From Oscillospiraceae bacterium (lineage in GTDB: Bacteria > Bacillota > Clostridia > Oscillospirales > Acutalibacteraceae): a DNA stretch of 64,000 nucleotides. Positions 1 through 64,000 of this stretch are shown piece after piece. The notes below the pieces were generated by a model. The model did no database searches. It saw only the letters and a program-made list of their open reading frames with translations, and was not told the DNA's origin. The position numbers were made by a program, and so were the translations under genes. Location: the NCBI GenBank assembly GCA_902769255.1, contig CACXOM010000005.1, positions 62,001-126,000 of the forward strand, written 5' to 3'. Position 1 is the stretch's first letter. Every line of letters begins with the position of its first letter.

Positions 1-82
1 AACGCTTGCAAAAATGCGCCGTGAAAATAAACATTCTGACGATATAACGGTAATGGTGGCGGTAATTGAAGAAGAATATTAA
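1..82 (+). CDS. C-terminal end of a PP2C/SpoIIE-type serine phosphatase (partial)
   Basis: Only the last 26 codons are present, in the frame starting at base 2 and ending with TAA at 80-82. The tail contains SDDITVMVAVIEEEY. A DD(I/M)TV(M/L)V strand close to the C-terminus is typical of PP2C and SpoIIE-type phosphatases, where the paired aspartates bind metal. The rest of the protein lies outside the window, so domain content and any sporulation role are unknown. Its stop overlaps the convergent DUF2752 gene by four bases. Confidence 0.5.
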   Translation, partial: TLAKMRRENKHSDDITVMVAVIEEEY

Positions 83-474
83 AAAATATTTCTTAAAACG
101 CCAAAAACAAACCACAAAACAGCCAACAAAATTATAACTTTATAATCAGAAAATTTTTTAAAAACTGTTTGTGCGCCTTTTATTTCAAAAACATAAGCCA
201 AATTCGCAAAAACAATAAGAGCTACAACATAAAACGCAAGCAAAAAGAAAAATTGATTATAATTAAAAGCTTCTGAAAATTTACCGTTAAAAGTGGCATA
301 AACCGCCCTTGTTCCGCCACAACTTGGACAAAGAATTCCATAGCGTCTAAAATGGCAGTTAGGAATATTTTTTATCATTAATTCAGCAATAAATTTACCG
401 CAAAAAGCAAAAATAACTAATAATAAATCGAAAAATAATACAATAAATTTTGGCTTTTTAAATAGTGTTTTCAT
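79..474 (-). CDS. DUF2752 family small membrane protein
   Basis: The protein has about 131 residues with a hydrophobic N-terminal segment, a central CPSCGGTRA motif and two further hydrophobic segments. The CPxCGxTRA motif between membrane helices defines DUF2752, a family of unknown function. I place the start at the ATG at 474. A TTG seven codons upstream lies inside the hairpin terminator of the preceding gene and has no ribosome site. The ATG has no good Shine-Dalgarno either, so the start is uncertain. It follows two zinc-ribbon membrane protein genes on the same strand. Confidence 0.7.
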   Translation of the reverse strand: MKTLFKKPKFIVLFFDLLLVIFAFCGKFIAELMIKNIPNCHFRRYGILCPSCGGTRAVYATFNGKFSEAFNYNQFFFLLAFYVVALIVFANLAYVFEIKGAQTVFKKFSDYKVIILLAVLWFVFGVLRNIF

Positions 475-485
475 AAGTGTTTTAT

Positions 486-520
486 AAAAAAGCAACTGTT
501 ATAAAAACAGTTGCTTTTCA
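486..520 (-). terminator. Rho-independent terminator after the DUF4190-type gene
   Basis: An 11-bp stem (488-498 with 508-518) encloses a 9-nt loop. Read leftward it ends in a run of T. It sits between the zinc-ribbon gene ending at 523 and the DUF2752 start. Confidence 0.7.
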
Positions 521-522
521 TT

Positions 523-1023
523 TTAAAAATTAAAGTCGAAATTGCTTCCGCTGTTAAAACTGTTAGAACCGTAAGAGCCTATGCCACTTGCAATTCCGGC
601 GATTACTAAAACATAGAATACAACGCAAAAAGCTAAACCGATTGCCGAACAAATAATTCCTGCAACTGCCATACCGTTTTTAGCATTAGCTTGTTTTGCT
701 TTGTTGTTGCTGATTATGCTTAAAATCAAACCTATAATACCGCAAGGAAGCGATATGTAAAACAAGCAGAAGAAAACAACTGAAATAATACCTAAAACCA
801 TTCCTGCAATGCCCATTCCTTTGCCGGGTACTGTAGCTTCAGCAGGTTGTTGTACTGGCTGTTGTACAGGGGGTTGAACAGGTTGTTGAGCAGGTTGTTG
901 AACTTCAACAGTAGGCTCAGCAGGTTGTTCAGGTTGAGCAGTAGATTCAACTAATGGATTTCCACAGCTTTCGCAAAAACGTGCGCTGTCGTCATTAGGT
1001 TTTCCGCATTTAGTACAAAACAT
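523..1023 (-). CDS. Zinc-ribbon membrane protein with DUF4190-like C-terminal half
   Basis: It opens with a CxxC(x10)CxxC zinc ribbon (MFCTKCGK... FCESCG). A low-complexity Pro/Gln linker follows, made of repeated QQPVQ-type units at about residues 30-60, then two hydrophobic helices and a Gly/Ser/Asn-rich tail. The paired helices resemble DUF4190. The ATG at 1023 is chosen because GGAGG lies 11 bases upstream; the upstream in-frame TTG is part of that ribosome site. Function is unknown. It is probably cotranscribed with the similar gene just upstream. Confidence 0.75.
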   Translation of the reverse strand: MFCTKCGKPNDDSARFCESCGNPLVESTAQPEQPAEPTVEVQQPAQQPVQPPVQQPVQQPAEATVPGKGMGIAGMVLGIISVVFFCLFYISLPCGIIGLILSIISNNKAKQANAKNGMAVAGIICSAIGLAFCVVFYVLVIAGIASGIGSYGSNSFNSGSNFDFNF

Positions 1024-1044
1024 AATAAAATATTCCTCCAAAAA

Positions 1045-1554
1045 TTATTTATAAAAAGCAAATTTGCCTATTACCGGCAACTGTTTTTCAACGCCTTTTA
1101 CAGCGTTTACAATACCAAGAACCATAAGAACAATTAAAGCAGCGCTTATTGCGAGCCATACAATTGCGTTCAAAAGCGTACCGGCTGTTGACATACCAAT
1201 GTAATAACCAAAATAATGTACACCGAAAATTGCTTTGAAAATTGCAGATAAAATTGCGCCTACAATATTTAAAGCAACACTTGTTATAGTAAGAATGATA
1301 CCCTGACCTACATGAAATCTTACTTTAGGGTCGTTCTTTTCAGGGTTTACAAGCATTCCGACAAGCCATAAAATACCGATATAAGCAAGTATTTTGTAAA
1401 TTTTTGAGTTATCAGACTTAGCCGGTGCTTTAGGGGCTTGAACAGGCTGTTGAGGTTGAGCCTCATTTGCTTGTTGTTTAGTCAAAGCATTTCCGCAACT
1501 TTTGCAAAAAGCCGCGTTGTCATCATTTTGACTTCCGCATTTTGGACAAAACAT
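1045..1554 (-). CDS. Zinc-ribbon membrane protein with DUF4870/Tic20-like helices
   Basis: The 169-residue protein has an N-terminal zinc ribbon (MFCPKCGS... FCKSCG) and a Gln/Pro/Ala linker. About four hydrophobic segments follow, including DPKVRFHVGQGIILT, which is the typical 'RFHaxQ' signature between helices in DUF4870/Tic20-like proteins. An AGAAGG ribosome site precedes the ATG. The promoter at 1590-1618 drives it and probably the two downstream genes. Function is unknown. Confidence 0.75.
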   Translation of the reverse strand: MFCPKCGSQNDDNAAFCKSCGNALTKQQANEAQPQQPVQAPKAPAKSDNSKIYKILAYIGILWLVGMLVNPEKNDPKVRFHVGQGIILTITSVALNIVGAILSAIFKAIFGVHYFGYYIGMSTAGTLLNAIVWLAISAALIVLMVLGIVNAVKGVEKQLPVIGKFAFYK

Positions 1555-1589
1555 ATTTTTAACCTTCTTTCGTATATTTTGTATAATAT

Positions 1590-1618
1590 ATTATAATTGA
1601 TATACTATTTTTTGTCAA
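1590..1618 (-). promoter_or_regulatory. SigA-type promoter for the zinc-ribbon genes
   Basis: On the minus strand there is TTGACA (1613-1618), a 17-bp spacer and TATAAT (1590-1595). This is a full consensus match about 35 bases upstream of the ATG at 1554. Confidence 0.8.
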
Positions 1619-1675
1619 GTATTAAATAAAAATGTAAATTTTAGCATAATAGAGAAATAAATTAATAAAAAATAC

Positions 1676-1704
1676 TTGACATTTTAACTTTTGTGTTATA
1701 TACT
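1676..1704 (+). promoter_or_regulatory. SigA-type promoter for the 40-aa peptide gene
   Basis: TTGACA (1676-1681), a 17-bp spacer and TATACT (1699-1704). It is divergent from the promoter at 1590-1618 and lies 54 bases upstream of the peptide ATG. Confidence 0.75.
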
Positions 1705-1757
1705 AATATTACAAAGTGAGAAATATATCGTTTTGTATTGGTTTGAGGTGAAAAATT

Positions 1758-1880
1758 ATGTATAAAGAGAGAGAAAAAAGGGAATATTTAGAGCCAGAAA
1801 TTATGGTTATCAAATTCGGTACCGAAGATATCATGACTGAGTCTAACGACCCATATGTTGATGACCCATTTGACGACTAA
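1758..1880 (+). CDS. Short acidic-tailed peptide, 40 aa, unknown function
   Basis: The reading frame follows a strong GAGGTG ribosome site (1745-1750) and a consensus promoter. The peptide starts MYKEREKREYLEPEIMVIKF, continues with a GTEDIMTES-type motif, and ends in a strongly acidic stretch (NDPYVDDPFDD). Short peptides with a 'Y-x-x-P-E...EDI(I/M)T-S' pattern are, from memory, frequent in gut Clostridia and have no known role. No RiPP enzyme or exporter gene is adjacent. The 110-residue gene downstream may belong to the same transcript. It could be a signal or precursor peptide, but nothing here proves that. Confidence 0.6.
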   Translation: MYKEREKREYLEPEIMVIKFGTEDIMTESNDPYVDDPFDD

Positions 1881-1947
1881 TTTTTGCTTTCTTTTGACAG
1901 AGTGACTTGATTTGTCGCTCTGTTTGTGTTTATATAAGGTAGTTTTT

Positions 1948-2280
1948 ATGGATAGTGTTATTAAAATTCCCCCGCTTAATTGGTTTGAGTCAAACCCTTG
2001 GGCAAAAATCGGAAATCAGTTTACAGGTTCGCTCGGCGCAACAAATATTCAAAACAATGCGTTTTTGTTTAGAATAAATTATTATCGTAAAGATGAAGGC
2101 AATTTTTTGATAGCAGAGTGTTACGACAGCATTACCCAACTTGATGAATCTGTAACCGATTATGAAAACAAGCAGTTTGAGGGAAGCGAACAAGGTAGAG
2201 AAGAAATGATAAATTGGCTTGAAAGCGAATATAACAAATTTGTTTCAAGCGGAAAAGCAAATTTAAAAATCGAATATTAA
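1948..2280 (+). CDS. Hypothetical protein, 110 aa
   Basis: I do not recognise this protein. I use the ATG at 1948 (MDSVIKIPPLNWF), preceded by an AAGG-type site, rather than an earlier start without one. It looks soluble and globular, with no signal peptide or membrane helix. It lies 67 bases after the 40-aa peptide and ends directly at a terminator, so the two are probably one transcription unit. Confidence 0.6.
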   Translation: MDSVIKIPPLNWFESNPWAKIGNQFTGSLGATNIQNNAFLFRINYYRKDEGNFLIAECYDSITQLDESVTDYENKQFEGSEQGREEMINWLESEYNKFVSSGKANLKIEY

Positions 2281-2307
2281 AACGCCTGAAAAAACAGGCG
2301 TTTTTTT
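2281..2307 (+). terminator. Rho-independent terminator
   Basis: An 8-bp GC-rich stem (AACGCCTG with CAGGCGTT), an A6 loop, then a run of T. It directly follows the stop codon at 2280. Confidence 0.85.
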
Positions 2308-2328
2308 AATTAATAAAACCGAAAATAT

Positions 2329-2357
2329 TTGACTTTTTATATATAAAGTAATAAAAT
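2329..2357 (+). promoter_or_regulatory. Promoter for the tex-cca operon
   Basis: TTGACT (2329-2334), a 17-bp spacer and TAAAAT (2352-2357), 28 bases upstream of the tex ATG. Confidence 0.7.
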
Positions 2358-2385
2358 ATAATTATAACTTATAATGGAGAGAAAT

Positions 2386-4533
2386 ATGGATATTTTAAAA
2401 GTTTTACAAGATGAATTTAATTTAAAAGGTTTTCAGGTTGAAAACACCGTTAAACTTATTGATGACGGCAACACAATTCCTTTTATTGCCCGTTATCGTA
2501 AAGAAATGACAGGTGCGCTTGACGACCAAACTTTGCGAAAACTTAACGAGCGATTGACTTATCTTCGCAATATGGACGAGCAAAGAGAAAAAATAATTTC
2601 TACCATTGAAGAGCAGGGCAAAATGACCGATGAATTAAAAGAGTCGATTTTGAACGCCGAAACACTAACCGAACTTGAAGATATTTACCGCCCTTACCGC
2701 CCGAAAAGAAAAACAAGGGCTTCGGTTGCTAAAGAAAAAGGGCTTGAACCGCTCGCCGAGTTTATTTATTCGGGAGATTGTGACTTATCTGCCGTAACCG
2801 AAAAAGCGAAAGAGTTTATATCAGAAGAAAAAGGCGTTGAAAATGTAGATGAAGCCTTGCAGGGCGCAAAAGATATTATTGCCGAAAATATTTCCGATGA
2901 CGCTGATATAAGAAAAAAACTTCGTGCGGTATTCTCTTACAATGCGATAATTTGCTCAAAAGCCGCTAAAGAGGATTTAGGGGTTTATGAAATATACGGC
3001 GACTTTTCAGAAAATGTAAGAAAAATTCCGGGTCACAGAGTTTTGGCTATAAACCGTGGCGAAAAAGAGAGATTTTTAAAGGTTAATATTGAATTTGATG
3101 AGGAAAATGCACTTGATATTGTAAAACTTAATCATATAAATAACGACAGTTTTTGTGGTGAACTTGTTTTGCAAGCCGCACAAGACGCTTATACAAGATT
3201 GATTTTCCCCGCAATTTCACGAGAATTAAGAAACGATTTAACCGAAAAAGCTTCTGCTTCTGCAATTAAAGTTTTTTCGCTTAACCTTCGTCAACTTTTA
3301 ATGCAACCGCCTGTTAAAAATAAAGTTACAATAGGACTTGACCCAGGTTATAGAACAGGTTGTAAAGTTGCGGTTGTTGACGGCACGGGCAAGGTTTTAG
3401 ATACAGGCGTAATTTACCCTGTACCCCCTCACCAAAAATTAGAAGAGGCTAAAAAAATAATTAAAGATTTTGTTAAAAAATATAATGTCGATTGCTTTGC
3501 AATCGGCAACGGCACCGCCTCTCACGAAACAGAGGAATTTGCCGCTAATGTTATTAAAGAAATTGACAGCAATGTTTCTTATATGGTCGTATCAGAAGCA
3601 GGCGCTTCGGTTTATTCTGCCTCACCGCTTGCAGCAAAAGAATTTCCTGATTATGATGTTTCTTTGCGCTCGGCGGTGTCAATCGCAAGGCGACTTCAAG
3701 ACCCGTTGGCTGAGCTTGTTAAAATTGACCCTAAGGCAATCGGCGTAGGTCAATATCAGCACGATATGCCACAAGCACAACTTTCTGATGCGCTCGACGG
3801 CGTTGTTGAAAGTTGTGTAAACGAGGTAGGTGTTGACCTTAACACCGCATCTGCACCGCTCCTTTCAAGAATTGCGGGTATTAACGCTACCGTTGCAAAC
3901 AACATTGTTTTATATCGTGAGGAAAACGGCGTTTACACTTCGAGAACCGCGCTTAAAAAAGTGCCAAAATTAGGACCGAAAGCGTTTGAACAATGCGCAG
4001 GATTTTTGCGTGTTGACGGCAAAGAAGCGCTTGATAACACCGCTGTTCACCCCGAAAGTTACAAGGCCGCAGGCGAATTATTAAGCCTTTGCGGTTACAC
4101 TAAAGATGATGTAAAACAAGGCAAAATTGTTGATTTGGCTGAAAAAATTAAATCGCTTGGCGAAACACAAATTGCTGAAAAACTCGGTATCGGCTTGCCG
4201 ACTTTGAAAGATATTGCGTCTTACCTTTCAAAACCGGGCCGTGACCCTCGTGACGACTTGCCAAAACCTACATTTAGAACCGATGTTATTTCAATGGAAA
4301 GTTTAAAAGAGGGAATGGAACTTAAAGGAACCGTTAGAAATATTATCGATTTCGGCGCTTTTGTTGATATCGGCGTTCATCAAGACGGACTTGTTCACAT
4401 TTCGCAAATAAGCGATAAATATATTAAACACCCAAGCGAAGTTTTAAAAGTCGGCGATATTGTTAATGTTAAAATATTGTCGGTTGATATTGCTAAAAAA
4501 CGAATTTCACTCACAATGAAAGGTGTAAACTGA
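2386..4533 (+). CDS. tex: Tex family RNA-binding transcription accessory protein
   Basis: The 715-residue protein has the family's usual length and order: an N-terminal helical Tex domain, a YqgF/RNase H-like domain from about residue 313 (TIGLDPGYRTGCKVAVVDG), helix-hairpin-helix repeats near 480-560 (LNTASAPLLSRIAGIN, then RTALKKVPKLGPKAFEQCAG) and a C-terminal S1 RNA-binding domain from about 645 (GTVRNIIDFGAFVDIGVHQDGLVHISQ). The ATG at 2386 is chosen because GGAGAGA precedes it; the ATG at 2374 overlaps that site. Tex proteins bind nucleic acid and are linked to transcription and RNA turnover. The next gene overlaps its stop as ATGA. Confidence 0.95.
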   Translation: MDILKVLQDEFNLKGFQVENTVKLIDDGNTIPFIARYRKEMTGALDDQTLRKLNERLTYLRNMDEQREKIISTIEEQGKMTDELKESILNAETLTELEDIYRPYRPKRKTRASVAKEKGLEPLAEFIYSGDCDLSAVTEKAKEFISEEKGVENVDEALQGAKDIIAENISDDADIRKKLRAVFSYNAIICSKAAKEDLGVYEIYGDFSENVRKIPGHRVLAINRGEKERFLKVNIEFDEENALDIVKLNHINNDSFCGELVLQAAQDAYTRLIFPAISRELRNDLTEKASASAIKVFSLNLRQLLMQPPVKNKVTIGLDPGYRTGCKVAVVDGTGKVLDTGVIYPVPPHQKLEEAKKIIKDFVKKYNVDCFAIGNGTASHETEEFAANVIKEIDSNVSYMVVSEAGASVYSASPLAAKEFPDYDVSLRSAVSIARRLQDPLAELVKIDPKAIGVGQYQHDMPQAQLSDALDGVVESCVNEVGVDLNTASAPLLSRIAGINATVANNIVLYREENGVYTSRTALKKVPKLGPKAFEQCAGFLRVDGKEALDNTAVHPESYKAAGELLSLCGYTKDDVKQGKIVDLAEKIKSLGETQIAEKLGIGLPTLKDIASYLSKPGRDPRDDLPKPTFRTDVISMESLKEGMELKGTVRNIIDFGAFVDIGVHQDGLVHISQISDKYIKHPSEVLKVGDIVNVKILSVDIAKKRISLTMKGVN

Positions 4534-4697
4534 TGGATTGCGAAAACTGCGCTTATTATGATTTTGACGACGAGGCACAAGAATATTTTTGTACCGCTCT
4601 TTTAGATGAAGACGAGGTTTACAGAATATCGCAAAACAAAAAATGCCCTTATTTTCGTGATGGTGACGAATATAAAATTGTTAGAAAGCAGAATTAG
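4533..4697 (+). CDS. Small Cys-containing protein, 54 aa (DUF6472-like)
   Basis: The start overlaps the tex stop (ATGA), which points to translational coupling. The protein begins MDCENCAYYDFDDEAQEYFC, has an LDEDE motif and a CPYFRDGDEY segment, and ends IVRKQN. Four cysteines could bind a metal. The pattern resembles a small clostridial family I know as DUF6472, without known function; that assignment is from memory. It ends three bases before the cca start. Confidence 0.7.
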   Translation: MDCENCAYYDFDDEAQEYFCTALLDEDEVYRISQNKKCPYFRDGDEYKIVRKQN

Positions 4698-4700
4698 TTT

Positions 4701-6032
4701 ATGAAAGATATTTTTATACCCGAATTTTGCGAAAAAATAATAGAGTGTTTGAACGCCCAAGGGTTTGAAGCTTATTTGGTGGGCGGTTGTGTTCGTGACA
4801 GCCTAATGGGCAAAACACCGCACGATTATGATATTGCAACAAATGCTACGCCAAGCGAGATGAAAAAGGCATTTTGCGACTTAAAAGTCGTTTCAACAGG
4901 CGAAAAACACGGCACTTTAACCGTAATTGTTGATAACAATGCGGTTGAGGTTACGACTTATCGTATTGACGGCGATTATTGTGATAACCGCCGACCGCAA
5001 TTTGTTGAATTTACGAGAAATATTGAAGAAGATTTATCTCGAAGAGATTTTACTGTTAATGCGTTGGCTTACAATAAAAAAAGCGGTTTAATTGACCTTT
5101 TTTGCGGTGAAAATGATATTAAAAATAAGATTATAAAATGCGTTGGCGAGCCTGATAAAAGGTTTTTAGAAGATTCGCTTCGCATTTTGCGCGCTTTGCG
5201 GTTCGCTTCTTGTTTAGGCTTTGAAATTGAAAAAAACACCGCAAAAAGCATAATAAAAAACAAAGATTTGCTTAAAAACATTTCAGCAGAGCGAATTTTT
5301 TTAGAGTTTAAACAACTGCTACAAGGTGAAAACGCCGAAAAAATTCTTATTGATTTTAAAGAAGTTTTTGCGGTGTTTATTCCCGAAATTCGCCCTTGTT
5401 TTGACTTTGACCAAAAAACAAAATATCATCAATATGATGTTTACACCCATATTGTAAAAACTGTTAGCGCTTGCGAGAGTGATGAAATTTTGCGTCTTGC
5501 CTGCTTTTTTCACGATATTGAAAAGCCGAGCGTGTTTTTTACAGATGAAAACGGGGTAGGGCATTTTTACGGCCACCCAAAACCCTCTGCCGAAACGACA
5601 AGAGCGGTTTTAAAGCGACTTAAAGCAGATAACAAAACTATTGAAACAGTTGTAGATTTAGTTTTATATCACGACCGCCAAATAGCAACAAGCGAAAAAT
5701 CAGTCAAAAGGTTTTTAAGCAAAACTTCGCCCGAATTTTTTAAACATTTAATTAAAATAAAAAGGGCAGACTCGCTCGCTCACGCAAAAGAATATCAAAA
5801 TAAAGAGGAATATTATAATTCTTTATTGCAAATTCTTGAAAAAATAGAAAAAGAAGAGCAATGTTTTAAAATTAAAGATTTAAAAATAAACGGAAATGAT
5901 TTAATTAATTTAGGCTTTTGCGGCGAAAAAATAGGAATTGTTTTAAAAAAACTTCTTGCCGGAGTTATTGATGAAAAAGTTAAAAACGAAAAACAAGAAC
6001 TTTTAAGTTACATAAAAAAGGAGATAGTTTAA
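4701..6032 (+). CDS. cca: CCA tRNA nucleotidyltransferase
   Basis: The 443-residue class II nucleotidyltransferase adds or repairs the 3' CCA of tRNAs. The head domain shows GGCVRDSLMG and HDYDIATNATP, with the DxD metal-binding pair, at residues 28-55, then RRDFTVNALAY near 115. An RNA-binding neck follows. An HD phosphohydrolase-like region around 250-320 (FHDIEKPSVFF, LYHDRQ) is common in Firmicute CCA enzymes. The gene sits tightly between a small Cys protein gene and an antiporter gene, in the operon headed by tex. Confidence 0.95.
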   Translation: MKDIFIPEFCEKIIECLNAQGFEAYLVGGCVRDSLMGKTPHDYDIATNATPSEMKKAFCDLKVVSTGEKHGTLTVIVDNNAVEVTTYRIDGDYCDNRRPQFVEFTRNIEEDLSRRDFTVNALAYNKKSGLIDLFCGENDIKNKIIKCVGEPDKRFLEDSLRILRALRFASCLGFEIEKNTAKSIIKNKDLLKNISAERIFLEFKQLLQGENAEKILIDFKEVFAVFIPEIRPCFDFDQKTKYHQYDVYTHIVKTVSACESDEILRLACFFHDIEKPSVFFTDENGVGHFYGHPKPSAETTRAVLKRLKADNKTIETVVDLVLYHDRQIATSEKSVKRFLSKTSPEFFKHLIKIKRADSLAHAKEYQNKEEYYNSLLQILEKIEKEEQCFKIKDLKINGNDLINLGFCGEKIGIVLKKLLAGVIDEKVKNEKQELLSYIKKEIV

Positions 6033-6033
6033 A

Positions 6034-7221
6034 TTGAATTATGATGCAGTGCTTTTGCCGTTGGCGATAATTTTATTGCTGTCAAAATTTTTATCAAAAT
6101 TGGGCGCAAAATTCGGGCTTCCAAATGTTGTAGGAATGCTTTTAGCCGGTGTTTTAATTGGCTTTGTTCAATATATTCCAAACCAGCAAATAATAACCGC
6201 TCCGGCTATGGAGGGGTTGGGCTTTTTAGCAAAAATCGGCGTAATTTTAATTATGTTTTCGGCAGGACTTTGCACCGATTTAGAAAGCATTAAAGAAGTC
6301 GGCAAACCGGCTGTGTTTATAACACTTGCAGGCGTAATTGTGCCAATGGGGTTAGGCCTTTTGGTAGCCTTAAGTTTTTCAATGTCGGGCAATTTTTTGA
6401 CCGATTTGTTCTACGGTGTAATTTTAACCGCAACCAGCGTTTCGGTTACTGTGGCAACGCTAAAAGAACTCGGTAAACTCAACAGCAAAGTCGGCAATAC
6501 CATTATAACCGCCGCAATTTTAGACGATATTATCGGCGTTGTGGTTTTGTCGGTTGCAGTGTCGCTTAATTCAAACAAAAGCGGTAACGCTGATTTTGTT
6601 AAAGTTATCTTTTTAACGCTTGCGTTTTTCGTTTGTGCCGTTATTTTCGGCTTTATTATTAAAAAGATTTTTATTTGGCTTTCAAACACTTTTCCGCATC
6701 ACCGTTTAATACCAATTTATTCGCTGGCGGTTTGTTTCTTTTTCTCCTACGCTTCGGAACGCTTTTTCGGTGTTGCCGATATAACAGGCGCATTTGTCGC
6801 AGGACTTGTTTTATCGGGTAGCAAAGAAACTCACTATGTTGACCGCCGTTCCGATATTATGACTTATATGATTTTTTCGCCGGTTTTCTTTGCAAATATC
6901 GGCATTACAACAAAATTTAGCGGAATAAATTCAAATATAATTTTGTTCGGCACATTGTTCATTTTAGCAGGTATTTTAGGCAAAATAATAGGTTGCGCAG
7001 GTACTTCGCTTATTTGCAAATTCGGTGCAAGAGATTCGCTTAAAGTCGGTGTCGGAATGATGGCAAGGGCGGAAGTAGCATTAGTTTGCGCTCAAAAAGG
7101 CGTTGATGCAGGCATAATAAAATCTGATATTATGCCGTTTATTCTAATAATGATAATTCTTTCAAGTTTCGCAACGCCGATTATTTTAAAAGCGCTTTAT
7201 AAAAAGGAAACTGTAAAATGA
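6034..7221 (+). CDS. CPA2-type cation:proton antiporter (KefB/NapA-like)
   Basis: The 395-residue protein has about 11-12 hydrophobic segments. It carries antiporter signatures: GLPNVVGMLLAGVLIG near residue 28, AAILDDIIGVVVL near 165 with the paired aspartates of electrogenic exchangers, and ADITGAFVAGLVLSG near 248. It probably exchanges Na+ or K+ for H+. There is no TrkA-N domain. Translation is taken from TTG at 6034 because AAAGGAG lies nine bases upstream. The stop overlaps the next start. Confidence 0.85.
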   Translation: MNYDAVLLPLAIILLLSKFLSKLGAKFGLPNVVGMLLAGVLIGFVQYIPNQQIITAPAMEGLGFLAKIGVILIMFSAGLCTDLESIKEVGKPAVFITLAGVIVPMGLGLLVALSFSMSGNFLTDLFYGVILTATSVSVTVATLKELGKLNSKVGNTIITAAILDDIIGVVVLSVAVSLNSNKSGNADFVKVIFLTLAFFVCAVIFGFIIKKIFIWLSNTFPHHRLIPIYSLAVCFFFSYASERFFGVADITGAFVAGLVLSGSKETHYVDRRSDIMTYMIFSPVFFANIGITTKFSGINSNIILFGTLFILAGILGKIIGCAGTSLICKFGARDSLKVGVGMMARAEVALVCAQKGVDAGIIKSDIMPFILIMIILSSFATPIILKALYKKETVK

Positions 7222-8096
7222 TTTGCAATATTTGTCCGAGAAAGTGTAATGTTGACCGTGAAAAAACACAGGGCTTTTGCGGTGTAAACGAAAAAATTAA
7301 AATTTCAAGAGCGGCTCTTCATTTTTATGAAGAGCCTTGTATTTCAGGCAAAAGCGGTTCGGGAACGGTGTTTTTTTCGGGTTGCAATTTAAAATGCGTT
7401 TATTGCCAAAACAAAATTATCTCAAGCGGTTTTGGCAAAGAAATAAGCGAAGAGCGCCTTGAAAAAATCTTTTTTGAGTTAAAAGAGCAGGGCGCAAATA
7501 ACATAAACCTTGTAACGCCCGACCATTTTGTAAAGAAAACTATTCCCGTTTTAAGAAGTGCAAAAGAAAACGGGCTTGACTTGCCGATTGTTTACAACAC
7601 AAGCGGTTATTGCGATGAAAATGTAATTAAAGAATTAAAAGGGCTTGTTGATATTTATTTGACCGATTTTAAATATTTTAACAATGAAACGGCGAAAAAA
7701 TATTCCAAAGTCAGCGATTATACCGCTGTCGCTAAAAAAGCGCTTAAAGCGATGGTGAATAATGTCGGCGCCCCGAAATATTTTGAAAATGGACTTTTAA
7801 AAAGCGGTGTAATTGTGCGTCATTTGTGCTTGCCTAACTTTTTAGATGAAAGCAAAGATATTTTAGATTATCTTTATAAAACTTACAAAAACGACATAAT
7901 TATAAGTATAATGAATCAGTTTACGCCGATAAATATTGAAAACTACCCTGAAATTAACCGAAAACTTACTGAAAAAGAGTATCAAAATATTGTAGATTAC
8001 GCAAATTTAATCGGAATAAGCAACGCTTATATTCAAGAGGGCGATACAGCGAAAGAGTCGTTTATTCCCTCATTTTACGAATTAAAAGGCGTTTAA
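7218..8096 (+). CDS. Radical SAM protein, PflX-like (putative PFL-activating-enzyme homologue)
   Basis: The 292-residue protein overlaps the antiporter stop by four bases. An N-terminal Cys cluster (CNICPRKCNVDR... GFCGV) is followed by the radical SAM triad in FSGCNLKCVYCQN at about residues 53-65. These features match the PflX/COG1313 group, related to pyruvate formate-lyase activases. The true substrate is unknown, and no glycyl-radical enzyme gene is nearby. A terminator is not evident after it, and the next gene has its own promoter. Confidence 0.8.
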   Translation: MICNICPRKCNVDREKTQGFCGVNEKIKISRAALHFYEEPCISGKSGSGTVFFSGCNLKCVYCQNKIISSGFGKEISEERLEKIFFELKEQGANNINLVTPDHFVKKTIPVLRSAKENGLDLPIVYNTSGYCDENVIKELKGLVDIYLTDFKYFNNETAKKYSKVSDYTAVAKKALKAMVNNVGAPKYFENGLLKSGVIVRHLCLPNFLDESKDILDYLYKTYKNDIIISIMNQFTPINIENYPEINRKLTEKEYQNIVDYANLIGISNAYIQEGDTAKESFIPSFYELKGV

Positions 8097-8099
8097 TTG

Positions 8100-8128
8100 T
8101 TGACTATTTTGCTGTTTTACAGTATAAT
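8100..8128 (+). promoter_or_regulatory. SigA-type promoter for the FAD oxidoreductase gene
   Basis: TTGACT (8100-8105), a 17-bp spacer and TATAAT (8123-8128), starting just after the radical SAM gene stop. Confidence 0.75.
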
Positions 8129-8163
8129 AATTATAAATAATTTGAAATGAGGATTATTAAGGA

Positions 8164-9720
8164 ATGAAAAATGTAATCATTATCGGCGCAGGCCCCGCAG
8201 GACTTAGCGCAGGTTATGAGTTATTAGAAAAATCAAAAGATTATAATGTTGTAATTTTGGAGGCTTCGCAAGAAATCGGCGGAATTTCAAAAACCGTTTA
8301 TTACAACGGCAACAGAATGGATATAGGCGGTCACCGCTTTTTCTCAAAAGATGAAAAAGTAATTGAGTTTTGGGAAAAAATTATGCCTCTTCAAGGCAAA
8401 CCCTCTTATGACGACTTAAAACTCGGCAGAGAGAAAAAGTTTTCAAAAGGCGGTCCCGACCCTGAACAAGTTGACCGTGTAATGCTTGTTCGTGACCGAA
8501 TTTCACGAATTTATTATAAAAACACATTTTTTGATTACCCCGTTTCGCTTTCGCTTAATACACTTAAGGGAATGGGCTTTGTTACAACTGTTAAAGCAGG
8601 TTGTTCTTATTTGAAATCTTGTGTTAAAAAATTGCCCGAAACATCGCTTGAAAACTTTTATATCAATCGTTTCGGCAAAGTGCTTTATTCAATGTTTTTT
8701 GAAGGGTATACCGAAAAACTTTGGGGCAGACACCCGAGAGATATTTCGGCAGATTGGGGCTCGCAAAGAGTAAAAGGTCTTTCAATTACAGGCGTAATTA
8801 AAAACGCTTTTTCAAAACTTTTCTCATCTGAAAACAATGAAAATGTTGAAACTTCGCTTATTGAAAGTTTTCATTATCCTAAATTCGGCCCCGGTCAGTT
8901 TTGGGAAACTGTCGCAAATATTTTTACCCAAAAAGGCGGTAAAATTTTAAAGGGCAGTCAAGTCGAAAAATTATTGCTTGACGATAAAGGCAATGTAAAA
9001 TCGGTTGTTTTCTCATCAATGGGTAAAACAATGAAAATTGACGCTGATATTTTTATTTCTTCAATGCCGGTTCAAGATTTAATTGCAGGAATTGAAGATG
9101 AAAACTTACCGAGCGAAGTTAAAAATGCTGCAAAAACCCTGCCTTACAGAGATTTTGTAACAGTAGGTTTGCTTGTTAACAAACTTAAACTTGAAAACAA
9201 AACAGATTATAAAACTTTATCAAATATTATTCCTGATTGTTGGATTTATGTTCAAGATACCAATGTAAAATTGGGAAGAATTCAAATTTTCAACAACTGG
9301 TCGCCTTATATGGCTCAAAACCCTGAAAACAGCGTGTGGATTGGGCTTGAATATTTCTGCAAAGAGGGCGATGATTTTTGGAATATGCAAGACGGCGAGT
9401 GCATTAAATTTGCAATTGATGAACTTGTTAAAATGGGCATTATTGATGAAAACGATGTTATTGACGCTCATAGAGAAAAGGTTAAAAAAGCATACCCTGC
9501 TTATTTTGACGGCTATAAATATATGGAATATATTGTTGATTATTTGAGCGGTTTTGATAATCTTTACTGTATCGGCAGAAACGGCCAGCACCGCTATAAC
9601 AATATGGATCACTCAATGGTTACCGCTTTTGAAACGGTTGATAACATTTTAAGCGGTAAAAAAGATAAGTCGAACATTTGGAATGTTAATACCGAAAAGG
9701 AATATCACGAAGAAAAATAA
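8164..9720 (+). CDS. NAD(P)/FAD-dependent oxidoreductase, amine-oxidase/UDP-galactopyranose-mutase-like
   Basis: The 518-residue protein starts with a Rossmann dinucleotide-binding motif ([16 protein letters not shown], residues 5-20) and an acidic end to the second strand ([16 protein letters not shown]). [11 protein letters not shown] and [15 protein letters not shown] follow; both are typical of the COG1232-like flavoproteins that resemble protoporphyrinogen oxidase and UDP-galactopyranose mutase. A near-C-terminal [15 protein letters not shown] segment closes the FAD site. It is often annotated as acting on sugar nucleotides or as an amine oxidase; the substrate cannot be told here. Confidence 0.8.
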
Positions 9721-9722
9721 CT

Positions 9723-9754
9723 TTTAAGCAGAAGGAAACTTCTGCTTAAATTTT
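9723..9754 (+). terminator. Hairpin terminator after the oxidoreductase gene
   Basis: A perfect 12-bp stem (9723-9734 with 9739-9750) is capped by a GAAA tetraloop and followed by TTTTG. The T tract is short, so termination may be partial. Confidence 0.65.
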
Positions 9755-9772
9755 GTAAAACGGAGAAAAACT

Positions 9773-10690
9773 ATGTCAAGAAAATTAAAGGGTAATTTGT
9801 TTTTGTTGACTGCCGCATTTTTTTGGGGCAGCACCTTTGTTGCGCAAGAAATTGCCGCAAAAACATACCATATCGGCGCTTACACTTACCAGTCTGTAAG
9901 AATGTTTGTCGGCACAGTCGTTTTGTTACCTTTAATTTTTGTAATGACCTATTTTTCAAAGAAAAACGGCACTTACAAAAAAGCGACTAAAAAAGATAAA
10001 AAATTGCTTTTTTTAGGCGGTTTAATTTGCGGAAGCGTGCTTTGCATTGCCGCTTGTTTCCAACAAGTCGCAATTGCCGACAAAGGCACAAATTCGGGCA
10101 AAATCGCTTTTATTACCGCAACTTACATTCTAATTGTGCCGATAATTTACTTTTTCTTTGGCAATAAAATTAAACTAAAAGTAATAATCGCTGCGCTGTT
10201 GGGCGTTGTCGGGCTATATTTTATCAGCGTCAGCGCCGATGATTTTTCGGTTTCAAAGGGCGACTTTTTGGGAATGGTTTGCGCCTTGTTTTTTTCGGTT
10301 CACATTCTTGTAATCGACTATTTCGGGCCGAAAGTTGACGGTATAAAACTTTCGGTTTTGCAGTTTTTAGTTTGCGGAATTGAAGCGGCAATACCGGCAA
10401 TTTTGTTTGATAAACCTGATATTTCGGTGATTTTATCGTGCTGGGGACCGATTTTATATGCAGGCGTTTTTTCCTGTGGCGTGGCTTATACTTGCCAAAT
10501 TTTAGGCCAGCAAAACGCAAACCCCACAATCGCATCGCTTATTATGAGTTTAGAAGCGGTTTTCGGCATATTAACGGGGGTTGTGGTTTTAGGCACTATT
10601 CCAAGTGTCAGAGAAACAATCGGTTGTATAATAATGTTTATAGCGATAATAATTTCGCAATTTCCAAATAAGCAGAAAAAATTAAATTAG
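9773..10690 (+). CDS. EamA/DMT-family permease
   Basis: The 305-residue protein has about ten hydrophobic helices in two repeats, with the EamA opening LFLLTAAFFWGSTFVAQEIA and, in the second repeat, ILYAGVFSCGVAYTCQILGQ and PTIASLIMSLEAVFG. Drug/metabolite transporters of this family export amino acids or other small metabolites; the substrate is unknown. CGGAG precedes the ATG. It ends at a strong bidirectional terminator. Confidence 0.9.
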   Translation: MSRKLKGNLFLLTAAFFWGSTFVAQEIAAKTYHIGAYTYQSVRMFVGTVVLLPLIFVMTYFSKKNGTYKKATKKDKKLLFLGGLICGSVLCIAACFQQVAIADKGTNSGKIAFITATYILIVPIIYFFFGNKIKLKVIIAALLGVVGLYFISVSADDFSVSKGDFLGMVCALFFSVHILVIDYFGPKVDGIKLSVLQFLVCGIEAAIPAILFDKPDISVILSCWGPILYAGVFSCGVAYTCQILGQQNANPTIASLIMSLEAVFGILTGVVVLGTIPSVRETIGCIIMFIAIIISQFPNKQKKLN

Positions 10691-10699
10691 AACATATAA

Positions 10700-10735
10700 A
10701 AAACTGTCGTACATAATGTACGACAGTTTTTATTT
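10700..10735. terminator. Bidirectional terminator between convergent genes
   Basis: A 15-bp near-perfect stem (10700-10714 with 10716-10730) has A/T runs on both sides. It serves the EamA gene from the left and the YdcF-like gene from the right. Confidence 0.85.
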
Positions 10736-10743
10736 TTACAATA

Positions 10744-11589
10744 TCAAGGTGCATCAATTTCACCTAAATAAAAAGCTTCTTTATAATAAGTTACCTCATC
10801 TTTAATTATTTGGGTTAAAATTGGGTTTTCGCAACAAATTTTCTTTAACTCTTTTCTAAAAGCAATTTCATCAAAAACAGGGGAGTTAAGAATAGAATTT
10901 AGACTTTCATATTTTTCTAAATCCAAAGTAGAAGTGCACCATTTAAAGCGCACTTTATCGCCAAAAACTTTTTGAAAATACTTAATCGCCCTACTGCCGT
11001 GTGTGCAGGAGGTTACAATTATTGCTGATTTTATTTTCAAACCTGTTTCTATTTCCTCATTTTCAAAAACATTTTTGCAAAACAAAGCGTTTTGTGGCGT
11101 GGTTTTTGACAAAGTTTCAGTTAAAATATCTTCAGGTTTTACACCTATGCTTTTTAAAAACTTTTCGGTTAATAAAGATGAGTGTTTTTGATAATTCTCA
11201 TCAAATACATTTGGCACAAAAGTTTCTGCGCCCCAATCAGCTTCTGTAAGGTCCGACCAATTTTGATTTATCGGCTTATTGTCAAAAAATTCTTCTAATG
11301 AATTAGGGTGGAAAAAGCAGTTCACATCTCTTTGTGAGTGAATGCCACCTGAAAAAACTATTTTTTTAACAATTCCCGCTTTATACAATTCAAAGGTTTT
11401 AATCGCTCTTGCTTTGGTGGTTTGCAGTTCAGAGTTTCCGAGAACAATGGCTATATCAGCGATATTTTCACCTTTATTTTCAACCTTAGTTAAATCGGTT
11501 ATAGTATTGCCGATTATAAAATCAACAAGGTCTATTTTATCAATATCATCTAATGATTTTTTAAGTATATCAAACCATATTTTAGCCAT
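10744..11589 (-). CDS. YdcF/DUF218-like protein
   Basis: The 281-residue protein contains IADIAIVLGNSE, KIVFSGG, a GVKPEDILTETLSKTTPQNA segment and IIVTSCTHGSRAIKYFQKVF. This order (LG...FSGG...E...ST..NA...T...H..RA) is the signature of the DUF218/YdcF fold, which in E. coli binds S-adenosylmethionine and in SanA/ElyC-like members is linked to the envelope. It has no signal peptide, so it is probably cytoplasmic. The role is unknown. It lies 17 bases after the gene upstream. Confidence 0.75.
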   Translation of the reverse strand: MAKIWFDILKKSLDDIDKIDLVDFIIGNTITDLTKVENKGENIADIAIVLGNSELQTTKARAIKTFELYKAGIVKKIVFSGGIHSQRDVNCFFHPNSLEEFFDNKPINQNWSDLTEADWGAETFVPNVFDENYQKHSSLLTEKFLKSIGVKPEDILTETLSKTTPQNALFCKNVFENEEIETGLKIKSAIIVTSCTHGSRAIKYFQKVFGDKVRFKWCTSTLDLEKYESLNSILNSPVFDEIAFRKELKKICCENPILTQIIKDEVTYYKEAFYLGEIDAP

Positions 11590-11606
11590 TTTATTTTACC
11601 TATCAG

Positions 11607-12269
11607 TTATTTTACAATTGAATGACCGCAGTTTTTGCAAGTATTTTCTTTCTGACTGTTAAGCGTACCGCAAACTATGCAAATATTCTTATCATTAGGT
11701 TTTAAATTCAGTTTTTTGTTAAAAGCAAATCCGCTGTAATGCTCAACCTCATCGCCTATTTTGTAATAATCAATTAACGATGAAACAACATATTTTTTTA
11801 CACCAAATGATGCCATAGGGATTCCTTCATCTTGATGAGTTTTTTCGATTTTTGGCTTTGCATCATATTCAACTTTTATGCCGTCCTCGGTTTCAATTGA
11901 AATGGTTTGCCAACAATCCATATGTTCGTTATCACGATGGTCTTGAATATCGCCAATTCCCGTAACATAACTTACAGGTATTTGAGAACTTTTATTAAGA
12001 GATTCGTTGTAATTTACAGATATGACCTTGCCACTAAAAGTTTTGTCAAAAAGAAAATTAACAGGTTTAAAAACAAATAGCGGAATTATTGCCACAACTG
12101 CTAAAATCAAATAAAAAACCGTATTATACATAAACATATTGCATATAAACAGAGCAACAATCAAAGCCACAAATAATAATTCATATATTGCTGTAAAAAC
12201 AATCGGAATAATTATTCCTTTTCGACGATATTTTACTAAATCAGGGTATTTGCTAATATCATTTTTCAT
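11607..12269 (-). CDS. Membrane protein with C-terminal zinc ribbon, 220 aa
   Basis: Two hydrophobic helices at about residues 15-75 are followed by a soluble region of about 120 residues and a C-terminal zinc ribbon (CIVCG... CKNCG). The middle part (VTGIGDIQDHRDNEHMDCW) is not a domain I recognise. It lies directly downstream of polC and may be cotranscribed with it. Zinc-ribbon membrane proteins are unusually common in this window. Function is unknown. Confidence 0.65.
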   Translation of the reverse strand: MKNDISKYPDLVKYRRKGIIIPIVFTAIYELLFVALIVALFICNMFMYNTVFYLILAVVAIIPLFVFKPVNFLFDKTFSGKVISVNYNESLNKSSQIPVSYVTGIGDIQDHRDNEHMDCWQTISIETEDGIKVEYDAKPKIEKTHQDEGIPMASFGVKKYVVSSLIDYYKIGDEVEHYSGFAFNKKLNLKPNDKNICIVCGTLNSQKENTCKNCGHSIVK

Positions 12270-12287
12270 TGAAAATCTCCTAAATTT

Positions 12288-15200
12288 TTAAAAGAAACTC
12301 ATTTGGTTTGATTTTGGTAAAAAGTCGAGCGTGCCCATATCAACAAGTGCCTGCAAAACAGTTTTTGTGATACCAGCCTCTTCCTGAATTTCCTCTTGCG
12401 AGAGAAATCCGCCTTTTGCCGCTGCTTCTTCCAATGCTATGGCGGCGTTTTCGCCAACTCCGTTGATTGAGGCGAAAGGAAGCCTTATTTTACCGTCTTC
12501 AATAACATAAGTTTTGGCTTTCGATTTGTAAAAATCAACCGGCAAAAACTCAATACCGCGGCAGAAAATTTCAACCAAAACCTGCAAAGTTGAAATCATA
12601 CCCGTTTCTTTCGGGGTAGCCTCTTTGCCTTTGCCCTCTATTTCGGCAATTTTTGCTTTAACGCCGTCAATTCCCTTTAAAATTATTTCGGCGTCCATAT
12701 CTTCACCGCGAACGGTGAAATAAGAAGCGTAATATTCAACCGGTTTATAAACTTTATACCAAGCGAGCCTTAGCGCCGAAATCATATAAGCGGCAGCGTG
12801 CGCTTTCGGGAACATATATTTAATCTTTTCGCAAGATGAAATATACCATTCGGGAACATTGCAAGCGCGCATATCATCTTTCATTGCTTCCCAGTCTTCA
12901 GGCGAAATTTTGCCTTTTGAAATAAGACCTTTTCTTACCGTTTCGGTAATTTTAAACGCTCTGCCCTCGTCCATTCCTTTATGAATTAAATAAACCATAA
13001 TGTTATCACGAGTACCAATAACTTCTGAAATGGTGCAAGTGCCGTTTTTAATAAGTTCTTGCGCATTTCCAAGCCATACATCAGTACCATGAGAAAGACC
13101 CGAAATTTGCAAAAGGTCAGAGAAAGTTTTTGGTTGTGTTTCAACCAACATTCCTCTAACAAAAGGCGTGCCGAGTTCGGGTAGGGTAAAAGTACCCGTC
13201 AGCGAGCCAATTTGTTCGGGCGTTACGCCGAGCGCTTTTGTAGAAGTGAATAAACTCATAACCTTTTCATCACTCATAGGCACATTCATAACAGGTATGC
13301 CTGTGTTCACTTCAAGATAGTGATAAATGGTTGGCACATCATGACCGAGCATATCGAGTTTTAAAATAGTATCGTGAATAGAATGAAAATCAAAATGAGT
13401 TGTAACAATGCCCGAATTCATATCGTCAGCAGGGTGCTGAACAGGGCAAAAATCGTAAATATCTTTATCGGCAGGAACAACAACCATACCGGCAGGGTGC
13501 TGACCGGTTGTACGCTTGATTCCCGTACAGCCGATAGTAAGCCTGTCAATCTCTGCTTTTGAGAGATTAAGTGCTCGCTCATCGGCATATTTTTTAACAA
13601 AACCAAAAGCGGTTTTGTCGGCAACTGTGCCGATTGTGCCTGCTTTAAACACATTTTTTTCGCCGAAAAGGCGTTCAACAAATTTGTGCGACTGCGCCTG
13701 ATATTCGCCAGAAAAGTTAAGGTCAATATCAGGTACTTTATCGCCTTTAAAACCTAAAAATGTTTCAAATGGAATATCGTGGCCGTCACGGTTTAACTCT
13801 TCACCGCAATTAGGGCATTTCTTTTCGGGCAGGTCAAATCCCGAGCCGTAAGAGCCGTCTGTAATAAATTCGGAATATTTGCATTTTGGGCAAACATAGT
13901 GCGGTGCAAGCGGATTAACTTCAGAAATACCTGCGGCGGTAGCGACAAACGATGAGCCTACCGAGCCACGAGAGCCTACCAAATAGCCGTGGTCGTTTGA
14001 ATCGTAAACCGATTTTTGCGCCGCAACATACATAATTGAAAATCCGTTTTTAATAATCGAATTAAGTTCTTTATCAAGCCTTTTTTTAACAATTTCGGGC
14101 AAAGGGTCGCCATACATTTCTTTTGCTCGTTTGTTGCAAATATCAATAAGAATTTCGTCAGAGCCCTCAATTGTAGGCGGAAAATTGCCTTCGGGAACAG
14201 GGCGAATAACCTCAATCATATCAGCGATTTTGTTAGGATTTTCAATAACAATTTTTTTAGCGACTGAGTCACCTAAAAATGCGAAATCTTCAAGCATTTC
14301 ATCGGTGGTTTTAAAATAAAGTGTCGCTTGGTCGTCAGCATCTGAAAAACCTTTACCAGCCATTAGAATTGCCCTGAATTTTGAATCTTCGGGGTTTAAA
14401 AAGTGAACATCGCCTGTAGCAACAACCGGCTTTTTAAGCTTTTCACCGATTCTAATAATAGTTTTGTTGTTTTCGTTTAAATCAACTTCGCTGTTTACGG
14501 TGCCGTTTTTAACCATAAAATCGTTGTTGCCGTTCGGTTGAACTTCAAGGTAATCGTAATAAGAGGCAATTTCAAGCAAATCGCCCCATTGCTTTTTCTG
14601 TAAAACAGCTCTGTAAAGTTCGCCTGCTTCGCAAGCAGAACCTATTATAAGCCCCTCTCTGTGTTCGTTTAAATATGATTTTAAAACGCAGGGGAAAGAA
14701 CCGCCTCGACCTTTATAAAAAGTGTTTAAGTGCGAGTGCGATATTATTTTGTAAAGATTTTTAAGCCCCGTAGTGTTTTTTGCAAGAATTATCATATGAT
14801 AACGCTTTAAATTTTTCCAGTTTCCGCCTGCAAGAGCAGCGTTAATTCCGTTTGTATCAACACATTCTTTATCTTCAAGTCTAAAAGCAAATTCAGCAAA
14901 AATAAGCCCTAAAACTCTTGCATCGTCACACGCTCTGTGGTGGTTAAAATCGGGGAGTTTTAACGCTTTTGCAACAGTATCAAGTTTGTGATTTTTAATG
15001 TTAGGCAAAAGCGAGCGTGCCATAGGAACGGTATCAATATATGTAGGAATATATTTAATATTGCTTCTTTGTGTTGCCGCATTTATAAACGACATATCAA
15101 AGTCAGCGTTGTGAGCGACTAAAATATTCTCACCGCAGAAGTTCATAAACATTTCAAGCGCCGTTTTTTCATCGGGCGCATCTTTTACCATTTCATCGTT

Positions 15201-16616
15201 AATGCCCGTAAGTTCGGTAATTTTTTGCGGAATAGGCATTTTCGGGTTTACAAAAGTATCAAATTCTTCAACAATTTCACCGTTTTTAAGTCTTACCGCA
15301 CCAATTTCAGTAAGGCGGTCGGTAGAGGGGCTAAGTCCTGTGGTCTCAACATCAAAAACAATAAATTCGCCTTTTAAATTTTCGTTTTTATCGCCTTTAA
15401 CCGCACTAATAAAATCGTTTACAAAATAAGCCTCAACACCGTAAATAATCTTAAAATCAGGGTCGTTTTTGCGTATTTTTTCAACCGCATTCATAGCGGC
15501 AGGGAACGACTGCACAACGCCGTGGTCGGTAATAGCAATAGCTTTGTGCCCCCATTTATAAGCGGTGTTAATTAAGTCTTCCGCTGGGGTCATACCGTCC
15601 ATAGTCGACATATTTGTATGAAGATGAAGTTCAACTCTTTTTTCCTTTGCCTCATCTTTTCGGTGATAGCGGTCTACTATACAAACGCAGTTTGGGTATA
15701 AAACCTTTTCTCTTTCAAAATCATCATATTCAATTTTTCCCGAAACATAAGCGGTTTTGCCACTTACTTGTGCTAAATTGTCTTTTTCTTCTTGTGTAAG
15801 AGCATAAGGCATTTTTACAATGTAAGAGCCTGTGTAATCGGTAATGCAAAAAGAAACTCTAAATTTGTTGCCTCTTTTTGTATCTCGCTCTTCAAATTTA
15901 AAAACATCACCGCAAACAGTAGCGCTTTCTACCTCCCAATTCAAATTGCGAATAGGGGTAGGGGCGGCGCCGTTCATAAATTTACCGTAGATTAGTTTTT
16001 TGGTTTCGGGGTAAAATTTTATTGATGTAACATCTTCAAAAATGCTTTGTTTTCTTTCGGCTTCTATTTCTCTTTGTTTTTGCTTTTGTTCTTTCATAAA
16101 GTCAGCGGCTTGTTTTGCTGTTTGCTCGTTGTCCTCATAATCAATTTCAAGCATGCCTGAAAACTCAACATCAACAAAAACATTAAAATGGTCGCTAATG
16201 TAATCTTTAATTTTCTTTTTTGTACCTAAATTTTGTAAAATTTCAAAACCGCCGTGTTTTAATTCAACTTTTAAAGTCTTGCCGTCAAAATCAAATTCGG
16301 CATCGTTAAAAAAGCCGTTAAGCGAGGAATATTTTTTCTTTATATCACAAAAAATATCGGGGAAAAATTCAGGTTTTAACTCTAAATTTTTATAGCAAAA
16401 ATCAAGGTGTATAGCATTTAGCCCCATACCTTTTTTAATTTGTTCCGATATTGCGTTTTTCTCGTTTACCGTAATGTATCTTTCACACTCGCCTTGACAT
16501 TTTAAATATCTGCTTTCGCGGTTAATTCCGCAATAAGTAAGAATAATATCGCCGTAGTTTTCTTTTGTTTTGCTGTCAAGAACATTTGCAAAAACTTCGG
16601 TCAGTTGTTTGTTCAT
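12288..16616 (-). CDS. polC: DNA polymerase III subunit alpha, PolC type
   Basis: The 1442-residue replicative polymerase has the PolC order: an N-terminal OB-fold region, a split PHP domain beginning near residue 327 (VELHLHTNMSTMDGM), an embedded DEDD 3'-5' exonuclease near 420 (FIVFDVETTGLSPSTDRLTE), the second PHP half, then palm, fingers and HhH domains. The palm acidic motif PDIDLNFSGEYQ is near 964, preceded by a CxxC...CxxC zinc site. This polymerase type is essentially limited to Firmicutes and relatives. It ends the long pyrH operon, a usual position in Clostridia. Confidence 0.97.
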   Translation of the reverse strand: MNKQLTEVFANVLDSKTKENYGDIILTYCGINRESRYLKCQGECERYITVNEKNAISEQIKKGMGLNAIHLDFCYKNLELKPEFFPDIFCDIKKKYSSLNGFFNDAEFDFDGKTLKVELKHGGFEILQNLGTKKKIKDYISDHFNVFVDVEFSGMLEIDYEDNEQTAKQAADFMKEQKQKQREIEAERKQSIFEDVTSIKFYPETKKLIYGKFMNGAAPTPIRNLNWEVESATVCGDVFKFEERDTKRGNKFRVSFCITDYTGSYIVKMPYALTQEEKDNLAQVSGKTAYVSGKIEYDDFEREKVLYPNCVCIVDRYHRKDEAKEKRVELHLHTNMSTMDGMTPAEDLINTAYKWGHKAIAITDHGVVQSFPAAMNAVEKIRKNDPDFKIIYGVEAYFVNDFISAVKGDKNENLKGEFIVFDVETTGLSPSTDRLTEIGAVRLKNGEIVEEFDTFVNPKMPIPQKITELTGINDEMVKDAPDEKTALEMFMNFCGENILVAHNADFDMSFINAATQRSNIKYIPTYIDTVPMARSLLPNIKNHKLDTVAKALKLPDFNHHRACDDARVLGLIFAEFAFRLEDKECVDTNGINAALAGGNWKNLKRYHMIILAKNTTGLKNLYKIISHSHLNTFYKGRGGSFPCVLKSYLNEHREGLIIGSACEAGELYRAVLQKKQWGDLLEIASYYDYLEVQPNGNNDFMVKNGTVNSEVDLNENNKTIIRIGEKLKKPVVATGDVHFLNPEDSKFRAILMAGKGFSDADDQATLYFKTTDEMLEDFAFLGDSVAKKIVIENPNKIADMIEVIRPVPEGNFPPTIEGSDEILIDICNKRAKEMYGDPLPEIVKKRLDKELNSIIKNGFSIMYVAAQKSVYDSNDHGYLVGSRGSVGSSFVATAAGISEVNPLAPHYVCPKCKYSEFITDGSYGSGFDLPEKKCPNCGEELNRDGHDIPFETFLGFKGDKVPDIDLNFSGEYQAQSHKFVERLFGEKNVFKAGTIGTVADKTAFGFVKKYADERALNLSKAEIDRLTIGCTGIKRTTGQHPAGMVVVPADKDIYDFCPVQHPADDMNSGIVTTHFDFHSIHDTILKLDMLGHDVPTIYHYLEVNTGIPVMNVPMSDEKVMSLFTSTKALGVTPEQIGSLTGTFTLPELGTPFVRGMLVETQPKTFSDLLQISGLSHGTDVWLGNAQELIKNGTCTISEVIGTRDNIMVYLIHKGMDEGRAFKITETVRKGLISKGKISPEDWEAMKDDMRACNVPEWYISSCEKIKYMFPKAHAAAYMISALRLAWYKVYKPVEYYASYFTVRGEDMDAEIILKGIDGVKAKIAEIEGKGKEATPKETGMISTLQVLVEIFCRGIEFLPVDFYKSKAKTYVIEDGKIRLPFASINGVGENAAIALEEAAAKGGFLSQEEIQEEAGITKTVLQALVDMGTLDFLPKSNQMSFF

Positions 16617-16622
16617 AAGGTT

Positions 16623-17669
16623 TTACATTCCTTCAATTTCTTTAATTAATTCATTAAATAAATCTTTTTCAGGCACTTTTTTTAGTATTTCGCCTTTTTT
16701 AAAAATAACACCGCAGTTATCACCGCCGGCAATGCCAATATCAGCCTCTTTCGCTTCGCCCGGACCGTTTACAACACAGCCCATAACCGCAACGGTTATA
16801 TCTTTATTAACATTTTCAAGCGCTTTTTCGGTTTTGTTTGCAAGCGAGATTAAATCAATCTTTGTTCGCCCGCAAGTCGGACACGAAACAATATTAACGC
16901 CGCCTTTTTTAAGCCCTACCGCTTTTAAAATATCATTTGCGGCTTTAATTTCTTCTATCGGGTTGTCGGTAAGCGAAACCCTTATCGTATCGCCTATGCC
17001 GCAAAGAAGCAAACCACCGATACCTGCGGCAGATTTTATTACGCCTTTATATTTTGTGCCGGCTTCGGTAACACCTAAATGCAACGGATATTTTACTTTT
17101 TGCGCCGCCGCTTTATAAGCGTCATACATAAGTTTAACATTTGAGGCTTTCATTGAAATAACAATGTTGTCAAAATCAAACTTTTCAAGCAAAGCGGTGT
17201 GATAAAGCGCACTTTCAACCAAAGCGTCAGCAGTAACAAAGCCGTATTTTTGCAAAATGCTTTTTTCAACTGAGCCTGAATTTACACCTACTCGAATAGG
17301 AATGTTTTTTTGGTTGCATTTGTTAGCAACCTGTTTTACTCTGTCTTCATCGCCAATGTTGCCGGGGTTAATTCTTATTTTATCAACGCCTGCTTCGGCA
17401 CATTCAAGCGCAATGCGATAATCAAAATGAATATCGGCTACAACAGGAATATGTAAATTCTCTTTTAAAGCGTAAATCAGTTCAACCGCTTTTAAATCGG
17501 GAACAGCAGTACGAATAATATCGCAACCTGCTTTTTCAAGTTCAATCGCTTGGCTTACATTGCCTTTTACATCGTTTGCCGGCACATTAAGCATTGATTG
17601 AACAGCGATAGGATTAGAATTTCCTATCGCAACATTTCCAATATTGACCTGTTTTGTGTAATCAGCCAT
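16623..17669 (-). CDS. ispG: 4-hydroxy-3-methylbut-2-enyl diphosphate synthase
   Basis: The 348-residue enzyme converts MEcPP to HMBPP in the MEP isoprenoid pathway. The TIM-barrel part has PIAVQSMLNVPANDV, VADIHFDYRIAL and DKIRINPGNIGDE. The C-terminal part carries the 4Fe-4S ligands: VSCPTCGRT near residue 260 and MGCVVNGPGEAKEADIGIAGG near 300. dxr, from the same pathway, is two genes upstream, with rseP between. Confidence 0.96.
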   Translation of the reverse strand: MADYTKQVNIGNVAIGNSNPIAVQSMLNVPANDVKGNVSQAIELEKAGCDIIRTAVPDLKAVELIYALKENLHIPVVADIHFDYRIALECAEAGVDKIRINPGNIGDEDRVKQVANKCNQKNIPIRVGVNSGSVEKSILQKYGFVTADALVESALYHTALLEKFDFDNIVISMKASNVKLMYDAYKAAAQKVKYPLHLGVTEAGTKYKGVIKSAAGIGGLLLCGIGDTIRVSLTDNPIEEIKAANDILKAVGLKKGGVNIVSCPTCGRTKIDLISLANKTEKALENVNKDITVAVMGCVVNGPGEAKEADIGIAGGDNCGVIFKKGEILKKVPEKDLFNELIKEIEGM

Positions 17670-17683
17670 ATTAAATCACCTTT

Positions 17684-18760
17684 TTAAAAAATCCAAGCCC
17701 ATAAATCTTTAAATACAAGTAAAACCATAAAAGCAAGCAAAATCGCCATACCTATAGCGTGAACAGCCGCTTCGTTTTTTACAGGTTTTTTTCTAATCCA
17801 TTCAACTAAAATAAATAAAATTCTTGAGCCGTCAAGCGCAGGAATAGGCAGTAAATTAAACACGCCCAAATTTATTGTAATAAGTCCCAAAATACGAAGA
17901 AGCGGTAAAAAACCGTCAACTAAACCGTTTTTAGCGGTTGAAGTTACCGCTTGCGAAACTACTTGCGTAACTCCCACAGGGCCCGAAACATCGTTTAACC
18001 CGAATTTTCCTGTAATCAAATCGCCCAGCGACATAAAAACAATTCGGGAATAAGAAAGCGTTCTGTAAAAGCCCTCTTTCACACAGTTTGCAAAGTTAGC
18101 CTTTGCGCCTAAAAACTTAAAATCAATTGTAAGAAAAGTTTTGCCCTTTTCTTGCATTTGTGGGAATTCAACGCCTTTTAACTCTTTTTTCTCACCGTTT
18201 CTTATAACAGTTATATCAACTTTATTGCTTTGCGAAGTGCCGAGCATATAAGAAATTTCTTCAACCGAAAAAATTCTTCTGCCGTTCATTTTGTAAATTT
18301 CATCTTTTTCTTTTAAACCGCCGTTTTTGTTTGTGGTTGCGTTTTCATCAAACCCTGCAACACAGGTTGTGGCAATTAAATTATCTTTTTGAACAGCGCC
18401 CGAAATCGACACCAAACTAACCAATAAAATAAATCCTAAAATTATGTTAAAAACAGCGCCTGCGGCAACAACAATAATTTTTTTAATAGGTTTTGCTTTG
18501 TAAAAGGCTCTTTCATCATCGCTTTCGCCGTTTTCGCCCTCCATAGCGCAGTAACCGCCGAACGGCAAAATTCTAACAGCATAAAGCGTTTCGCCTTTTT
18601 TCTTTTTAAAAATTGCAGGACCGAATCCGATAGCGAATTCGTTTACCTTTATTTTAAAAATTTTTGCAAAAAGAAAATGACCGAATTCGTGAATAAAAAT
18701 TATCAGTCCGAAAATAATTATCGCAACTAAAATCGGCCAAACCGTGTTCCAAATGTTCAT
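17684..18760 (-). CDS. rseP: RIP metalloprotease RseP (site-2 protease, M50)
   Basis: The 358-residue intramembrane zinc protease has HEFGH in the first helix (residues 25-29), FGGYCAMEGE soon after, a PDZ domain at about 125-200, and the second active-site helix NLGVFNLLPIPALDGSRI near 295. It cleaves membrane-anchored regulators and remnant signal peptides. It lies between dxr and ispG in the standard clostridial order. AAGAGG precedes the ATG. Confidence 0.95.
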   Translation of the reverse strand: MNIWNTVWPILVAIIIFGLIIFIHEFGHFLFAKIFKIKVNEFAIGFGPAIFKKKKGETLYAVRILPFGGYCAMEGENGESDDERAFYKAKPIKKIIVVAAGAVFNIILGFILLVSLVSISGAVQKDNLIATTCVAGFDENATTNKNGGLKEKDEIYKMNGRRIFSVEEISYMLGTSQSNKVDITVIRNGEKKELKGVEFPQMQEKGKTFLTIDFKFLGAKANFANCVKEGFYRTLSYSRIVFMSLGDLITGKFGLNDVSGPVGVTQVVSQAVTSTAKNGLVDGFLPLLRILGLITINLGVFNLLPIPALDGSRILFILVEWIRKKPVKNEAAVHAIGMAILLAFMVLLVFKDLWAWIF

Positions 18761-18769
18761 AAAAACCTC

Positions 18770-19912
18770 TTATAAGTATTTTTGTTTTACTGCTTCTCTT
18801 GCAGCGTTATCAGCCTCTAAAACCTCTTCAACACTATTATATGCGGTCTTTTTTTGATTATTTAATGCGTCGCAAGCGATTTTTTCAATATCTAAAAAGC
18901 CGATTTTGTTTTGCAAAAACAGACTAACCGCAACTTCATTAGCCGCATTAACAGCGGTAGTAGCAAGTCCGCCTTTTGCAATTGCTTTTTTGCAAATATC
19001 AAGACAAGCAAAAGCCGAAGTGTCAGGCTTATAAAACGAAAGCGTGTGAATTTTTGCCAAATCGAGTTGTTTAACGGGCGAGGGGTAGCGGTTGGGGTAG
19101 GTAAGCGCATATTGAATAGGTATTCGCATATCAGCAACGCCAAGTTGCGCAATAACCGAATTATCTTTATATTCAATAAGCGAGTGAACAATGCTTTCAC
19201 GGTGAACCAAAACATCAACATTTTCGGGTTTTACACCGAAAAGATGCACCGCTTCTATTAGTTCAAATCCTTTGTTCATCATTGTAGCACAGTCAATGGT
19301 AATTTTTTGTCCCATATCCCAATTAGGGTGCTTTAAAGCGTCAGCGGCAGTAACATTTTTTAATTGCTCTCTTGTAAAGCCGAAAAACGGACCGCCCGAG
19401 GCGGTTAAAATCAATCGTTTAAGTGCATTGTTTGGCGCTTTGCCTTGCAAACATTGAAAAATCGCCGAGTGTTCCGAATCAACCGGCAAAATATCAACGC
19501 CGTTTTCTTTAGCGAGTTTCATTACAAGGTCGCCGCCTGCAACCAAGGTTTCTTTGTTTGCAAGCGCTATTGTTTTTTTCGCTTTAATAGCAGAAATTGT
19601 AGGAACAAGACCTGCCATTCCTACAAATGAGTTTAAAACCGTATCTGCATTTTTATGAGTTGCCGCTTCTAAAACTCCGCTGTTTCCTGAAAGAATTTTT
19701 GTTTTTGTGTCCGCAACTCTCAATTTTAAATCCGCCGCCGCTTTTTCATCAGATAAAACGGCTATTTGCGGATTAAATTCTCTAATTTGTTCTTCAATTT
19801 TTTTAACGCTTTTGTTCGCAACAAGGCAAACAATTTCGTAATTGTTCATTCTTGCAACGTCAAGCGTTTGCGTACCGATTGAGCCGGTTGAGCCTAAAAC
19901 GGAAAGTTTCAT
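18770..19912 (-). CDS. dxr: 1-deoxy-D-xylulose 5-phosphate reductoisomerase
   Basis: The 380-residue enzyme catalyses the first committed step of the MEP pathway. The NADPH-binding LGSTGSIGTQTLDV is at residues 4-17. LANKETLVAGG, DSEHSAIFQCL with metal and substrate contacts, and the loop SGGPFFGFTREQLKNV follow. The ATG at 19912 is chosen because GGAGG immediately precedes it; the earlier in-frame TTG belongs to that site. It follows cdsA by 13 bases. Confidence 0.96.
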   Translation of the reverse strand: MKLSVLGSTGSIGTQTLDVARMNNYEIVCLVANKSVKKIEEQIREFNPQIAVLSDEKAAADLKLRVADTKTKILSGNSGVLEAATHKNADTVLNSFVGMAGLVPTISAIKAKKTIALANKETLVAGGDLVMKLAKENGVDILPVDSEHSAIFQCLQGKAPNNALKRLILTASGGPFFGFTREQLKNVTAADALKHPNWDMGQKITIDCATMMNKGFELIEAVHLFGVKPENVDVLVHRESIVHSLIEYKDNSVIAQLGVADMRIPIQYALTYPNRYPSPVKQLDLAKIHTLSFYKPDTSAFACLDICKKAIAKGGLATTAVNAANEVAVSLFLQNKIGFLDIEKIACDALNNQKKTAYNSVEEVLEADNAAREAVKQKYL

Positions 19913-19925
19913 TAATTCCTCCAAA

Positions 19926-20780
19926 TTATTTGTGAACTATCATAGGTATGTAAAGCAATACAAGATAAATAAACGGCGCTACAAAAATTACCGAATCAAA
20001 TCTGTCTAAAATACCGCCGTGACCGGGAATAAGTTTTCCGTAGTCTTTAATGTTGCAATTGCGTTTAATAAACGAGAAGAATAAATCGCCAACAAGTCCT
20101 ATAACAGGGCAGAGAAGTGAAACTAAAATTAACCAGCCGAACTGAATGTAAGATTTAGAATCAAGTACCGCACCCGACCAAACTGCGCCTAAAATAAGCA
20201 TAAGAATTAAAATAAATCCCATACTGCCAAAAACGCCTTCAAGCGATTTTTTCGGGCTTACAACAGGCGAGATTTTATGTTTGCCGATTTTACTGCCTAC
20301 AAAGTAAGCGCCGGTATCGCCAAACCATGCACCGCCTAAAGCAAACAACAAGAAGAATAAACTGTCGGAAGAAGTGTACATATAAGATTTTGTGGAATAA
20401 AGTTCGTTAATATAAACCAAACTTGACATTCCAAAAGATATTAACAAAGTAATTCCTACCGAATAAACAGATTTATAAACCGTGTTTCCTTCAGATTTTG
20501 AAAGCACAATAACAACGCAGGCAAAAACATAAATTGCGGTTACCAAAAGCCCTGTTGGCATAAAGTCGAAAAGCGGTATAAACGCTGAAACTGCGCCGTA
20601 AACACAGCCTAAAACAATAAGGCTGAAATTGTCAACCAATTTAGTAGCAACCTGCGACTCAATAATCGCAACCGCTGTAATTAATGCTATAAAAATATTG
20701 AAAACTACGGTTGTGCGCAAAATTATTGCTAAAATTACAATCAGCGCACCGACTGTTCCGGAAATAATTCTCGTTTTCAT
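19926..20780 (-). CDS. cdsA: Phosphatidate cytidylyltransferase
   Basis: The 284-residue protein has about eight membrane helices and makes CDP-diacylglycerol for phospholipid synthesis. The C-terminal signature of the family is intact: SFIKRNCNIKDYGKLIPGHG followed by GILDRFDS. DTGAYFVGSKIGKHKISPVVSP supplies the middle conserved region. It sits between uppS and dxr. Confidence 0.95.
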   Translation of the reverse strand: MKTRIISGTVGALIVILAIILRTTVVFNIFIALITAVAIIESQVATKLVDNFSLIVLGCVYGAVSAFIPLFDFMPTGLLVTAIYVFACVVIVLSKSEGNTVYKSVYSVGITLLISFGMSSLVYINELYSTKSYMYTSSDSLFFLLFALGGAWFGDTGAYFVGSKIGKHKISPVVSPKKSLEGVFGSMGFILILMLILGAVWSGAVLDSKSYIQFGWLILVSLLCPVIGLVGDLFFSFIKRNCNIKDYGKLIPGHGGILDRFDSVIFVAPFIYLVLLYIPMIVHK

Positions 20781-20798
20781 CTTCTTTTCCTCTCAATT

Positions 20799-21524
20799 TT
20801 ATATTCCGCCGAAGCGTCTGTTTCTTTGCTGAAAATCAATAATTGCTCTATCAAGGTCTTTTGGCTTAAAATCAGGCCACAAAACATCTGAATACCAAAA
20901 CTCGCTGTAAGCCGATTGCCAAATCAAAAAATTAGAAATTCTAAATTCACCGCTCGGACGAATAATAATATCAGGGTCAGGCTGAAAAGCGGTATAAATA
21001 TTATCGCTTATCATTTTTTCGTTAATTTCATCAGGCGAAATTTCGCCGTTTTTAACCTTTTTAGCAATTTTTTTAGCGGCATAAACAATTTCATCACGCC
21101 CGCCATAGTTAAGCGCAATGTTAAGATTTAAGCCTGTAGCCTGTTTAGAGCCTTCTTCAGCATCAACAATAAGTTGTTTTAACTCGTCTGAAAGTGGACT
21201 TAAATCACCAATAAATTTAACTTTTATGTTTTCATCTTTAAAATTTTTCGCATCAACAAGATAGTCTTTGAGCAATTTCATAATTGCTTCAACTTCATCT
21301 TTCGGGCGTTTCCAATTTTCAGTCGAAAAAGCATAAACTGTTAAATATTCAATACCGATTTTGTTGCAGTATCTCGCAATGCTTTTAAAAGTTCTTGCGC
21401 CTACGGTATGACCTGCGGTTCTCGGCAATTTGCGTTTTTTCGCCCATCTGCCGTTGCCGTCCATAATTATGCCGATATGCTTTGGCAGTCGCTCAAAGTC
21501 AATCGAAATGCTTTTTTTAAACAT
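20799..21524 (-). CDS. uppS: Isoprenyl transferase (undecaprenyl diphosphate synthase)
   Basis: The 241-residue cis-prenyltransferase has HIGIIMDGNGRWAKKRKLPR (catalytic Asp and phosphate-binding Arg), TVYAFSTENWKRP, LNYGGRDEIV and the C-terminal RPSGEFRISNFLIWQSAYSE. It makes the C55 carrier for wall polymers from isoprenoid units supplied by the MEP enzymes of the same operon. Confidence 0.95.
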   Translation of the reverse strand: MFKKSISIDFERLPKHIGIIMDGNGRWAKKRKLPRTAGHTVGARTFKSIARYCNKIGIEYLTVYAFSTENWKRPKDEVEAIMKLLKDYLVDAKNFKDENIKVKFIGDLSPLSDELKQLIVDAEEGSKQATGLNLNIALNYGGRDEIVYAAKKIAKKVKNGEISPDEINEKMISDNIYTAFQPDPDIIIRPSGEFRISNFLIWQSAYSEFWYSDVLWPDFKPKDLDRAIIDFQQRNRRFGGI

Positions 21525-21528
21525 AGTT

Positions 21529-22083
21529 TTATACCGACATAATCTCTTTTTCTTTTGCTTCGGCTAACGAGTCAGCCTCTTTGCAGAATTTATCAGTAAG
21601 GTCTTGCACCTTTTTCTCAAGATGTTTCTCATCATCTTCAGTTATTTCACCGTTCTTTTTCTGCGCTTTAATTTTTTCAATAGCATCTCTTCTTGAAGAA
21701 CGAATCGAAACTTTGGTTTCTTCGGCATATTTTTTAATATCTTTACAAAGTTCTTTTCTGCGTTCCTCTGTAAGCGGTGGGAAGTTCAAACGAATTGATT
21801 TACCGTCGTTTGCAGGGTTAATGCCGATATCAGACGCTTGAATAGCCTTTTCAATTTCTTTTAACGAGGTAATGTCCCAAGGGGTAATCATCAATGTGCG
21901 AGGTTCGGGAACCGAAACTGCCGCCATTTGAGCAACCGGAGTTGCAGCACCGTAATAATCAACTGTAACTTTGTTTAAAACTGCAGGGTTTGCTCTGCCT
22001 GCTCTTACCGATTGATATTCTCTGTCAAGAGCCTCAACCGATTTATTCATTTTAGTTTCGCATTTTGTCAAAATCTCACTCAT
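21529..22083 (-). CDS. frr: Ribosome recycling factor
   Basis: The 184-residue protein has the classical RRF pattern, including YQSVRAGRANPAVLNKVTVD, AVSVPEPRTLMITPWD, and the C-terminal IRSSRRDAIEKIKAQKKNGE. It splits post-termination ribosomes together with EF-G. The ATG at 22083 follows an AAAGGTG site; an upstream in-frame GTG is part of that site. Confidence 0.96.
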   Translation of the reverse strand: MSEILTKCETKMNKSVEALDREYQSVRAGRANPAVLNKVTVDYYGAATPVAQMAAVSVPEPRTLMITPWDITSLKEIEKAIQASDIGINPANDGKSIRLNFPPLTEERRKELCKDIKKYAEETKVSIRSSRRDAIEKIKAQKKNGEITEDDEKHLEKKVQDLTDKFCKEADSLAEAKEKEIMSV

Positions 22084-22107
22084 AATTATATTCACCTTTC
22101 AAATAAT

Positions 22108-22812
22108 TTATTTTACGATTGTTCCTATATCTTCACCGCAAAGCGCTTTAACAATGTTGTCGGGGTCTTCAAGCGAAAAGACGAGAATCGGCATATCATT
22201 GTCCATACTCAACGAAGCGGCTGTGCTGTCCATAACTTTAAGGCCTTTGTCAAGCACTTCCATTTGGCTGATTTTTGTATAGCGTTTTGCGTCAGGGTTT
22301 AATTTCGGGTCAGAGTCATAAACTCCGTCAACATTAGTTGCTTTAAAAATAATATCGGCATCAATTTCAACTGCTCGAAGTGTTGCGCCTGTATCAGTAG
22401 AGAAAAACGGATTTCCCGTACCGCAACCGAAAATCACAACTCTGCCTTTTTCAAGGTGTCTTATAGCACGGTTGCGAATATAAGGTTCGGCAATTTTGCT
22501 CATTTCAATAGCGGTTTGAACACGAACATCAACGCCTAACTGTTCGAGCGCATCAGCCAAAGCGAGCGCATTAATCACCGTTGCGAGCATTCCCATATGG
22601 TCGGCTCTTGTTCTGTCCATTTTACCGCTGCTTCTTCCACGCCAAAAGTTACCGCCGCCTACAACAATTCCAACTTGTGTTCCAAGGTCAACGCATTTTT
22701 TAACACTTGCGCAAATTTCAAGAACTTTATCAAAATCAAGTCCGGTACCTTTTGTGCCGGCGAGCGCTTCGCCAGAAAGTTTAAGCAAAATTCTTTTATA
22801 AACAGGTTCCAT
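22108..22812 (-). CDS. pyrH: UMP kinase
   Basis: The 234-residue enzyme converts UMP to UDP. Visible motifs are [44 protein letters not shown] and [13 protein letters not shown] of the amino-acid kinase fold. The ATG at 22812 follows a GTGAGGT site. It is the first gene of the operon. rpsB and tsf, often upstream, are absent; a tRNA gene and the prophage lie there instead. Confidence 0.96.
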
Positions 22813-22849
22813 TTTATTATACCTCACTAATATTTAATTTCTAATATAT

Positions 22850-22878
22850 ATAATACTATATATACGCAATAAAGTAAA
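22850..22878 (-). promoter_or_regulatory. Probable promoter of the pyrH-polC operon
   Basis: On the minus strand, TTTACT (22873-22878), a 17-bp spacer and TATTAT (22850-22855), about 38 bases upstream of the pyrH ATG. Confidence 0.5.
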
Positions 22879-22926
22879 GTGAAAATTTAAACAAAAATAT
22901 TTTTTCCCTAATTTATTAAAAAACAC

Positions 22927-22955
22927 TTGACTTTTGGCGAATTTATAAATATAAT
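22927..22955 (+). promoter_or_regulatory. Promoter of the tRNA-Thr gene
   Basis: TTGACT (22927-22932), a 17-bp spacer and TATAAT (22950-22955), placing transcription start about 14 bases before the mature tRNA 5' end. Confidence 0.8.
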
Positions 22956-22975
22956 ATATTCGTTGACTAAAATGT

Positions 22976-23051
22976 GCTGCTATGGCTCAGTCGGCAGAGC
23001 ACATCCTTGGTAAGGATGAGGTCACCGGTTCAAATCCGGTTAGCAGCTCCA
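22976..23051 (+). tRNA. tRNA-Thr (anticodon GGT), prophage integration site
   Basis: A complete cloverleaf is visible: acceptor GCTGCTA with TAGCAGC, D stem GCTC/GAGC, anticodon stem CATCC/GGATG around a TTGGTAA loop (anticodon GGT, reading ACC and ACU), and T arm ACCGG-TTCAAAT-CCGGT. Discriminator T is followed by an encoded CCA. The prophage reconstitutes the 3' half exactly, so the gene stays functional. The downstream terminator is now phage-derived. Confidence 0.97.
23007..23051 (+). repeat. attL core, 45-bp direct repeat (left copy)
   Basis: The 45 bases from the anticodon loop to the CCA end of tRNA-Thr recur perfectly at 58795-58839. They are the integration core of the prophage. Confidence 0.95.
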
Positions 23052-23056
23052 TAAAG

Positions 23057-23103
23057 AAAACCGCTTAAACCCTTTATTTACAAGGGTTTAGGCGGTTTTT
23101 TGT
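23057..23103 (+). terminator. Phage-supplied terminator for tRNA-Thr
   Basis: An 18-bp stem (23057-23074 with 23082-23099, one wobble) is followed by a T run. It lies inside the element, just after attL, and also faces the leftward integrase gene. It replaces the host terminator now found at 58843-58872. Confidence 0.8.
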
Positions 23104-23157
23104 TTTTTGCGGTTTTATATTCTTATATCTCGTAAGTGCTTATAAATTTTCTCTGTT

Positions 23158-23178
23158 CGTACCGTATAGCGTACCGTA
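23158..23178. repeat. Direct repeat CGTACCGTA x2, candidate integrase arm sites
   Basis: CGTACCGTA occurs at 23158-23166 and 23170-23178, 12 bp apart, between the att core and the integrase stop codon. Tyrosine integrases of Gram-positive elements often bind short direct repeats in this position. Binding here is inferred. Confidence 0.45.
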
Positions 23179-23180
23179 AA

Positions 23181-24275
23181 TTAAATAAGTCTTATTGCTG
23201 CTTTAAGTGTTTCTTGTGATTCGTGAATATAAATATTTGCGGTTGTTTCGTATTTTGAGTGGCCTATCAGTTTTTGCAGTTGTTCCGGTTCAACACCGGC
23301 GTTTTTACAAAGAGTAGCAAAAGTATGTCTTGTACAATGTGGTGTTAAGCGTGGGTTTTTATATTCTAATTTGCCGGTGGCGTTATTTTTTTGTGGCTGG
23401 TCTATTATTCCGAGTTCTGACAAAGCAGGGTAAAACTTACGCTTGCGAAAATTTGATGAATCATCATTAAACAAATAGTCGGTTGTGCTACTGTTATAAA
23501 AATACTTTACAAAATCTATTATTTTATCGCTTATGGGTACAAAGCGATTTTTGCCGGCTTGAGTTTTATTACCGCCTATGATATAGCCTTCATCTAAATT
23601 AACATTTTCTTTCTTAATGCTAAAAAGTTCATTAATACGAAAGCCGGTATAACATAGAATTAGTATTATTTGAATATTACGGTCAGCGGAATTTTGCCAT
23701 AATAGGTTTAATTCTTTTTCGCTGAATACTTCTCTTTCTTTAGTTTTACCTTTTGGCAAGGTGATAAACTGAGCATAATTTTTGTTGATGACATCATTCA
23801 TCATAGCATATTTACAAAGTTGCGAGCAAAGTTGCTTTATTTTTTCACATTGTGAACGAGAATATTTTTCGGAACATTGATTAACACAATTTTGATAATC
23901 TTTTGTTTTAAGCAGCCGCATTTTAGAAGAATAGAGGTCTGATAAGTATTTATAAGCGGTAGTGTAACCTTGAATACCGCTTTTTGTCAGCGTTGTAAAA
24001 TGCTCTTTACTCCACTTTTCGTAGATTTCAGACAAAGTGCAGTTGTATAAATCGGTAATTCTATCTTCATTGAACGAGTCAAGCGCCTGTTGTGCTTCTT
24101 TATAGGTGGGAAAGCAACCTATATAATTACTCTTTGTTCCCATTTTAGAATTTGGCGAATATGCAACATAATGATTATGAGTATAATCGCTTCGATAACG
24201 GATTGTTCCGGTGCCTTTAACTCTTCGTGGTTTCTTGCTTTTTGCCGCACCAATTGCAAAACAAAGAGCTGTCAT
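23181..24275 (-). CDS. int: Tyrosine-family phage integrase
   Basis: The 364-residue reading frame has an arm-binding AP2-like N-terminus (GTGTIRYRSDYTHN... GCFPTYKEAQQALDSF), a SAM-like core-binding domain at about 60-160, and a catalytic domain with Arg in CYTGFRINELF near 210, HCTRHTFATL near 313, LIGHSKYETT near 338 and the Tyr of NIYIHES near 347. It recombines attP with the tRNA-Thr site. The start at 24275 has no ribosome site. The well-placed start belongs to the overlapping zinc-ribbon frame at 24306, so the true N-terminus may come from a frameshift. Confidence 0.93.
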   Translation of the reverse strand: MTALCFAIGAAKSKKPRRVKGTGTIRYRSDYTHNHYVAYSPNSKMGTKSNYIGCFPTYKEAQQALDSFNEDRITDLYNCTLSEIYEKWSKEHFTTLTKSGIQGYTTAYKYLSDLYSSKMRLLKTKDYQNCVNQCSEKYSRSQCEKIKQLCSQLCKYAMMNDVINKNYAQFITLPKGKTKEREVFSEKELNLLWQNSADRNIQIILILCYTGFRINELFSIKKENVNLDEGYIIGGNKTQAGKNRFVPISDKIIDFVKYFYNSSTTDYLFNDDSSNFRKRKFYPALSELGIIDQPQKNNATGKLEYKNPRLTPHCTRHTFATLCKNAGVEPEQLQKLIGHSKYETTANIYIHESQETLKAAIRLI

Positions 24276-24306
24276 CTATTTCTTTTTTACATTTTTTGCA
24301 AAGCAT
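24217..24306 (-). CDS. Zinc-ribbon N-terminal frame of the integrase, +1 offset (29 aa)
   Basis: An ATG at 24306 with a TAGGTG site opens MLCKKCKKEI..., then FCNWCGKKQ, and stops at 24217. The encoded CxxC...CxxC ribbon matches the usual N-terminus of many clostridial integrases. The integrase frame continues (KKPRRVKGTGT) in the +1 frame near the AAAAAGC run. This is either a one-base insertion or programmed +1 frameshifting; as written, the two frames overlap by about 60 bases. Confidence 0.6.
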   Translation of the reverse strand: MLCKKCKKEIDDSSLFCNWCGKKQETTKS

Positions 24307-24319
24307 TTTTTTCACCTAC

Positions 24320-25837
24320 TTACTTTAATCTTTTAATATAAGTAATATATTCAAATTTTAAATCTAATTTAATGTTTTGTTTTTCAAAAAACTGTTTTGT
24401 TGTTTCTGATAAAATTACAGCAAGTTGTTCAGAAGTCATTTTATTATAATTCGGATAACTTAAAACAATATCAATTAGTTTGTTGTAACATTTTACGCAA
24501 AATCTATTATATTTTTTTAAATTTGTTGTTTCATTGAGATTACTTATTACCGCGCTTGCAGTACCTACGGTGAAGTCGTTAGCCCAAAAGTACATTATTT
24601 CATAACAAACAAGTATAAATGCAATGTGTTCATTTGAACAATTAAACTTATTTTCAATATGTTTATTATAAATGTTTATAAATTCATTTTTTATTTGTTC
24701 CGCAATTTTCAGACCTTTGGTTTTATCTGATTCAGACAATGATTGTTTATCTACAAGTAAATCATTTTTATTAAGATAATAATATATGTTTAAAAACCTA
24801 ATATACTCTTGTTTAGTGATTTTTTTAGGCTTTCCTTTGTTTGCACAAATTTTGCAGTAGTTTCCTTGAGTTGCAAAATCGAACTTTTCTATTGTAGCGT
24901 TGCAACAAAACGGTTTTCTATGTATTTTTTTGCCTCTTTGCGTGATAAATACTGTGTATTCGCCGTATTTGCCGATTTTAGGGTAATTTGGAATTGGCAA
25001 ATTGTTGTTATCAAATTCAATATCAACATTAGTGTTGTTTACAAGATTAAATAATTCTGACTTTGATTTATTGATATAGAACAAGTATTTTAGGATTTCT
25101 CTTTTCTTTAACAACTTCAACTTTAAATCGCGTTTGCGTTGCAATTCTTTCTGTTCAAAATCGCGCTGTTTTTGTTCTTCAATATATTTTATCTCTTCTT
25201 TTTTGTTTCGGTGTTTACAAATAAAATACCAAATAACTAATAATATCAAAAGAAAAGAAACTAAACTTATTAAGGCATATGAATAATATTTTAATGATAA
25301 AAATGCCGATACTGCCCAAGTTATTATAAAGCAGAATATTCCAATGATAATAGTCGGATTATCAATACCATTTGCAAACTTTTTAAAAAGTTTATATTTT
25401 AATGATTCTAAAATTTCACTTATCAATCCATAAACAAACCAGCCTAAAAAAAGAGTTATTAAAGGCGCGTATACTACAAAAATCCATAATGCGGGATTAC
25501 GAGGTTCTTCATTTGACTCATAGTCTTCATCATCATATGAATTATTATAATATATTTCTGATTTTGTTGTGGCTTTTTGTGATTTTTTATAATTTTTAGA
25601 TTTGTTATCTTTTGAATTTGAACTACTGTTGTTTTTGTTTTTTTTAGTCTTAACATCATAATCATACGGACAAATTCCATTTTCGTGTTGATGAGCAGGG
25701 TAGCCGTGATGATAATGATATTCGCCGGTACTTCGGTCATAGTGACCGCCGTTTGAATCGGTTCTGCCTTTATGTGCCGACACAGTCAGCGGAAGAAAAA
25801 ATAAAAGCAAAAATAATATCAATATTATTTTTTTCAT
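24320..25837 (-). CDS. YHYH-motif secreted/membrane protein in the lysogeny module
   Basis: The 505-residue protein starts with a signal peptide (residues 1-21, cut after VSA). A His-rich YHYH segment follows (GRTDSNGGHYDRSTGEYHYHHGYPAHQH at about 24-51; only its key YHYH core is diagnostic), then a Lys/Asn/Ser-rich linker and about three membrane helices at 115-215. A basic coiled coil and a cytoplasmic C-terminal part with paired cysteines (FCCN... CKIC) complete it. YHYH modules are common on secreted Gram-positive proteins. A surface protein expressed beside the repressor could alter the lysogen, for example by superinfection exclusion; that is inference. Confidence 0.65.
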   Translation of the reverse strand: MKKIILILFLLLFFLPLTVSAHKGRTDSNGGHYDRSTGEYHYHHGYPAHQHENGICPYDYDVKTKKNKNNSSSNSKDNKSKNYKKSQKATTKSEIYYNNSYDDEDYESNEEPRNPALWIFVVYAPLITLFLGWFVYGLISEILESLKYKLFKKFANGIDNPTIIIGIFCFIITWAVSAFLSLKYYSYALISLVSFLLILLVIWYFICKHRNKKEEIKYIEEQKQRDFEQKELQRKRDLKLKLLKKREILKYLFYINKSKSELFNLVNNTNVDIEFDNNNLPIPNYPKIGKYGEYTVFITQRGKKIHRKPFCCNATIEKFDFATQGNYCKICANKGKPKKITKQEYIRFLNIYYYLNKNDLLVDKQSLSESDKTKGLKIAEQIKNEFINIYNKHIENKFNCSNEHIAFILVCYEIMYFWANDFTVGTASAVISNLNETTNLKKYNRFCVKCYNKLIDIVLSYPNYNKMTSEQLAVILSETTKQFFEKQNIKLDLKFEYITYIKRLK

Positions 25838-25867
25838 TAAATACCCCTTTTTTATAAAAATTTCTTT

Positions 25868-26236
25868 TTATGCTTCAGCCAGTTTAGCCGAGTTAGTTTT
25901 TATATATTGCCCTGACAATGTCAGCGCTTCTGCCTGTGATAACAAAATATATTGCCCCTCTTCGTTGAGTTCACGAAAAGATTTTAATAGTTTTTGTTCG
26001 TCAGCGGTTAGTTCCTCTTTTATAGAGGGACTTTTTTTATTTGTGTCATTTCCGATTAAATAATCAATCGAAACATTAAAATAATCTGCGATTTTAGTGA
26101 GGGTATTAAATTCGGGCTTGTTGGTACCGTTTTCCCACATACCGACAGTTGATTGAGATACTCCGATTATATTTGCTAATTTTTGTTGTGATATTTTGTT
26201 GTTTTCTCTTAATTCTTTTAACCTTATTCTAAACAT
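25868..26236 (-). CDS. CI-like XRE-family phage repressor
   Basis: The 122-residue protein has an N-terminal helix-turn-helix (RLKELRENNKISQQKLANII, then GVSQSTVGMWENG at about residues 4-40) followed by FNTLTKIADYFNVSIDYLIG and a short C-terminal region. It lacks a LexA-like protease domain. The ATG at 26236 is chosen because AAGGTGG precedes it. It is transcribed leftward from a promoter overlapping operator 1, and it probably binds the four ATCATTTAAAATGAT-type sites. Confidence 0.88.
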   Translation of the reverse strand: MFRIRLKELRENNKISQQKLANIIGVSQSTVGMWENGTNKPEFNTLTKIADYFNVSIDYLIGNDTNKKSPSIKEELTADEQKLLKSFRELNEEGQYILLSQAEALTLSGQYIKTNSAKLAEA

Positions 26237-26258
26237 TTTTTCGCCACCTTTTTTGTTT

Positions 26259-26287
26259 ATAATATCATTAAAAATGATACAATTCAA
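26259..26287 (-). promoter_or_regulatory. Leftward repressor promoter
   Basis: On the minus strand, TTGAAT (26282-26287), a 17-bp spacer and TATTAT (26259-26264). Operator 1 (26264-26278) occupies the spacer, so autorepression is likely. Confidence 0.65.
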
Positions 26288-26369
26288 TATTTTTTAAAAA
26301 AATATCATTTAAAATGTTGACAAATCATTAAAAATGTGATATATTCTAAATATAATCATTTAAAATGAT
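26264..26369. promoter_or_regulatory. Four-operator lysogeny switch region
   Basis: Four 15-bp near-palindromes match ATCATTTAAAATGAT: 26264-26278 (ATCATTAAAAATGAT), 26304-26318 (ending TGTT), 26324-26338 (ending TGTG) and 26355-26369 (perfect). Start-to-start spacing is 40, 20 and 31 bp. Site 1 lies in the leftward promoter spacer, sites 2 and 3 on the rightward promoter, and site 4 just after the rightward start. The layout fits CI/Cro competition. Confidence 0.85.
26317..26345 (+). promoter_or_regulatory. Rightward early promoter
   Basis: TTGACA (26317-26322), a 17-bp spacer and TATATT (26340-26345). Operator 3 fills the spacer and operator 2 covers the -35 box. It drives the Cro-like gene and the early region. 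Confidence 0.8.
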
Positions 26370-26387
26370 TAAAATTGAGGTGAAAAA

Positions 26388-26570
26388 ATGACTAATATAA
26401 AAAAACTTAGAGAAAAAAGCGGTTTAAGTCAAATTGAACTTTCAAAGTTGCTTAATGTTGGACAATCGGCTGTTTCAATGTGGGAGAACGGAACGAATGT
26501 TCCAAAAACGGAAATGTTACCTAAATTAGCAAAAATATTTGGCTGTACAATTGATGAACTTTTTAAATAA
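26388..26570 (+). CDS. Cro-like XRE-family regulator
   Basis: The 60-residue protein is essentially one helix-turn-helix domain (IKKLREKSGLSQIELSKLLN, then VGQSAVSMWENG, then LAKIFGCTIDELFK). The recognition helix resembles that of the divergent repressor (QSTVGMWENG versus QSAVSMWENG), as expected if both read the same operators. GAGGTG precedes the ATG. It is first in the rightward early operon. Confidence 0.88.
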   Translation: MTNIKKLREKSGLSQIELSKLLNVGQSAVSMWENGTNVPKTEMLPKLAKIFGCTIDELFK

Positions 26571-26599
26571 GACAAGGTGAGTGGAGTGAGGCATTAAAA

Positions 26600-26809
26600 A
26601 TGATTACTGTAATTAAGCCTGAAAGGGCAAGCGAGATTTTAAAAGAAAACGGTTACACTTCGGCTTCACCGGTAAAAATCCGGCAAGGGCTTATTCAAGG
26701 GATTTTTCCTTTCGGTCAGGCAATTCAGATGAGAAGTGAAACGGTTTATGACATTTATTTGGAATTGCTTTTGAAGTGGATTGAGGAAAGGTCAGATAAA
26801 GAAAAATAA
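26600..26809 (+). CDS. Small early phage protein, 69 aa, excisionase/HTH-like
   Basis: It begins MITVIKPERASEILKENGYT and contains PVKIRQGLIQGIFPFGQAIQ. The pattern 'winged-helix-like opener, then GxFPFG' recurs in short clostridial phage proteins located right after cro. A DNA-binding or excisionase-like role is plausible from position but not shown by a clear motif. Confidence 0.6.
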   Translation: MITVIKPERASEILKENGYTSASPVKIRQGLIQGIFPFGQAIQMRSETVYDIYLELLLKWIEERSDKEK

Positions 26810-26823
26810 AGGAAGTGGAAGTA

Positions 26824-27069
26824 ATGATTGAATTGTTGGTTTTGTTTGTAATTGAGATTTGTGCGGCTGCGGTGATTATTTCGGTGATTGTCGGAGTCGG
26901 AGCGATAGCGTTACTTATTTTTCGGGCTTATTTTCGCCGAAAGGGTGAAAAACAAAGGCGCGGAAAAATAAATAACAATTTTAAAGAGCAAATGCGGGTC
27001 CTTAGAGAACCGCAGGTTTACAAAGAGGAATATAAATATGAAGTGCAACGAATGCGCCAAGGGGTTTAA
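26824..27069 (+). CDS. Small single-pass membrane protein, 81 aa
   Basis: One or two hydrophobic segments at about residues 2-35 (LLVLFVIEICAAAVIISVIV and following) are followed by a very basic cytoplasmic tail (FRRKGEKQRRGK). The ATG at 26824 has GGAAGTGG upstream. Function is unknown. The next small gene starts inside its 3' end. Confidence 0.6.
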   Translation: MIELLVLFVIEICAAAVIISVIVGVGAIALLIFRAYFRRKGEKQRRGKINNNFKEQMRVLREPQVYKEEYKYEVQRMRQGV

Positions 27070-27184
27070 TCAGCCTTTGGCTGAACAAACGCTTTGTTGT
27101 TGCAAAGACAACAAAGATTGTTATTTAAAATATGTGGACAAGGTTTGTAAACATTTTAAAAAAAGGAGCAATACAAAATGGTAG
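27038..27184 (+). CDS. Small Cys-rich protein, 48 aa
   Basis: ATG at 27038 follows GAGG by about seven bases. The product starts MKCNECAKGFNQPL and contains LCCCKDNKDC and a C-terminal VCKHFKKRS. Seven cysteines suggest a zinc-binding knuckle. It overlaps the genes on both sides (27069 and 27178), typical of a packed early operon. Function is unknown. Confidence 0.6.
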   Translation: MKCNECAKGFNQPLAEQTLCCCKDNKDCYLKYVDKVCKHFKKRSNTKW

Positions 27185-27603
27185 TAAAATTTAGAAAACA
27201 AATTGACTGTAACCTCGAACACGAGTTTAGAGATGTTCAGCAATTGCGTTTTGAAAATGGGCGTTTAAGTTTTAGTGACCCGAGAGGTAACGAAATAGGC
27301 TCTGAAATTATTTTAGATGAATGCAAAAGTTTTTTTGCTACGGATTTAGAAATTGGAGTTGAAAGACAAGAGAATTATCACAACGCATTTTCGGGAGTAG
27401 TAGACAAAAACGGTGAGAAAATTTACGAAGGCGACAAGGTAAGAGGCATTTTTTATCAGCAAATGCCGGTTGAGGCGGTTTGCAGATTTTGCGCCGAAAA
27501 AGGTGCTTTCGGGCTTGAATGGAAAAGAGGAAATGTGACACAATTTAATCCGTTCGCTTGTATGTGCAATGTGGAGTATGAGGTGATACCGGGTGAAGCT
27601 TGA
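27178..27603 (+). CDS. YopX-family phage protein
   Basis: The 141-residue protein carries the YopX core SGVVDKNGEKIYEGDKVRGI and the late EVIPG segment. YopX proteins are small early phage proteins of unknown function, first named from Bacillus phage SPbeta. AAAAGGAG precedes the ATG. The preceding Cys-rich gene stops seven bases inside it. Confidence 0.85.
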   Translation: MVVKFRKQIDCNLEHEFRDVQQLRFENGRLSFSDPRGNEIGSEIILDECKSFFATDLEIGVERQENYHNAFSGVVDKNGEKIYEGDKVRGIFYQQMPVEAVCRFCAEKGAFGLEWKRGNVTQFNPFACMCNVEYEVIPGEA

Positions 27604-27928
27604 CAGACAAAAACTTTGTTTAAATATGCCGGCGTTTTTGGTAGACACAAACGCGAGTTTCGGTCAAGACTGTATTGATATTGAGCAAATCATTATTAAA
27701 GGCGTTTTTGTGAAAGATAATGAAGTGAAAATTATATTCACGCGTTTTAACGCCGATAAGATGTCAGAACGCACGGATTATGAAAGTTTTGAAAATGTTT
27801 TTACCAGTGTTGGTGGTGCTATAATGCGAGCAAAGAGAATTTTAAGAGAAACAAAAGAAACAAATAAAAGGATTATTTTAAGAAATATTGATTATCAATT
27901 TTTTGAGGGTGAAAAAGATGAAACTTAA
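27593..27928 (+). CDS. Hypothetical early phage protein, 111 aa
   Basis: I do not recognise it. The probable start is GTG at 27593, overlapping the YopX gene by 11 bases. It contains SFGQDCIDIEQIIIKGVFVK and TDYESFENVFTSVGGAIMRA and looks soluble. It overlaps the next gene's start. Confidence 0.5.
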   Translation: MKLDRQKLCLNMPAFLVDTNASFGQDCIDIEQIIIKGVFVKDNEVKIIFTRFNADKMSERTDYESFENVFTSVGGAIMRAKRILRETKETNKRIILRNIDYQFFEGEKDET

Positions 27929-28103
27929 TTGGGTAAATCAAGGCAAAAACGAAACTATTACATTTAAAAATATTTCAAGAATTAAAGTACAAAATAATAC
28001 ACTTTATGTACCCGAAGAAGAAAGCATTGGTAATGATTTCAAATGCTTTAAGTTTGCGCTTGCTATAAGCGAGTGCAAATGTATTGTTATTGAAGATGAT
28101 TAA
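27918..28103 (+). CDS. Hypothetical early phage protein, 61 aa
   Basis: ATG at 27918 follows GAGGGTG, inside the end of the previous gene. The product (MKLNWVNQGKNETITFKNIS... VIEDD) is short, beta-rich and soluble. Function is unknown. Confidence 0.5.
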   Translation: MKLNWVNQGKNETITFKNISRIKVQNNTLYVPEEESIGNDFKCFKFALAISECKCIVIEDD

Positions 28104-28236
28104 AGAAAAGATTTTTCCTTTGACTCTGATTGTTTTAGATTTTCTTGCTGCCATACCTTATGTTTATGTAGGCGACCCTAAAAAAGCAGTTTATTGGATT
28201 GCTGCCGGTGTGCTTAATATTTGTGTTACATTTTAA
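28097..28236 (+). pseudogene. Frameshifted small membrane protein
   Basis: The first frame reads MIKEKIFPLTLIVLDF. After a one-base loss near 28141 a second frame continues with AAIPYVYVGDPKKAVYWIAA and GVLNICVTF, then stops at 28236. Joined, the two halves give a two-helix protein of about 46 residues, of a type I recall from many clostridial prophages ('LIVLD.. AA..Y...GD...AVYW.AA.VLN..VTF'). As written, the first frame stops after about 26 codons. Confidence 0.55.
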
Positions 28237-28281
28237 AAAATTTTGGTTGCGCCACACAACTTTTTGAAGGAGCGTGTAAAG

Positions 28282-28434
28282 ATGAATGATTTTACTCCGA
28301 GCATTTGCAGAAAATGCCGAAAATTTAAAAAGTGCAAAGTTACAATTAGTTCAAACGGGTATTCCTATTGCGGTAAGTGGAACGATTGGTTCCACGAGCA
28401 TTGGTCGGCTATCAGAAAGGCGGCGGTAAGATGA
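28282..28434 (+). CDS. Small Cys-rich protein, 50 aa
   Basis: ATG at 28282 follows GAAGGAG. The product starts MNDFTPSICRKCRKFKKC and has a later YSYCGKW. The CxxC...C...C arrangement suggests a small zinc-binding protein. The stop overlaps the next ATG (ATGA). Function is unknown. Confidence 0.6.
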   Translation: MNDFTPSICRKCRKFKKCKVTISSNGYSYCGKWNDWFHEHWSAIRKAAVR

Positions 28435-28691
28435 AATTACACGAGATAAAGATTGAAGAGCGATATGCTCGAGAAAAACTCGATAAGATAAAATCGTTTG
28501 AAATTCGCAAAAATGACCGTGAATATGAAATAGGCGATTTGGTGGTATATAAAGTAGTACCGGATATTGAGGGGTTTTGCGATTTTAAAGTGATAGGCAA
28601 ATTGGAAAAGAAAGTTTTTAGAATTGTAAACATTACAGATTTTGCGCAAACTGACAATTATATTGTTTGGCAGGAAAAGGAGTTGAAATAA
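28431..28691 (+). CDS. DUF3850 (ASCH/PUA-like) domain protein
   Basis: The 86-residue protein opens MKLHEIKIEERYAREKLDKI and has KSFEIRKNDREYEIGDLVVY, the characteristic 'FEIRKNDR.. GD' core of DUF3850, a PUA-fold family common in phages and thought to bind nucleic acid. Its start is coupled to the previous stop. An RNA-binding role fits a region rich in structured RNA, but that link is inference. Confidence 0.8.
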   Translation: MKLHEIKIEERYAREKLDKIKSFEIRKNDREYEIGDLVVYKVVPDIEGFCDFKVIGKLEKKVFRIVNITDFAQTDNYIVWQEKELK

Positions 28692-28942
28692 TGAGCGTAA
28701 AAGAACTTATAAAACAACTTAAAAAGTTTAACAAAAATGCTGAAGTTAAAATAAGTTTTAACAACGGTAAAGAATTTGATGAATTTCTTATCGGGTATTC
28801 GTTCTATTTTAAAACTACCAAGCAAAGCAGAATTAGAGATTGGTTAAAGAAATTTTGGGTTTTATATTTGATTTCATTGAAAATCTCTGACTCAAAAAGA
28901 AAATGTGATGAAGTTTGTATTGATGTACAAAAAGAGAGATGA
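28691..28942 (+). CDS. Hypothetical early phage protein, 83 aa
   Basis: ATG at 28691 overlaps the preceding TAA. It begins MSVKELIKQLKKFNKNAEVK, an opener shared by many small phage proteins. A basic middle part and a hydrophobic segment (FWVLYLISLKIS) follow. Function is unknown. Confidence 0.55.
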   Translation: MSVKELIKQLKKFNKNAEVKISFNNGKEFDEFLIGYSFYFKTTKQSRIRDWLKKFWVLYLISLKISDSKRKCDEVCIDVQKER

Positions 28943-28948
28943 GAAAAT

Positions 28949-29257
28949 ATGCAAAGTATTTTTGTTTCTTATAATGTAAAGAATTATCGGGCGAACAAAT
29001 ACAAAATTAACATAATGCACCCTGTAATTAATGAATTGTATCGTGCTTATAAATCGCAAAAGGGTATTCCTTATTTTGCGCCGATTTCAGATAAGCAAAG
29101 AAAAGAGTTTGAAAATATTGTTTTGCGCTCTGATATTAACGACAATGACGATATTGAAGAGGCTAAAAAGAAGTTTGAAAGCGCAAAGAGTCAGAAAAAA
29201 AGCGGGTATAGTTCTTCTGATGTTCAAAAACTTATAAATAAATTAAACAGAATTTAG
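28949..29257 (+). CDS. Hypothetical early phage protein, 102 aa
   Basis: I do not recognise this protein. It is Lys-rich with an N-terminal globular part (MQSIFVSYNVKNYRANKYKI) and a charged helical C-terminal half (EEAKKKFESAKSQKKSG). It is the last gene before the non-coding stretch carrying the Cas12a-type repeat. Confidence 0.55.
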   Translation: MQSIFVSYNVKNYRANKYKINIMHPVINELYRAYKSQKGIPYFAPISDKQRKEFENIVLRSDINDNDDIEEAKKKFESAKSQKKSGYSSSDVQKLINKLNRI

Positions 29258-29293
29258 GCGGTTACAAATCACACAAATCAAAAATACATTTTA

Positions 29294-29312
29294 AATTTCT
29301 ACTATTGTAGAT
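29294..29312 (+). CRISPR. Solitary Cas12a (type V-A) crRNA-handle repeat; not an array
   Basis: The 19 bases AATTTCTACTATTGTAGAT are an exact Cas12a crRNA 5' handle: invariant AATTTCTAC...GTAGAT with the stem TCTAC/GTAGA (29298-29302 with 29307-29311) and a TATT loop, a loop variant I recall from known Cas12a repeats. The upstream part of a full 36-nt repeat is not evident. I found no second copy by eye, and there is no cas gene in the window. A weak promoter-like pair (TTACAA 29262-29267, 17 bp, TACATT 29285-29290) would start transcription about at the handle. The downstream bases 29313-29335 could act as a guide. Confidence 0.7.
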
Positions 29313-29321
29313 AAACTTTTT

Positions 29322-29560
29322 CCTATGACCGTTTAAAGATAGGGCAGGAAAAATTTTGTAGTGTAAAAAAGGTAATCAACAAAAAAGGCTGACCTGCCCC
29401 AGCCTTGTCCGATTTTAGCCTCTGACTTTCTGCCATTAGTCAGCGGTTTAAAATATATTTGCTTTAAGGGCGGAAAGCAAATAAAAAGACAATTAAATAA
29501 CAAGGTATTTCCTGTATAAATTTTGGCTATATGCGGATAAACCGCCCTTATCCGCAAACA
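29322..29560 (+). ncRNA. Candidate structured non-coding RNA with loop complementarities
   Basis: No gene fits here. Hairpins in order are: 29322-29326/29339-29343; AAGGCTG 29385-29391 with CAGCCTT 29400-29406; CTGACT 29422-29427 with AGTCAG 29438-29443; a 10-bp stem 29456-29465 with 29474-29483; and a 9-bp stem 29532-29540 with 29548-29556. The loop at 29393-29399 (CCTGCCC) complements GGGCAGG at 29342-29348. The loop AAGGGCGG (29466-29473) complements CCGCCCTT (29542-29549). Two such long-range pairings suggest a folded RNA. Its class is unknown to me, and its ends are approximate. Confidence 0.5.
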
Positions 29561-29577
29561 CACAAGAAAGGTGAAAT

Positions 29578-29769
29578 ATGGATAACTTTATAATAGTTGC
29601 GATAATGGTAGTTGCCGGTGTTGTGATAGGTTACAATATCGGAACGATTAGACAAAAAAAGAAAGACTGCGAGCGAGTAAAGTTTGCCGAAAATAAAGTT
29701 CGGCGTATGCAACAAATTATGAGAGATGAGAAAATAAACAATCCTATGGATTTTAGAGAGAGGGATTAA
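29578..29769 (+). CDS. Small single-pass membrane protein, 63 aa
   Basis: One helix at about residues 4-22 (FIIVAIMVVAGVVIGYNIG) is followed by a basic, helical cytoplasmic tail (RQKKKDCERVKFAENKVRRM). AAAGGTG precedes the ATG, directly after the structured region. Function is unknown. Confidence 0.6.
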   Translation: MDNFIIVAIMVVAGVVIGYNIGTIRQKKKDCERVKFAENKVRRMQQIMRDEKINNPMDFRERD

Positions 29770-29771
29770 AA

Positions 29772-30011
29772 GTGGCAAGGCGTGGGAACGGGTATGTATG
29801 CTATTGCAAATATTGCGGTGATGAGTTTACTTCTTGGGATTTTTTGCAAGAAGTTTGCAAAAAGCAAAAGTGCCGAAAATTATATAAAAAATCACTTCGG
29901 GCAAATTCTGCACGGGTGAGTATTGAGCAAGTTGTGCGACTCTCTTACAGAGAGGGCGTTCATTACGGGCAGATGAGTCTGTTTGTTGATGAAGGGATTA
30001 AAACTTGGTGA
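29772..30011 (+). CDS. Small zinc-finger-like protein, 79 aa
   Basis: A GTG start follows the previous stop by two bases. The product contains YCKYCGDEF and, after about 15 residues, VCKKQKCRKLY, so C-x2-C...C-x4-C could bind zinc. A basic helix and SYREGVHYGQMSLF follow. A nucleic-acid-binding role is likely but unspecified. Confidence 0.6.
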   Translation: MARRGNGYVCYCKYCGDEFTSWDFLQEVCKKQKCRKLYKKSLRANSARVSIEQVVRLSYREGVHYGQMSLFVDEGIKTW

Positions 30012-30016
30012 AAAAT

Positions 30017-30214
30017 ATGAAAACAAAAATTGTTATTACTTTTGATGATGACGGTATGTGCTATATAAAAACTACAGGTTTAACGCTGAAAGATTTATAT
30101 GATACAGTAAGGTGCATTTCAAAATATGCGTTTGAAGTTTGTGAGACAGATTTTCAAAGGAAAACTATAATAAACGCAGTAGAAAACTCAAAAAAAGAAA
30201 TAATGAATAATTAG
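30017..30214 (+). CDS. Hypothetical early phage protein, 65 aa
   Basis: ATG at 30017 is preceded by GGTGA; alternative upstream GTG and TTG starts lie at 30008 and 30005. The product (MKTKIVITFDDDGMCYIKTT...) looks like a small alpha/beta protein. It is the last gene before the rep leader region. Function is unknown. Confidence 0.5.
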   Translation: MKTKIVITFDDDGMCYIKTTGLTLKDLYDTVRCISKYAFEVCETDFQRKTIINAVENSKKEIMNN

Positions 30215-30217
30215 GAC

Positions 30218-30330
30218 AATAACAAAGGCGGTTTTTTTCAACTTCTAACATTTAATAATTTTTTTACGGACTGAATTTTCATAATCATAGTTTACTTCCT
30301 TTTTAAATATTTTTTTCCGCCTTTGTTATT
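30218..30330. repeat. 14-bp inverted repeat enclosing 85 nt
   Basis: Bases 30218-30231 and 30317-30330 are perfect reverse complements (AATAACAAAGGCGG arm). T runs border both arms on the inside. No reading frame lies between. It opens the 547-base non-coding stretch upstream of rep and could form a cruciform or a long-range RNA stem. Confidence 0.6.
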
Positions 30331-30340
30331 AATATATTGT

Positions 30341-30369
30341 TTTGCACGGGGTTTTTTTCCCCGTGCAAA
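30341..30369. repeat. 11-bp GC-rich hairpin with T7 loop
   Basis: TTTGCACGGGG (30341-30351) pairs perfectly with CCCCGTGCAAA (30359-30369) around seven T. No T run follows on either strand, so it does not look like a terminator. It is a candidate origin or RNA structure. Confidence 0.55.
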
Positions 30370-30452
30370 GCAAAAACATATTAGATTTATTAAAATTAAT
30401 AAACCTAAATTATTGATTTTAATAAGTTTGATAGTTTTAGAACCTATACAAT

Positions 30453-30513
30453 ATAATACACAAAAAATATAAGGCAACGGCGGTTGCCTTGACGGGCTTG
30501 TATTGTGTATTAT
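30453..30513. repeat. Nested double hairpin upstream of rep
   Basis: An 11-bp outer stem (30453-30463 with 30503-30513) encloses a perfect 8-bp stem (30471-30478 with 30483-30490) with a GGCG loop. It lies in the non-coding rep leader and may be part of a rolling-circle origin or a regulatory RNA. Confidence 0.55.
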
Positions 30514-30615
30514 CTTTAGGACAAAATTTTGAAAAAATTCAAAAAATTTGGCTTTTGCCGGTTAAGAGGATAGGGCTACGCTGAGGAGCGACCCGAGCGC
30601 TTAAACGGATTTTAG

Positions 30616-30686
30616 CATAAACGGTGTAAAGACGGCGGGTAAGGTGATAATTTTATTCGCCGTCAGCCGAAACAATACCGTTTATG
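30616..30686. repeat. Nested hairpin just before rep, candidate origin or leader
   Basis: A 10-bp outer stem (30616-30625 with 30677-30686) encloses a 7-bp stem GACGGCG/CGCCGTC (30631-30637 with 30658-30664). It ends 60 bases before the rep ribosome site. A preceding segment (30573-30593) can form a smaller CGCT-GAGG-AGCG hairpin. The placement fits a double-strand origin or control of rep translation. Confidence 0.5.
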
Positions 30687-30761
30687 GAAAACAAGAAAGC
30701 GAAAAACCTTGGGGGTTTGGGGGCAAAGCCCTCAAGAGAAAAAACAAAGGAGAAAGAAAAA

Positions 30762-31541
30762 ATGGGAAAAAGAGTGATTTCACGCCGAGCAGAATATAAC
30801 TACGGCAATTACAAAGAAATTGCTGTTTTCCCTGTGTATAGCGGCAGCGGTAGAAGATACAGAGAAGAAAAACGCGCTGTCAGCCGAAAAGCGCAAAAAG
30901 AGTTGAACCGAAAAAACCGCATTAAAAAGATTTTTAGATTGCTTAACGGCAACTTTTCGCATAAAGATTATTTTTTGACGCTCACTTATGACAAAAAGAG
31001 TGTTCCGAAAGATGTAACGCAAGCGCAAAAGGATTACAGAGAGTTTATCCGCGCACTACGCAGACTATATTCAGCGCAAAACAAGCCGTTAAAATATATG
31101 GCTTGGATTGAAAAGGGTGTTGAGAAAGGCAGACTTCATCATCACCTTGTTATTTCGGGCGGTGTAAGTAGAGAAAAAATTGAGGATTTGTTTAAAAAGG
31201 GGTTTGCTGACTGCAAAAGACTGCGCCCCAAAAATGACGACTTAATGGGACTTGCGGAATATTTTGCGAAAGACCCGAAAGGCAAGAGGACATTTACCTG
31301 CTCGAAAAACCTTGACAGGACTTGTTTAATGCCTGTCGTTCGCGATAATTGTGTTGCAAAACACAAAATCAAAAAAATTATTGAGAATTACGAGGACAAG
31401 GAAATGTTCGAGAGAATGTATCCCGGTTATGAACTTATTAGGTGCGAAACACGACTTAACGAGTATTCTCGCGCTGTAAGTGTTGAAATAATACTACGCA
31501 AAAAAGGCTGTTATGGCTACAATACTTACTTATCAGACTGA
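30762..31541 (+). CDS. rep: HUH rolling-circle replication initiator (Rep)
   Basis: The 259-residue protein shows the HUH endonuclease order: motif I YFLTLTYDK near residue 70, motif II GRLHHHLVISGG near 123 with metal-binding histidines, and motif III AEYFAKDPKGKR near 165 with the likely nicking Tyr and a Lys four residues on. HUH Reps nick an origin and start rolling-circle replication. The ATG at 30762 has AAAGGAG upstream; an earlier ATG at 30684 lies within a hairpin and lacks a site. No primase, helicase or polymerase gene is present in the prophage. Confidence 0.85.
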   Translation: MGKRVISRRAEYNYGNYKEIAVFPVYSGSGRRYREEKRAVSRKAQKELNRKNRIKKIFRLLNGNFSHKDYFLTLTYDKKSVPKDVTQAQKDYREFIRALRRLYSAQNKPLKYMAWIEKGVEKGRLHHHLVISGGVSREKIEDLFKKGFADCKRLRPKNDDLMGLAEYFAKDPKGKRTFTCSKNLDRTCLMPVVRDNCVAKHKIKKIIENYEDKEMFERMYPGYELIRCETRLNEYSRAVSVEIILRKKGCYGYNTYLSD

Positions 31542-31576
31542 TTTTTCAATCGGTCATTTTCAGAGGAGTTTTTTGT

Positions 31577-32005
31577 ATGAATTTTGAGCAAAAAAAGGCT
31601 AAACTAAAACGATACCGCAAATTAACGCAAAAAAGAGTTAATTTAAAGCAGGATTTAGAGGAGTTCGAGATAAGGGCTTTAACTCGAGCGACTCATATTA
31701 CGCCGCCGAGCGCTGATGATGTGGTGCGTTCGGGTGGACAAAGCATTACTAAAGCCGAAAAATATGCCGAGCGTGAAGAGGATTATAAATTACTTCGGGC
31801 GGAGTATGACAAGATAAGCCGTGAGTGTTCAAAAATTTTGCGTGCGATTTTTAACATTTCGGATTTAGATTTGCAAAATGTGGTTTACGCTTATTATGTG
31901 CTTGGAATGAGTTTTAAAGAAATTTCTTATTCGCAGCATATTTCGGAAGTTACGGCTAAAAGGTGGAGAGATAAGGGCGTTAATATTTTAAATTTTAAAA
32001 AATGA
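31577..32005 (+). CDS. ArpU/RinA-like late transcription regulator
   Basis: The 142-residue protein has a coiled N-terminal half (KLKRYRKLTQKRVNLKQDLE) and a C-terminal sigma-70 region-4-like helix-turn-helix (VVYAYYVLGMSFKEISYSQH, then SEVTAKRWRDKGV). Such proteins switch on phage late operons. It sits directly upstream of the packaging genes. Its stop codon overlaps the first GATACTC repeat of the putative late promoter, so it probably acts on that site. Confidence 0.85.
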   Translation: MNFEQKKAKLKRYRKLTQKRVNLKQDLEEFEIRALTRATHITPPSADDVVRSGGQSITKAEKYAEREEDYKLLRAEYDKISRECSKILRAIFNISDLDLQNVVYAYYVLGMSFKEISYSQHISEVTAKRWRDKGVNILNFKK

Positions 32006-32046
32006 TACTCGGTGATACTCAAAGATACTTTTTTGTGTGTTACAAT
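32004..32046 (+). promoter_or_regulatory. Putative late promoter with three 10-bp-spaced activator repeats
   Basis: GATACTC occurs at 32004-32010 and 32014-32020 and GATACTT at 32024-32030, exactly one helical turn apart. Eleven bases after the last comes an extended -10 (TG-T-TACAAT; TACAAT at 32041-32046) with no -35 box at 32018-32023. The repeats occupy the place of the -35 element, as expected for activation by the upstream ArpU-like protein. Confidence 0.65.
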
Positions 32047-32055
32047 AAGAGTGTG

Positions 32056-32100
32056 AAAAAAGCGGTAAACGAACCTAAAAGCGTTTGTTTATCGCTTTTT
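32056..32100 (+). terminator. Hairpin at the start of the late transcript
   Basis: A 14-bp stem with one wobble (32057-32070 with 32087-32100) ends in five T and lies between the late promoter and terS. It could be an attenuator, or a stem that stabilises the 5' end. Confidence 0.5.
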
Positions 32101-32123
32101 GTAATAAAAGGCGAGGTGTAAAG

Positions 32124-32576
32124 GTGAAAAAAGTTAACCTTACCGAGAAAAAAGAAAAGTTTATTTTCGCTTATGCGCGTCAAGAGCATAAAAACGCTAC
32201 CGCCGCCGCAAGACAAGCGGGTTACAGCGAAAAGACGGCAAAGCAAAAAGCGAGTGCTTTACTCAAAGATGAGGTAGTAGCCTCGTGCGTGCGTGTGTGC
32301 GAACAATTTATGCGCGAGCAAAAATGCGAGAATGAGGTAAACTCGGATTTTGTGTTGCAAAAGCGCATTAAAATTCTTGAAAGTTGTTTGCAGGTAGTGC
32401 CGAAAAAGGTTTGGGACTACGAAAAAAGAGAGTATACCGACAACGGCAAGGTAATAGTTGACCCGAGAGCCGCCTGTATGGTGCTTTCGGACATTGAAAA
32501 GAGTTTGCCGGAAGAGTCGGCCGACAAACATTCGCAAGAGGTTTTAGATAAACTTTTTGAAATTTTATCAAAATAA
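32124..32576 (+). CDS. terS: Terminase small subunit
   Basis: The 150-residue protein opens VKKVNLTEKKEKFIFAYARQ and continues HKNATAAARQAGYSEKTAKQ, then KASALLKDEVV. This is the helix-turn-helix DNA-recognition region of Terminase_2-type small subunits. The rest is helical for ring assembly. GTG at 32124 follows GAGGTG. It is the first gene after the late promoter; the large subunit lies 2.3 kb further on. Confidence 0.88.
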   Translation: MKKVNLTEKKEKFIFAYARQEHKNATAAARQAGYSEKTAKQKASALLKDEVVASCVRVCEQFMREQKCENEVNSDFVLQKRIKILESCLQVVPKKVWDYEKREYTDNGKVIVDPRAACMVLSDIEKSLPEESADKHSQEVLDKLFEILSK

Positions 32577-32585
32577 TGCTAAAAG

Positions 32586-32614
32586 GTCACAAGGCAATAG
32601 GCTTTGTGATTTTT
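32586..32614 (+). terminator. Terminator-like hairpin after terS
   Basis: A 9-bp stem with one wobble (32586-32594 with 32600-32608) is followed by six T. It may reduce readthrough between terS and the scaffold gene. Confidence 0.6.
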
Positions 32615-32650
32615 TAATACAGAAAAATCAAATAGAAAGGAGCGTTTTTG

Positions 32651-33517
32651 GTGAGTGAAAATCTTAATGTTGCAATGAGTGAAAACGGTGAGGGTACGGC
32701 TGAAAACGGTGAGGCTTTGCAGGACACAGCAAACGAGGGCACACGAACAAGCGACGAGGGCGAAAACGATACACAAGAAACGCTAAAAACAGGTGAATCG
32801 GACGGCGAGGATACGGCCGAAGAGTCAGACGGCGTGGATACGGCCGAAGAGTCAGACGGCGAAGAGGGCGAGCCGGTCAGCGAAGAAGTATTTAACTTCG
32901 ATGACGGCACACAGGTTAAAAAATCGCAAGTGCAGGCTATTATTCGAGAAAATCAAAAGTATCAAGATATGGCAGAAAATATTGAACTGCTTGAGATGAT
33001 AGCCGCTTCTTCACAACGAAGTGACGGGACTGAATACGAAAATGTAACAGAGTTTGTTCAGTCGCTGAAAGAAGCGATTGACAACAATTTGTACGAAGAA
33101 TGTTTAGACCTTGCTGACGGTAACGAAGAAGTAGCCGATGAACTGTTTGAGAGTCGCAAAGCAAAGCGTGATAAGCGGTGGAATGATATTAAGTTGGACC
33201 GTGAGTCGCAAAACGCTAAAAAAGCGCAGGAAACTACCCAGCGTGTAGCAAGCGAGTTTGAGGCTTTACAAAAAGAGTTTCCCGAGTATAAAGACTATTT
33301 GGGACTTGAAAAGGAAGTTAAAGACTATGCAATGCAAAACAATGTTTCTTTGCTTACGGCAAAACTTCTGATTGACAGAAGAAATGCTAATGCTACGCAA
33401 AAACAGCTTAACAAACAAGCCGAAAATAAAAAGGCTTCGCTCGGTTCTAAACAAAGCGACAAAATTGACGGCGAAGGTTTGTTAATAGAGGCAATGCGAC
33501 AAGGCTTTCAGAATTGA
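32651..33517 (+). CDS. Probable capsid scaffolding protein
   Basis: The 288-residue protein is acidic at the N-terminus (runs of E, D, G, T and S, including two DTAEES repeats) and helical and charged in the rest, ending in a Lys/Gln-rich tail. The order terS, acidic helical protein, major capsid matches scaffold position in many phages. FNFDDGTQVKKSQVQAIIRE resembles the central part of such proteins. GTG at 32651 has AAAGGAG eight bases upstream. There is no enzymatic motif. Confidence 0.7.
   Translation: MSENLNVAMSENGEGTAENGEALQDTANEGTRTSDEGENDTQETLKTGESDGEDTAEESDGVDTAEESDGEEGEPVSEEVFNFDDGTQVKKSQVQAIIRENQKYQDMAENIELLEMIAASSQRSDGTEYENVTEFVQSLKEAIDNNLYEECLDLADGNEEVADELFESRKAKRDKRWNDIKLDRESQNAKKAQETTQRVASEFEALQKEFPEYKDYLGLEKEVKDYAMQNNVSLLTAKLLIDRRNANATQKQLNKQAENKKASLGSKQSDKIDGEGLLIEAMRQGFQN
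32801..32854 (+). repeat. 27-bp tandem repeat in the scaffold gene
   Basis: Two units (32801-32827 and 32828-32854) differ by one base and encode DG(E/V)DTAEES. A third partial unit follows. Confidence 0.8.
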
Positions 33518-33570
33518 TTTGAAAATTTAAAATAAACAAAAATTCAAATTAAGAAAAGAGGTTTTAAGTT

Positions 33571-34515
33571 ATGCCAATGAACGATTTAGAGTTTAGAACT
33601 CAAATGACAGGCGAAATTGACAAAGTTATTAAACATAAAAGCGTAACCGCATTTATGGAAGATAACGGTTTTAAAGCAAAATTTGTAGGAACAAAAGAAG
33701 TTAAAATTCCCGATGTTGATATGTTAGCACTCGGCGATTATGACAGAGAGGCAGGCTTTGCAAAAGGCAGCGTTACTGTTAAAAACACCGTGTATTCGTT
33801 GACTCAAGACAGAGGTAGAGAATTTAACATTGACCGTGAGGACGATGACGAAACCGGCGTTGCAAATTTAACCGGTGAAGTTGTTTCGGAGTTTAACCGC
33901 ACTAAAGTTGTACCGGAAATTGACGGTTATTCGATTTCTAAAGTTGCAGCAGTAGCGGCAGCACAAGAAAACATTATTACAACCGAAGATTACCCGATTG
34001 CAACTAAACCTTATGAGGCGTTTGACGAATTGTTTACAAAAGTAAACGAAATTACCGGTGGCGGTATGGAATTAGTAGCACTTGTGTCTTATGACTATTG
34101 GGCAGCGCTTAAAAAATCACCCGAAATTAAAGCAATTATTAATCAGGGTGAATTTAAAAACGGTGAAGTTACCCGAATCGTTAAGAAAATTGACAATGTG
34201 TCGATTATTCCTGTTCCGACTGAAAGTATGTACACCGTTTACGAAACTCTTGACGGTAAAGCAGACACAGAAGGTTATGCCGGCGGTTTAGTTCCGGGTT
34301 CGGGCGCTAAAAAAATTAAAATGTTAATGCTCTCAAAAGACACCGCAAGAAGAGTAAGAAAACTTGAAAAAGTTAAAATCTTTACTCCGGACGAAAACCA
34401 AGATATGGACGCTTGGAAAATTCAAGAGCGTTTATATTATGATGTGCTTGTTAAAAAATCACGCAGGGTAATTCCTCACGCGTTGATTGAAGACGGCGCA
34501 ACTCCGTCAGCGTAA
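33571..34515 (+). CDS. Major capsid protein
   Basis: The 314-residue protein begins MPMNDLEFRTQMTGEIDKVI. It contains FVGTKEVKIPDVDMLALGDY, SLTQDRGREFNIDREDDDET and a late AWKIQERLYYDVLVKKSRRV, a pattern of HK97-fold coat proteins that lack a protease domain. AGAGG precedes the ATG. It lies after the putative scaffold gene and before a small Lys-rich gene. Confidence 0.8.
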   Translation: MPMNDLEFRTQMTGEIDKVIKHKSVTAFMEDNGFKAKFVGTKEVKIPDVDMLALGDYDREAGFAKGSVTVKNTVYSLTQDRGREFNIDREDDDETGVANLTGEVVSEFNRTKVVPEIDGYSISKVAAVAAAQENIITTEDYPIATKPYEAFDELFTKVNEITGGGMELVALVSYDYWAALKKSPEIKAIINQGEFKNGEVTRIVKKIDNVSIIPVPTESMYTVYETLDGKADTEGYAGGLVPGSGAKKIKMLMLSKDTARRVRKLEKVKIFTPDENQDMDAWKIQERLYYDVLVKKSRRVIPHALIEDGATPSA

Positions 34516-34538
34516 AAATTTTTTGAGGTGAAAAACAT

Positions 34539-34751
34539 ATGTTTTTGATGAAAAACGCAGAGGGTAACCTAATTAAGAAAGTTGCAAATGAAAGAAAAAA
34601 AGAAGAACTTGAAGAATTAGGTTATTCGGTAATTGCCGAAAAAAGCGATGTCAGCGAGAAAAAAGATGTTCCCGTTGAAAAAGAAAAGGCTAAATCTAAA
34701 AAAGCGCCTGTAAAAAAAGCAAGCGCTAAAAAAGATATTCCTGTTGACTAA
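34539..34751 (+). CDS. Small Lys-rich protein after the capsid gene, 70 aa
   Basis: It begins MFLMKNAEGNLIKKVANERK with an ELEELGYSVIAE segment. The tail is built of Lys/Ala/Val repeats (KSKKAPVKKASAKKD), reminiscent of histone-like tails. Short proteins of this type follow capsid genes in several Firmicute phages; a DNA-binding or capsid-accessory role is only inferred. Confidence 0.6.
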   Translation: MFLMKNAEGNLIKKVANERKKEELEELGYSVIAEKSDVSEKKDVPVEKEKAKSKKAPVKKASAKKDIPVD

Positions 34752-34756
34752 ATAAT

Positions 34757-34780
34757 AGGGCGGATTATTCCGCCCTTTAT
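34757..34780 (+). terminator. Terminator-like hairpin after the capsid block
   Basis: An 8-bp GC-rich stem (34757-34764 with 34769-34776) has a TTAT loop and is followed by a short T-rich stretch. It may lower expression of terL relative to the capsid gene. Confidence 0.6.
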
Positions 34781-34865
34781 TTGTCGTTTTAAAAGTTGTG
34801 ATTTTAAAGGTTTTAAAGTTAGAATTTTTTAAACGAGGCGGTGAAGAACGATAAAGATTGAAAAA

Positions 34866-36176
34866 TTGAGCGAAAAGCAGAAGAAAGTTTTAAAATATCC
34901 GTTTTTAAGAAGTGAAGAAAATCTGATTTGTGACGGTGCGGTGCGTTCGGGTAAGACTGTTACAATGCTTATTTCTTTTTTTCTGTGGAGTATGCGTGAA
35001 TTTAGCAACAACAAGTTTGCTATTTGTGGTAAGACGGTTCAATCAGTCGAGAGAAATATTATTGCGATTATACCCGAGATTGAGATTTTAACTGAATTTT
35101 ACAAGTTTTCTTATAAGTCGAGCAAGCATATTTTAGAGGTCAGCGGTTACGGCAAGAAAAATTATTATTACATTTTCGGTGGCAAAGATAACAGTTCTTA
35201 TGCTTTAATTCAAGGTATGACGCTTTCGGGATTGTTTTTTGACGAAGTAGCATTACAGCCCGAAAATTTTGTTGAGCAGGCTATTGCAAGAACGATTACT
35301 ATAAGAAACTCAAAAAAGTTTTTTAACTGTAACCCCGAGCACCCGGAGCATTGGTTTTATAAAAATTATATTCTTGATTCAGACGGCGAGAATGTTAAAA
35401 ACTCTTATCATTTACATTTTTTGATGAGCGATAACCCGATTTTGAGTGATGATGACATTGAGAAAATGAAAAATCGGTGGTCGGGAGTGTTTCATCAGCG
35501 GTATATTGAAGGAAAATGGGTAGTTGCTGAAGGACTTGTGTACCCCGATTTTGATAATATTGTAGAATTTCAAGAGTTTTTTGATACAATTCACAGAAAA
35601 TATTACATTTTAGGTGAAGACGGCGAAAAGTATTACGGAAAATATTACTTATCTGTCGACTATGGAACAGCAAACCCTTTTTCTTGCGGGCTTTGGTTTG
35701 TAACAAAAACTTTCTGTGTGAGAGTTAAAGAGTATTATTACAACTCAAGAGAAAAACAAAAACAAAAGACGGATAAACAATATTTAGATGATTTACAAGA
35801 ATTTATCGGAAAAAGACCGATTGAAAGAGTAGTTGTTGACCCTTCAGCGCTTTCGTTCATTAACGAACTTCGGCAAGCAGGCTTTTTAGTAATTTCGGCA
35901 AAGAATGATGTAATTGACGGAATAAGGACTGTTGACAGGTTTTTGCAGACAAAAGAGGTTCTGATAAATAAAAAGTGTGAGGACTCTATTAGAGAATTTG
36001 GGCTTTATTCTTGGGACGATAAGCAGACGGCGGACAAGGTAGTTAAAGACTATGACCACGCTATGGACGATATAAGATATTTTTGTTACACGATTTTAAG
36101 ATATTTACCGCCTTTTAGCGGTAGCGGTGAAACAAAAATTACAAATACAACGGTTATTTCTGATGATTGGATTTAA
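34866..36176 (+). CDS. terL: Terminase large subunit
   Basis: The 436-residue packaging ATPase/nuclease has Walker A CDGAVRSGKT near residues 22-31, Walker B GLFFDEVAL near 122-130, then NCNPEHPEHWFYKN, and nuclease acidic motifs in YLSVDYGTANPF near 262 and YDHAMDDIRYF near 400. No ATG fits the N-terminus. TTG at 34866 gives MSEKQKKVLKYPF, but the best ribosome site (GAGG at 34835) lies further upstream, so an ATT or ATA start near 34851-34857 is possible. Confidence 0.93.
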   Translation: MSEKQKKVLKYPFLRSEENLICDGAVRSGKTVTMLISFFLWSMREFSNNKFAICGKTVQSVERNIIAIIPEIEILTEFYKFSYKSSKHILEVSGYGKKNYYYIFGGKDNSSYALIQGMTLSGLFFDEVALQPENFVEQAIARTITIRNSKKFFNCNPEHPEHWFYKNYILDSDGENVKNSYHLHFLMSDNPILSDDDIEKMKNRWSGVFHQRYIEGKWVVAEGLVYPDFDNIVEFQEFFDTIHRKYYILGEDGEKYYGKYYLSVDYGTANPFSCGLWFVTKTFCVRVKEYYYNSREKQKQKTDKQYLDDLQEFIGKRPIERVVVDPSALSFINELRQAGFLVISAKNDVIDGIRTVDRFLQTKEVLINKKCEDSIREFGLYSWDDKQTADKVVKDYDHAMDDIRYFCYTILRYLPPFSGSGETKITNTTVISDDWI

Positions 36177-36188
36177 GGAGAGATAAAA

Positions 36189-36560
36189 ATGAAAATTAGG
36201 GCGAGAGAAATTTTTGAAACGGCGAAAGATGACCTATGTTACAGCGAGGTCGGGAGCGTAAGCGAGATTGATGTTGTTGATAAGACGGCGGTAAGGATTA
36301 TTAATAACATTTACAGAGAGATTTTTTACAAACTTTATTCTTCGGGGTATAAACCGATTACAACGCTTGATGATTTTATTGATTTGCCGGAAGACATTAT
36401 TTTTAATTGCTTTATAAACGGTGTGGCGAGCAAACTTGCTTTTGATTATGGTGACGGCAATTTACAAGCGTATTTCGGCTCGCTTTATAATCAAGGATTG
36501 AATTTGTTTAACACAATTACACAAATTGAAGATGTGTTGCCGAGCGATTACGAGAATTGA
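36189..36560 (+). CDS. Putative head-tail connector/adaptor protein, 123 aa
   Basis: The helical 123-residue protein starts MKIRAREIFETAKDDLCYSE and contains LDDFIDLPEDIIFNCFINGV, then ASKLAFDYGDGNLQAYFGSL, a pattern seen in short adaptor proteins that bind the portal. The location between terL and portal supports that. GGAG precedes the ATG. The assignment rests on size, helicity and position. Confidence 0.55.
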   Translation: MKIRAREIFETAKDDLCYSEVGSVSEIDVVDKTAVRIINNIYREIFYKLYSSGYKPITTLDDFIDLPEDIIFNCFINGVASKLAFDYGDGNLQAYFGSLYNQGLNLFNTITQIEDVLPSDYEN

Positions 36561-36569
36561 GGTAAAAAA

Positions 36570-36803
36570 ATGATAGGTTGGATTTTATTTTTTGGACTGT
36601 TGACTTTTAATTTTGGTTTTGTAGCAGGTGCGCTTTTTGCGAGTCGAAAAAAAATAACGCAAGAACAAGAAAAACGCTTTGGCGATGTACCTTTGGAAAA
36701 TGACGAAAACAGCAAAGAGTCACGAGAACAAAAAAGAATTTTTGAAGATATTAAGTTTATGATAAATTTTAACGGTGAGAATGAGGGTGAGAACGATGAG
36801 TGA
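36570..36803 (+). CDS. Small membrane-anchored protein, 77 aa
   Basis: One N-terminal helix (residues 2-23, GWILFFGLLTFNFGFVAGAL) is followed by a charged soluble tail. GAGG precedes the ATG. The portal start overlaps its 3' end by eight bases. Function is unknown; a membrane protein between terL and portal is unusual. Confidence 0.6.
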   Translation: MIGWILFFGLLTFNFGFVAGALFASRKKITQEQEKRFGDVPLENDENSKESREQKRIFEDIKFMINFNGENEGENDE

Positions 36804-38658
36804 GAAAAACAAAGTTTTGCAAACTGCTGAAAGCATTTGGGAGCAACATAAGAATTTTACAGATTATAAAGCGAAAATCGGGCGTAAAGGACTTTATGAG
36901 CAAACGGAGAGGAACGAAAAGTTTTATGTCGGCGACCAATGGCTCGGAAACGAAACGAAGTCGAAATTACCGCTGATTGTTATTAATGTGATTAATAGAA
37001 TAGGCGAATATAAATTGTCGCAACTGCTTTCAAATCCGTTAACGGCAAATTTTTCGGCTGACGGGATTTCTTCTTATGTAGATGATGATAGAGCAACTAA
37101 AAATGATAATGTAATTTCTGATTTACAAGCAGGTAAAACAGAAAGTTTTGAAGCGTTATCGGAAGATGAAAAAATGATTTTAACTTTTTCTGCATTAACT
37201 GATTATTTTAATGCGACTTGCGAAAGGTTGAAATTTGATAATCTTTGTCAGAACGCAACTAAAAATGCTTATGTCAGCGGAACGGGTGCGATTTACACCT
37301 ATTGGGACGATGAGGTTGACACGGGATTGTTTGCCGACACAGAAAAAAAGACGGCGATTAAAGGTGATATTGTATCGGAAGTAATAAATGCCGAAGAGCA
37401 ACTCGATTTTGAAAACCCTGCGCAAAAAGATATTGACAAGCAGGATTATATTATAATTTCGCAAAAGATGACGGTTGAAAAGGCAAAAAGGATTGCAAAG
37501 CAAAACGGACTGCAAGACTCTGAAATAGAAAAAATCAAAGAGGACTCTTCGGACGCTAAATATTCTTATGAGCGTGATAAAGATTTAGATGATACTGTAA
37601 AACGAGTTACAGTTTTGACAAAATTGTTCAAAGAGTATAACGATGACGGTACTGATTTTACGCTTAAAGCGGTGATGAGTACCAAAGATGTTATTATTCG
37701 CGAAGAGTGGGAAACGGGACTTAAAAAATACCCTGTTGCGATTTTCTCGTGGATTGACAGAGAAAAGTCGATTTTCGGCGACTCGGAAGTTACTTATTTG
37801 ATACCAAATCAAATTGCTATTAACAGAATGATTACGGCGGCGGTTTGGTCTTCAATGCTTAACGGTATGCCGATTATGCTTGTAAACAAAAATTTAGTTA
37901 AGGGCGCGGTTACAAATCAACCCGGTCAGATATGGGAGTTTAACGGTTCGGAAGATATGAGAAATGCTGCCGGATATATTAACCCGCCGCAGACTTCACC
38001 GGCGCTTTCTTCAAACGCAATGGACATTATTAACAATACATTGCAACACGCAGGCGCTAACGATGCCGCACTCGGTAATTTAAGAAGTGATAATGCAACG
38101 GCGATTGTAACGCTACAAGAGGCGGCTAACGCTCCTATGCAACCGCTTAAAAACAGATATTATCAGTTTGTAGAAGATTTGGTTAGAATATGGGCGGAGT
38201 TTTGGATTAAAAACTATGGGGAAAGAAAATTAAAAATATCAGATAAAAACGGTAACTGGTATTTGCCTTTTGACGGTGAAAAATACAAAAACATAGTTCT
38301 TTCGGTTAGGATTGATGTTGGTGCTTCGACAATGTGGACTTCGGCGCGCTCGACTGAAATATTAGAAAATTGGCACAAAGCGGGAGATATTACATTTTTG
38401 CAAGAGTTGGAGCGGTTCCCGAGTGGTGTAGTTAATGATTTGAGCGGTCTTATTAAAGAGGCGAAAAAAGCGCAAATGGAGCAACAACAACTTATTGAAC
38501 AACAACAAGAAAGCGAAAATAACATTGAAAAAATGGGCGAAGATACTTTTTATGACGAGTTAGACGATGAAGAGGCGCAGGCTTATGACGATATGGATTA
38601 TGCCGAGCGCCAAAATTTGATTGAGAATGCGAAAGCAGCGGTGGCAGGTGAAGAATAA
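36796..38658 (+). CDS. Portal protein, P22-like
   Basis: The 620-residue protein has a P22/podovirus-type portal N-terminus (ERNEKFYVGDQWLGN... PLIVINVINRIGEYKLSQLL), the middle YPVAIFSWIDREKSIFGDSE, then VTYLIPNQIAINRMITAAVW, and an ALGNLRSDNATAIVTLQEAA helix followed by a Gln-rich C-terminal coil. It forms the dodecameric DNA entry ring. ATG at 36796 follows GAGGGTG. It ends inside the next start codon. Confidence 0.88.
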   Translation: MSEKNKVLQTAESIWEQHKNFTDYKAKIGRKGLYEQTERNEKFYVGDQWLGNETKSKLPLIVINVINRIGEYKLSQLLSNPLTANFSADGISSYVDDDRATKNDNVISDLQAGKTESFEALSEDEKMILTFSALTDYFNATCERLKFDNLCQNATKNAYVSGTGAIYTYWDDEVDTGLFADTEKKTAIKGDIVSEVINAEEQLDFENPAQKDIDKQDYIIISQKMTVEKAKRIAKQNGLQDSEIEKIKEDSSDAKYSYERDKDLDDTVKRVTVLTKLFKEYNDDGTDFTLKAVMSTKDVIIREEWETGLKKYPVAIFSWIDREKSIFGDSEVTYLIPNQIAINRMITAAVWSSMLNGMPIMLVNKNLVKGAVTNQPGQIWEFNGSEDMRNAAGYINPPQTSPALSSNAMDIINNTLQHAGANDAALGNLRSDNATAIVTLQEAANAPMQPLKNRYYQFVEDLVRIWAEFWIKNYGERKLKISDKNGNWYLPFDGEKYKNIVLSVRIDVGASTMWTSARSTEILENWHKAGDITFLQELERFPSGVVNDLSGLIKEAKKAQMEQQQLIEQQQESENNIEKMGEDTFYDELDDEEAQAYDDMDYAERQNLIENAKAAVAGEE

Positions 38659-41309
38659 TGATTATGCCTTTGATGAACGGCAATAAAACTAACAGGGTCA
38701 GCGTTCCTTATCTTTCGGGCGGAATTAATCCCGGTAGTGTAGGTGAGGCGGTAGCCGATAATCAACTGACGGATTGTTTGAATGTGTGGTTTCAGGGCGG
38801 TGAGGTAATTACCCGACCTAAACTTGATTTGGTTTTGGCACCCGAGTATAAGTTTGATTTTGACAATTCTTGCGAAGTTGAAACTTTTATTAACGGCAAG
38901 AAAGCAAAAATGATTGCGCAAACTGCTTTTGCTCAAGGTGATTATAGTACAGTCGGCGGTAATACAGCGGTAACAATTAAAACTTTGTTGATTTCTGCGG
39001 ACTGTTCAATTACTAAAACAAATATTAATACAATTACTTTAGGTGCAAGTTATAGAAATTACCACATTATAGACATTTGTCATTATGCCGGAACGCCTAA
39101 AAAAGAAAATTCGATTGGTGTTTACACAATTATTAAATATATGAGTCAAGTTGCCGGTGAAGCTAAAAGATATAAATATATTGAATGGCTTTATTCCGGT
39201 TCAGCGCTTTATTTTGAAGAGTTTGAACCTTATGCTCCGCAGGTACTGATTAACGGCGTAGGCAATTTAAATCCGCTTTTGCCGAGAACTGCAGAAGCGG
39301 AACAACCTGTAGCAACTTTGCTTGAGGGATTTAACCTTTTAGGCTCTAAATATAAAGCAACTTTTACTTCTGATTCGATTTCAAATGCTTTTTATGTTCC
39401 GATGAGTCACTACAGAATAAGAGGAACGGTGAGTGTTAATGTTGATATTTCTAATATGAGCGTAAAAGGACGAGTGTATTGGAGCGAAGGACAATGCGGT
39501 GTGCTTTATAATGGTGGCGGTTTTTTTGAGTATAATAGCACCACTCAAACTTATGATAAGATTGATGATAAATTAACTTTTACTTTTAATACGACTTGTC
39601 ATTCTAATGAACATAATTTGGGTGAGACAATTGAAGTAGTAGATGATGAAATTTTATCAGACGAGATTTATTTTATTGACGGGTTTGCACCACTTTATAA
39701 TTCTGACGGCAAGAAAAAGGTTAACAGATATTATTATCGTTGTATGTTTAGAGGTAAATTAAACATTTTTACAGGTAAAATTACTTTTCCAATGCTTGAA
39801 AATTCTGCAAGGTATTTATATAAGTATGACAGTGGAAATACTACAGACCATTTTTACGGTGATACGATAGAAAATTCAACGGCGGTTTATGGCGTTAACG
39901 GAAAAGATGAAAAAGGTAAAGACTATGGTCTTAATATTCAAAATGCTAAACTTTGTTGCATTGACACCGAAAAAGAAGGCGAAGAAAAATTTGATATACT
40001 TTATGAACGCATAGTAAAATATAAAATCAATAATGTTGATTACGAAATGCCGAGATTTTATGTGCATAACAATGAGGATTATAGTTTTGTTTTTCCTTCA
40101 AATGGTAGTATTAGGAACAATATTGAAGTGGTAGTTGATATGCAAGACATTGAAATTAACACTTCAAAGATTACTGCTTGTAGTTTAAGTTGTTTGTATG
40201 GCGGAAGTGTAGGTAGCAATTACGGTACGCGTTCTTTTGTAGCCGGTGCAGATAATAAAATATATTTTTCGGATATTGATAATCCTTATTATTTTGATGA
40301 GAACTGCTATGTCGGAGTCGGACATAAGGGTGAAAAAATAACCGCTTTGGCTAAACAAAGCGGTTATTTGGTTATATTTAAAGAAAATTCTATTTATTTG
40401 AGTTACGAAGTTGAAGTAAGTCAAGAGGAATTGGCTCAAAAAGCGCAGGCACAGTCGATTGTAGATATTGTAGCGCAGTACAAGTATAAAATTATTACTG
40501 TTAATTCAGAGGTCGGGTGCGATTTGCCGAAGACGATTGTGCTTTGTATGAACAAATTAATTTTCGGCAATAAAAACGGAAATGTTTATGTTTTAAATTC
40601 GCTTTCTAATTATTCAGAAAGAAATATTTTCACGGTCAGCGGTTTAATTAAAGACAAATTACAGAATTTTGATACTGGAAATTGGCAAAATGCTTTTGCG
40701 CTTGATTACAAAGGGTATTATATTTTGTTTATTGATGACAAGGCTTTTTGTTTAAATTACAACAGAAATGCTTTTAAGTATGTAGGTTCTTACACAACAG
40801 ACAGCAATGTAACTAAATACGGAATGTTCAGTTGGTGGATTTGGAAGTTTCCGCAGTTCTTAAGGTGTGGTATTTCAGATGACGGCAATATTCAGTTGGT
40901 TCTTTATAATCAAGAGGCTACGATTTTACAAGCAAATTTAACATTTAACACTTTATTGTCGTCACCCGAAACGGCCTGCGAAAGTTACATTGTTTCTAAA
41001 TTTTTCGATTTTTCTTATCCCGATTTGTACAAGGGAATTGAAAAACTGATTTTAAATATTGGAAATGACTATGACAGCGAGATTTCGGTTGATTTATTGA
41101 CTGACGGCGGTAGTGTTTACAAACTGCCTAATAGAATTATTAAAAACGGTGACAGAGGTACAGCCTCTTATCAGATAACAAAAACAGTAAGACCTAAAAT
41201 AAGGCTTTGCAAAAAGTTCGGTTTTAAAATCGGCGCTAAAGGTCCTTTGGCGCTTGGTTCGGTGGTTATTAATTATAACTTGAAAGGAAGTGTTAAGAAT
41301 GGCAATTAA
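38658..41309 (+). CDS. Large beta-rich tail hub/stabilisation protein (P22 gp10- or T7 gp12-like)
   Basis: The 883-residue protein begins with RVSVPYLSGGINPGSVGEAV and NQLTDCLNVWFQGGEVITRP, an opener typical of podoviral nozzle or DNA-stabilisation proteins. In the C-terminal half, RSFVAGADNKIYFSDIDNPY, YFDENCYVGVGHKGEKITAL and KQSGYLVIFKENSIYLSYEV look like beta-propeller blades. It probably closes the portal channel and carries the tail. Its start overlaps the portal stop. Confidence 0.7.
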   Translation: MIMPLMNGNKTNRVSVPYLSGGINPGSVGEAVADNQLTDCLNVWFQGGEVITRPKLDLVLAPEYKFDFDNSCEVETFINGKKAKMIAQTAFAQGDYSTVGGNTAVTIKTLLISADCSITKTNINTITLGASYRNYHIIDICHYAGTPKKENSIGVYTIIKYMSQVAGEAKRYKYIEWLYSGSALYFEEFEPYAPQVLINGVGNLNPLLPRTAEAEQPVATLLEGFNLLGSKYKATFTSDSISNAFYVPMSHYRIRGTVSVNVDISNMSVKGRVYWSEGQCGVLYNGGGFFEYNSTTQTYDKIDDKLTFTFNTTCHSNEHNLGETIEVVDDEILSDEIYFIDGFAPLYNSDGKKKVNRYYYRCMFRGKLNIFTGKITFPMLENSARYLYKYDSGNTTDHFYGDTIENSTAVYGVNGKDEKGKDYGLNIQNAKLCCIDTEKEGEEKFDILYERIVKYKINNVDYEMPRFYVHNNEDYSFVFPSNGSIRNNIEVVVDMQDIEINTSKITACSLSCLYGGSVGSNYGTRSFVAGADNKIYFSDIDNPYYFDENCYVGVGHKGEKITALAKQSGYLVIFKENSIYLSYEVEVSQEELAQKAQAQSIVDIVAQYKYKIITVNSEVGCDLPKTIVLCMNKLIFGNKNGNVYVLNSLSNYSERNIFTVSGLIKDKLQNFDTGNWQNAFALDYKGYYILFIDDKAFCLNYNRNAFKYVGSYTTDSNVTKYGMFSWWIWKFPQFLRCGISDDGNIQLVLYNQEATILQANLTFNTLLSSPETACESYIVSKFFDFSYPDLYKGIEKLILNIGNDYDSEISVDLLTDGGSVYKLPNRIIKNGDRGTASYQITKTVRPKIRLCKKFGFKIGAKGPLALGSVVINYNLKGSVKNGN

Positions 41310-42693
41310 ACTTGATAATTATTACGATGACCAGTATGACAAGGGCGTAAAAAGGATAAGCGGACTTGCCAATACTCAAATTAAACAAGTTAATCAGAAC
41401 TATGATGAACAAAATGCTACGGCCAGCGCGAACGCTGATAAACAGATTTTAGCCGGTTCTAACTCTTATGAGTCGGCTTATAATGACAACGCGGTTCAAA
41501 GGGCTATTAATGAAAGACAAATAAGAACTTCGTTTGCGAACGCAGGTCTTTCTGACTCGGGCTTGAATGCAACGCAATTAACTGCGGTTGAGTTGCAAAA
41601 AGCGAATGCAGATAACAAAGTTACTATGCAGAAAAACGCTTTTATAAGCAATATTCGCTCGCAGTTGCAAGAGACTATAAGACAGAACAATATTCAGCGT
41701 AATAACGAAATTAACACTATTAATAATCAAAAGACTGCCGATATTAATGCTTTGAGAAATGAGCAAGACAAAATGAAAAATGAAAAGGTCGAAGAAATAA
41801 TTAAAAACATTGCTTCGATGACTGACCCGACACTTGCCGCCGGATATATTAAGACTGTATCTAAACAATATGGAATTGACCCAATGACTTTGGCGGCATA
41901 TTCGCCTGTAGTTTCAAAGAAAAGTTATAAAAAGTATCTTGAAAGCGAAAGTTATTTTACAAACCGTGACGGTTACAAAGGCACACTTAATGCTGTTACA
42001 GGAATTGATACGACAACAGGCGTAGGAAAAACAAGTGCAGCGAAAACAATTTATTCTTCCGCTAAACAATATAAACTTGATGAAGGACAAATTAAAAAGC
42101 TTTGTAAAGCAGCAGGTATTTCATATAATGATTATCAGAAATATACTACAGACGATAAAAACATATTCAAACGAAAAGAAGGATATGAAACAACAATGTC
42201 TACTGTTGCCGGGCTCGATACTACAACTGCCTCAGGTCAGACGGTTGCAGCTAAACAGATTAAATCTGCCGAAAGTCAATTTAAACTTACTAAAACACAG
42301 GTTAAGAAACTTTGTGCGGCTGCAGGGATTTCCTATTCTGATTATCAGAAGTTCTTAAAAGACGGACAAATTTTTAAAAAGCGAGAAGACTCAAAAAAAG
42401 TTAGCGCCTCTACTACTAAAACTACAAGTAAAACCGGTGGTGGTAGGGGCGGTAAAAAACAAACGACAACCGGCTATAAGTTAGACAATAATACCGGCGG
42501 CGGTAAGAAAAAGACTGCTTCGGAAATTGTAAACGGTGTATTAAATAAAAAGGGTAAAAACGGCAAACGATATTCCGCTTTATATTTTAATACGGGTGAC
42601 AATTATTTGAGAAAAGTAGCAGCAGGTGATTTATATAATCAAGGAAAAATCAGCAAACAAGAATATGACGCGTGCAAACAAGTTTGGAAATAG
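41299..42693 (+). CDS. Putative ejection (internal virion) protein with two internal repeats, 464 aa
   Basis: An Ala/Asn/Gln-rich helical N-terminal half (residues 1-190) is followed by two about 70-residue repeats ending KKLCKAAGISYNDYQKY and KKLCAAAGISYSDYQKF, then a Gly/Lys/Thr-rich linker and a C-terminal globular piece. Long Ala/Gln-rich helices next to portal and hub genes are usual for podoviral ejected proteins. AAAGGAAGTG precedes the ATG at 41299. The assignment is by composition and position. Confidence 0.6.
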   Translation: MAIKLDNYYDDQYDKGVKRISGLANTQIKQVNQNYDEQNATASANADKQILAGSNSYESAYNDNAVQRAINERQIRTSFANAGLSDSGLNATQLTAVELQKANADNKVTMQKNAFISNIRSQLQETIRQNNIQRNNEINTINNQKTADINALRNEQDKMKNEKVEEIIKNIASMTDPTLAAGYIKTVSKQYGIDPMTLAAYSPVVSKKSYKKYLESESYFTNRDGYKGTLNAVTGIDTTTGVGKTSAAKTIYSSAKQYKLDEGQIKKLCKAAGISYNDYQKYTTDDKNIFKRKEGYETTMSTVAGLDTTTASGQTVAAKQIKSAESQFKLTKTQVKKLCAAAGISYSDYQKFLKDGQIFKKREDSKKVSASTTKTTSKTGGGRGGKKQTTTGYKLDNNTGGGKKKTASEIVNGVLNKKGKNGKRYSALYFNTGDNYLRKVAAGDLYNQGKISKQEYDACKQVWK

Positions 42694-42719
42694 CAAAAAA
42701 CTAAAATGAGGTAATGAAA

Positions 42720-45700
42720 ATGGCAAAAAAGAAAAATAAAACAAGAAATTTTGATTTTTTAGCGGATTTAGCACCTGATAAGGAAAGAAGCGAAAAAGAA
42801 TACAAAAAAACTTGGGGGAAGAAGGAACAAGCGAGGTCTGAAGGTAATAAGACACCGATTAAAATTACCAATACCGCTAATAATCTTGTAAACTCAACAA
42901 ATAAAGAAAAACCAAAGTTAACAGTCCAAAGTTTTTTGCCGAATGCTCGGTTTAAAAAGGAAGAAAAGAGTGTAACTCAATCTGATTTAACACTACCGCA
43001 ATACAATACTCCACAAATGAATTTTGCAAAAGGCGTTGCCGAGCAGAAAATTAAGAAAGACGAAAGAAAAAGTTTAAACTTTAATGAGCGGTATTCGGCT
43101 TTAGTTAGCGATTTAGATAATTTAACTGTAAAATCAGCCGATTATTTAAATAAAGGGTATGATAATGGCGGTTATGACTTAATTAAACAGTTTACTTTTT
43201 CAAAGTCTGAAGCAGATGATTTATATTCTGATTTAATTTCAAACAAAAACAATTATATCGCTTCAATGGGCGAAGAAAAATATAATCAGATTAAGCAAGT
43301 TTTAGAGCAAACTAAAAAAGGTATTACCTCAAACTTAAATTTAGTCAAGAATAAAAGTCAATTAGTTGATTCTTTTGACGAAAAAGCCGATTATAAAGAT
43401 GATAATGCAAAGTCTAAGGCTTATGATAAGTTTGTTAGTGATACAAAAATGGCGGAGTTTTACGGCGAGGATTTAACCTTTGAAGAAGTTAAAAAGAAGT
43501 TAAACGATTTAAAGGCTAATAAAATGGCGGCGATAAAAGACCCGGATTATAAAGCTAAAATTAATTTTTTAGAGCATTATGCCGAAAACTACGGGTATAA
43601 AGATGAAAATTATTATAACAAAGCAATTGCCGAACTTGATAAAAAGATTGAAAAAATTGAAAAAGAATATGATAACGACCTTTCTTTTGTTGAAAAAGGG
43701 TTGGGCGCAATTGCAAACGCTACTGAAGGTAGGGGTTTTAACTATTATTCTCAAGATTCAGAGTATGCAACTCTTGACGCGCAAAGGCAAGCTTTAATTG
43801 ACGCAAGAAACAATTATAAGTCAGAAAACTATTATTTTACAAAATACAGCAAATTAGAAAAAAACTCTGATTATTCTAAATTGGTTAAAGAAGGTAAAAA
43901 GAGTAAAGACGATATTTTAACAAAAGCTATGTCTGGTAAAGATGTATGGGAAAGCACACACGACGAGAACGGTAATGCTACTGACCAATATATTTGGGAA
44001 GATATGACCGAAGAAGCCGAATTGTACGGCGATTATCGTTTTTTAAACGAGCGTGAAAAAGACACATATTATTATTTATTGGCAAAGAAAGGAGAAAGTG
44101 CTGCCAAAAAGTATTTAGATGATGTTAATGATAAAATTAAAGCAACTCGAAAAACCGAATTAAACAAAAAACTACAAGCAGAAAAAGTTAAATATTGGGA
44201 AGAACAATCGGGATTTAAAAAAGGTTTGGCTTCGATAGCTTCAATTCCCGAAAATGTAATAGGCGGTATGGCAGGCGCAGTAGATTATGTAGGAACAAAA
44301 TTGACTGGGTCAAAATTAAATCCTTATGACAGCGCTCACGATATGGCTAATGAGGCGCAGGCAATAAGACAAGGTGTTGCAAATAGCATTGACAGCGAAG
44401 AGTGGAAAAATGTTTACAATTTTTCTATGAGTATGGGCGATTTTGCGAGTGAACTGTTGTTGACAAAAGGTATAGGCAAGGCGGCAAATTTAGGTGCAAA
44501 AGGAACTTCGAGAGTAATGCAGGGTATTGTTTCTTCGGTTGCTTTTGATTCGGCGGTAACGCAAGCAAAGCAAAAAGGCGTTGACGATAACACGGCGCTT
44601 GTTCAAGGTTTGGCTTCGGGTGTTATAGAGGCGGTTACAGAAAAATACAGCATTGATTCACTTTTGAAAATTAAGCCCGGCGATAAACTTTATAAACAGA
44701 TTTTAAAAAACTTTGCAATTGAGGGAAGTGAAGAAGTTGCTTCTAATATTGCAAATTTTGTTGTAGATAACTCTTTAAACGCTCATAAATCCGATTTTAA
44801 TTTGGCGGTTGAGAGTTATAAAAAAGAGGGTTATTCTGAAGAAGAGGCTAAAAAGAAGGCTTGGTCTGACCAAGCAAATTCAATTGTTCAAGATTTTGTA
44901 GCCGGTGGTGCTATGGGTGCTATTGCCGGTGGTGCTACTGCTATTGGTGCTAATATCAACAATAAAAACTGGTTAAGAAATGAAAATGTACAACAATATT
45001 CTAAAAACTTGTTAAATTCTAATTTAGATATTAATGTTATTGAAAACGCAAAGAAGTTAGGTATTAACACTAATAAAGCGGAACAAGCAATTTCGCAGTT
45101 GCAGACGGTTGCCGAAATAAATGAAAAGACACCGAGCGAGAAAAATGCTAACGCTTATATGCAAGCATTTGAAGAGGCTAAAAACGAGATAGCAAAAGTA
45201 AGCCTTTATGTTGAGCAAAGCGGTGTTGACCCTGTAAGCGGTGAAAATAATGCTACTGAAAATAACGATAAGAGTTTTGTGCCAATTGAGAAGATACAGA
45301 ATTTTGTAAGTGGTAAAAAAATGGGCGTTAAAAACAATGTTCAGACTGCTGCCGAAAATACTGCCGAGCAAAGTGCGGTTACCGAACCGAGCGCCGAGCA
45401 GAGTTCACAAGTTGCAAAAAAGACGGCGGATATTTCGGCTATGCCGATTGAAGTTAAGGAAGAATTGCGACTTCGGGTAGAGGACAAGAATTTTTTGTCG
45501 GTAGCAAATGAAATTCTTGCTACGGGCGAGCCGGTAAAAACACAAGGGCAAAATGTTTTGGCCAATAACGACAAAACAAAGGTGAGTGAGAATTTTTATC
45601 GTGATTTTGTCAGCGGTCGTGTTAAAGCGAGCGGGGCTGACAGTATAAAGATTAACAATAAGACTGTCAGCGGTGAAGATTTTGTAGACGAGATAAACCG

Positions 45701-48700
45701 CATTTTTGACGAGGGTATCGAGCAAAATATACCTGCTCACGAAATAAAGTCGGATATTTTTACTGCCGAGCAGATTAAGCGCATTTATGCGGCAGCGGTT
45801 GCTGACAGTTCGGAAGGTAGTGTTAGTTTTACAGAGGCTTTAAAAGATGTAAACAATAAAGAACATATTGAACATTTTGCAAAAGAAATTGAAAACGGTA
45901 TTTCTACTGTTGACAAGCAGGAAGTTAAAGAAGTTGCAGAAAAACTTAATTTAACGGTTAAATTTGTTGATAAGATACCCGGACAGGGTTCTCATTCTTC
46001 TGGTATGTATGACAACGGTACTATTTATATTAGGAATAATGCTAATTACCCGGTACGGCAAGTTTTCCTTCACGAATTGACACACCATTTTGAGAGTTTG
46101 CAAAAAGGCAAGACAAGTAAAGAGTATAAAGAATTTCAGCAGACTGTTTTTGAAAGCAAAGCATTTAAAAAATGGGTTAAGACTTATTCATCAATTAAAG
46201 CGGAGCAAATTGAAGGCAGTTATAATTCTTTGGACGAATACCGCGAGGCTATGGCCGAACTTTACGAAACAAAAGACAAAAGTATAATTGATTGTGAAAT
46301 TACTGCTACTTTTGTTGCGGATAATTTATTTAAAGAGGACTTCGGCGGTATTGGCCGTCTTGCAACTGAATTAAAAGGCACTAAAAAGCAAAGATTTGTT
46401 TCCTTTATAAAAAACATTTTCAAAAAGTTTAAAGGTGCTATTAGCGGTATTAATAAACTTGAAAAGAAATTTGAGAGTTTGTACGGTGCAGCACAAGAAA
46501 ATGTAAGCGAAACCGGCAAGAAAAATATGTTTGCAGGTAAAAAGGCTTTAACTGCTGATACAATGAAGTTAGCAACTGCCGAGCAAATGGAAAAAGACGG
46601 TATTGACAGCGAAGAAATTCGTAAAACTACTGGTTGGTTTAAAGATGAAGGAAAATGGAAATTTGAAATTAACGATAAAGATATGACTGTTAATTTCAAC
46701 GGTTTAAATTATAGGGATAAAAATTTAGCAAGGTTTAAAGAACTCGAAGAAAAGTTTATATATCAAACTATTACCGAAAAAGAACTGCAAGAACTGCAAG
46801 AGTTAGGAAAAACGCTTGATAGCAAGAAAAAGCCGACTAAATTAGGTGATATAGTTTCGCACCCTGAATTGTTTAAGGCTTATCCTGAACTTGCTGATTA
46901 TGAAGTTGCTGATTTAAAATCAAGTAGAAAAGCAAAAGGGCAATTTGACAAATTTCTAAAAGGAATTGCTATTTTTGGCAGACAAAATATGTCAGAAGCA
47001 GAAGTAAAAAGAGTGCTTATTCACGAAATTCAACACGCTGTTCAAGATATAGAGGGATTTGAAAATGGAAGTAATCCTGAATATTTTTACAGACAAATGG
47101 AAAGTGAATATACTGAAAAATTAAAACAAGCCGAAAAAGAATTGATTGAAGCATTTAAAGACACTGACAAATTTTTGTATTATGATAATTTATTAGCACA
47201 TTATAAAGATAAGGTTCAAACAATTTCGCCTAATTCAGATGATATGACCTTTTCTATGGCTAAGGCACTTGATAATGTTTTTAAAGATATTTCGGACGAT
47301 GAAATAAAAGATAAGTTTTGGGATTATTCGGAAGCATACGAACAGTACAAAGACTTTTTGAGATTTGGAAAATCCGAAGCACACTTTAAATATTTAAACC
47401 AAAAAGGCGAAAAAGAAGCGTACGACACTGCTAATCGTATTGATTTTGATGATGAGCAAAGAAAAAACACCAAACCTGATATTATCAGTGGCGCTGTTTT
47501 TTACGGTGGTGACGGTGTTAGTTATGAAGTAAATGATAATTTTGCAAAAAATATTGATAGTTGGGCAGAAGATAAACAACCTGATAATGAAAGTTTTGTT
47601 TTAGGTAGCACTTCTGATGTATTACAAGGTTTAGGTGCAAGGGAAAATGATATTTATATTAACGGTGAAAAGATAAATACTATTTTAGATAAACACCCTG
47701 AAATGAGCCTTGATATAATTAAACGAATACCTGAAATACTGGAAAATCCTATTTTAGTGATTACAAGTAATAACAATATTAAAAACAATACAAGAATTGT
47801 TATGTTTGGCACTGTTAAGGCTGAAAATGGAAAACCTGTTTTAGCAGTAATTGATTTTATTCCTAATGAAAAACATATCACTATTAATGATATGCAAAAG
47901 GTTAATAGTGCATACAGTAAAACAAATTCAAAAAGAGCAATAACAAAATTTTTTGAAGAAAGCCAAGTGCTTTATACTTCAAAAAATAAAAAAATAACCG
48001 CTAATCTGCTAACCCGAACGGGCTTCTCTAAAATGCCCGCCGACTTGCTTCATAGTGGTTATATTGGTAGTATAACATATGGAAATGAAAAAGTCAATAT
48101 AAAAGGTTTACCTTTTAAAGAAGTTTTTTCTTTTGATGATACTACTAATAATAATTATATGCAAACAAACAAAAATAATGCTAAATATTCACTTGAAAAG
48201 GGTGGGGATTATCTTGATGTTGATGAGAATGATGAAGTAACATATATTCCTAAAAAGGATATTGAAACTAAGAAGGAATACGGCGTTATTGACAAAAGGC
48301 AGCTTCAAGCAAAAACCGAAACGCTTTTAAAAGACTTTAACAGTGTATTGCCGGTAACTGATGTTGCAAACGAACTTTCAAGAATTTATCAGAACATACG
48401 CTATGTTGACCCGAACGGTAACAAAGCGGAAGGCAGAATAAAGGCACTTGCTGAAAATATTTATAATAATATAATCAGCGAAAATCAAAGCAATGCTGAT
48501 AAAAAAGAGTTTGCTAATGAAGTCAGAGGTTACGGAATTAAGATAACTGATTTAATGCGTAAAGAGTTCGGCGGCGATTGGGCGGATTTTGTTCGCCGAT
48601 ATGGCCGAGTTTTCAACTTAACTAAAAACGGCAAGGGCGGTGTTGATGTCGCTTATGAAAATCTTGTTAAACAATTCGGTGTTGAAGATGATTTAGTCGG

Positions 48701-51700
48701 ACCAAAAGAGCAACTGGAAGCAATTGCTGAATATTATGAGGCTTTAGGCTATGATACCTTTATTGAGGATAACAAGCAAGAAATTGTTGATGAAATTGTA
48801 AGACGAATTTACAACGATTATCTTTCACAAGATTTTATCAACAAAAAATCCGAAGAAGGCAAGGCACAAGAAAAGTATAAATTCAGCGATAATGAAGATT
48901 ATATTGACAATTCCGAATTTGATAAAACTAAATACAAAGAGGAAATGCGCCGAGATATTAACCTTAAATCTAAAGAGTATGTTTCAAAGCAACAAGAACT
49001 TTTCAGAAGCGGTGAAATATCAGCAAGGCAATTTGCTAAAAGGTTAACGGACCATTTTGCAAGAGTTTCATTATCTGCTAAAATTAAACCGCTTGAAACT
49101 TATGTAAATCAAGAAGCTAAATTTAAAGAGCGGTTGCAAAGGGCGAGTGACAAAGCCGGTAAAAACATTAACGAATTAAAAACAATGTTAAATAATCCGA
49201 GCGAAGGCAAATACATTCCGCAAGAATTAGTCGGACTTGTTGAATCGGTTCTAAAAATGGGCGACAATATTAATTATGATGTTGCTGCTGAAATTAAACG
49301 GTACAGAGATGTTATAAAGTCAGCGGATATGGACGAGAGTATTAAAAAGTCTTTTGAAAATGCAGTTGACGAAATGGAAGAGCAACAAAAGAACGCTACT
49401 AACATAGGCGCGGTATTCTCGCAGATAAGTTCAACTTATAATTCTTATAAAAGTGGTGAGAGCAACAGCAAAGCGGGCGAGTTTGAGCAAAGTTTTTATT
49501 GTTATCACGAAGCAGTGGCTAACAAACTTAAACAGACAGCCGAAATGCTTTCAAATGCGGATATGGTACACTTGACTTTGCGACAGTCGGAAGCGCTCGC
49601 TGAAGGGCTTAATTGCTTAACGCATTTTGTTAAAAATTCGGTTTATGCTATCGGAATGACCGAAAAAACAAAGGCTTATGAATTGGGCTTGAAGTTTATT
49701 GATGAAATAAATGCCGCAGGACCGAAAGACAGCAGTTTTTCAAAGGCACTTAATTGGGAATTAAACGCAGATAGATTTTTCAGAAGATTATGCGGGTACA
49801 AAAAAGATAGTGCAGGCGAAAAAATCGCAAAAATGTTGAATGACGGTGAAATGCTTAAACAGGAAATAAGGTTTGAGTTAAAAAAAGTAACCGGCAGTTT
49901 AACAGCAGGTGAACTTTTCAAAAAAGCAAAAAATGAACAAAAATACAAGCCTGATGATTTAGTTGATGTCGGACTTTATGATTCAAACGGAAATAAAGTA
50001 AAAATTCCTAAATCGTTTATGCTGACTTTAGCTTTGGGTTTGCAGGACAGCGGTTGGAACGATTCGGCGATGTATGGCGGATTAAAGATACCAAACTTTA
50101 AAGAATATTACAGCGGTGAAAATACAAGCGAAGCGTTTGCCGGTAGTAAATCACAGCAAGCGTTTGTAGCAAATATTAACAGAACGCTTAGTATTATAAA
50201 TAATCAATTAAGCGATTACGAAAAAATGGTAATAAAAACCGTTAAAGAGTTTTTCGGTAAAAAAACTTATGATTATTATGATTCGGTATATTCTGATGTT
50301 TTCGGTTATCATTTTAAGAAAGTAAAAAATTATATGCCGAAATATACCGACAGAAACTTTTTAGCAAATTCTTTTGAGTTTGAAAGTGAAAACAGTTCTC
50401 TTAAAAACCAAGGAAACACAAAAGAAAGAATACAAAATTCAAAACCGATTTATTTAATGGATATTTTTGATATTCTCAAAAAGGAAACGGAAAGGTGCGC
50501 GAACTATTGCGGTAAGTTAAAAGCGGAAATTACTTTAAAGCGTATTTTTAATACTACTGTTTTTAATTACAGCGATGAGAATTTTAATTTTAAAAAATTG
50601 AGTTCAGAAGAAATAAATCGTTATAATAAAACCGGTAAAACAGGTCATATAAAACACAGTAAAGAAAATTTGATTAAAAATGAAAAAAGCGCAGTTTTAA
50701 AAAACCTGCACGAAATTAAAGAATTTGTTTTAAGTTCTATTAAAAAGAGTAATAATCAGATTAGGGGTTACGGTATAGTAAATGACTTGTTAAGTAAAAA
50801 AATACTTGATTTCAGCAATAACAAGATTAATACTCAAGATTGGTTTTTGGAATTATCATCAGATGATTTAAACCACGCTTTTAAGGAACATAACAAGGCA
50901 AAAGAAAAAGGCGACCTTGATATGACCGCCGAAGAATTTTCAATTTTGCCGACTATGATAGACGGTAAAGCAGATGTTTTAGCAATTGAACCGCATAAAA
51001 ACGATTTGAAAATTAAATTGGGAATTAAAGACGGAAACAACCGCTACATAATTGTTGAATTGGTTTCAAATGCTCGGCAGTCGCTAAGACTTAAAACCGC
51101 TTGGAAAGTTGAAGCAAAAAAATATGCCGAAATTGAAAGCAAGGCTACAAGTAAACATCTGAGGACGAAAAATCGCCAGCCCGAGTTCGATACAAGTAGC
51201 CTTGCTATAGACAGTATAACACAATCGAATGCAAATGTCAACACTTCGGTTAGAGATACAGTTGAACAAAATTATGGCAAGAGCGGAACGAAGTATATTG
51301 ACGACCTTATGCAAGATTATATAGGTAAGCGACAAGAAAACTTCCCGATTATGCAAAAGTTAAGAGGAATTGCGTATGTTAAGTCATTGGCGGGTAATAT
51401 AAGCGTTATAATGAAACAGGCGGCTTCATATCTGACAGCGGCGGCGGTTTTGGATTGGGATTGTCTTTTAAAAGCGCTTGTAACTAAAAACGGAAAGTTA
51501 CATTTTCCTGTTTATCGTGCGGAAATTGAGAAAATAGCAAAATATACAAAAATTCTTGAGATAAGGCGCGAGGGTTATTATTCGCAAGAAGTTGTTGACC
51601 TTAAACAGACAGGTCTTGCAAATTTGAAATTATTAAAGCCGTTGTATGGCGGTATTGTAGGTATGGACCTTGCAACAGTTGGCAGACTTTGGCCGGCAAG

Positions 51701-53837
51701 CGAATTGCAAATTCAAAAAGATTTTCCGAATTTAAAGTATAATTCAGATGAGTTTTTGAAAAAGGTTGCCAAAAAGTATGAAGAAGTTATTTTTAAAACT
51801 CAACCGAACTATACTACAATGCAAAGAGCGGCTATTCAGAGAACGACAAATTCGCTTGTTAAATCAATAGTTACTTTTTCTACTCAGCCTTTGCAAAATT
51901 TAGGTATTCTTGTTGACTCAATAGAAAACTTAAAGGCACAGGAAAGATATTTTAAAACAGGTGAGGCAACAAAGAAAGATGTTAAACAAGCAAAAAGACA
52001 GGTAATAAAAGCGATTACGAGTTTATTAGTAGCGAGTTCGACAATTCCTATAATGGTTTTTGTTGCAAAAATGCTTACAGGCAGACCAAAAGATTATCTT
52101 GATGAATATGGCGATTTGACAGTAGAAAGTGTTTCAAAACAAATGGGGCTTGACTTTTTATCGACAAATGCCGGTATGGTAACATTCGGCAGCAACATTT
52201 ATAATTTTATAAAATCCGCAGTTGAGGGAAAATCAAAATTTGGAATAACAGTATCTTTGTTAGGATTAGATATGATTAACGATACAATTGAAGATTTGCT
52301 CTCTTTAGCCGATAAGGATATGGACTTAAAAGAACTATTTGAAAAGTCGTTTAATGCGGTAATTGACATTGCTGAATATTTAGGTTTGCCTGCAACAAAT
52401 ATTAAAAATTCTCTTAGGGGCGTTTATAATTTATTTACTTCCAAACTTGATAAGGGGATTGTTTCTAAATGGCTTGCTATTGAAGAAAACAAAAAACCAA
52501 AACAAAGATATGCAAAAATGTATAGTTATTTAGAAAACGGCGAAATTGATAAGTTTAAAGAGTTGGAAAACAAGGCGAGAAAAGCAGGTTTGACAACTGA
52601 AAAAATAGTCAGCGGATTAAAAAAGATGTTTGCTGAAAAAAACAAAGATGAAATTGATGAAGCCGTTGAAGCGTTGCACGACAATAAAAAGAACAATTAC
52701 AAAGAAATAAGAGCAGAACTTATTAAAAAGGTTTATTATGAAGATATTGTTACTGATGTTATCAACGAACAATACAATAAAAAGTATGGCGAGAATTTAA
52801 CCGAAGAGGAAGAAAACAAAAAACAAGATTATAAATTGAAAAAAGTTCAAGAACTTCGTGAGGCGGTTAATTTTAAAAGTTTGAACACAGAGCAAAAAGC
52901 AGATGTTTATAAAACAATCAGGTCGGTTTCAGAAGCATATGCACGAGATAAAATCGGACAGGAAATTAAAAGAGATGACCTTAAACAAGCGATTGAGAAT
53001 GATAAAGCAGGGCTTGTATCAATCGAGGACTTTATTATTTCAAAAGTAGTAACTAATAAAAAGTATGCTGATACTGACGGTGACGGAAGTGTTTCAAAAC
53101 TTGAAACAAATGCTGCTATTGAAAAATCGGGTATTTCTTATTCCACAAAGAAAGTTTTGCAGGCTATGAATTTGTTAGGCGGTAAAAAAGTTGACTCTGA
53201 TGATGACGGACTTAAAGACAGCAAATTCAGCGAGTTGAAACCAAAGGTTAAAAAGCAGTATATTGACGAGCACCGAAGCGATATTGATAAAATTGCCGAC
53301 AAAATTGTTCAGAACAACAAAAAGGCGGCGGCGAAGGAAAAAATTAAAAAGCAAAAGGAAAAAATTAAAAAGCAACTCGAAAAGAAATTCGATTATTCCG
53401 AATTTAAAAAATCGGATAGAGAGAAAGCGCAGTCGGCGGTTAATGCTTTTGCTTCGGCTAAAGCAGGATTTGAAGTCACAGGCGATTGGAAGGCACAACA
53501 AGTTAAAGATTTTGTCGGTTACGATGAAAGCGGATTTATTGACATCGCTGATTATATTCGATTTAAAGTTGTTACGAGCGATAAAGATAAAAAAGATGAC
53601 CAACTCAAAGCGATAATTCGCGCAAAAGGAATTGAAAAGTCGGTTAAACAGAAGTTGGCACTTTATGTTGCGGTTAGCGGCAGAAGTTTTGATACTGACG
53701 GTGACGGTAAGAAAGAAACTAAATTTGGTTCATTGCCGACAAGTCAGCAAGAGTATATTATTAAGAATAATACTAACAAGATTATTAATGATTCATTGCA
53801 CGAAAGCACTATAACATTGCTTAAAAGTTTGTTTTAA
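42720..53837 (+). CDS. Giant polyvalent ejected protein with protease- and nuclease-like domains (3705 aa)
   Basis: This one frame fills almost a third of the prophage. Residues 1-700 are charged and coiled-coil. A Gly-rich hydrophobic segment lies near 720-745. A first zinc-protease motif HELTHHFE is at 1118 and a second, HEIQHAVQ, near 1435. A MuF_C-like domain spans about 1625-1800. A PBECR-type nuclease-like domain with HAFKEH near 2719 and LRLKTAWK near 2790 follows. A hydrophobic helix lies near 3098-3121, and two C-terminal repeats carry DxDxDG calcium-type loops near 3450, 3492 and 3658. Polyvalent proteins of this kind are injected with phage DNA and act in the host early. ATG at 42720 is well spaced from GAGG. 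Confidence 0.75.
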   Translation: MAKKKNKTRNFDFLADLAPDKERSEKEYKKTWGKKEQARSEGNKTPIKITNTANNLVNSTNKEKPKLTVQSFLPNARFKKEEKSVTQSDLTLPQYNTPQMNFAKGVAEQKIKKDERKSLNFNERYSALVSDLDNLTVKSADYLNKGYDNGGYDLIKQFTFSKSEADDLYSDLISNKNNYIASMGEEKYNQIKQVLEQTKKGITSNLNLVKNKSQLVDSFDEKADYKDDNAKSKAYDKFVSDTKMAEFYGEDLTFEEVKKKLNDLKANKMAAIKDPDYKAKINFLEHYAENYGYKDENYYNKAIAELDKKIEKIEKEYDNDLSFVEKGLGAIANATEGRGFNYYSQDSEYATLDAQRQALIDARNNYKSENYYFTKYSKLEKNSDYSKLVKEGKKSKDDILTKAMSGKDVWESTHDENGNATDQYIWEDMTEEAELYGDYRFLNEREKDTYYYLLAKKGESAAKKYLDDVNDKIKATRKTELNKKLQAEKVKYWEEQSGFKKGLASIASIPENVIGGMAGAVDYVGTKLTGSKLNPYDSAHDMANEAQAIRQGVANSIDSEEWKNVYNFSMSMGDFASELLLTKGIGKAANLGAKGTSRVMQGIVSSVAFDSAVTQAKQKGVDDNTALVQGLASGVIEAVTEKYSIDSLLKIKPGDKLYKQILKNFAIEGSEEVASNIANFVVDNSLNAHKSDFNLAVESYKKEGYSEEEAKKKAWSDQANSIVQDFVAGGAMGAIAGGATAIGANINNKNWLRNENVQQYSKNLLNSNLDINVIENAKKLGINTNKAEQAISQLQTVAEINEKTPSEKNANAYMQAFEEAKNEIAKVSLYVEQSGVDPVSGENNATENNDKSFVPIEKIQNFVSGKKMGVKNNVQTAAENTAEQSAVTEPSAEQSSQVAKKTADISAMPIEVKEELRLRVEDKNFLSVANEILATGEPVKTQGQNVLANNDKTKVSENFYRDFVSGRVKASGADSIKINNKTVSGEDFVDEINRIFDEGIEQNIPAHEIKSDIFTAEQIKRIYAAAVADSSEGSVSFTEALKDVNNKEHIEHFAKEIENGISTVDKQEVKEVAEKLNLTVKFVDKIPGQGSHSSGMYDNGTIYIRNNANYPVRQVFLHELTHHFESLQKGKTSKEYKEFQQTVFESKAFKKWVKTYSSIKAEQIEGSYNSLDEYREAMAELYETKDKSIIDCEITATFVADNLFKEDFGGIGRLATELKGTKKQRFVSFIKNIFKKFKGAISGINKLEKKFESLYGAAQENVSETGKKNMFAGKKALTADTMKLATAEQMEKDGIDSEEIRKTTGWFKDEGKWKFEINDKDMTVNFNGLNYRDKNLARFKELEEKFIYQTITEKELQELQELGKTLDSKKKPTKLGDIVSHPELFKAYPELADYEVADLKSSRKAKGQFDKFLKGIAIFGRQNMSEAEVKRVLIHEIQHAVQDIEGFENGSNPEYFYRQMESEYTEKLKQAEKELIEAFKDTDKFLYYDNLLAHYKDKVQTISPNSDDMTFSMAKALDNVFKDISDDEIKDKFWDYSEAYEQYKDFLRFGKSEAHFKYLNQKGEKEAYDTANRIDFDDEQRKNTKPDIISGAVFYGGDGVSYEVNDNFAKNIDSWAEDKQPDNESFVLGSTSDVLQGLGARENDIYINGEKINTILDKHPEMSLDIIKRIPEILENPILVITSNNNIKNNTRIVMFGTVKAENGKPVLAVIDFIPNEKHITINDMQKVNSAYSKTNSKRAITKFFEESQVLYTSKNKKITANLLTRTGFSKMPADLLHSGYIGSITYGNEKVNIKGLPFKEVFSFDDTTNNNYMQTNKNNAKYSLEKGGDYLDVDENDEVTYIPKKDIETKKEYGVIDKRQLQAKTETLLKDFNSVLPVTDVANELSRIYQNIRYVDPNGNKAEGRIKALAENIYNNIISENQSNADKKEFANEVRGYGIKITDLMRKEFGGDWADFVRRYGRVFNLTKNGKGGVDVAYENLVKQFGVEDDLVGPKEQLEAIAEYYEALGYDTFIEDNKQEIVDEIVRRIYNDYLSQDFINKKSEEGKAQEKYKFSDNEDYIDNSEFDKTKYKEEMRRDINLKSKEYVSKQQELFRSGEISARQFAKRLTDHFARVSLSAKIKPLETYVNQEAKFKERLQRASDKAGKNINELKTMLNNPSEGKYIPQELVGLVESVLKMGDNINYDVAAEIKRYRDVIKSADMDESIKKSFENAVDEMEEQQKNATNIGAVFSQISSTYNSYKSGESNSKAGEFEQSFYCYHEAVANKLKQTAEMLSNADMVHLTLRQSEALAEGLNCLTHFVKNSVYAIGMTEKTKAYELGLKFIDEINAAGPKDSSFSKALNWELNADRFFRRLCGYKKDSAGEKIAKMLNDGEMLKQEIRFELKKVTGSLTAGELFKKAKNEQKYKPDDLVDVGLYDSNGNKVKIPKSFMLTLALGLQDSGWNDSAMYGGLKIPNFKEYYSGENTSEAFAGSKSQQAFVANINRTLSIINNQLSDYEKMVIKTVKEFFGKKTYDYYDSVYSDVFGYHFKKVKNYMPKYTDRNFLANSFEFESENSSLKNQGNTKERIQNSKPIYLMDIFDILKKETERCANYCGKLKAEITLKRIFNTTVFNYSDENFNFKKLSSEEINRYNKTGKTGHIKHSKENLIKNEKSAVLKNLHEIKEFVLSSIKKSNNQIRGYGIVNDLLSKKILDFSNNKINTQDWFLELSSDDLNHAFKEHNKAKEKGDLDMTAEEFSILPTMIDGKADVLAIEPHKNDLKIKLGIKDGNNRYIIVELVSNARQSLRLKTAWKVEAKKYAEIESKATSKHLRTKNRQPEFDTSSLAIDSITQSNANVNTSVRDTVEQNYGKSGTKYIDDLMQDYIGKRQENFPIMQKLRGIAYVKSLAGNISVIMKQAASYLTAAAVLDWDCLLKALVTKNGKLHFPVYRAEIEKIAKYTKILEIRREGYYSQEVVDLKQTGLANLKLLKPLYGGIVGMDLATVGRLWPASELQIQKDFPNLKYNSDEFLKKVAKKYEEVIFKTQPNYTTMQRAAIQRTTNSLVKSIVTFSTQPLQNLGILVDSIENLKAQERYFKTGEATKKDVKQAKRQVIKAITSLLVASSTIPIMVFVAKMLTGRPKDYLDEYGDLTVESVSKQMGLDFLSTNAGMVTFGSNIYNFIKSAVEGKSKFGITVSLLGLDMINDTIEDLLSLADKDMDLKELFEKSFNAVIDIAEYLGLPATNIKNSLRGVYNLFTSKLDKGIVSKWLAIEENKKPKQRYAKMYSYLENGEIDKFKELENKARKAGLTTEKIVSGLKKMFAEKNKDEIDEAVEALHDNKKNNYKEIRAELIKKVYYEDIVTDVINEQYNKKYGENLTEEEENKKQDYKLKKVQELREAVNFKSLNTEQKADVYKTIRSVSEAYARDKIGQEIKRDDLKQAIENDKAGLVSIEDFIISKVVTNKKYADTDGDGSVSKLETNAAIEKSGISYSTKKVLQAMNLLGGKKVDSDDDGLKDSKFSELKPKVKKQYIDEHRSDIDKIADKIVQNNKKAAAKEKIKKQKEKIKKQLEKKFDYSEFKKSDREKAQSAVNAFASAKAGFEVTGDWKAQQVKDFVGYDESGFIDIADYIRFKVVTSDKDKKDDQLKAIIRAKGIEKSVKQKLALYVAVSGRSFDTDGDGKKETKFGSLPTSQQEYIIKNNTNKIINDSLHESTITLLKSLF

Positions 53838-53850
53838 GCGGTAAAACAGT

Positions 53851-53885
53851 AAAAAGCCGAGAGGGGTTTTCTCTTTCGGCTTTTA
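53851..53885 (+). terminator. Terminator after the giant gene
   Basis: A 10-bp stem (about 53851-53860 with 53875-53884) encloses an extended GAG/CTC loop. It separates the ejection genes from the tail fibre gene. Confidence 0.65.
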
Positions 53886-53919
53886 AAATACAATTTTTTA
53901 GGAAAGGTTTGATGTAAAA

Positions 53920-56268
53920 ATGATTGAAAGAGAAATAAACTTTGTTGTAGGTCAAGACGGCAAAGTTACTTGTGACGGAAGTTTGCGACCGCAATTGGCA
54001 GGGGTGCAGGGCGACCGCAACGAATGTACGCTGAATTTTGATTTGACGGCGATTTATAACGGGAATTTTAATTATTTTATTGAATTTGTCAGCGGTTCGG
54101 GTGTGCCTTATATGTTGAGTACTGATAGCGAGGGCGTAAGTTGGAATTTGGCAAATCATACTTTGAGCGTTTTGCTCGGTGCTGAAATTACGGCTGACGG
54201 CGGACAAGTTGAGGTTAATATTGTTGAAGAAAAAATTGACAGCGAGAACGAAACGGCGATTGAGGGTAATACCTATACGACTTATATTTATTTTGAGCCG
54301 AAAAGCGGAGCAATTCAAAAGTTGAGAAATACGGCTTATGGAATTTTTTTCGATATTAAGATTAAAGTTGCGGAATTTACTTCTTCAATTACACAGGCGT
54401 TTAGCAATTTTACTTCTTCGATAAGTTCGGAAGTGAGTAATTTAGAAAACAGCGTTAACACGCTTGATGAGAAAAAGCAGGATAATTTGAACTTGGGAGA
54501 CGGGCTTGAGTTTGTTGATGATTATGACGAGCAGGCTGAGCCGATTAAAGTTTTAAAAGCGAAAGTTGACGGTCATACTGTGATTTTTGACGGAGCCGGT
54601 GATTTGGCGGTCGATACTGATATTATTGCGACTAAGGCTTTTGTTAGGGCTGTTAATGATTTGGCAAACTATTATCTTAAATCAGAAACTTACACAAAAA
54701 CAGAAGTTAATCAACTTATTGGGGCTATTCCAAAATTTAAAATTGAAGTAGTGAATCAGTTGCCGACTGCTGATATATCGACTGCTACTGTTTATCTTGT
54801 TAGGACAGGTGCGGAAAGTCAGAATTTATACACCGAATATATTTATGTAAATAATGCTTGGGAAAAGTTAGGCACGCAAACAGTTGATTTGACAGGTTAT
54901 GCAACTCAAACTTGGGTTAATTCGCAGATAGCGGATTTTCTAACTGCCAATGAAATTAGTTATGCAATTAGCACGGCATTGAACAATTATTATAACAAGT
55001 CAGAGATAGACGGTTTGCTTGAAGGTAAGGTAAATATAGGCACTTTTAATGACCTTGCTGATGAAGTTGGTAATCTTGAGTATAACGATATATTTAATAT
55101 TCGTGTTGAGTGGGATAGGCAATATATGTCACTTTTCGAACTAATAAGAATTAGCTTTCAGTATTATGACAGTGGCATATTGATTCAAGACACAGTGTCA
55201 TACAATGTTAAGGATATAACGAACGGTAATGTTTATTTGTACAAAAACACCGGTGACTCGTGGCAGATAGCAGTTGGAACACCGCCGAGTTCAAGTAGTT
55301 ATAACAGAACTCCTATGTTGATTGGTCATATAGCGACTAAAACAGTCAATGGTGAAAGCGTTAAATTGTTTTTCAGAAATGGTGACGATGAAACACAGTT
55401 TGATAAGCTGAATAGTGAAAAAGTTGATAAGCAGAATATGTCATTGTTATGTAGCCGTACTGTTATTGATACTGGCGAAACATTACCTTATTATTATACT
55501 TTTAGTCAAGATGATAACGGCAACGCCTTTAACTTGTCAATGGCACAGGTTGTAGTTTATGTGCCGAGTGGAGCTAATCAAGCCGGTTCGATTGGGTTTT
55601 ATACAAATAGTAACAGGACAGGTCCAATTTATAAATATACTATTAATAATATAAGACAGGTTTCTGCAAATTCTTGGTTTGATATTAAAACAGAGATAAA
55701 AAATGGTTTTTGGACTTCCACTCCGAAGGGTACTTCGGCAGTTTACCTTTCAACAGGTGCTCCAAAAACGGAATTAACAGCAGGAAGTTACAAAATTAAA
55801 TCAATTGATGTGACGGCTTGGGGAAGTAGCACAAAGGTTATTGATTGGGATGTAAATACAAACTACTGGAAAGAAGGTATTACAATCTCAACATCAGTTG
55901 CTGATTGTATTACAGTTACAAAAGCAAGCGGTCAAAACTTAATAGGTTCAAGTAATAATAACCTTGTAGGATATGATGGTCTTAGTTTTTCTGTAACACC
56001 AAATTCAGGTAATGAAAAAACAACGCTCGAAGTGCAAGTAGGCGATAAGACAGCAACATTCGCAATCGGCTCCGGAACAACAAATTGCACACTTAAATTC
56101 GCTGATTACGGAATTACCCCAAATTCATCTATGTATATTTACATAAGAGCAACAGGCGGAGATGCATCTAATTTAACTATAAGCGATATTTACGGTTACA
56201 AGGGAAGTAGTGTAATCCCAGTTGGTTCAGTAATCAAAATATATGGAATTAACGAGGTGACGGCATAA
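53920..56268 (+). CDS. Tail fibre / receptor-binding protein
   Basis: The 782-residue protein has a beta-rich N-terminal adaptor (FVVGQDGKVTCDGSLRPQLA... RNECTLNFDLT), a coiled coil near 155-190 (SSITQAFSNFTSSISSEVSN), and shaft modules with YYLKSETYTKTEVNQLIGAI and DLTGYATQTWVNSQI, repeats common on trimeric phage fibres. A variable beta-rich C-terminus probably binds the host. It follows a terminator and precedes small tail and lysis genes. AAAGG precedes the ATG. Confidence 0.82.
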   Translation: MIEREINFVVGQDGKVTCDGSLRPQLAGVQGDRNECTLNFDLTAIYNGNFNYFIEFVSGSGVPYMLSTDSEGVSWNLANHTLSVLLGAEITADGGQVEVNIVEEKIDSENETAIEGNTYTTYIYFEPKSGAIQKLRNTAYGIFFDIKIKVAEFTSSITQAFSNFTSSISSEVSNLENSVNTLDEKKQDNLNLGDGLEFVDDYDEQAEPIKVLKAKVDGHTVIFDGAGDLAVDTDIIATKAFVRAVNDLANYYLKSETYTKTEVNQLIGAIPKFKIEVVNQLPTADISTATVYLVRTGAESQNLYTEYIYVNNAWEKLGTQTVDLTGYATQTWVNSQIADFLTANEISYAISTALNNYYNKSEIDGLLEGKVNIGTFNDLADEVGNLEYNDIFNIRVEWDRQYMSLFELIRISFQYYDSGILIQDTVSYNVKDITNGNVYLYKNTGDSWQIAVGTPPSSSSYNRTPMLIGHIATKTVNGESVKLFFRNGDDETQFDKLNSEKVDKQNMSLLCSRTVIDTGETLPYYYTFSQDDNGNAFNLSMAQVVVYVPSGANQAGSIGFYTNSNRTGPIYKYTINNIRQVSANSWFDIKTEIKNGFWTSTPKGTSAVYLSTGAPKTELTAGSYKIKSIDVTAWGSSTKVIDWDVNTNYWKEGITISTSVADCITVTKASGQNLIGSSNNNLVGYDGLSFSVTPNSGNEKTTLEVQVGDKTATFAIGSGTTNCTLKFADYGITPNSSMYIYIRATGGDASNLTISDIYGYKGSSVIPVGSVIKIYGINEVTA

Positions 56269-56519
56269 TGATTATCAATGTAAATGGAATTGACCGAGAA
56301 GCAACCGAAGAAGAAATTGCAAGACTTCAACCGACAATTCAAGAGCAAATTGAAATGTTAAAACAACAACTTAAAGATACTGACTACAAGGCTATAAAAT
56401 ATGCAGAGGGTTTTATTTCTGATGAAGATTATGCCGAAACAAAAGCACTTCGTCAAAGTTGGCGAGACGAAATAAACAGGCTCGAAAGCGAAAGCGAGGA
56501 ACAAGCCGATGATAACTGA
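56268..56519 (+). CDS. Small acidic coiled-coil protein, 83 aa
   Basis: It begins MIINVNGIDREATEEEIARL and continues as an alpha-helical, Glu-rich sequence with WRDEINRLE. The start overlaps the fibre stop. Short proteins in this position are often fibre chaperones or host-recognition accessories. No specific motif is seen. Confidence 0.55.
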   Translation: MIINVNGIDREATEEEIARLQPTIQEQIEMLKQQLKDTDYKAIKYAEGFISDEDYAETKALRQSWRDEINRLESESEEQADDN

Positions 56520-56754
56520 AATTATTATTGCAATAATCTCGCTTATCGGCACTATGATAGGCACATACGGGGGTATCAGAGCGAGCAACAAGATGACTAA
56601 CTACCGAATCGAGCAACTTGAAAAGAAAGTCGAAAAGCACAACAACATTGTTGAGCGAATGTATAAAATTGAGGAAAATCAAGCGGTGATTAACAACAAT
56701 ATGAAAGTTGCAAATCACCGTATAGACGATTTGGAAGAGGTGACAAAAAAATGA
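56509..56754 (+). CDS. XhlA-like lysis accessory protein, 81 aa
   Basis: An N-terminal hydrophobic segment (EIIIAIISLIGTMIGTYGGI) is followed by a long coiled coil (YRIEQLEKKVEKHNNIVERM). Small membrane-anchored coils next to holin and endolysin genes are often annotated as hemolysin XhlA or holin-associated proteins. It overlaps genes on both sides. Confidence 0.65.
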   Translation: MITEIIIAIISLIGTMIGTYGGIRASNKMTNYRIEQLEKKVEKHNNIVERMYKIEENQAVINNNMKVANHRIDDLEEVTKK

Positions 56755-56933
56755 AAAATGCTTTTGTTAAGTTACTTAAAGTAAAATCGCTTGTAACAAT
56801 AATTCTCACAGCGGTATTTGCTTATTTGTCGATTATAGGCACGATTAAAGGCGAACAATTCCTTGTAATTTTTACGACTGTTATAGCGTTCTACTTTGGA
56901 ACACAAGCAAAAAAGAATGATGATAAGGAGTGA
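56751..56933 (+). CDS. Phage holin, 60 aa
   Basis: Two hydrophobic helices (VTIILTAVFAYLSIIG and FLVIFTTVIAFYFGTQA) with a charged C-terminus (KKNDDKE) directly precede the endolysin gene. Size, topology and position fit a small class II holin that lets the endolysin reach the wall. Confidence 0.8.
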   Translation: MKNAFVKLLKVKSLVTIILTAVFAYLSIIGTIKGEQFLVIFTTVIAFYFGTQAKKNDDKE

Positions 56934-56938
56934 TAGAT

Positions 56939-57601
56939 ATGTCAGTAAAAACATATAAAAAAGGTATAAATAAGCAATTAACTAAAAATTTGAATTTGTG
57001 TGAAATTCATTGTCACGGAAACGGTTGCTGCAACAAGACTTTGTTTGATACTGAACTCGCAAAAAAATTTCAAAAAATGCGTGATGTACTCGGTAAATTG
57101 AATGTTGAAAGCGGTTATAGATGTGAAGTGCATAACAAAGCGGTCGGCGGTGCGAACGGAAGCGGTCATTGCAAAGGAATGGCTCTTGATATTACTCACG
57201 CACAAAAAAGCAGTAAACAACTTGCTATTCTTGCCGAGTTGGTCGGTATAAAAAGAATTGGCATTTATGACAGCAAGGCGAAAATGGTACATATCGGAAC
57301 AGGCACTAAATGCCACTGGCACAACACAGGCAATTATTTGCCGACTTCTCATAGTTTTTTAGGCGGTGAGTGGGCTAAGCCTAAGTTATCGGTTAGTCCT
57401 AAATCAAATAAAAAATACATACGCTGTATTCAAGGTTATTTGTTCGTCAGAGGCTACAAAGGCAAAAACGGCAAGGCTTTAACTATTGACGGTTCTTGGG
57501 GTGCAAACACGCAATTTGCGGTTGATAAGTTTAGAACCGATAACGGTTGGAAAAAAGCAAAATATCTTAAAGCAAAAGCAATAAAGACATTGTGTAAGTA
57601 A
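56939..57601 (+). CDS. M15-type endolysin (L,D-/D,D-peptidase) with C-terminal binding domain
   Basis: The 220-residue protein has a Peptidase_M15_3-like catalytic domain: VESGYRCEVHNKAVGGANG, GSGHCKGMALDIT with the zinc His and Asp near residues 75-82, and a later HIGTGTKCHWH. The C-terminal part (residues about 150-220: YIRCIQGYLFVRGYKG... LTIDGSWGANTQFAVDKFRT) is a PG_binding_1-like repeat. It cleaves peptidoglycan peptides at lysis. ATG at 56939 follows AAGGAG. Confidence 0.88.
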   Translation: MSVKTYKKGINKQLTKNLNLCEIHCHGNGCCNKTLFDTELAKKFQKMRDVLGKLNVESGYRCEVHNKAVGGANGSGHCKGMALDITHAQKSSKQLAILAELVGIKRIGIYDSKAKMVHIGTGTKCHWHNTGNYLPTSHSFLGGEWAKPKLSVSPKSNKKYIRCIQGYLFVRGYKGKNGKALTIDGSWGANTQFAVDKFRTDNGWKKAKYLKAKAIKTLCK

Positions 57602-57608
57602 AAAAAGG

Positions 57609-57631
57609 CAGGCTCGAAAGAGCCTGTTTTT
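57609..57631 (+). terminator. Late-operon terminator after the endolysin gene
   Basis: CAGGCTC-GAAA-GAGCCTG (57609-57626) is followed by TTTTT. Confidence 0.85.
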
Positions 57632-57651
57632 GCTTTAAGGAGTTTTAAAGA

Positions 57652-58734
57652 ATGAAAAATATTTTTTATTTTAGAAAAATCTCTGCTATTGGCGGTACAG
57701 AGCAATTCTTATATGAAATTGCTAAAAAGTACAAAGATTATGATATAACGGTTTTTTATGATGAATGTGATTTTTCGCAATTGCAGCGACTTCAACAATT
57801 TGTTAGGTGCAGACAAAGAATACCCGGTAAAAAAGTTGAATGTGAAAAAGCATTTTTTAACTTCAACATTGATATGATTGATGATGTACAAGCAAAAGAA
57901 TATATTTTTGTTTGTCACGCAAATTACGAAGAAATAGGGTACAAACCGCCTATTAAGCACCCTAAATTAAATAAAATAATTGGTGTTAGTCAATTCGCAA
58001 CAGATAAAGCGAATGAGTATGCTAAAAAGTTGGGGTTGGACATTAAAGCCGAAAAATGCTATAATCCTTTAACGCTTGAGCCGAGAGAAAAAGTAATGCT
58101 GTTAGTAAGTGCTTGCAGACTTGATGATGTTGTTAAAGGCGGTGCAAGAACGCAAAAACTAATTTCAGCCCTTGATAAGTATTGCAAAGAGCATAACAGG
58201 CACTACTTATGGTTGATTTTTACGAATCATACAGAAATTCCGCTTAATTCGCCTAATGTGGTTTATATGCAACCGAGAGTTGATGTTCGCCCTTATATCG
58301 CTATGGCAGATTATGTTTTGCAACTTTCTAATGATATGGAAACATATTGTTATACAACTAATGAGGCTACGGGCTATGGCGTTCCGATAGTTACTACGCC
58401 TTTATCAGTGTATAATGAATTGCCGGTTACGGAAAATGAACGGATTGTTTTAGATTGGGATTGTTCCAATGTTGATGAAGTTGCAAGACTGATTTTTGAG
58501 AAAAAAGTAAAGCCGTTCAAATATGAAATTCCTAAAGATGATTGGTGTAAGTTGTTAGTTCCGGGAAAAAGTACATATCAGAAGGATTTAAAAACTATGG
58601 TAACGGTTAAACCGATTGTGCATTATTTCGATTTGGAACGCAACGAGGAAATGACAAGAGATAGCGAGCCTTTTAAAGTTAATAAGGTAAGGGCTGAATA
58701 TTTGGTTGATTTGGGGTATGTTGAGATGATTTAA
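57652..58734 (+). CDS. Prophage-borne GT4-type glycosyltransferase (cargo gene)
   Basis: The 360-residue protein has an opening glycine-rich loop (FRKISAIGGTEQFLYEIAKK), a central VSACRLDDVVKGGARTQKLI and the nucleotide-sugar region MADYVLQLSNDMETYCYTTN, then EATGYGVPIVTTPLSVYNEL. This is the GT-B fold of glycosyltransferase family 4. A 40-residue C-terminal appendix (TVKPIVHYFDLERNEEMTRD...) is not part of the enzyme. It lies beyond the lysis-operon terminator and next to attR, a typical place for lysogenic-conversion genes. It could modify a host glycopolymer and so block reinfection, or decorate virions. Neither is shown. Confidence 0.8.
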   Translation: MKNIFYFRKISAIGGTEQFLYEIAKKYKDYDITVFYDECDFSQLQRLQQFVRCRQRIPGKKVECEKAFFNFNIDMIDDVQAKEYIFVCHANYEEIGYKPPIKHPKLNKIIGVSQFATDKANEYAKKLGLDIKAEKCYNPLTLEPREKVMLLVSACRLDDVVKGGARTQKLISALDKYCKEHNRHYLWLIFTNHTEIPLNSPNVVYMQPRVDVRPYIAMADYVLQLSNDMETYCYTTNEATGYGVPIVTTPLSVYNELPVTENERIVLDWDCSNVDEVARLIFEKKVKPFKYEIPKDDWCKLLVPGKSTYQKDLKTMVTVKPIVHYFDLERNEEMTRDSEPFKVNKVRAEYLVDLGYVEMI

Positions 58735-58794
58735 AGTTACAATAAAGTTACATTTACTATTTAAAGTGCCTAAAACAAGGCTTTTTGAATATGG

Positions 58795-58839
58795 TTGGTA
58801 AGGATGAGGTCACCGGTTCAAATCCGGTTAGCAGCTCCA
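58795..58839 (+). repeat. attR core, 45-bp direct repeat (right copy)
   Basis: This is an exact copy of 23007-23051. It lacks the 5' half of the tRNA, so it is not a functional tRNA gene. It marks the right end of the prophage. Confidence 0.95.
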
Positions 58840-58842
58840 AAC

Positions 58843-58872
58843 AAAAAAGCAAGTCTTTCGACTTGCTTTTTT
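58843..58872 (+). terminator. Original host terminator of tRNA-Thr
   Basis: A 13-bp stem (58843-58855 with 58860-58872) with a TTTC loop and a T-rich 3' arm begins four bases after the attR core. Before integration it would have ended the tRNA transcript. Confidence 0.8.
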
Positions 58873-58894
58873 GCTTTTTAAAAGGATTTATTAT

Positions 58895-59266
58895 TTAAGA
58901 CGGATAATATGGATTTGGTTTGGAAAGAATAGAGAATATATCTATTATTACACCAATTACGAATAATCCGCCGGTAAATAAATAGATTATTCCCATACCG
59001 CCTTTTCCTTCGTAAAACTTATGAGCACCTATGAATCCTAAAAAGATACATAAGCATAAAGATACCCATTTGTTGCAGAGTTTTTTACCAATCATATTAG
59101 CGTTTACATTGTTGTTTTCATTGTTGATGACAATTTGAGGTTGAGATGCATTTTGAGATGAATTAATATCTTCAACCTGCCTACCACACGCTGTGCAGAT
59201 TACGGCATCACTTGGTATTTTTTCTCCGCAATGTTTGCAAAATTTTGTGTCTGTTACTTCATTCAT
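58895..59266 (-). CDS. Zinc-ribbon and TM2-domain membrane protein
   Basis: The 123-residue protein has an N-terminal ribbon (FCKHCGEKIP... CTACGR), an Asn-rich linker, and a TM2 domain with LCLCIFLGFIGAHKFYEGKG and a second helix (IIYLFTGGLFVIGVIIDIFS). ATG at 59266 follows AAAGGAG. It is divergent from an XRE regulator gene. The promoter and operator-like palindromes at 59285-59357 suggest regulation by that neighbour. Function is unknown. Confidence 0.8.
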   Translation of the reverse strand: MNEVTDTKFCKHCGEKIPSDAVICTACGRQVEDINSSQNASQPQIVINNENNNVNANMIGKKLCNKWVSLCLCIFLGFIGAHKFYEGKGGMGIIYLFTGGLFVIGVIIDIFSILSKPNPYYPS

Positions 59267-59284
59267 AATAAATTCTCCTTTGAT

Positions 59285-59357
59285 TGACATTTAGTGAATG
59301 TCATATTTGCACTAATTATAACATATAATTTCTATATTGACAAGTACTAAATGTCAA
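59285..59357. promoter_or_regulatory. Divergent promoter region with two palindromes
   Basis: TGACATT-TAGTG-AATGTCA is at 59285-59303. A second TTGACA...TGTCAA palindrome is at 59337-59357. An 11-base arm of the first (59285-59295) is repeated inverted at 59346-59356. On the minus strand TTGTCA (59338-59343), a 17-bp spacer and TATAAT (59315-59320) form a promoter for the zinc-ribbon gene, flanked by both palindromes. The XRE protein at 59375 is the likely ligand. Confidence 0.65.
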
Positions 59358-59374
59358 AAAAGTGAGGAAATTTT

Positions 59375-59617
59375 ATGTTTATCAATAAATCAAGTGATAA
59401 CAAAAACAATATTTGCGGAAAAAATATTGCAAAATTCCGTAAAGAAATGAAAATTTCGCAAAGAGAATTAGCAGATCAATTGCAACTTGTTGGGCTTGAT
59501 GTTGATAAAAACGCAATTCAAAGAATTGAATCACGACAAAGATTTGTAACAGATATTGAAATCATTGCAATAAGCAAAGTTTTAAAAAAATCATATGAAG
59601 AATTATTGAAAGATTAA
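59375..59617 (+). CDS. XRE-family transcriptional regulator, 80 aa
   Basis: A single helix-turn-helix domain is visible: NIAKFRKEMKISQRELADQL, then DVDKNAIQRIESRQRFVTDI and a closing SKVLKKSYEELLKD. GTGAGG precedes the ATG. It probably binds the palindromes between it and the divergent zinc-ribbon gene. Confidence 0.85.
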   Translation: MFINKSSDNKNNICGKNIAKFRKEMKISQRELADQLQLVGLDVDKNAIQRIESRQRFVTDIEIIAISKVLKKSYEELLKD

Positions 59618-59645
59618 AACCGCCGATAATTTCGGCGGTTTTTTG
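59616..59645 (+). terminator. Terminator after the XRE gene
   Basis: ACCGCCGA pairs with TCGGCGGT, followed by a T run, starting at the stop codon. Confidence 0.8.
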
Positions 59646-59648
59646 ATA

Positions 59649-59771
59649 TTATTTATTAACTTTTGGGTTATCAGTACGACTCAAAATATCGTCAATGCTA
59701 ACATTATAAATATCTGCAATGCGAGTCAAAAACTTATCATTCAATTGCTGTGTGTCGGTTGAAAAAACTTG
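59649..59771 (-). pseudogene. C-terminal fragment of an XRE regulator
   Basis: In the leftward frame ending with TAA at 59649, the sequence reads QLNDKFLTRIADIYNVSIDD then ILSRTDNPKVNK. This closely matches the end of the intact XRE protein at 60673-60888 (KISKIHNVSVDYILCRTDNP, then EINK). The helix-turn-helix part is missing and a stop lies just upstream. It is a degraded paralogue. Confidence 0.7.
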
Positions 59772-59787
59772 TTTTTAATTATTATTA

Positions 59788-60552
59788 CTATTTCTGATCA
59801 TTCTCAATCAAATATTTTATACTCTCAACGGCTACTTTTATTGCACGCTCGAGGTCGGTATTTTCTTTATTATCAATTCCGGCCGCCTCACGTTCCTGAT
59901 TCCACATTATATGCAAAACCGAGCCACAACGCACTCCTAATGCTGAAGCGCAAACAAATAATGCCGCTGTTTCCATTTCGCTGGCTAACACATTAAGGCG
60001 TTTCCAAGCTTCCCACTTGTTTTTAAGTTCGTAACCAATCGGCATTTCATCGGGAAAATGTTGCCCGTAAAACGAATCTTTTGATTGAATTATGCCAATA
60101 TGATAAGGCTTTTCAAGTTTTTTAGCCGATTGAGCCATAGCGTTTAGCACTTCATAATTTGCGCAGGCAGGGAACTCAACCGGCGCATATTGCCTGCTCG
60201 TACCCTCTTGCCTTACTGCCGCCGAAGCGATAACAACATCACCCGCTTGAACGCTCAAATCTATACCGCCTGCCGTGCCTACTCTTACAAAAGTATCAGC
60301 TCCGAGTGCTGTTAATTCTTCCATAGCGATAACTGCACTCGGACCGCCGATTCCGGTTGAGCAAACGCTAATCTTTTCACCGCAAAGACTGCCTGTATAA
60401 ACTGTAAATTCACGATTTGAAGCTATTTTTTCAGGCGTTTCAAAATATGATGCAATTTTTTCGCAACGGTTTGGGTCGCCCGTTAAAATAACATATCGCC
60501 CAACATCGCCGAGTTTACATTGAATATGATATTGAAGTTTATTATTTTTCAT
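59788..60552 (-). CDS. udp: Uridine phosphorylase
   Basis: The 254-residue nucleoside phosphorylase shows [20 protein letters not shown] (phosphate-binding GDPxR), [38 protein letters not shown] and [20 protein letters not shown]. It splits uridine into uracil and ribose-1-phosphate; a broader purine specificity cannot be excluded. ATG at 60552 follows AGGAGTG. It is flanked by XRE genes. Confidence 0.88.
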
Positions 60553-60635
60553 AAAACACACTCCTAAAAATATGAGTTTTGCTGATTTTAGTTTATCATA
60601 AACAAATTTTTTTGTCAATTAAACAGCATATAAAT

Positions 60636-60671
60636 AAACTGCCTTGATTATTTAAAAAATCAAGGCAGAAT
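60636..60671 (-). terminator. Terminator after the second XRE gene
   Basis: An 11-bp stem (60639-60649 with 60658-60668) is followed leftward by a T-rich stretch. It lies just past the stop at 60673. Confidence 0.7.
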
Positions 60672-60672
60672 T

Positions 60673-60888
60673 TTACTTATTAATTTCAGGGTTATCTGTA
60701 CGGCACAAAATATAATCAACGCTGACATTATGAATTTTTGAAATTTTTATAAGTATTTCAATCGGAACTGCATTTACACCGTTTTCATAGGCAGAATAAG
60801 TTCTTCTGTTGATAAATAACATATCGGCAACTTTTTGTTGAGTCCAATCTTTATCTTCTCTTAAATCTCTTATTCTTTTAAAAATCAT
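60673..60888 (-). CDS. XRE-family transcriptional regulator, 71 aa
   Basis: Helix-turn-helix region: RIRDLREDKDWTQQKVADML, then INRRTYSAYENGVNAVPIEI and LIKISKIHNVSVDYIL. ATG at 60888 follows a GGTGAT site. Upstream bases carry a repeated (T/A)GGCATAA element (near 60912 and 60949), possibly its operators. A truncated homologue lies 0.9 kb to the left. Confidence 0.85.
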   Translation of the reverse strand: MIFKRIRDLREDKDWTQQKVADMLFINRRTYSAYENGVNAVPIEILIKISKIHNVSVDYILCRTDNPEINK

Positions 60889-60980
60889 AATATCACCGTA
60901 ATAATTATATGTGGCATAAAATCTGCCGTTGACTTTTGGCAGAACATATGGCATAATTAATTTATACAGAGGTGATAATA

Positions 60981-61145
60981 ATGAGATGCAAATTCTGTAA
61001 AGCGGAAATTAAATAGGGAGATTATTATTGTTCAAAATGTAATTTTCCTATTTTTAAAAGCGATGCCGATTTGTTAAAAGTAAACCCCGAAAAATACTTT
61101 AAAAAAGAAGATTTGTTTGGCGAAAGTGAATTTTATAAAGATTAA
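60981..61145 (+). pseudogene. Zinc-ribbon protein interrupted by an in-frame TAG
   Basis: ATG at 60981 follows GAGGTG. The frame reads MRCKFCKAEIK, TAG at 61014-61016, then GDYYCSKCNFPIFKSDADLL and a Lys/Glu-rich end, stopping at 61143-61145. The two CxxC halves lie on opposite sides of the amber codon, and the rest of the frame is intact. It is probably a recent nonsense mutation; readthrough is possible. Confidence 0.55.
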
Positions 61146-61175
61146 AACGCATTGAATTAATCAATGCGTTTTTTA
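61144..61175. terminator. Bidirectional terminator
   Basis: A 10-bp stem (61146-61155 with 61161-61170) followed by TTTT lies between the interrupted zinc-ribbon gene and the convergent M50 protease gene, whose last codons overlap it. Confidence 0.75.
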
Positions 61176-61765
61176 ATTCCGATTATTGTTAAAATAAGCA
61201 AATAAATAAGGCAAATTATTATAGAGGGGTTAAGATGAAAAAATATGACCGCAACTGCCGAAAAACAAAAACTTATCGCTATAAAAATAAAAGAAATTGC
61301 GTTGCAGATTTTTTCGACCTTTTCTAAAGGGTATTTTAAAAGCAGTTTTAAGCGAATTAAATCCATTCCGTCAAGCCCGCAAATAGGCGCAAGGTTAAAA
61401 ACCATAAGAGCGAAATTTGCTGATGAAAAAAGCAAACTTATTTCATTTTCAAATCTATAATAGCAAAAAAATCCAATAATAAATGCTAAAAAATTAAAAA
61501 AACAACCGCCAATAGCCACTAAAAAATCATATTTATAACCCGAAAAACCTTTGCTTTTAATTATTATTCCGCCAAGTTGAAAATTCACCGTTTCAAGTTT
61601 CTTTTTAGTTAAAAACATAAAAAATAAATGCCCTGATTCGTGAATTAAAACTGAAAGCAGGCCTAACACCATAACGCCGGTTTTATCAACTAATAACACC
61701 ACGCATAAAAAGGCGACAAACAGGGGAGAGATAAAAATTTTGCAACCTAAAATTTTAAATTCCAT
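61157..61765 (-). CDS. M50 site-2 protease, SpoIVFB-like
   Basis: The 202-residue protein has about six hydrophobic segments, HESGH in LSVLIHESGHLFFMFLTKKK near residues 41-45, and a second active-site helix NLAPICGLDGMDLIRLKLLL near 125. There is no PDZ or CBS domain, as in short SpoIVFB-type proteases. It follows the M23 gene by one base with no ribosome site, so translation is probably coupled. In Bacillus the spoIVFA-spoIVFB pair controls sigma-K processing; that role here is inferred from the pairing. Confidence 0.78.
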   Translation of the reverse strand: MEFKILGCKIFISPLFVAFLCVVLLVDKTGVMVLGLLSVLIHESGHLFFMFLTKKKLETVNFQLGGIIIKSKGFSGYKYDFLVAIGGCFFNFLAFIIGFFCYYRFENEISLLFSSANFALMVFNLAPICGLDGMDLIRLKLLLKYPLEKVEKICNAISFIFIAISFCFSAVAVIFFHLNPSIIICLIYLLILTIIGIKKRID

Positions 61766-61766
61766 A

Positions 61767-62510
61767 TTAAACAAAATCGGCAAATAATCTCGGGTTTAGT
61801 TTTACTCCGTTTACTTTCACTTCAAAATGCAAATGCGGTCCTGTCGAGTTGCCTGTTGAGCCGACTTTCGCAATTACTTCGCCTTTTTTCACAATTTGTC
61901 CGACTTTAGCGATAATTTTACTGCAATGCCCGTAAAGCGTAGTAACCCCCTGCGAGTGCCTGACCATAATGTATTTGCCGTAAGAAGTTTCGCCTTTTTC
62001 ATCAACATATGCTACTGTTCCGTCAAGCGAACTTTTAATGTTTTCGCCTTGTTTAGCGCCTATATCAATTCCCGAGTGAAAGCGATATTCGCCTGAAATA
62101 GGGTGCACTCTGTAACAAAATTCCGAGGTTACAAAGCCGTTTACCGGCAAGCACATTGAGTTGGTTATGTTTGAAGAATTTACTGTTTTTACCTCTTGCG
62201 TTTTTAACTTTTTAGCGGTTTTTGTCGGCTTTTTATTTAGTTTTTGCGCTTTTAAAATTTTGGCGGTCTGCTTTGCCGAAAGCACTTGATTAATGTTTAT
62301 CGGTTTATTAAAATTTTCATCGAAAACCGCTTTTGAATAAGCGTAAATTTCTCCGCCTAAAGCACTTGCAACCAAAACAAAAACAAGTGCTATAGTGCAA
62401 AAGAAAATTTGCGCTAAAAGAAAAGAAAAAGCCCTGTCTTTTGTCTTTTTCACAACGACTTTTTCTTCTTGCTCTTCGGCTTTTTCTTCTCTTTTTTCTA
62501 TCTCAATCAC
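61767..62510 (-). CDS. Membrane-anchored M23/LytM-domain protein, SpoIVFA-like
   Basis: The 247-residue protein has a charged N-terminus, one membrane helix at about 30-55, a basic linker, and an M23 domain from about 120 (FCYRVHPISGEYRFHSGIDI, then GKYIMVRHSQGVTTLYGHCS and GSTGNSTGPHLHFEVKVNG). The HxxxD and HxH zinc-site residues appear present, so it may be an active peptidase, unlike many sporulation M23 proteins. It starts with GTG. Its partner is the M50 protease downstream. A SpoIIQ-like role is an alternative. Confidence 0.78.
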   Translation of the reverse strand: MIEIEKREEKAEEQEEKVVVKKTKDRAFSFLLAQIFFCTIALVFVLVASALGGEIYAYSKAVFDENFNKPININQVLSAKQTAKILKAQKLNKKPTKTAKKLKTQEVKTVNSSNITNSMCLPVNGFVTSEFCYRVHPISGEYRFHSGIDIGAKQGENIKSSLDGTVAYVDEKGETSYGKYIMVRHSQGVTTLYGHCSKIIAKVGQIVKKGEVIAKVGSTGNSTGPHLHFEVKVNGVKLNPRLFADFV

Positions 62511-62515
62511 GCAAA

Positions 62516-62557
62516 AAACCTCCGTGCATTTTTATAAAAATATATGCACGAAGGTTT
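62516..62557 (-). terminator. Terminator of tyrS
   Basis: On the minus strand an arm with the core CCTTCGTGCAT (from 62554 downwards) pairs imperfectly with ATGCACGGAGG near 62520, followed by a T run. It also lies just upstream of the M23 gene GTG. Confidence 0.7.
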
Positions 62558-62562
62558 AGTTT

Positions 62563-63789
62563 TTATGCTAATGTAATTTTCAAAAATACTTTTTTGCCTT
62601 TTTTAACAATAATATGACCTTTTTCAAAGTCAGCGGTTTTAACAGTCGCTTTCAAATCGGTAACTTTTTCGTTGTCAACCGAAACACCGCCTTGTTGAAT
62701 AAGTCTTCTTGCTTCACCTTTTGAAGGGGTGAGTTTTGAAACGCAAAGCAGGTCGATTACGCCGATTTCACCGTTTTCCATATTATCGCTTGAAAGTTCA
62801 AAAGTCGGCATATTGCTGTTGTCGTTACCGCCTGCAAAAAGGGCTTTAGCGGCGGTTTGCGCTTTTTGCGCTTCTTCTTCGCCATGAACCAATTTTGTAA
62901 GTTCATAAGCCAAAATTTCTTTAGCGGTGTTAAGTTGCTGGCCTTCCCAAGAATCCATTTTATCAATTTCTTCTAAAGGTAAAAATGTCAACATTCTAAT
63001 GCATTTTAAAACATCGGCATCGGCAACATTGCGCCAATATTGATAAAAGTCGTAAGGCGAAGTTTTTTCAGGGTCAAGCCAAACTGCGCCCGACTCGGTT
63101 TTACCCATTTTTTTACCCTCTGAATTTAAAAGCAGGGTAATGGTCATAGCGTAAGCGTCTTTACCTAATTTTTTTCTGATAAGTTCAGTTCCGCCCAACA
63201 TATTTGACCATTGGTCGTCACCGCCGAATTGCATATTGCAACCGTATTCTTGATAGAGTTTATAAAAATCGTAACTCTGCATTATCATATAGTTAAATTC
63301 CAAGAACGACAAGCCTTTTTCCATTCTTTGCTTGTAACACTCTGCTCTTAACATATTGTTTACCGAAAAATGCGCGCCTACTTCTCTAAGCACATCAACA
63401 TAATTAAGATTTAACAACCAATCGGCGTTGTTTACCATAAGCGCTTTACCGTCTGAAAAGTCGATAAATCTGCTCATTTGCTTTTTAAAGCAAGCAATAT
63501 TATGGTCAATAACTTCTTTTGTAAGCATTTTTCGCATATCGCTTTTGCCCGAAGGGTCGCCTACCATACCTGTTCCGCCACCGAGCAGAGCAATAGGTTT
63601 GTTGCCTGCCATTTGAAGTCTTTTCATAAGGCAAAGTGCCATAAAATGACCTACATGAAGACTGTCGGCAGTAGGGTCAAAACCTATGTAAAAAGTGGCT
63701 TTGCCGTTGTTAATTAAGTCTTTTATTTCTTTTTCATCGGTTACTTGCGCAATAAGTCCGCGTTTAACCAATTCTTCGTAAATTTGCAT
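62563..63789 (-). CDS. tyrS: Tyrosyl-tRNA synthetase (type 1)
   Basis: The 408-residue class I synthetase has [20 protein letters not shown] (HIGH motif HVGH, residues 33-52), [17 protein letters not shown], the substrate loop [20 protein letters not shown], the KMSKS loop [11 protein letters not shown] near 230, and a C-terminal S4 RNA-binding domain ([20 protein letters not shown]). AAAGGAG precedes the ATG. The leader is only about 25 bases, so there is no T-box. Confidence 0.96.
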
Positions 63790-63818
63790 TGTATCTTTCT
63801 CCTTTTTTCAACCTAAAC

Positions 63819-63847
63819 AATATACCATAAATTACCGCTTTTGTCAA
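63819..63847 (-). promoter_or_regulatory. Promoter of tyrS
   Basis: On the minus strand, TTGACA (63842-63847), a 17-bp spacer and TATATT (63819-63824). The -35 box overlaps the stop codon of the upstream gene. Confidence 0.75.
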
Positions 63848-64000
63848 TTGTTAAGCATTTCTTCAGCTGCTGCAAGCGAAGCGGGGGTAACAGCAGAGCC
63901 GATTATTCTTGCGAGTTCACGCTTTTTGCCCTCAAAATCGAGCGTGCGCACATTGGTAAACGCTCTACCGCCAGAAATTAATTTTTCTATTTTCAAGTGA
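63844..64000 (-). CDS. recN: RecN-like DNA repair protein, C-terminal end (partial)
   Basis: The last 51 codons are visible, ending with TGA at 63844-63846. The tail reads KRELARIIGSAVTPASLAAA followed by EEMLNN, which fits the conserved RecN ending (E(I)AR(M/L)(I/L)GG...T..(T/S)L..A.EML). RecN is an SMC-like ATPase of double-strand break repair. Only the tail is present, so the assignment is moderate. Confidence 0.6.
   Translation of the reverse strand, partial: HLKIEKLISGGRAFTNVRTLDFEGKKRELARIIGSAVTPASLAAAEEMLNN

Follow-up and report, generated by a model that had tools for sequence, protein, structure and literature searches.

The early region of a prophage in a gut bacterium carries, at 29294-29312 on the + strand, the sequence AATTTCTACTATTGTAGAT, an exact and solitary type V-A (Cas12a) crRNA handle with a 4-5 bp stem and a 4-nt loop. 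I consider it likely, at a probability of roughly 0.6 on the comparisons presented below, that this element is a handle-only Cas12a decoy carried on the early mRNA. In crRNA processing, the 19-nt handle is what Cas12a recognises; the enzyme cuts the RNA just 5' of it and retains the 3' piece as crRNA.

A Cas12a handle between early genes of a prophage

The original prediction held that an exact handle stands alone in a 320-base gap and that a chance match is improbable, and both statements are borne out. The window, that is, the whole stretch of 64,000 nucleotides that was analysed, holds a single exact copy of the handle. The runner-up, at 2595-2613, has 3 mismatches, and shuffled windows searched with up to 3 mismatches tolerated gave a mean of 0.01 matches. 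Under Markov models of orders 0 to 3 fitted to the window, the chance expectation for the exact handle on both strands is 5.3e-6 at order 0 and 5e-7 at orders 2 and 3. The copy at 29294-29312 is also the sole exact one in the prophage's own genome (1,791,303 bases in 35 contigs, 99.7% complete). Freeing the loop base and allowing up to 2 mismatches yields one extra site there, which is taken to be background because the reversed control word yields 3 sites. Among 300 genomes of the family and 391 of the class, two samples that both include the own genome and have some other genomes in common, the exact handle was found nowhere besides the own genome. RNA folding in context predicts that 29294-29312 forms the hairpin of a Cas12a 5' handle (probability 0.97).

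The element lies in an intact-looking prophage of 35.8 kb (23007..58839) integrated in tRNA-Thr, as judged from the tRNA call, the att repeats and the phage proteins. The prophage ends are marked by 45-bp att repeats, which correspond to the tRNA-Thr 3' end (23007-23051 and 58795-58839). Protein matches identify an integrase (23181-24275) and an HTH repressor-like protein (25868-26287), and a small HTH protein (26388-26570) has RstR-like matches below the cutoff. The nearest gene with a close relative encodes the replication initiation protein (30684..31541, + strand; 76% identity to its counterpart in genome G246). Terminase, portal, major head protein, endolysin, regulator proteins and small early genes were recognised as well, and 42714-53837 encodes a prophage protein of 3707 aa with a MuF C-terminal domain and an LPD23 domain. 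No cas family was found among the early-region proteins scanned, and handle scans of the window and of the own genome gave neither a second repeat nor an adjacent array of the kind that makes a mini-array. The handle is thus solitary, with neither array nor cas gene alongside, and intergenic on a mobile element.

According to the ORF list, the 320-base gap that holds the handle (29258..29577) separates two ORFs of the same strand in the early operon. The upstream ORF (28949..29257, + strand, 102 aa) matches phrog_34937, a PHROGs family of unknown function, and its protein has matches in 19 of 398 genomes, the own included and the others distant. The downstream ORF (29578..29769, + strand, 63 aa) has no family match in PHROGs or NCBIfam. 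The handle starts 36 bases past the stop of the 102-aa ORF, and 265 bases separate its end from the next same-strand start codon. Of the listed ORFs of at least 50 aa, just one lies wholly inside the gap, on the strand opposite the handle; this 76-aa GTG frame I take to be spurious. A promoter belonging to the handle itself was considered and rejected, since 71% of random positions have a promoter-like pair as good as, or better than, the best one within 70 nt upstream of it.

Downstream of the handle, fold prediction gives a stem-loop (29317..29353, + strand) that pairs UUUUUCCU (29317-29324) with AGGAAAAA (29346-29353) and would hold part of the would-be seed. The fold of 29294-29460 (167 nt) has a z of -2.3 for the whole stretch; for the first 45 nt 3' of the handle z is -1.33, and the predicted mean pairing of the first 8 nt is 0.59. 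The same gap contains a terminator-like hairpin on the - strand (29385-29406; 1 found, shuffles giving 0.5). The - strand ahead of it shows no convincing gene, and the hairpin perhaps belongs to a small antisense RNA. Another hairpin, with a perfect 8-base stem (GCGGATAA/TTATCCGC), is found at 29533-29556, shortly ahead of the next gene.

Exact handles in viral DNA

Because many windows had presumably been scanned before the present one was chosen, I examined the behaviour of exact matches in IMG/VR. The exact handle occurs there in 55 stretches, as against 2 and 3 for control words of the same composition (stem-permuted and reversed, respectively), each control word representing one distinct context; the other three loop bases together account for 48 further stretches. 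Removal of near-duplicates and of sites with fewer than 45 bases downstream left 75 distinct contexts (all loops, window excluded), 44 of which have the present loop. Non-coding positions, defined as lying outside ORFs of at least 100 aa, make up 62 of these 75 contexts, compared with 22% of the bases of the same loci. So most exact handles in viral DNA are not coding, nor are they chance matches, because they exceed the matched controls by about 20:1. The same excess, together with the 5e-7 to 5e-6 matches expected per window, makes it unlikely that an AT-rich gap merely spells the handle by chance or as an unrelated hairpin with another role or none, even though the 3-kb stretch around the handle is only 33% GC, a convincing upstream repeat half and a promoter are both lacking, the host has no type V-A system, the sampled family and class genomes contain no other exact handle, and the present window was presumably one of many that had been looked through.

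Of the 63 non-coding contexts obtained when the window is included, 8 have the starting motif of a full V-A repeat (1.6 expected after shuffling) and 55, the window being one, lack it. By this start-motif test, the handle-only form is the common one among exact matches. Certain handles are found close ahead of a start codon, and others seem to belong to stand-alone units with hairpins and a terminator. Downstream structure with z below -1.5 was predicted in 20 of 63 non-coding contexts versus 2 of 13 coding ones, an excess that, in my reading, partly reflects terminators. A seed-locking hairpin was tried as a mark of the class and rejected, seed pairing above 0.5 being predicted in 24 of 63 non-coding versus 6 of 13 coding contexts.

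A search of phages with the gap DNA returned 5 records, in short pieces, the one over the handle being the methanogen virus MetMV. In this Methanosarcina virus, 23 intergenic bases (MK170447.1 14855-14877) are identical to window positions 29291-29313, handle included. Leptospira phage LE1 has a 22/23 match to the handle region, likewise between genes. Loci L012 and L019 hold two exact handles each, about 40 bases apart, and L056 has a real pair of V-A-like repeats, separated by 63 bases, of which the first contains the exact handle and the second departs from it by one change. In L014, L022, L024, L035, L052 and L134, a repeat end, GTGGATTGAAAC (GTGGATTAAAAC in L024 and L052, which are apparently one context), stands directly 5' of the solitary handle, and in most of these loci a hairpin and a terminator-like stretch then follow the handle. 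In L053, GTTTGAGA is found upstream of the handle. I take the repeat ends upstream of all these handles to be type I-like. Joined to a V-A handle, such an end could possibly give a single RNA that mimics two CRISPR types.

Gain and loss within a phage family was followed from L021, L034 and L049, in which the handle lies upstream of the gene preceding a capsid-like gene. A search by neighbouring protein gave a family of 10 members (relatives L187-L196), with the handle in 3 of the 10; these 3 carriers are L021, L034 and L049, the phages that supplied the query, and the fraction is not unbiased. The other 7 have AT-rich sequence in the place of the handle between well-conserved flanks. The handle thus looks like an accessory that comes and goes in this family. 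Between related phages, identity is 95-100% in the handle versus 33-100% in the 40-nt flanks, the two pairs at 95% reflecting a different loop or an alignment gap. This comparison was rejected as evidence of selection, since the loci had been fetched by means of the handle; of the two tests, the one that started from the neighbouring protein has the smaller bias.

The bases on either side of the handle

A handle followed by a 3' guide suffices for Cas12a, and 29313-29335 (+ strand) had originally been put forward as a possible working guide against a rival element. It could thus be a one-spacer guide, or a short pseudo-guide, that would direct a host Cas12a to the silencing of a gene or against a rival element. 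This proposal found no support: there was no convincing target, and in particular no protospacer with the fitting TTTV flank in the phage collection, the own genome or the window. A phage search with 29313-29345 returned 49 records, every one of which is named as a staphylococcal phage; the best 10 of the 49 are 19-nt matches (E 0.3) that start at guide base 6 and miss the first 5 guide bases. A plasmid search with the handle and its flanks returned 35 records, 15 of them Moraxella (best E 0.6), none of the 35 being exact across the entire handle. Within the window, no other site shares more than 10 initial guide bases, and the two sites that share 10 are flanked by GTTT and TTGA. The own genome does contain a site (G000:C16:12848-12870) that matches 20 of the 23 guide bases, with 3 mismatches and the first 7 bases intact, where 0.011 such sites are expected at assumed base frequencies of 0.32/0.18. 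Its flank is ATTT, however, not TTTV, and it apparently lies in a host coding stretch, in a frame that runs off the fetched piece. The match is probably a coincidence. With the first 8 bases of the segment themselves paired to a predicted mean of 0.59, a working guide seems very unlikely.

CreR-type pseudo-crRNAs consist of a degenerate repeat unit and a short guide, and regulate cas genes. The window element is like them in that a repeat-derived unit is followed by what could be a short guide, and unlike them in that it has no cas gene nearby and no guide match of more than 10 bases elsewhere in the window.

On the 5' side, the 17 bases that would form the first half of a complete repeat (29277..29293, + strand) are not convincingly repeat-like. 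Compared with five V-A 5' halves, they are identical at just 7 to 10 of the 17 positions. The best of these matches, 10/17 to the repeat 5' half of family genome G123, is equalled by 3.6% of shuffles. Together with the two-handle loci L012 and L019 and the two-repeat locus L056 of IMG/VR, it could point to a decaying remnant of a captured V-A repeat-spacer unit, formerly a mini-array. A level of 3.6% in one of five comparisons is weak evidence, however, and even decay would not yield a perfect handle while the rest is gone, so that such a remnant is highly improbable.

Least probable of all is a cis-acting leader switch, in which Cas12a would cut or cover the early mRNA at the handle and alter expression of the downstream gene, the site serving as a Cas12a sensor: 20 of the 62 non-coding IMG/VR contexts have, within the next 60 nt in the sense direction, the start of an ATG ORF of 60 aa or more, against 10 of 62 in antisense, but the excess over control positions is modest (32% versus 23%) and the next start codon in the window is 265 nt away.

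CRISPR systems and prophage relatives in the family

A model search for Cas12a gave no match in the own genome and none in 14 control genomes; the same model detected Cas12a in family genomes. The own genome carries a type II-A CRISPR system with Cas1, Csn2 and at least 6 repeats. Self-targeting by the spacers of this system was considered and rejected after a check of five of them, the best showing 8 mismatches of 30. Of 300 family genomes, 3 gave a clear and 1 a weak Cas12a match, and none was detected in the 3 other same-genus genomes searched. The handles at the three clear loci are one loop base off the window handle (CTGTTG in two, CTTTTG in one), and no V-A array with exactly the window's loop was found in the 300 family and 391 class genomes sampled. 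A potential Cas12a opponent is present in the family, outside the own genome and the three genus members searched.

The one close relative of the prophage that was found is in G246 (Ruminococcaceae bacterium RUG11873, RUG presumably standing for rumen genome), on a contig that stops about 0.3 kb short of the handle site. When the gap DNA was compared with 9 chosen genomes, G246 alone gave a match. The replication protein has matches in 25 of 148 genomes, the own included, and in one distant viral contig; the 102-aa upstream protein gave no match in one search and, in another, the 19 of 398 genomes mentioned above, and a capsid alignment yielded no relative. No handle-like hairpin was seen in 59 loci taken from relatives of two neighbouring genes, a set in which some loci overlap, most are distant and have 1.5-kb flanks, and those of G246 stop short of the site.

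Comparison with known CRISPR-derived elements

The solitary V-A repeats RacrVA1-3 act as RNA anti-CRISPRs and inhibit a type V-A system (Camara-Wilpert et al. 2023, PMC10651486). As described there, solitary repeat units of this kind resemble the window element in that each is a single V-A repeat-derived sequence in intergenic prophage DNA, with neither array nor cas genes, and RacrVA1-3 share with it the proposed role of a crRNA mimic that occupies Cas proteins. Compared by description, not by sequence, the window element is unlike RacrVA1-3 in being the 19-nt mature handle alone. The published search demanded at least 90% coverage, at least 90% identity and at least 41.1 bits (PMC10651486). 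Judged from these published SRUFinder thresholds, the window element is not a near-complete repeat, and a handle-only form would be passed over by the search because an exact 19-nt match amounts to 36 bits. Of the published prophage repeat units whose host has a cas operon, 83% match the host subtype (PMC10651486). A host of the same subtype is thus usual, not required; the window host is of the mismatched subtype II-A, with no Cas12a match. Because it falls short of a near-full repeat and its host subtype is mismatched, the element is not filed here as a solitary repeat unit of the published type. It is probably a handle-only variant that works like the published V-A solitary repeats.

Viral CRISPR mini-arrays, which are described in inter-virus competition, contain one or two spacers, which mostly target related viruses (PMC11656645). 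By that description, the window element shares with mini-arrays that it is crRNA-like, forms part of a mobile element and would borrow host Cas proteins, and differs from them in that there is a single handle and the target searches gave nothing next to a fitting PAM. Among the titles and abstract openings consulted, no published account of handle-only units was found. RNA anti-CRISPRs are already known, and reduction to the handle alone is probably the new element of the present case.

Discussion

The decoy could operate as follows. Rightward transcription of the early operon would yield an early mRNA that includes the handle. Where the cell has a type V-A system, its Cas12a would be expected to bind the handle RNA, cut it before the handle and keep the 3' piece. 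The resulting complex would be idle, since no fitting target was found for the downstream segment, whose seed can partly pair up in a stem, and each idle complex would remove one Cas12a molecule from the real guides. Since the system in the present host is of type II-A, the opposing Cas12a would belong to another strain of this host or to one of its relatives.

The idea that the RNA titrates Cas12a was already part of the original prediction, which looked to the host for the enzyme. Its core is supported by an exact handle far beyond chance, non-coding and in the sense orientation of the early operon, by the excess of viral handles over controls and their non-coding placement, by the precedent of RacrVA1-3 (PMC10651486), by the coming and going of the handle in the L021 family, and by Cas12a in 3 of 300 family genomes. 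The host part found no support: there is no Cas12a match in the own genome, where the system is II-A, or in the 3 other genus members searched, and the 83% subtype agreement of published prophage units likewise counts against the decoy. Also against it are that no family or class array in the samples has the present loop, that the handle has no good promoter of its own, that the 59 loci from relatives contain no handle-like hairpin, and that seed pairing is not a mark of the class.

A wider proposal, which I hold tentatively and at somewhat less than even odds, is that in phages and prophages across bacteria, and in at least one methanogen virus, the handle alone may serve as a minimal RNA anti-CRISPR in any transcript, the phage's own mRNA leaders included, since Cas12a trims its own RNA. 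Such handles would form a large class missed by searches for full repeats. Phage families would acquire and lose them, and some handles would be fused to a type I-like repeat end, with which one RNA could block two CRISPR types. The window element would be an early-operon member of this class.

Cas12a tools are concerned as well, in that the enzyme could be titrated by handles that happen to occur in transcripts. Should the handle be sufficient by itself, ordinary transcripts tagged with 19 nt would rank with the smallest conceivable anti-CRISPRs, and the number of phages that resist Cas12a by means of RNA would have been underestimated.
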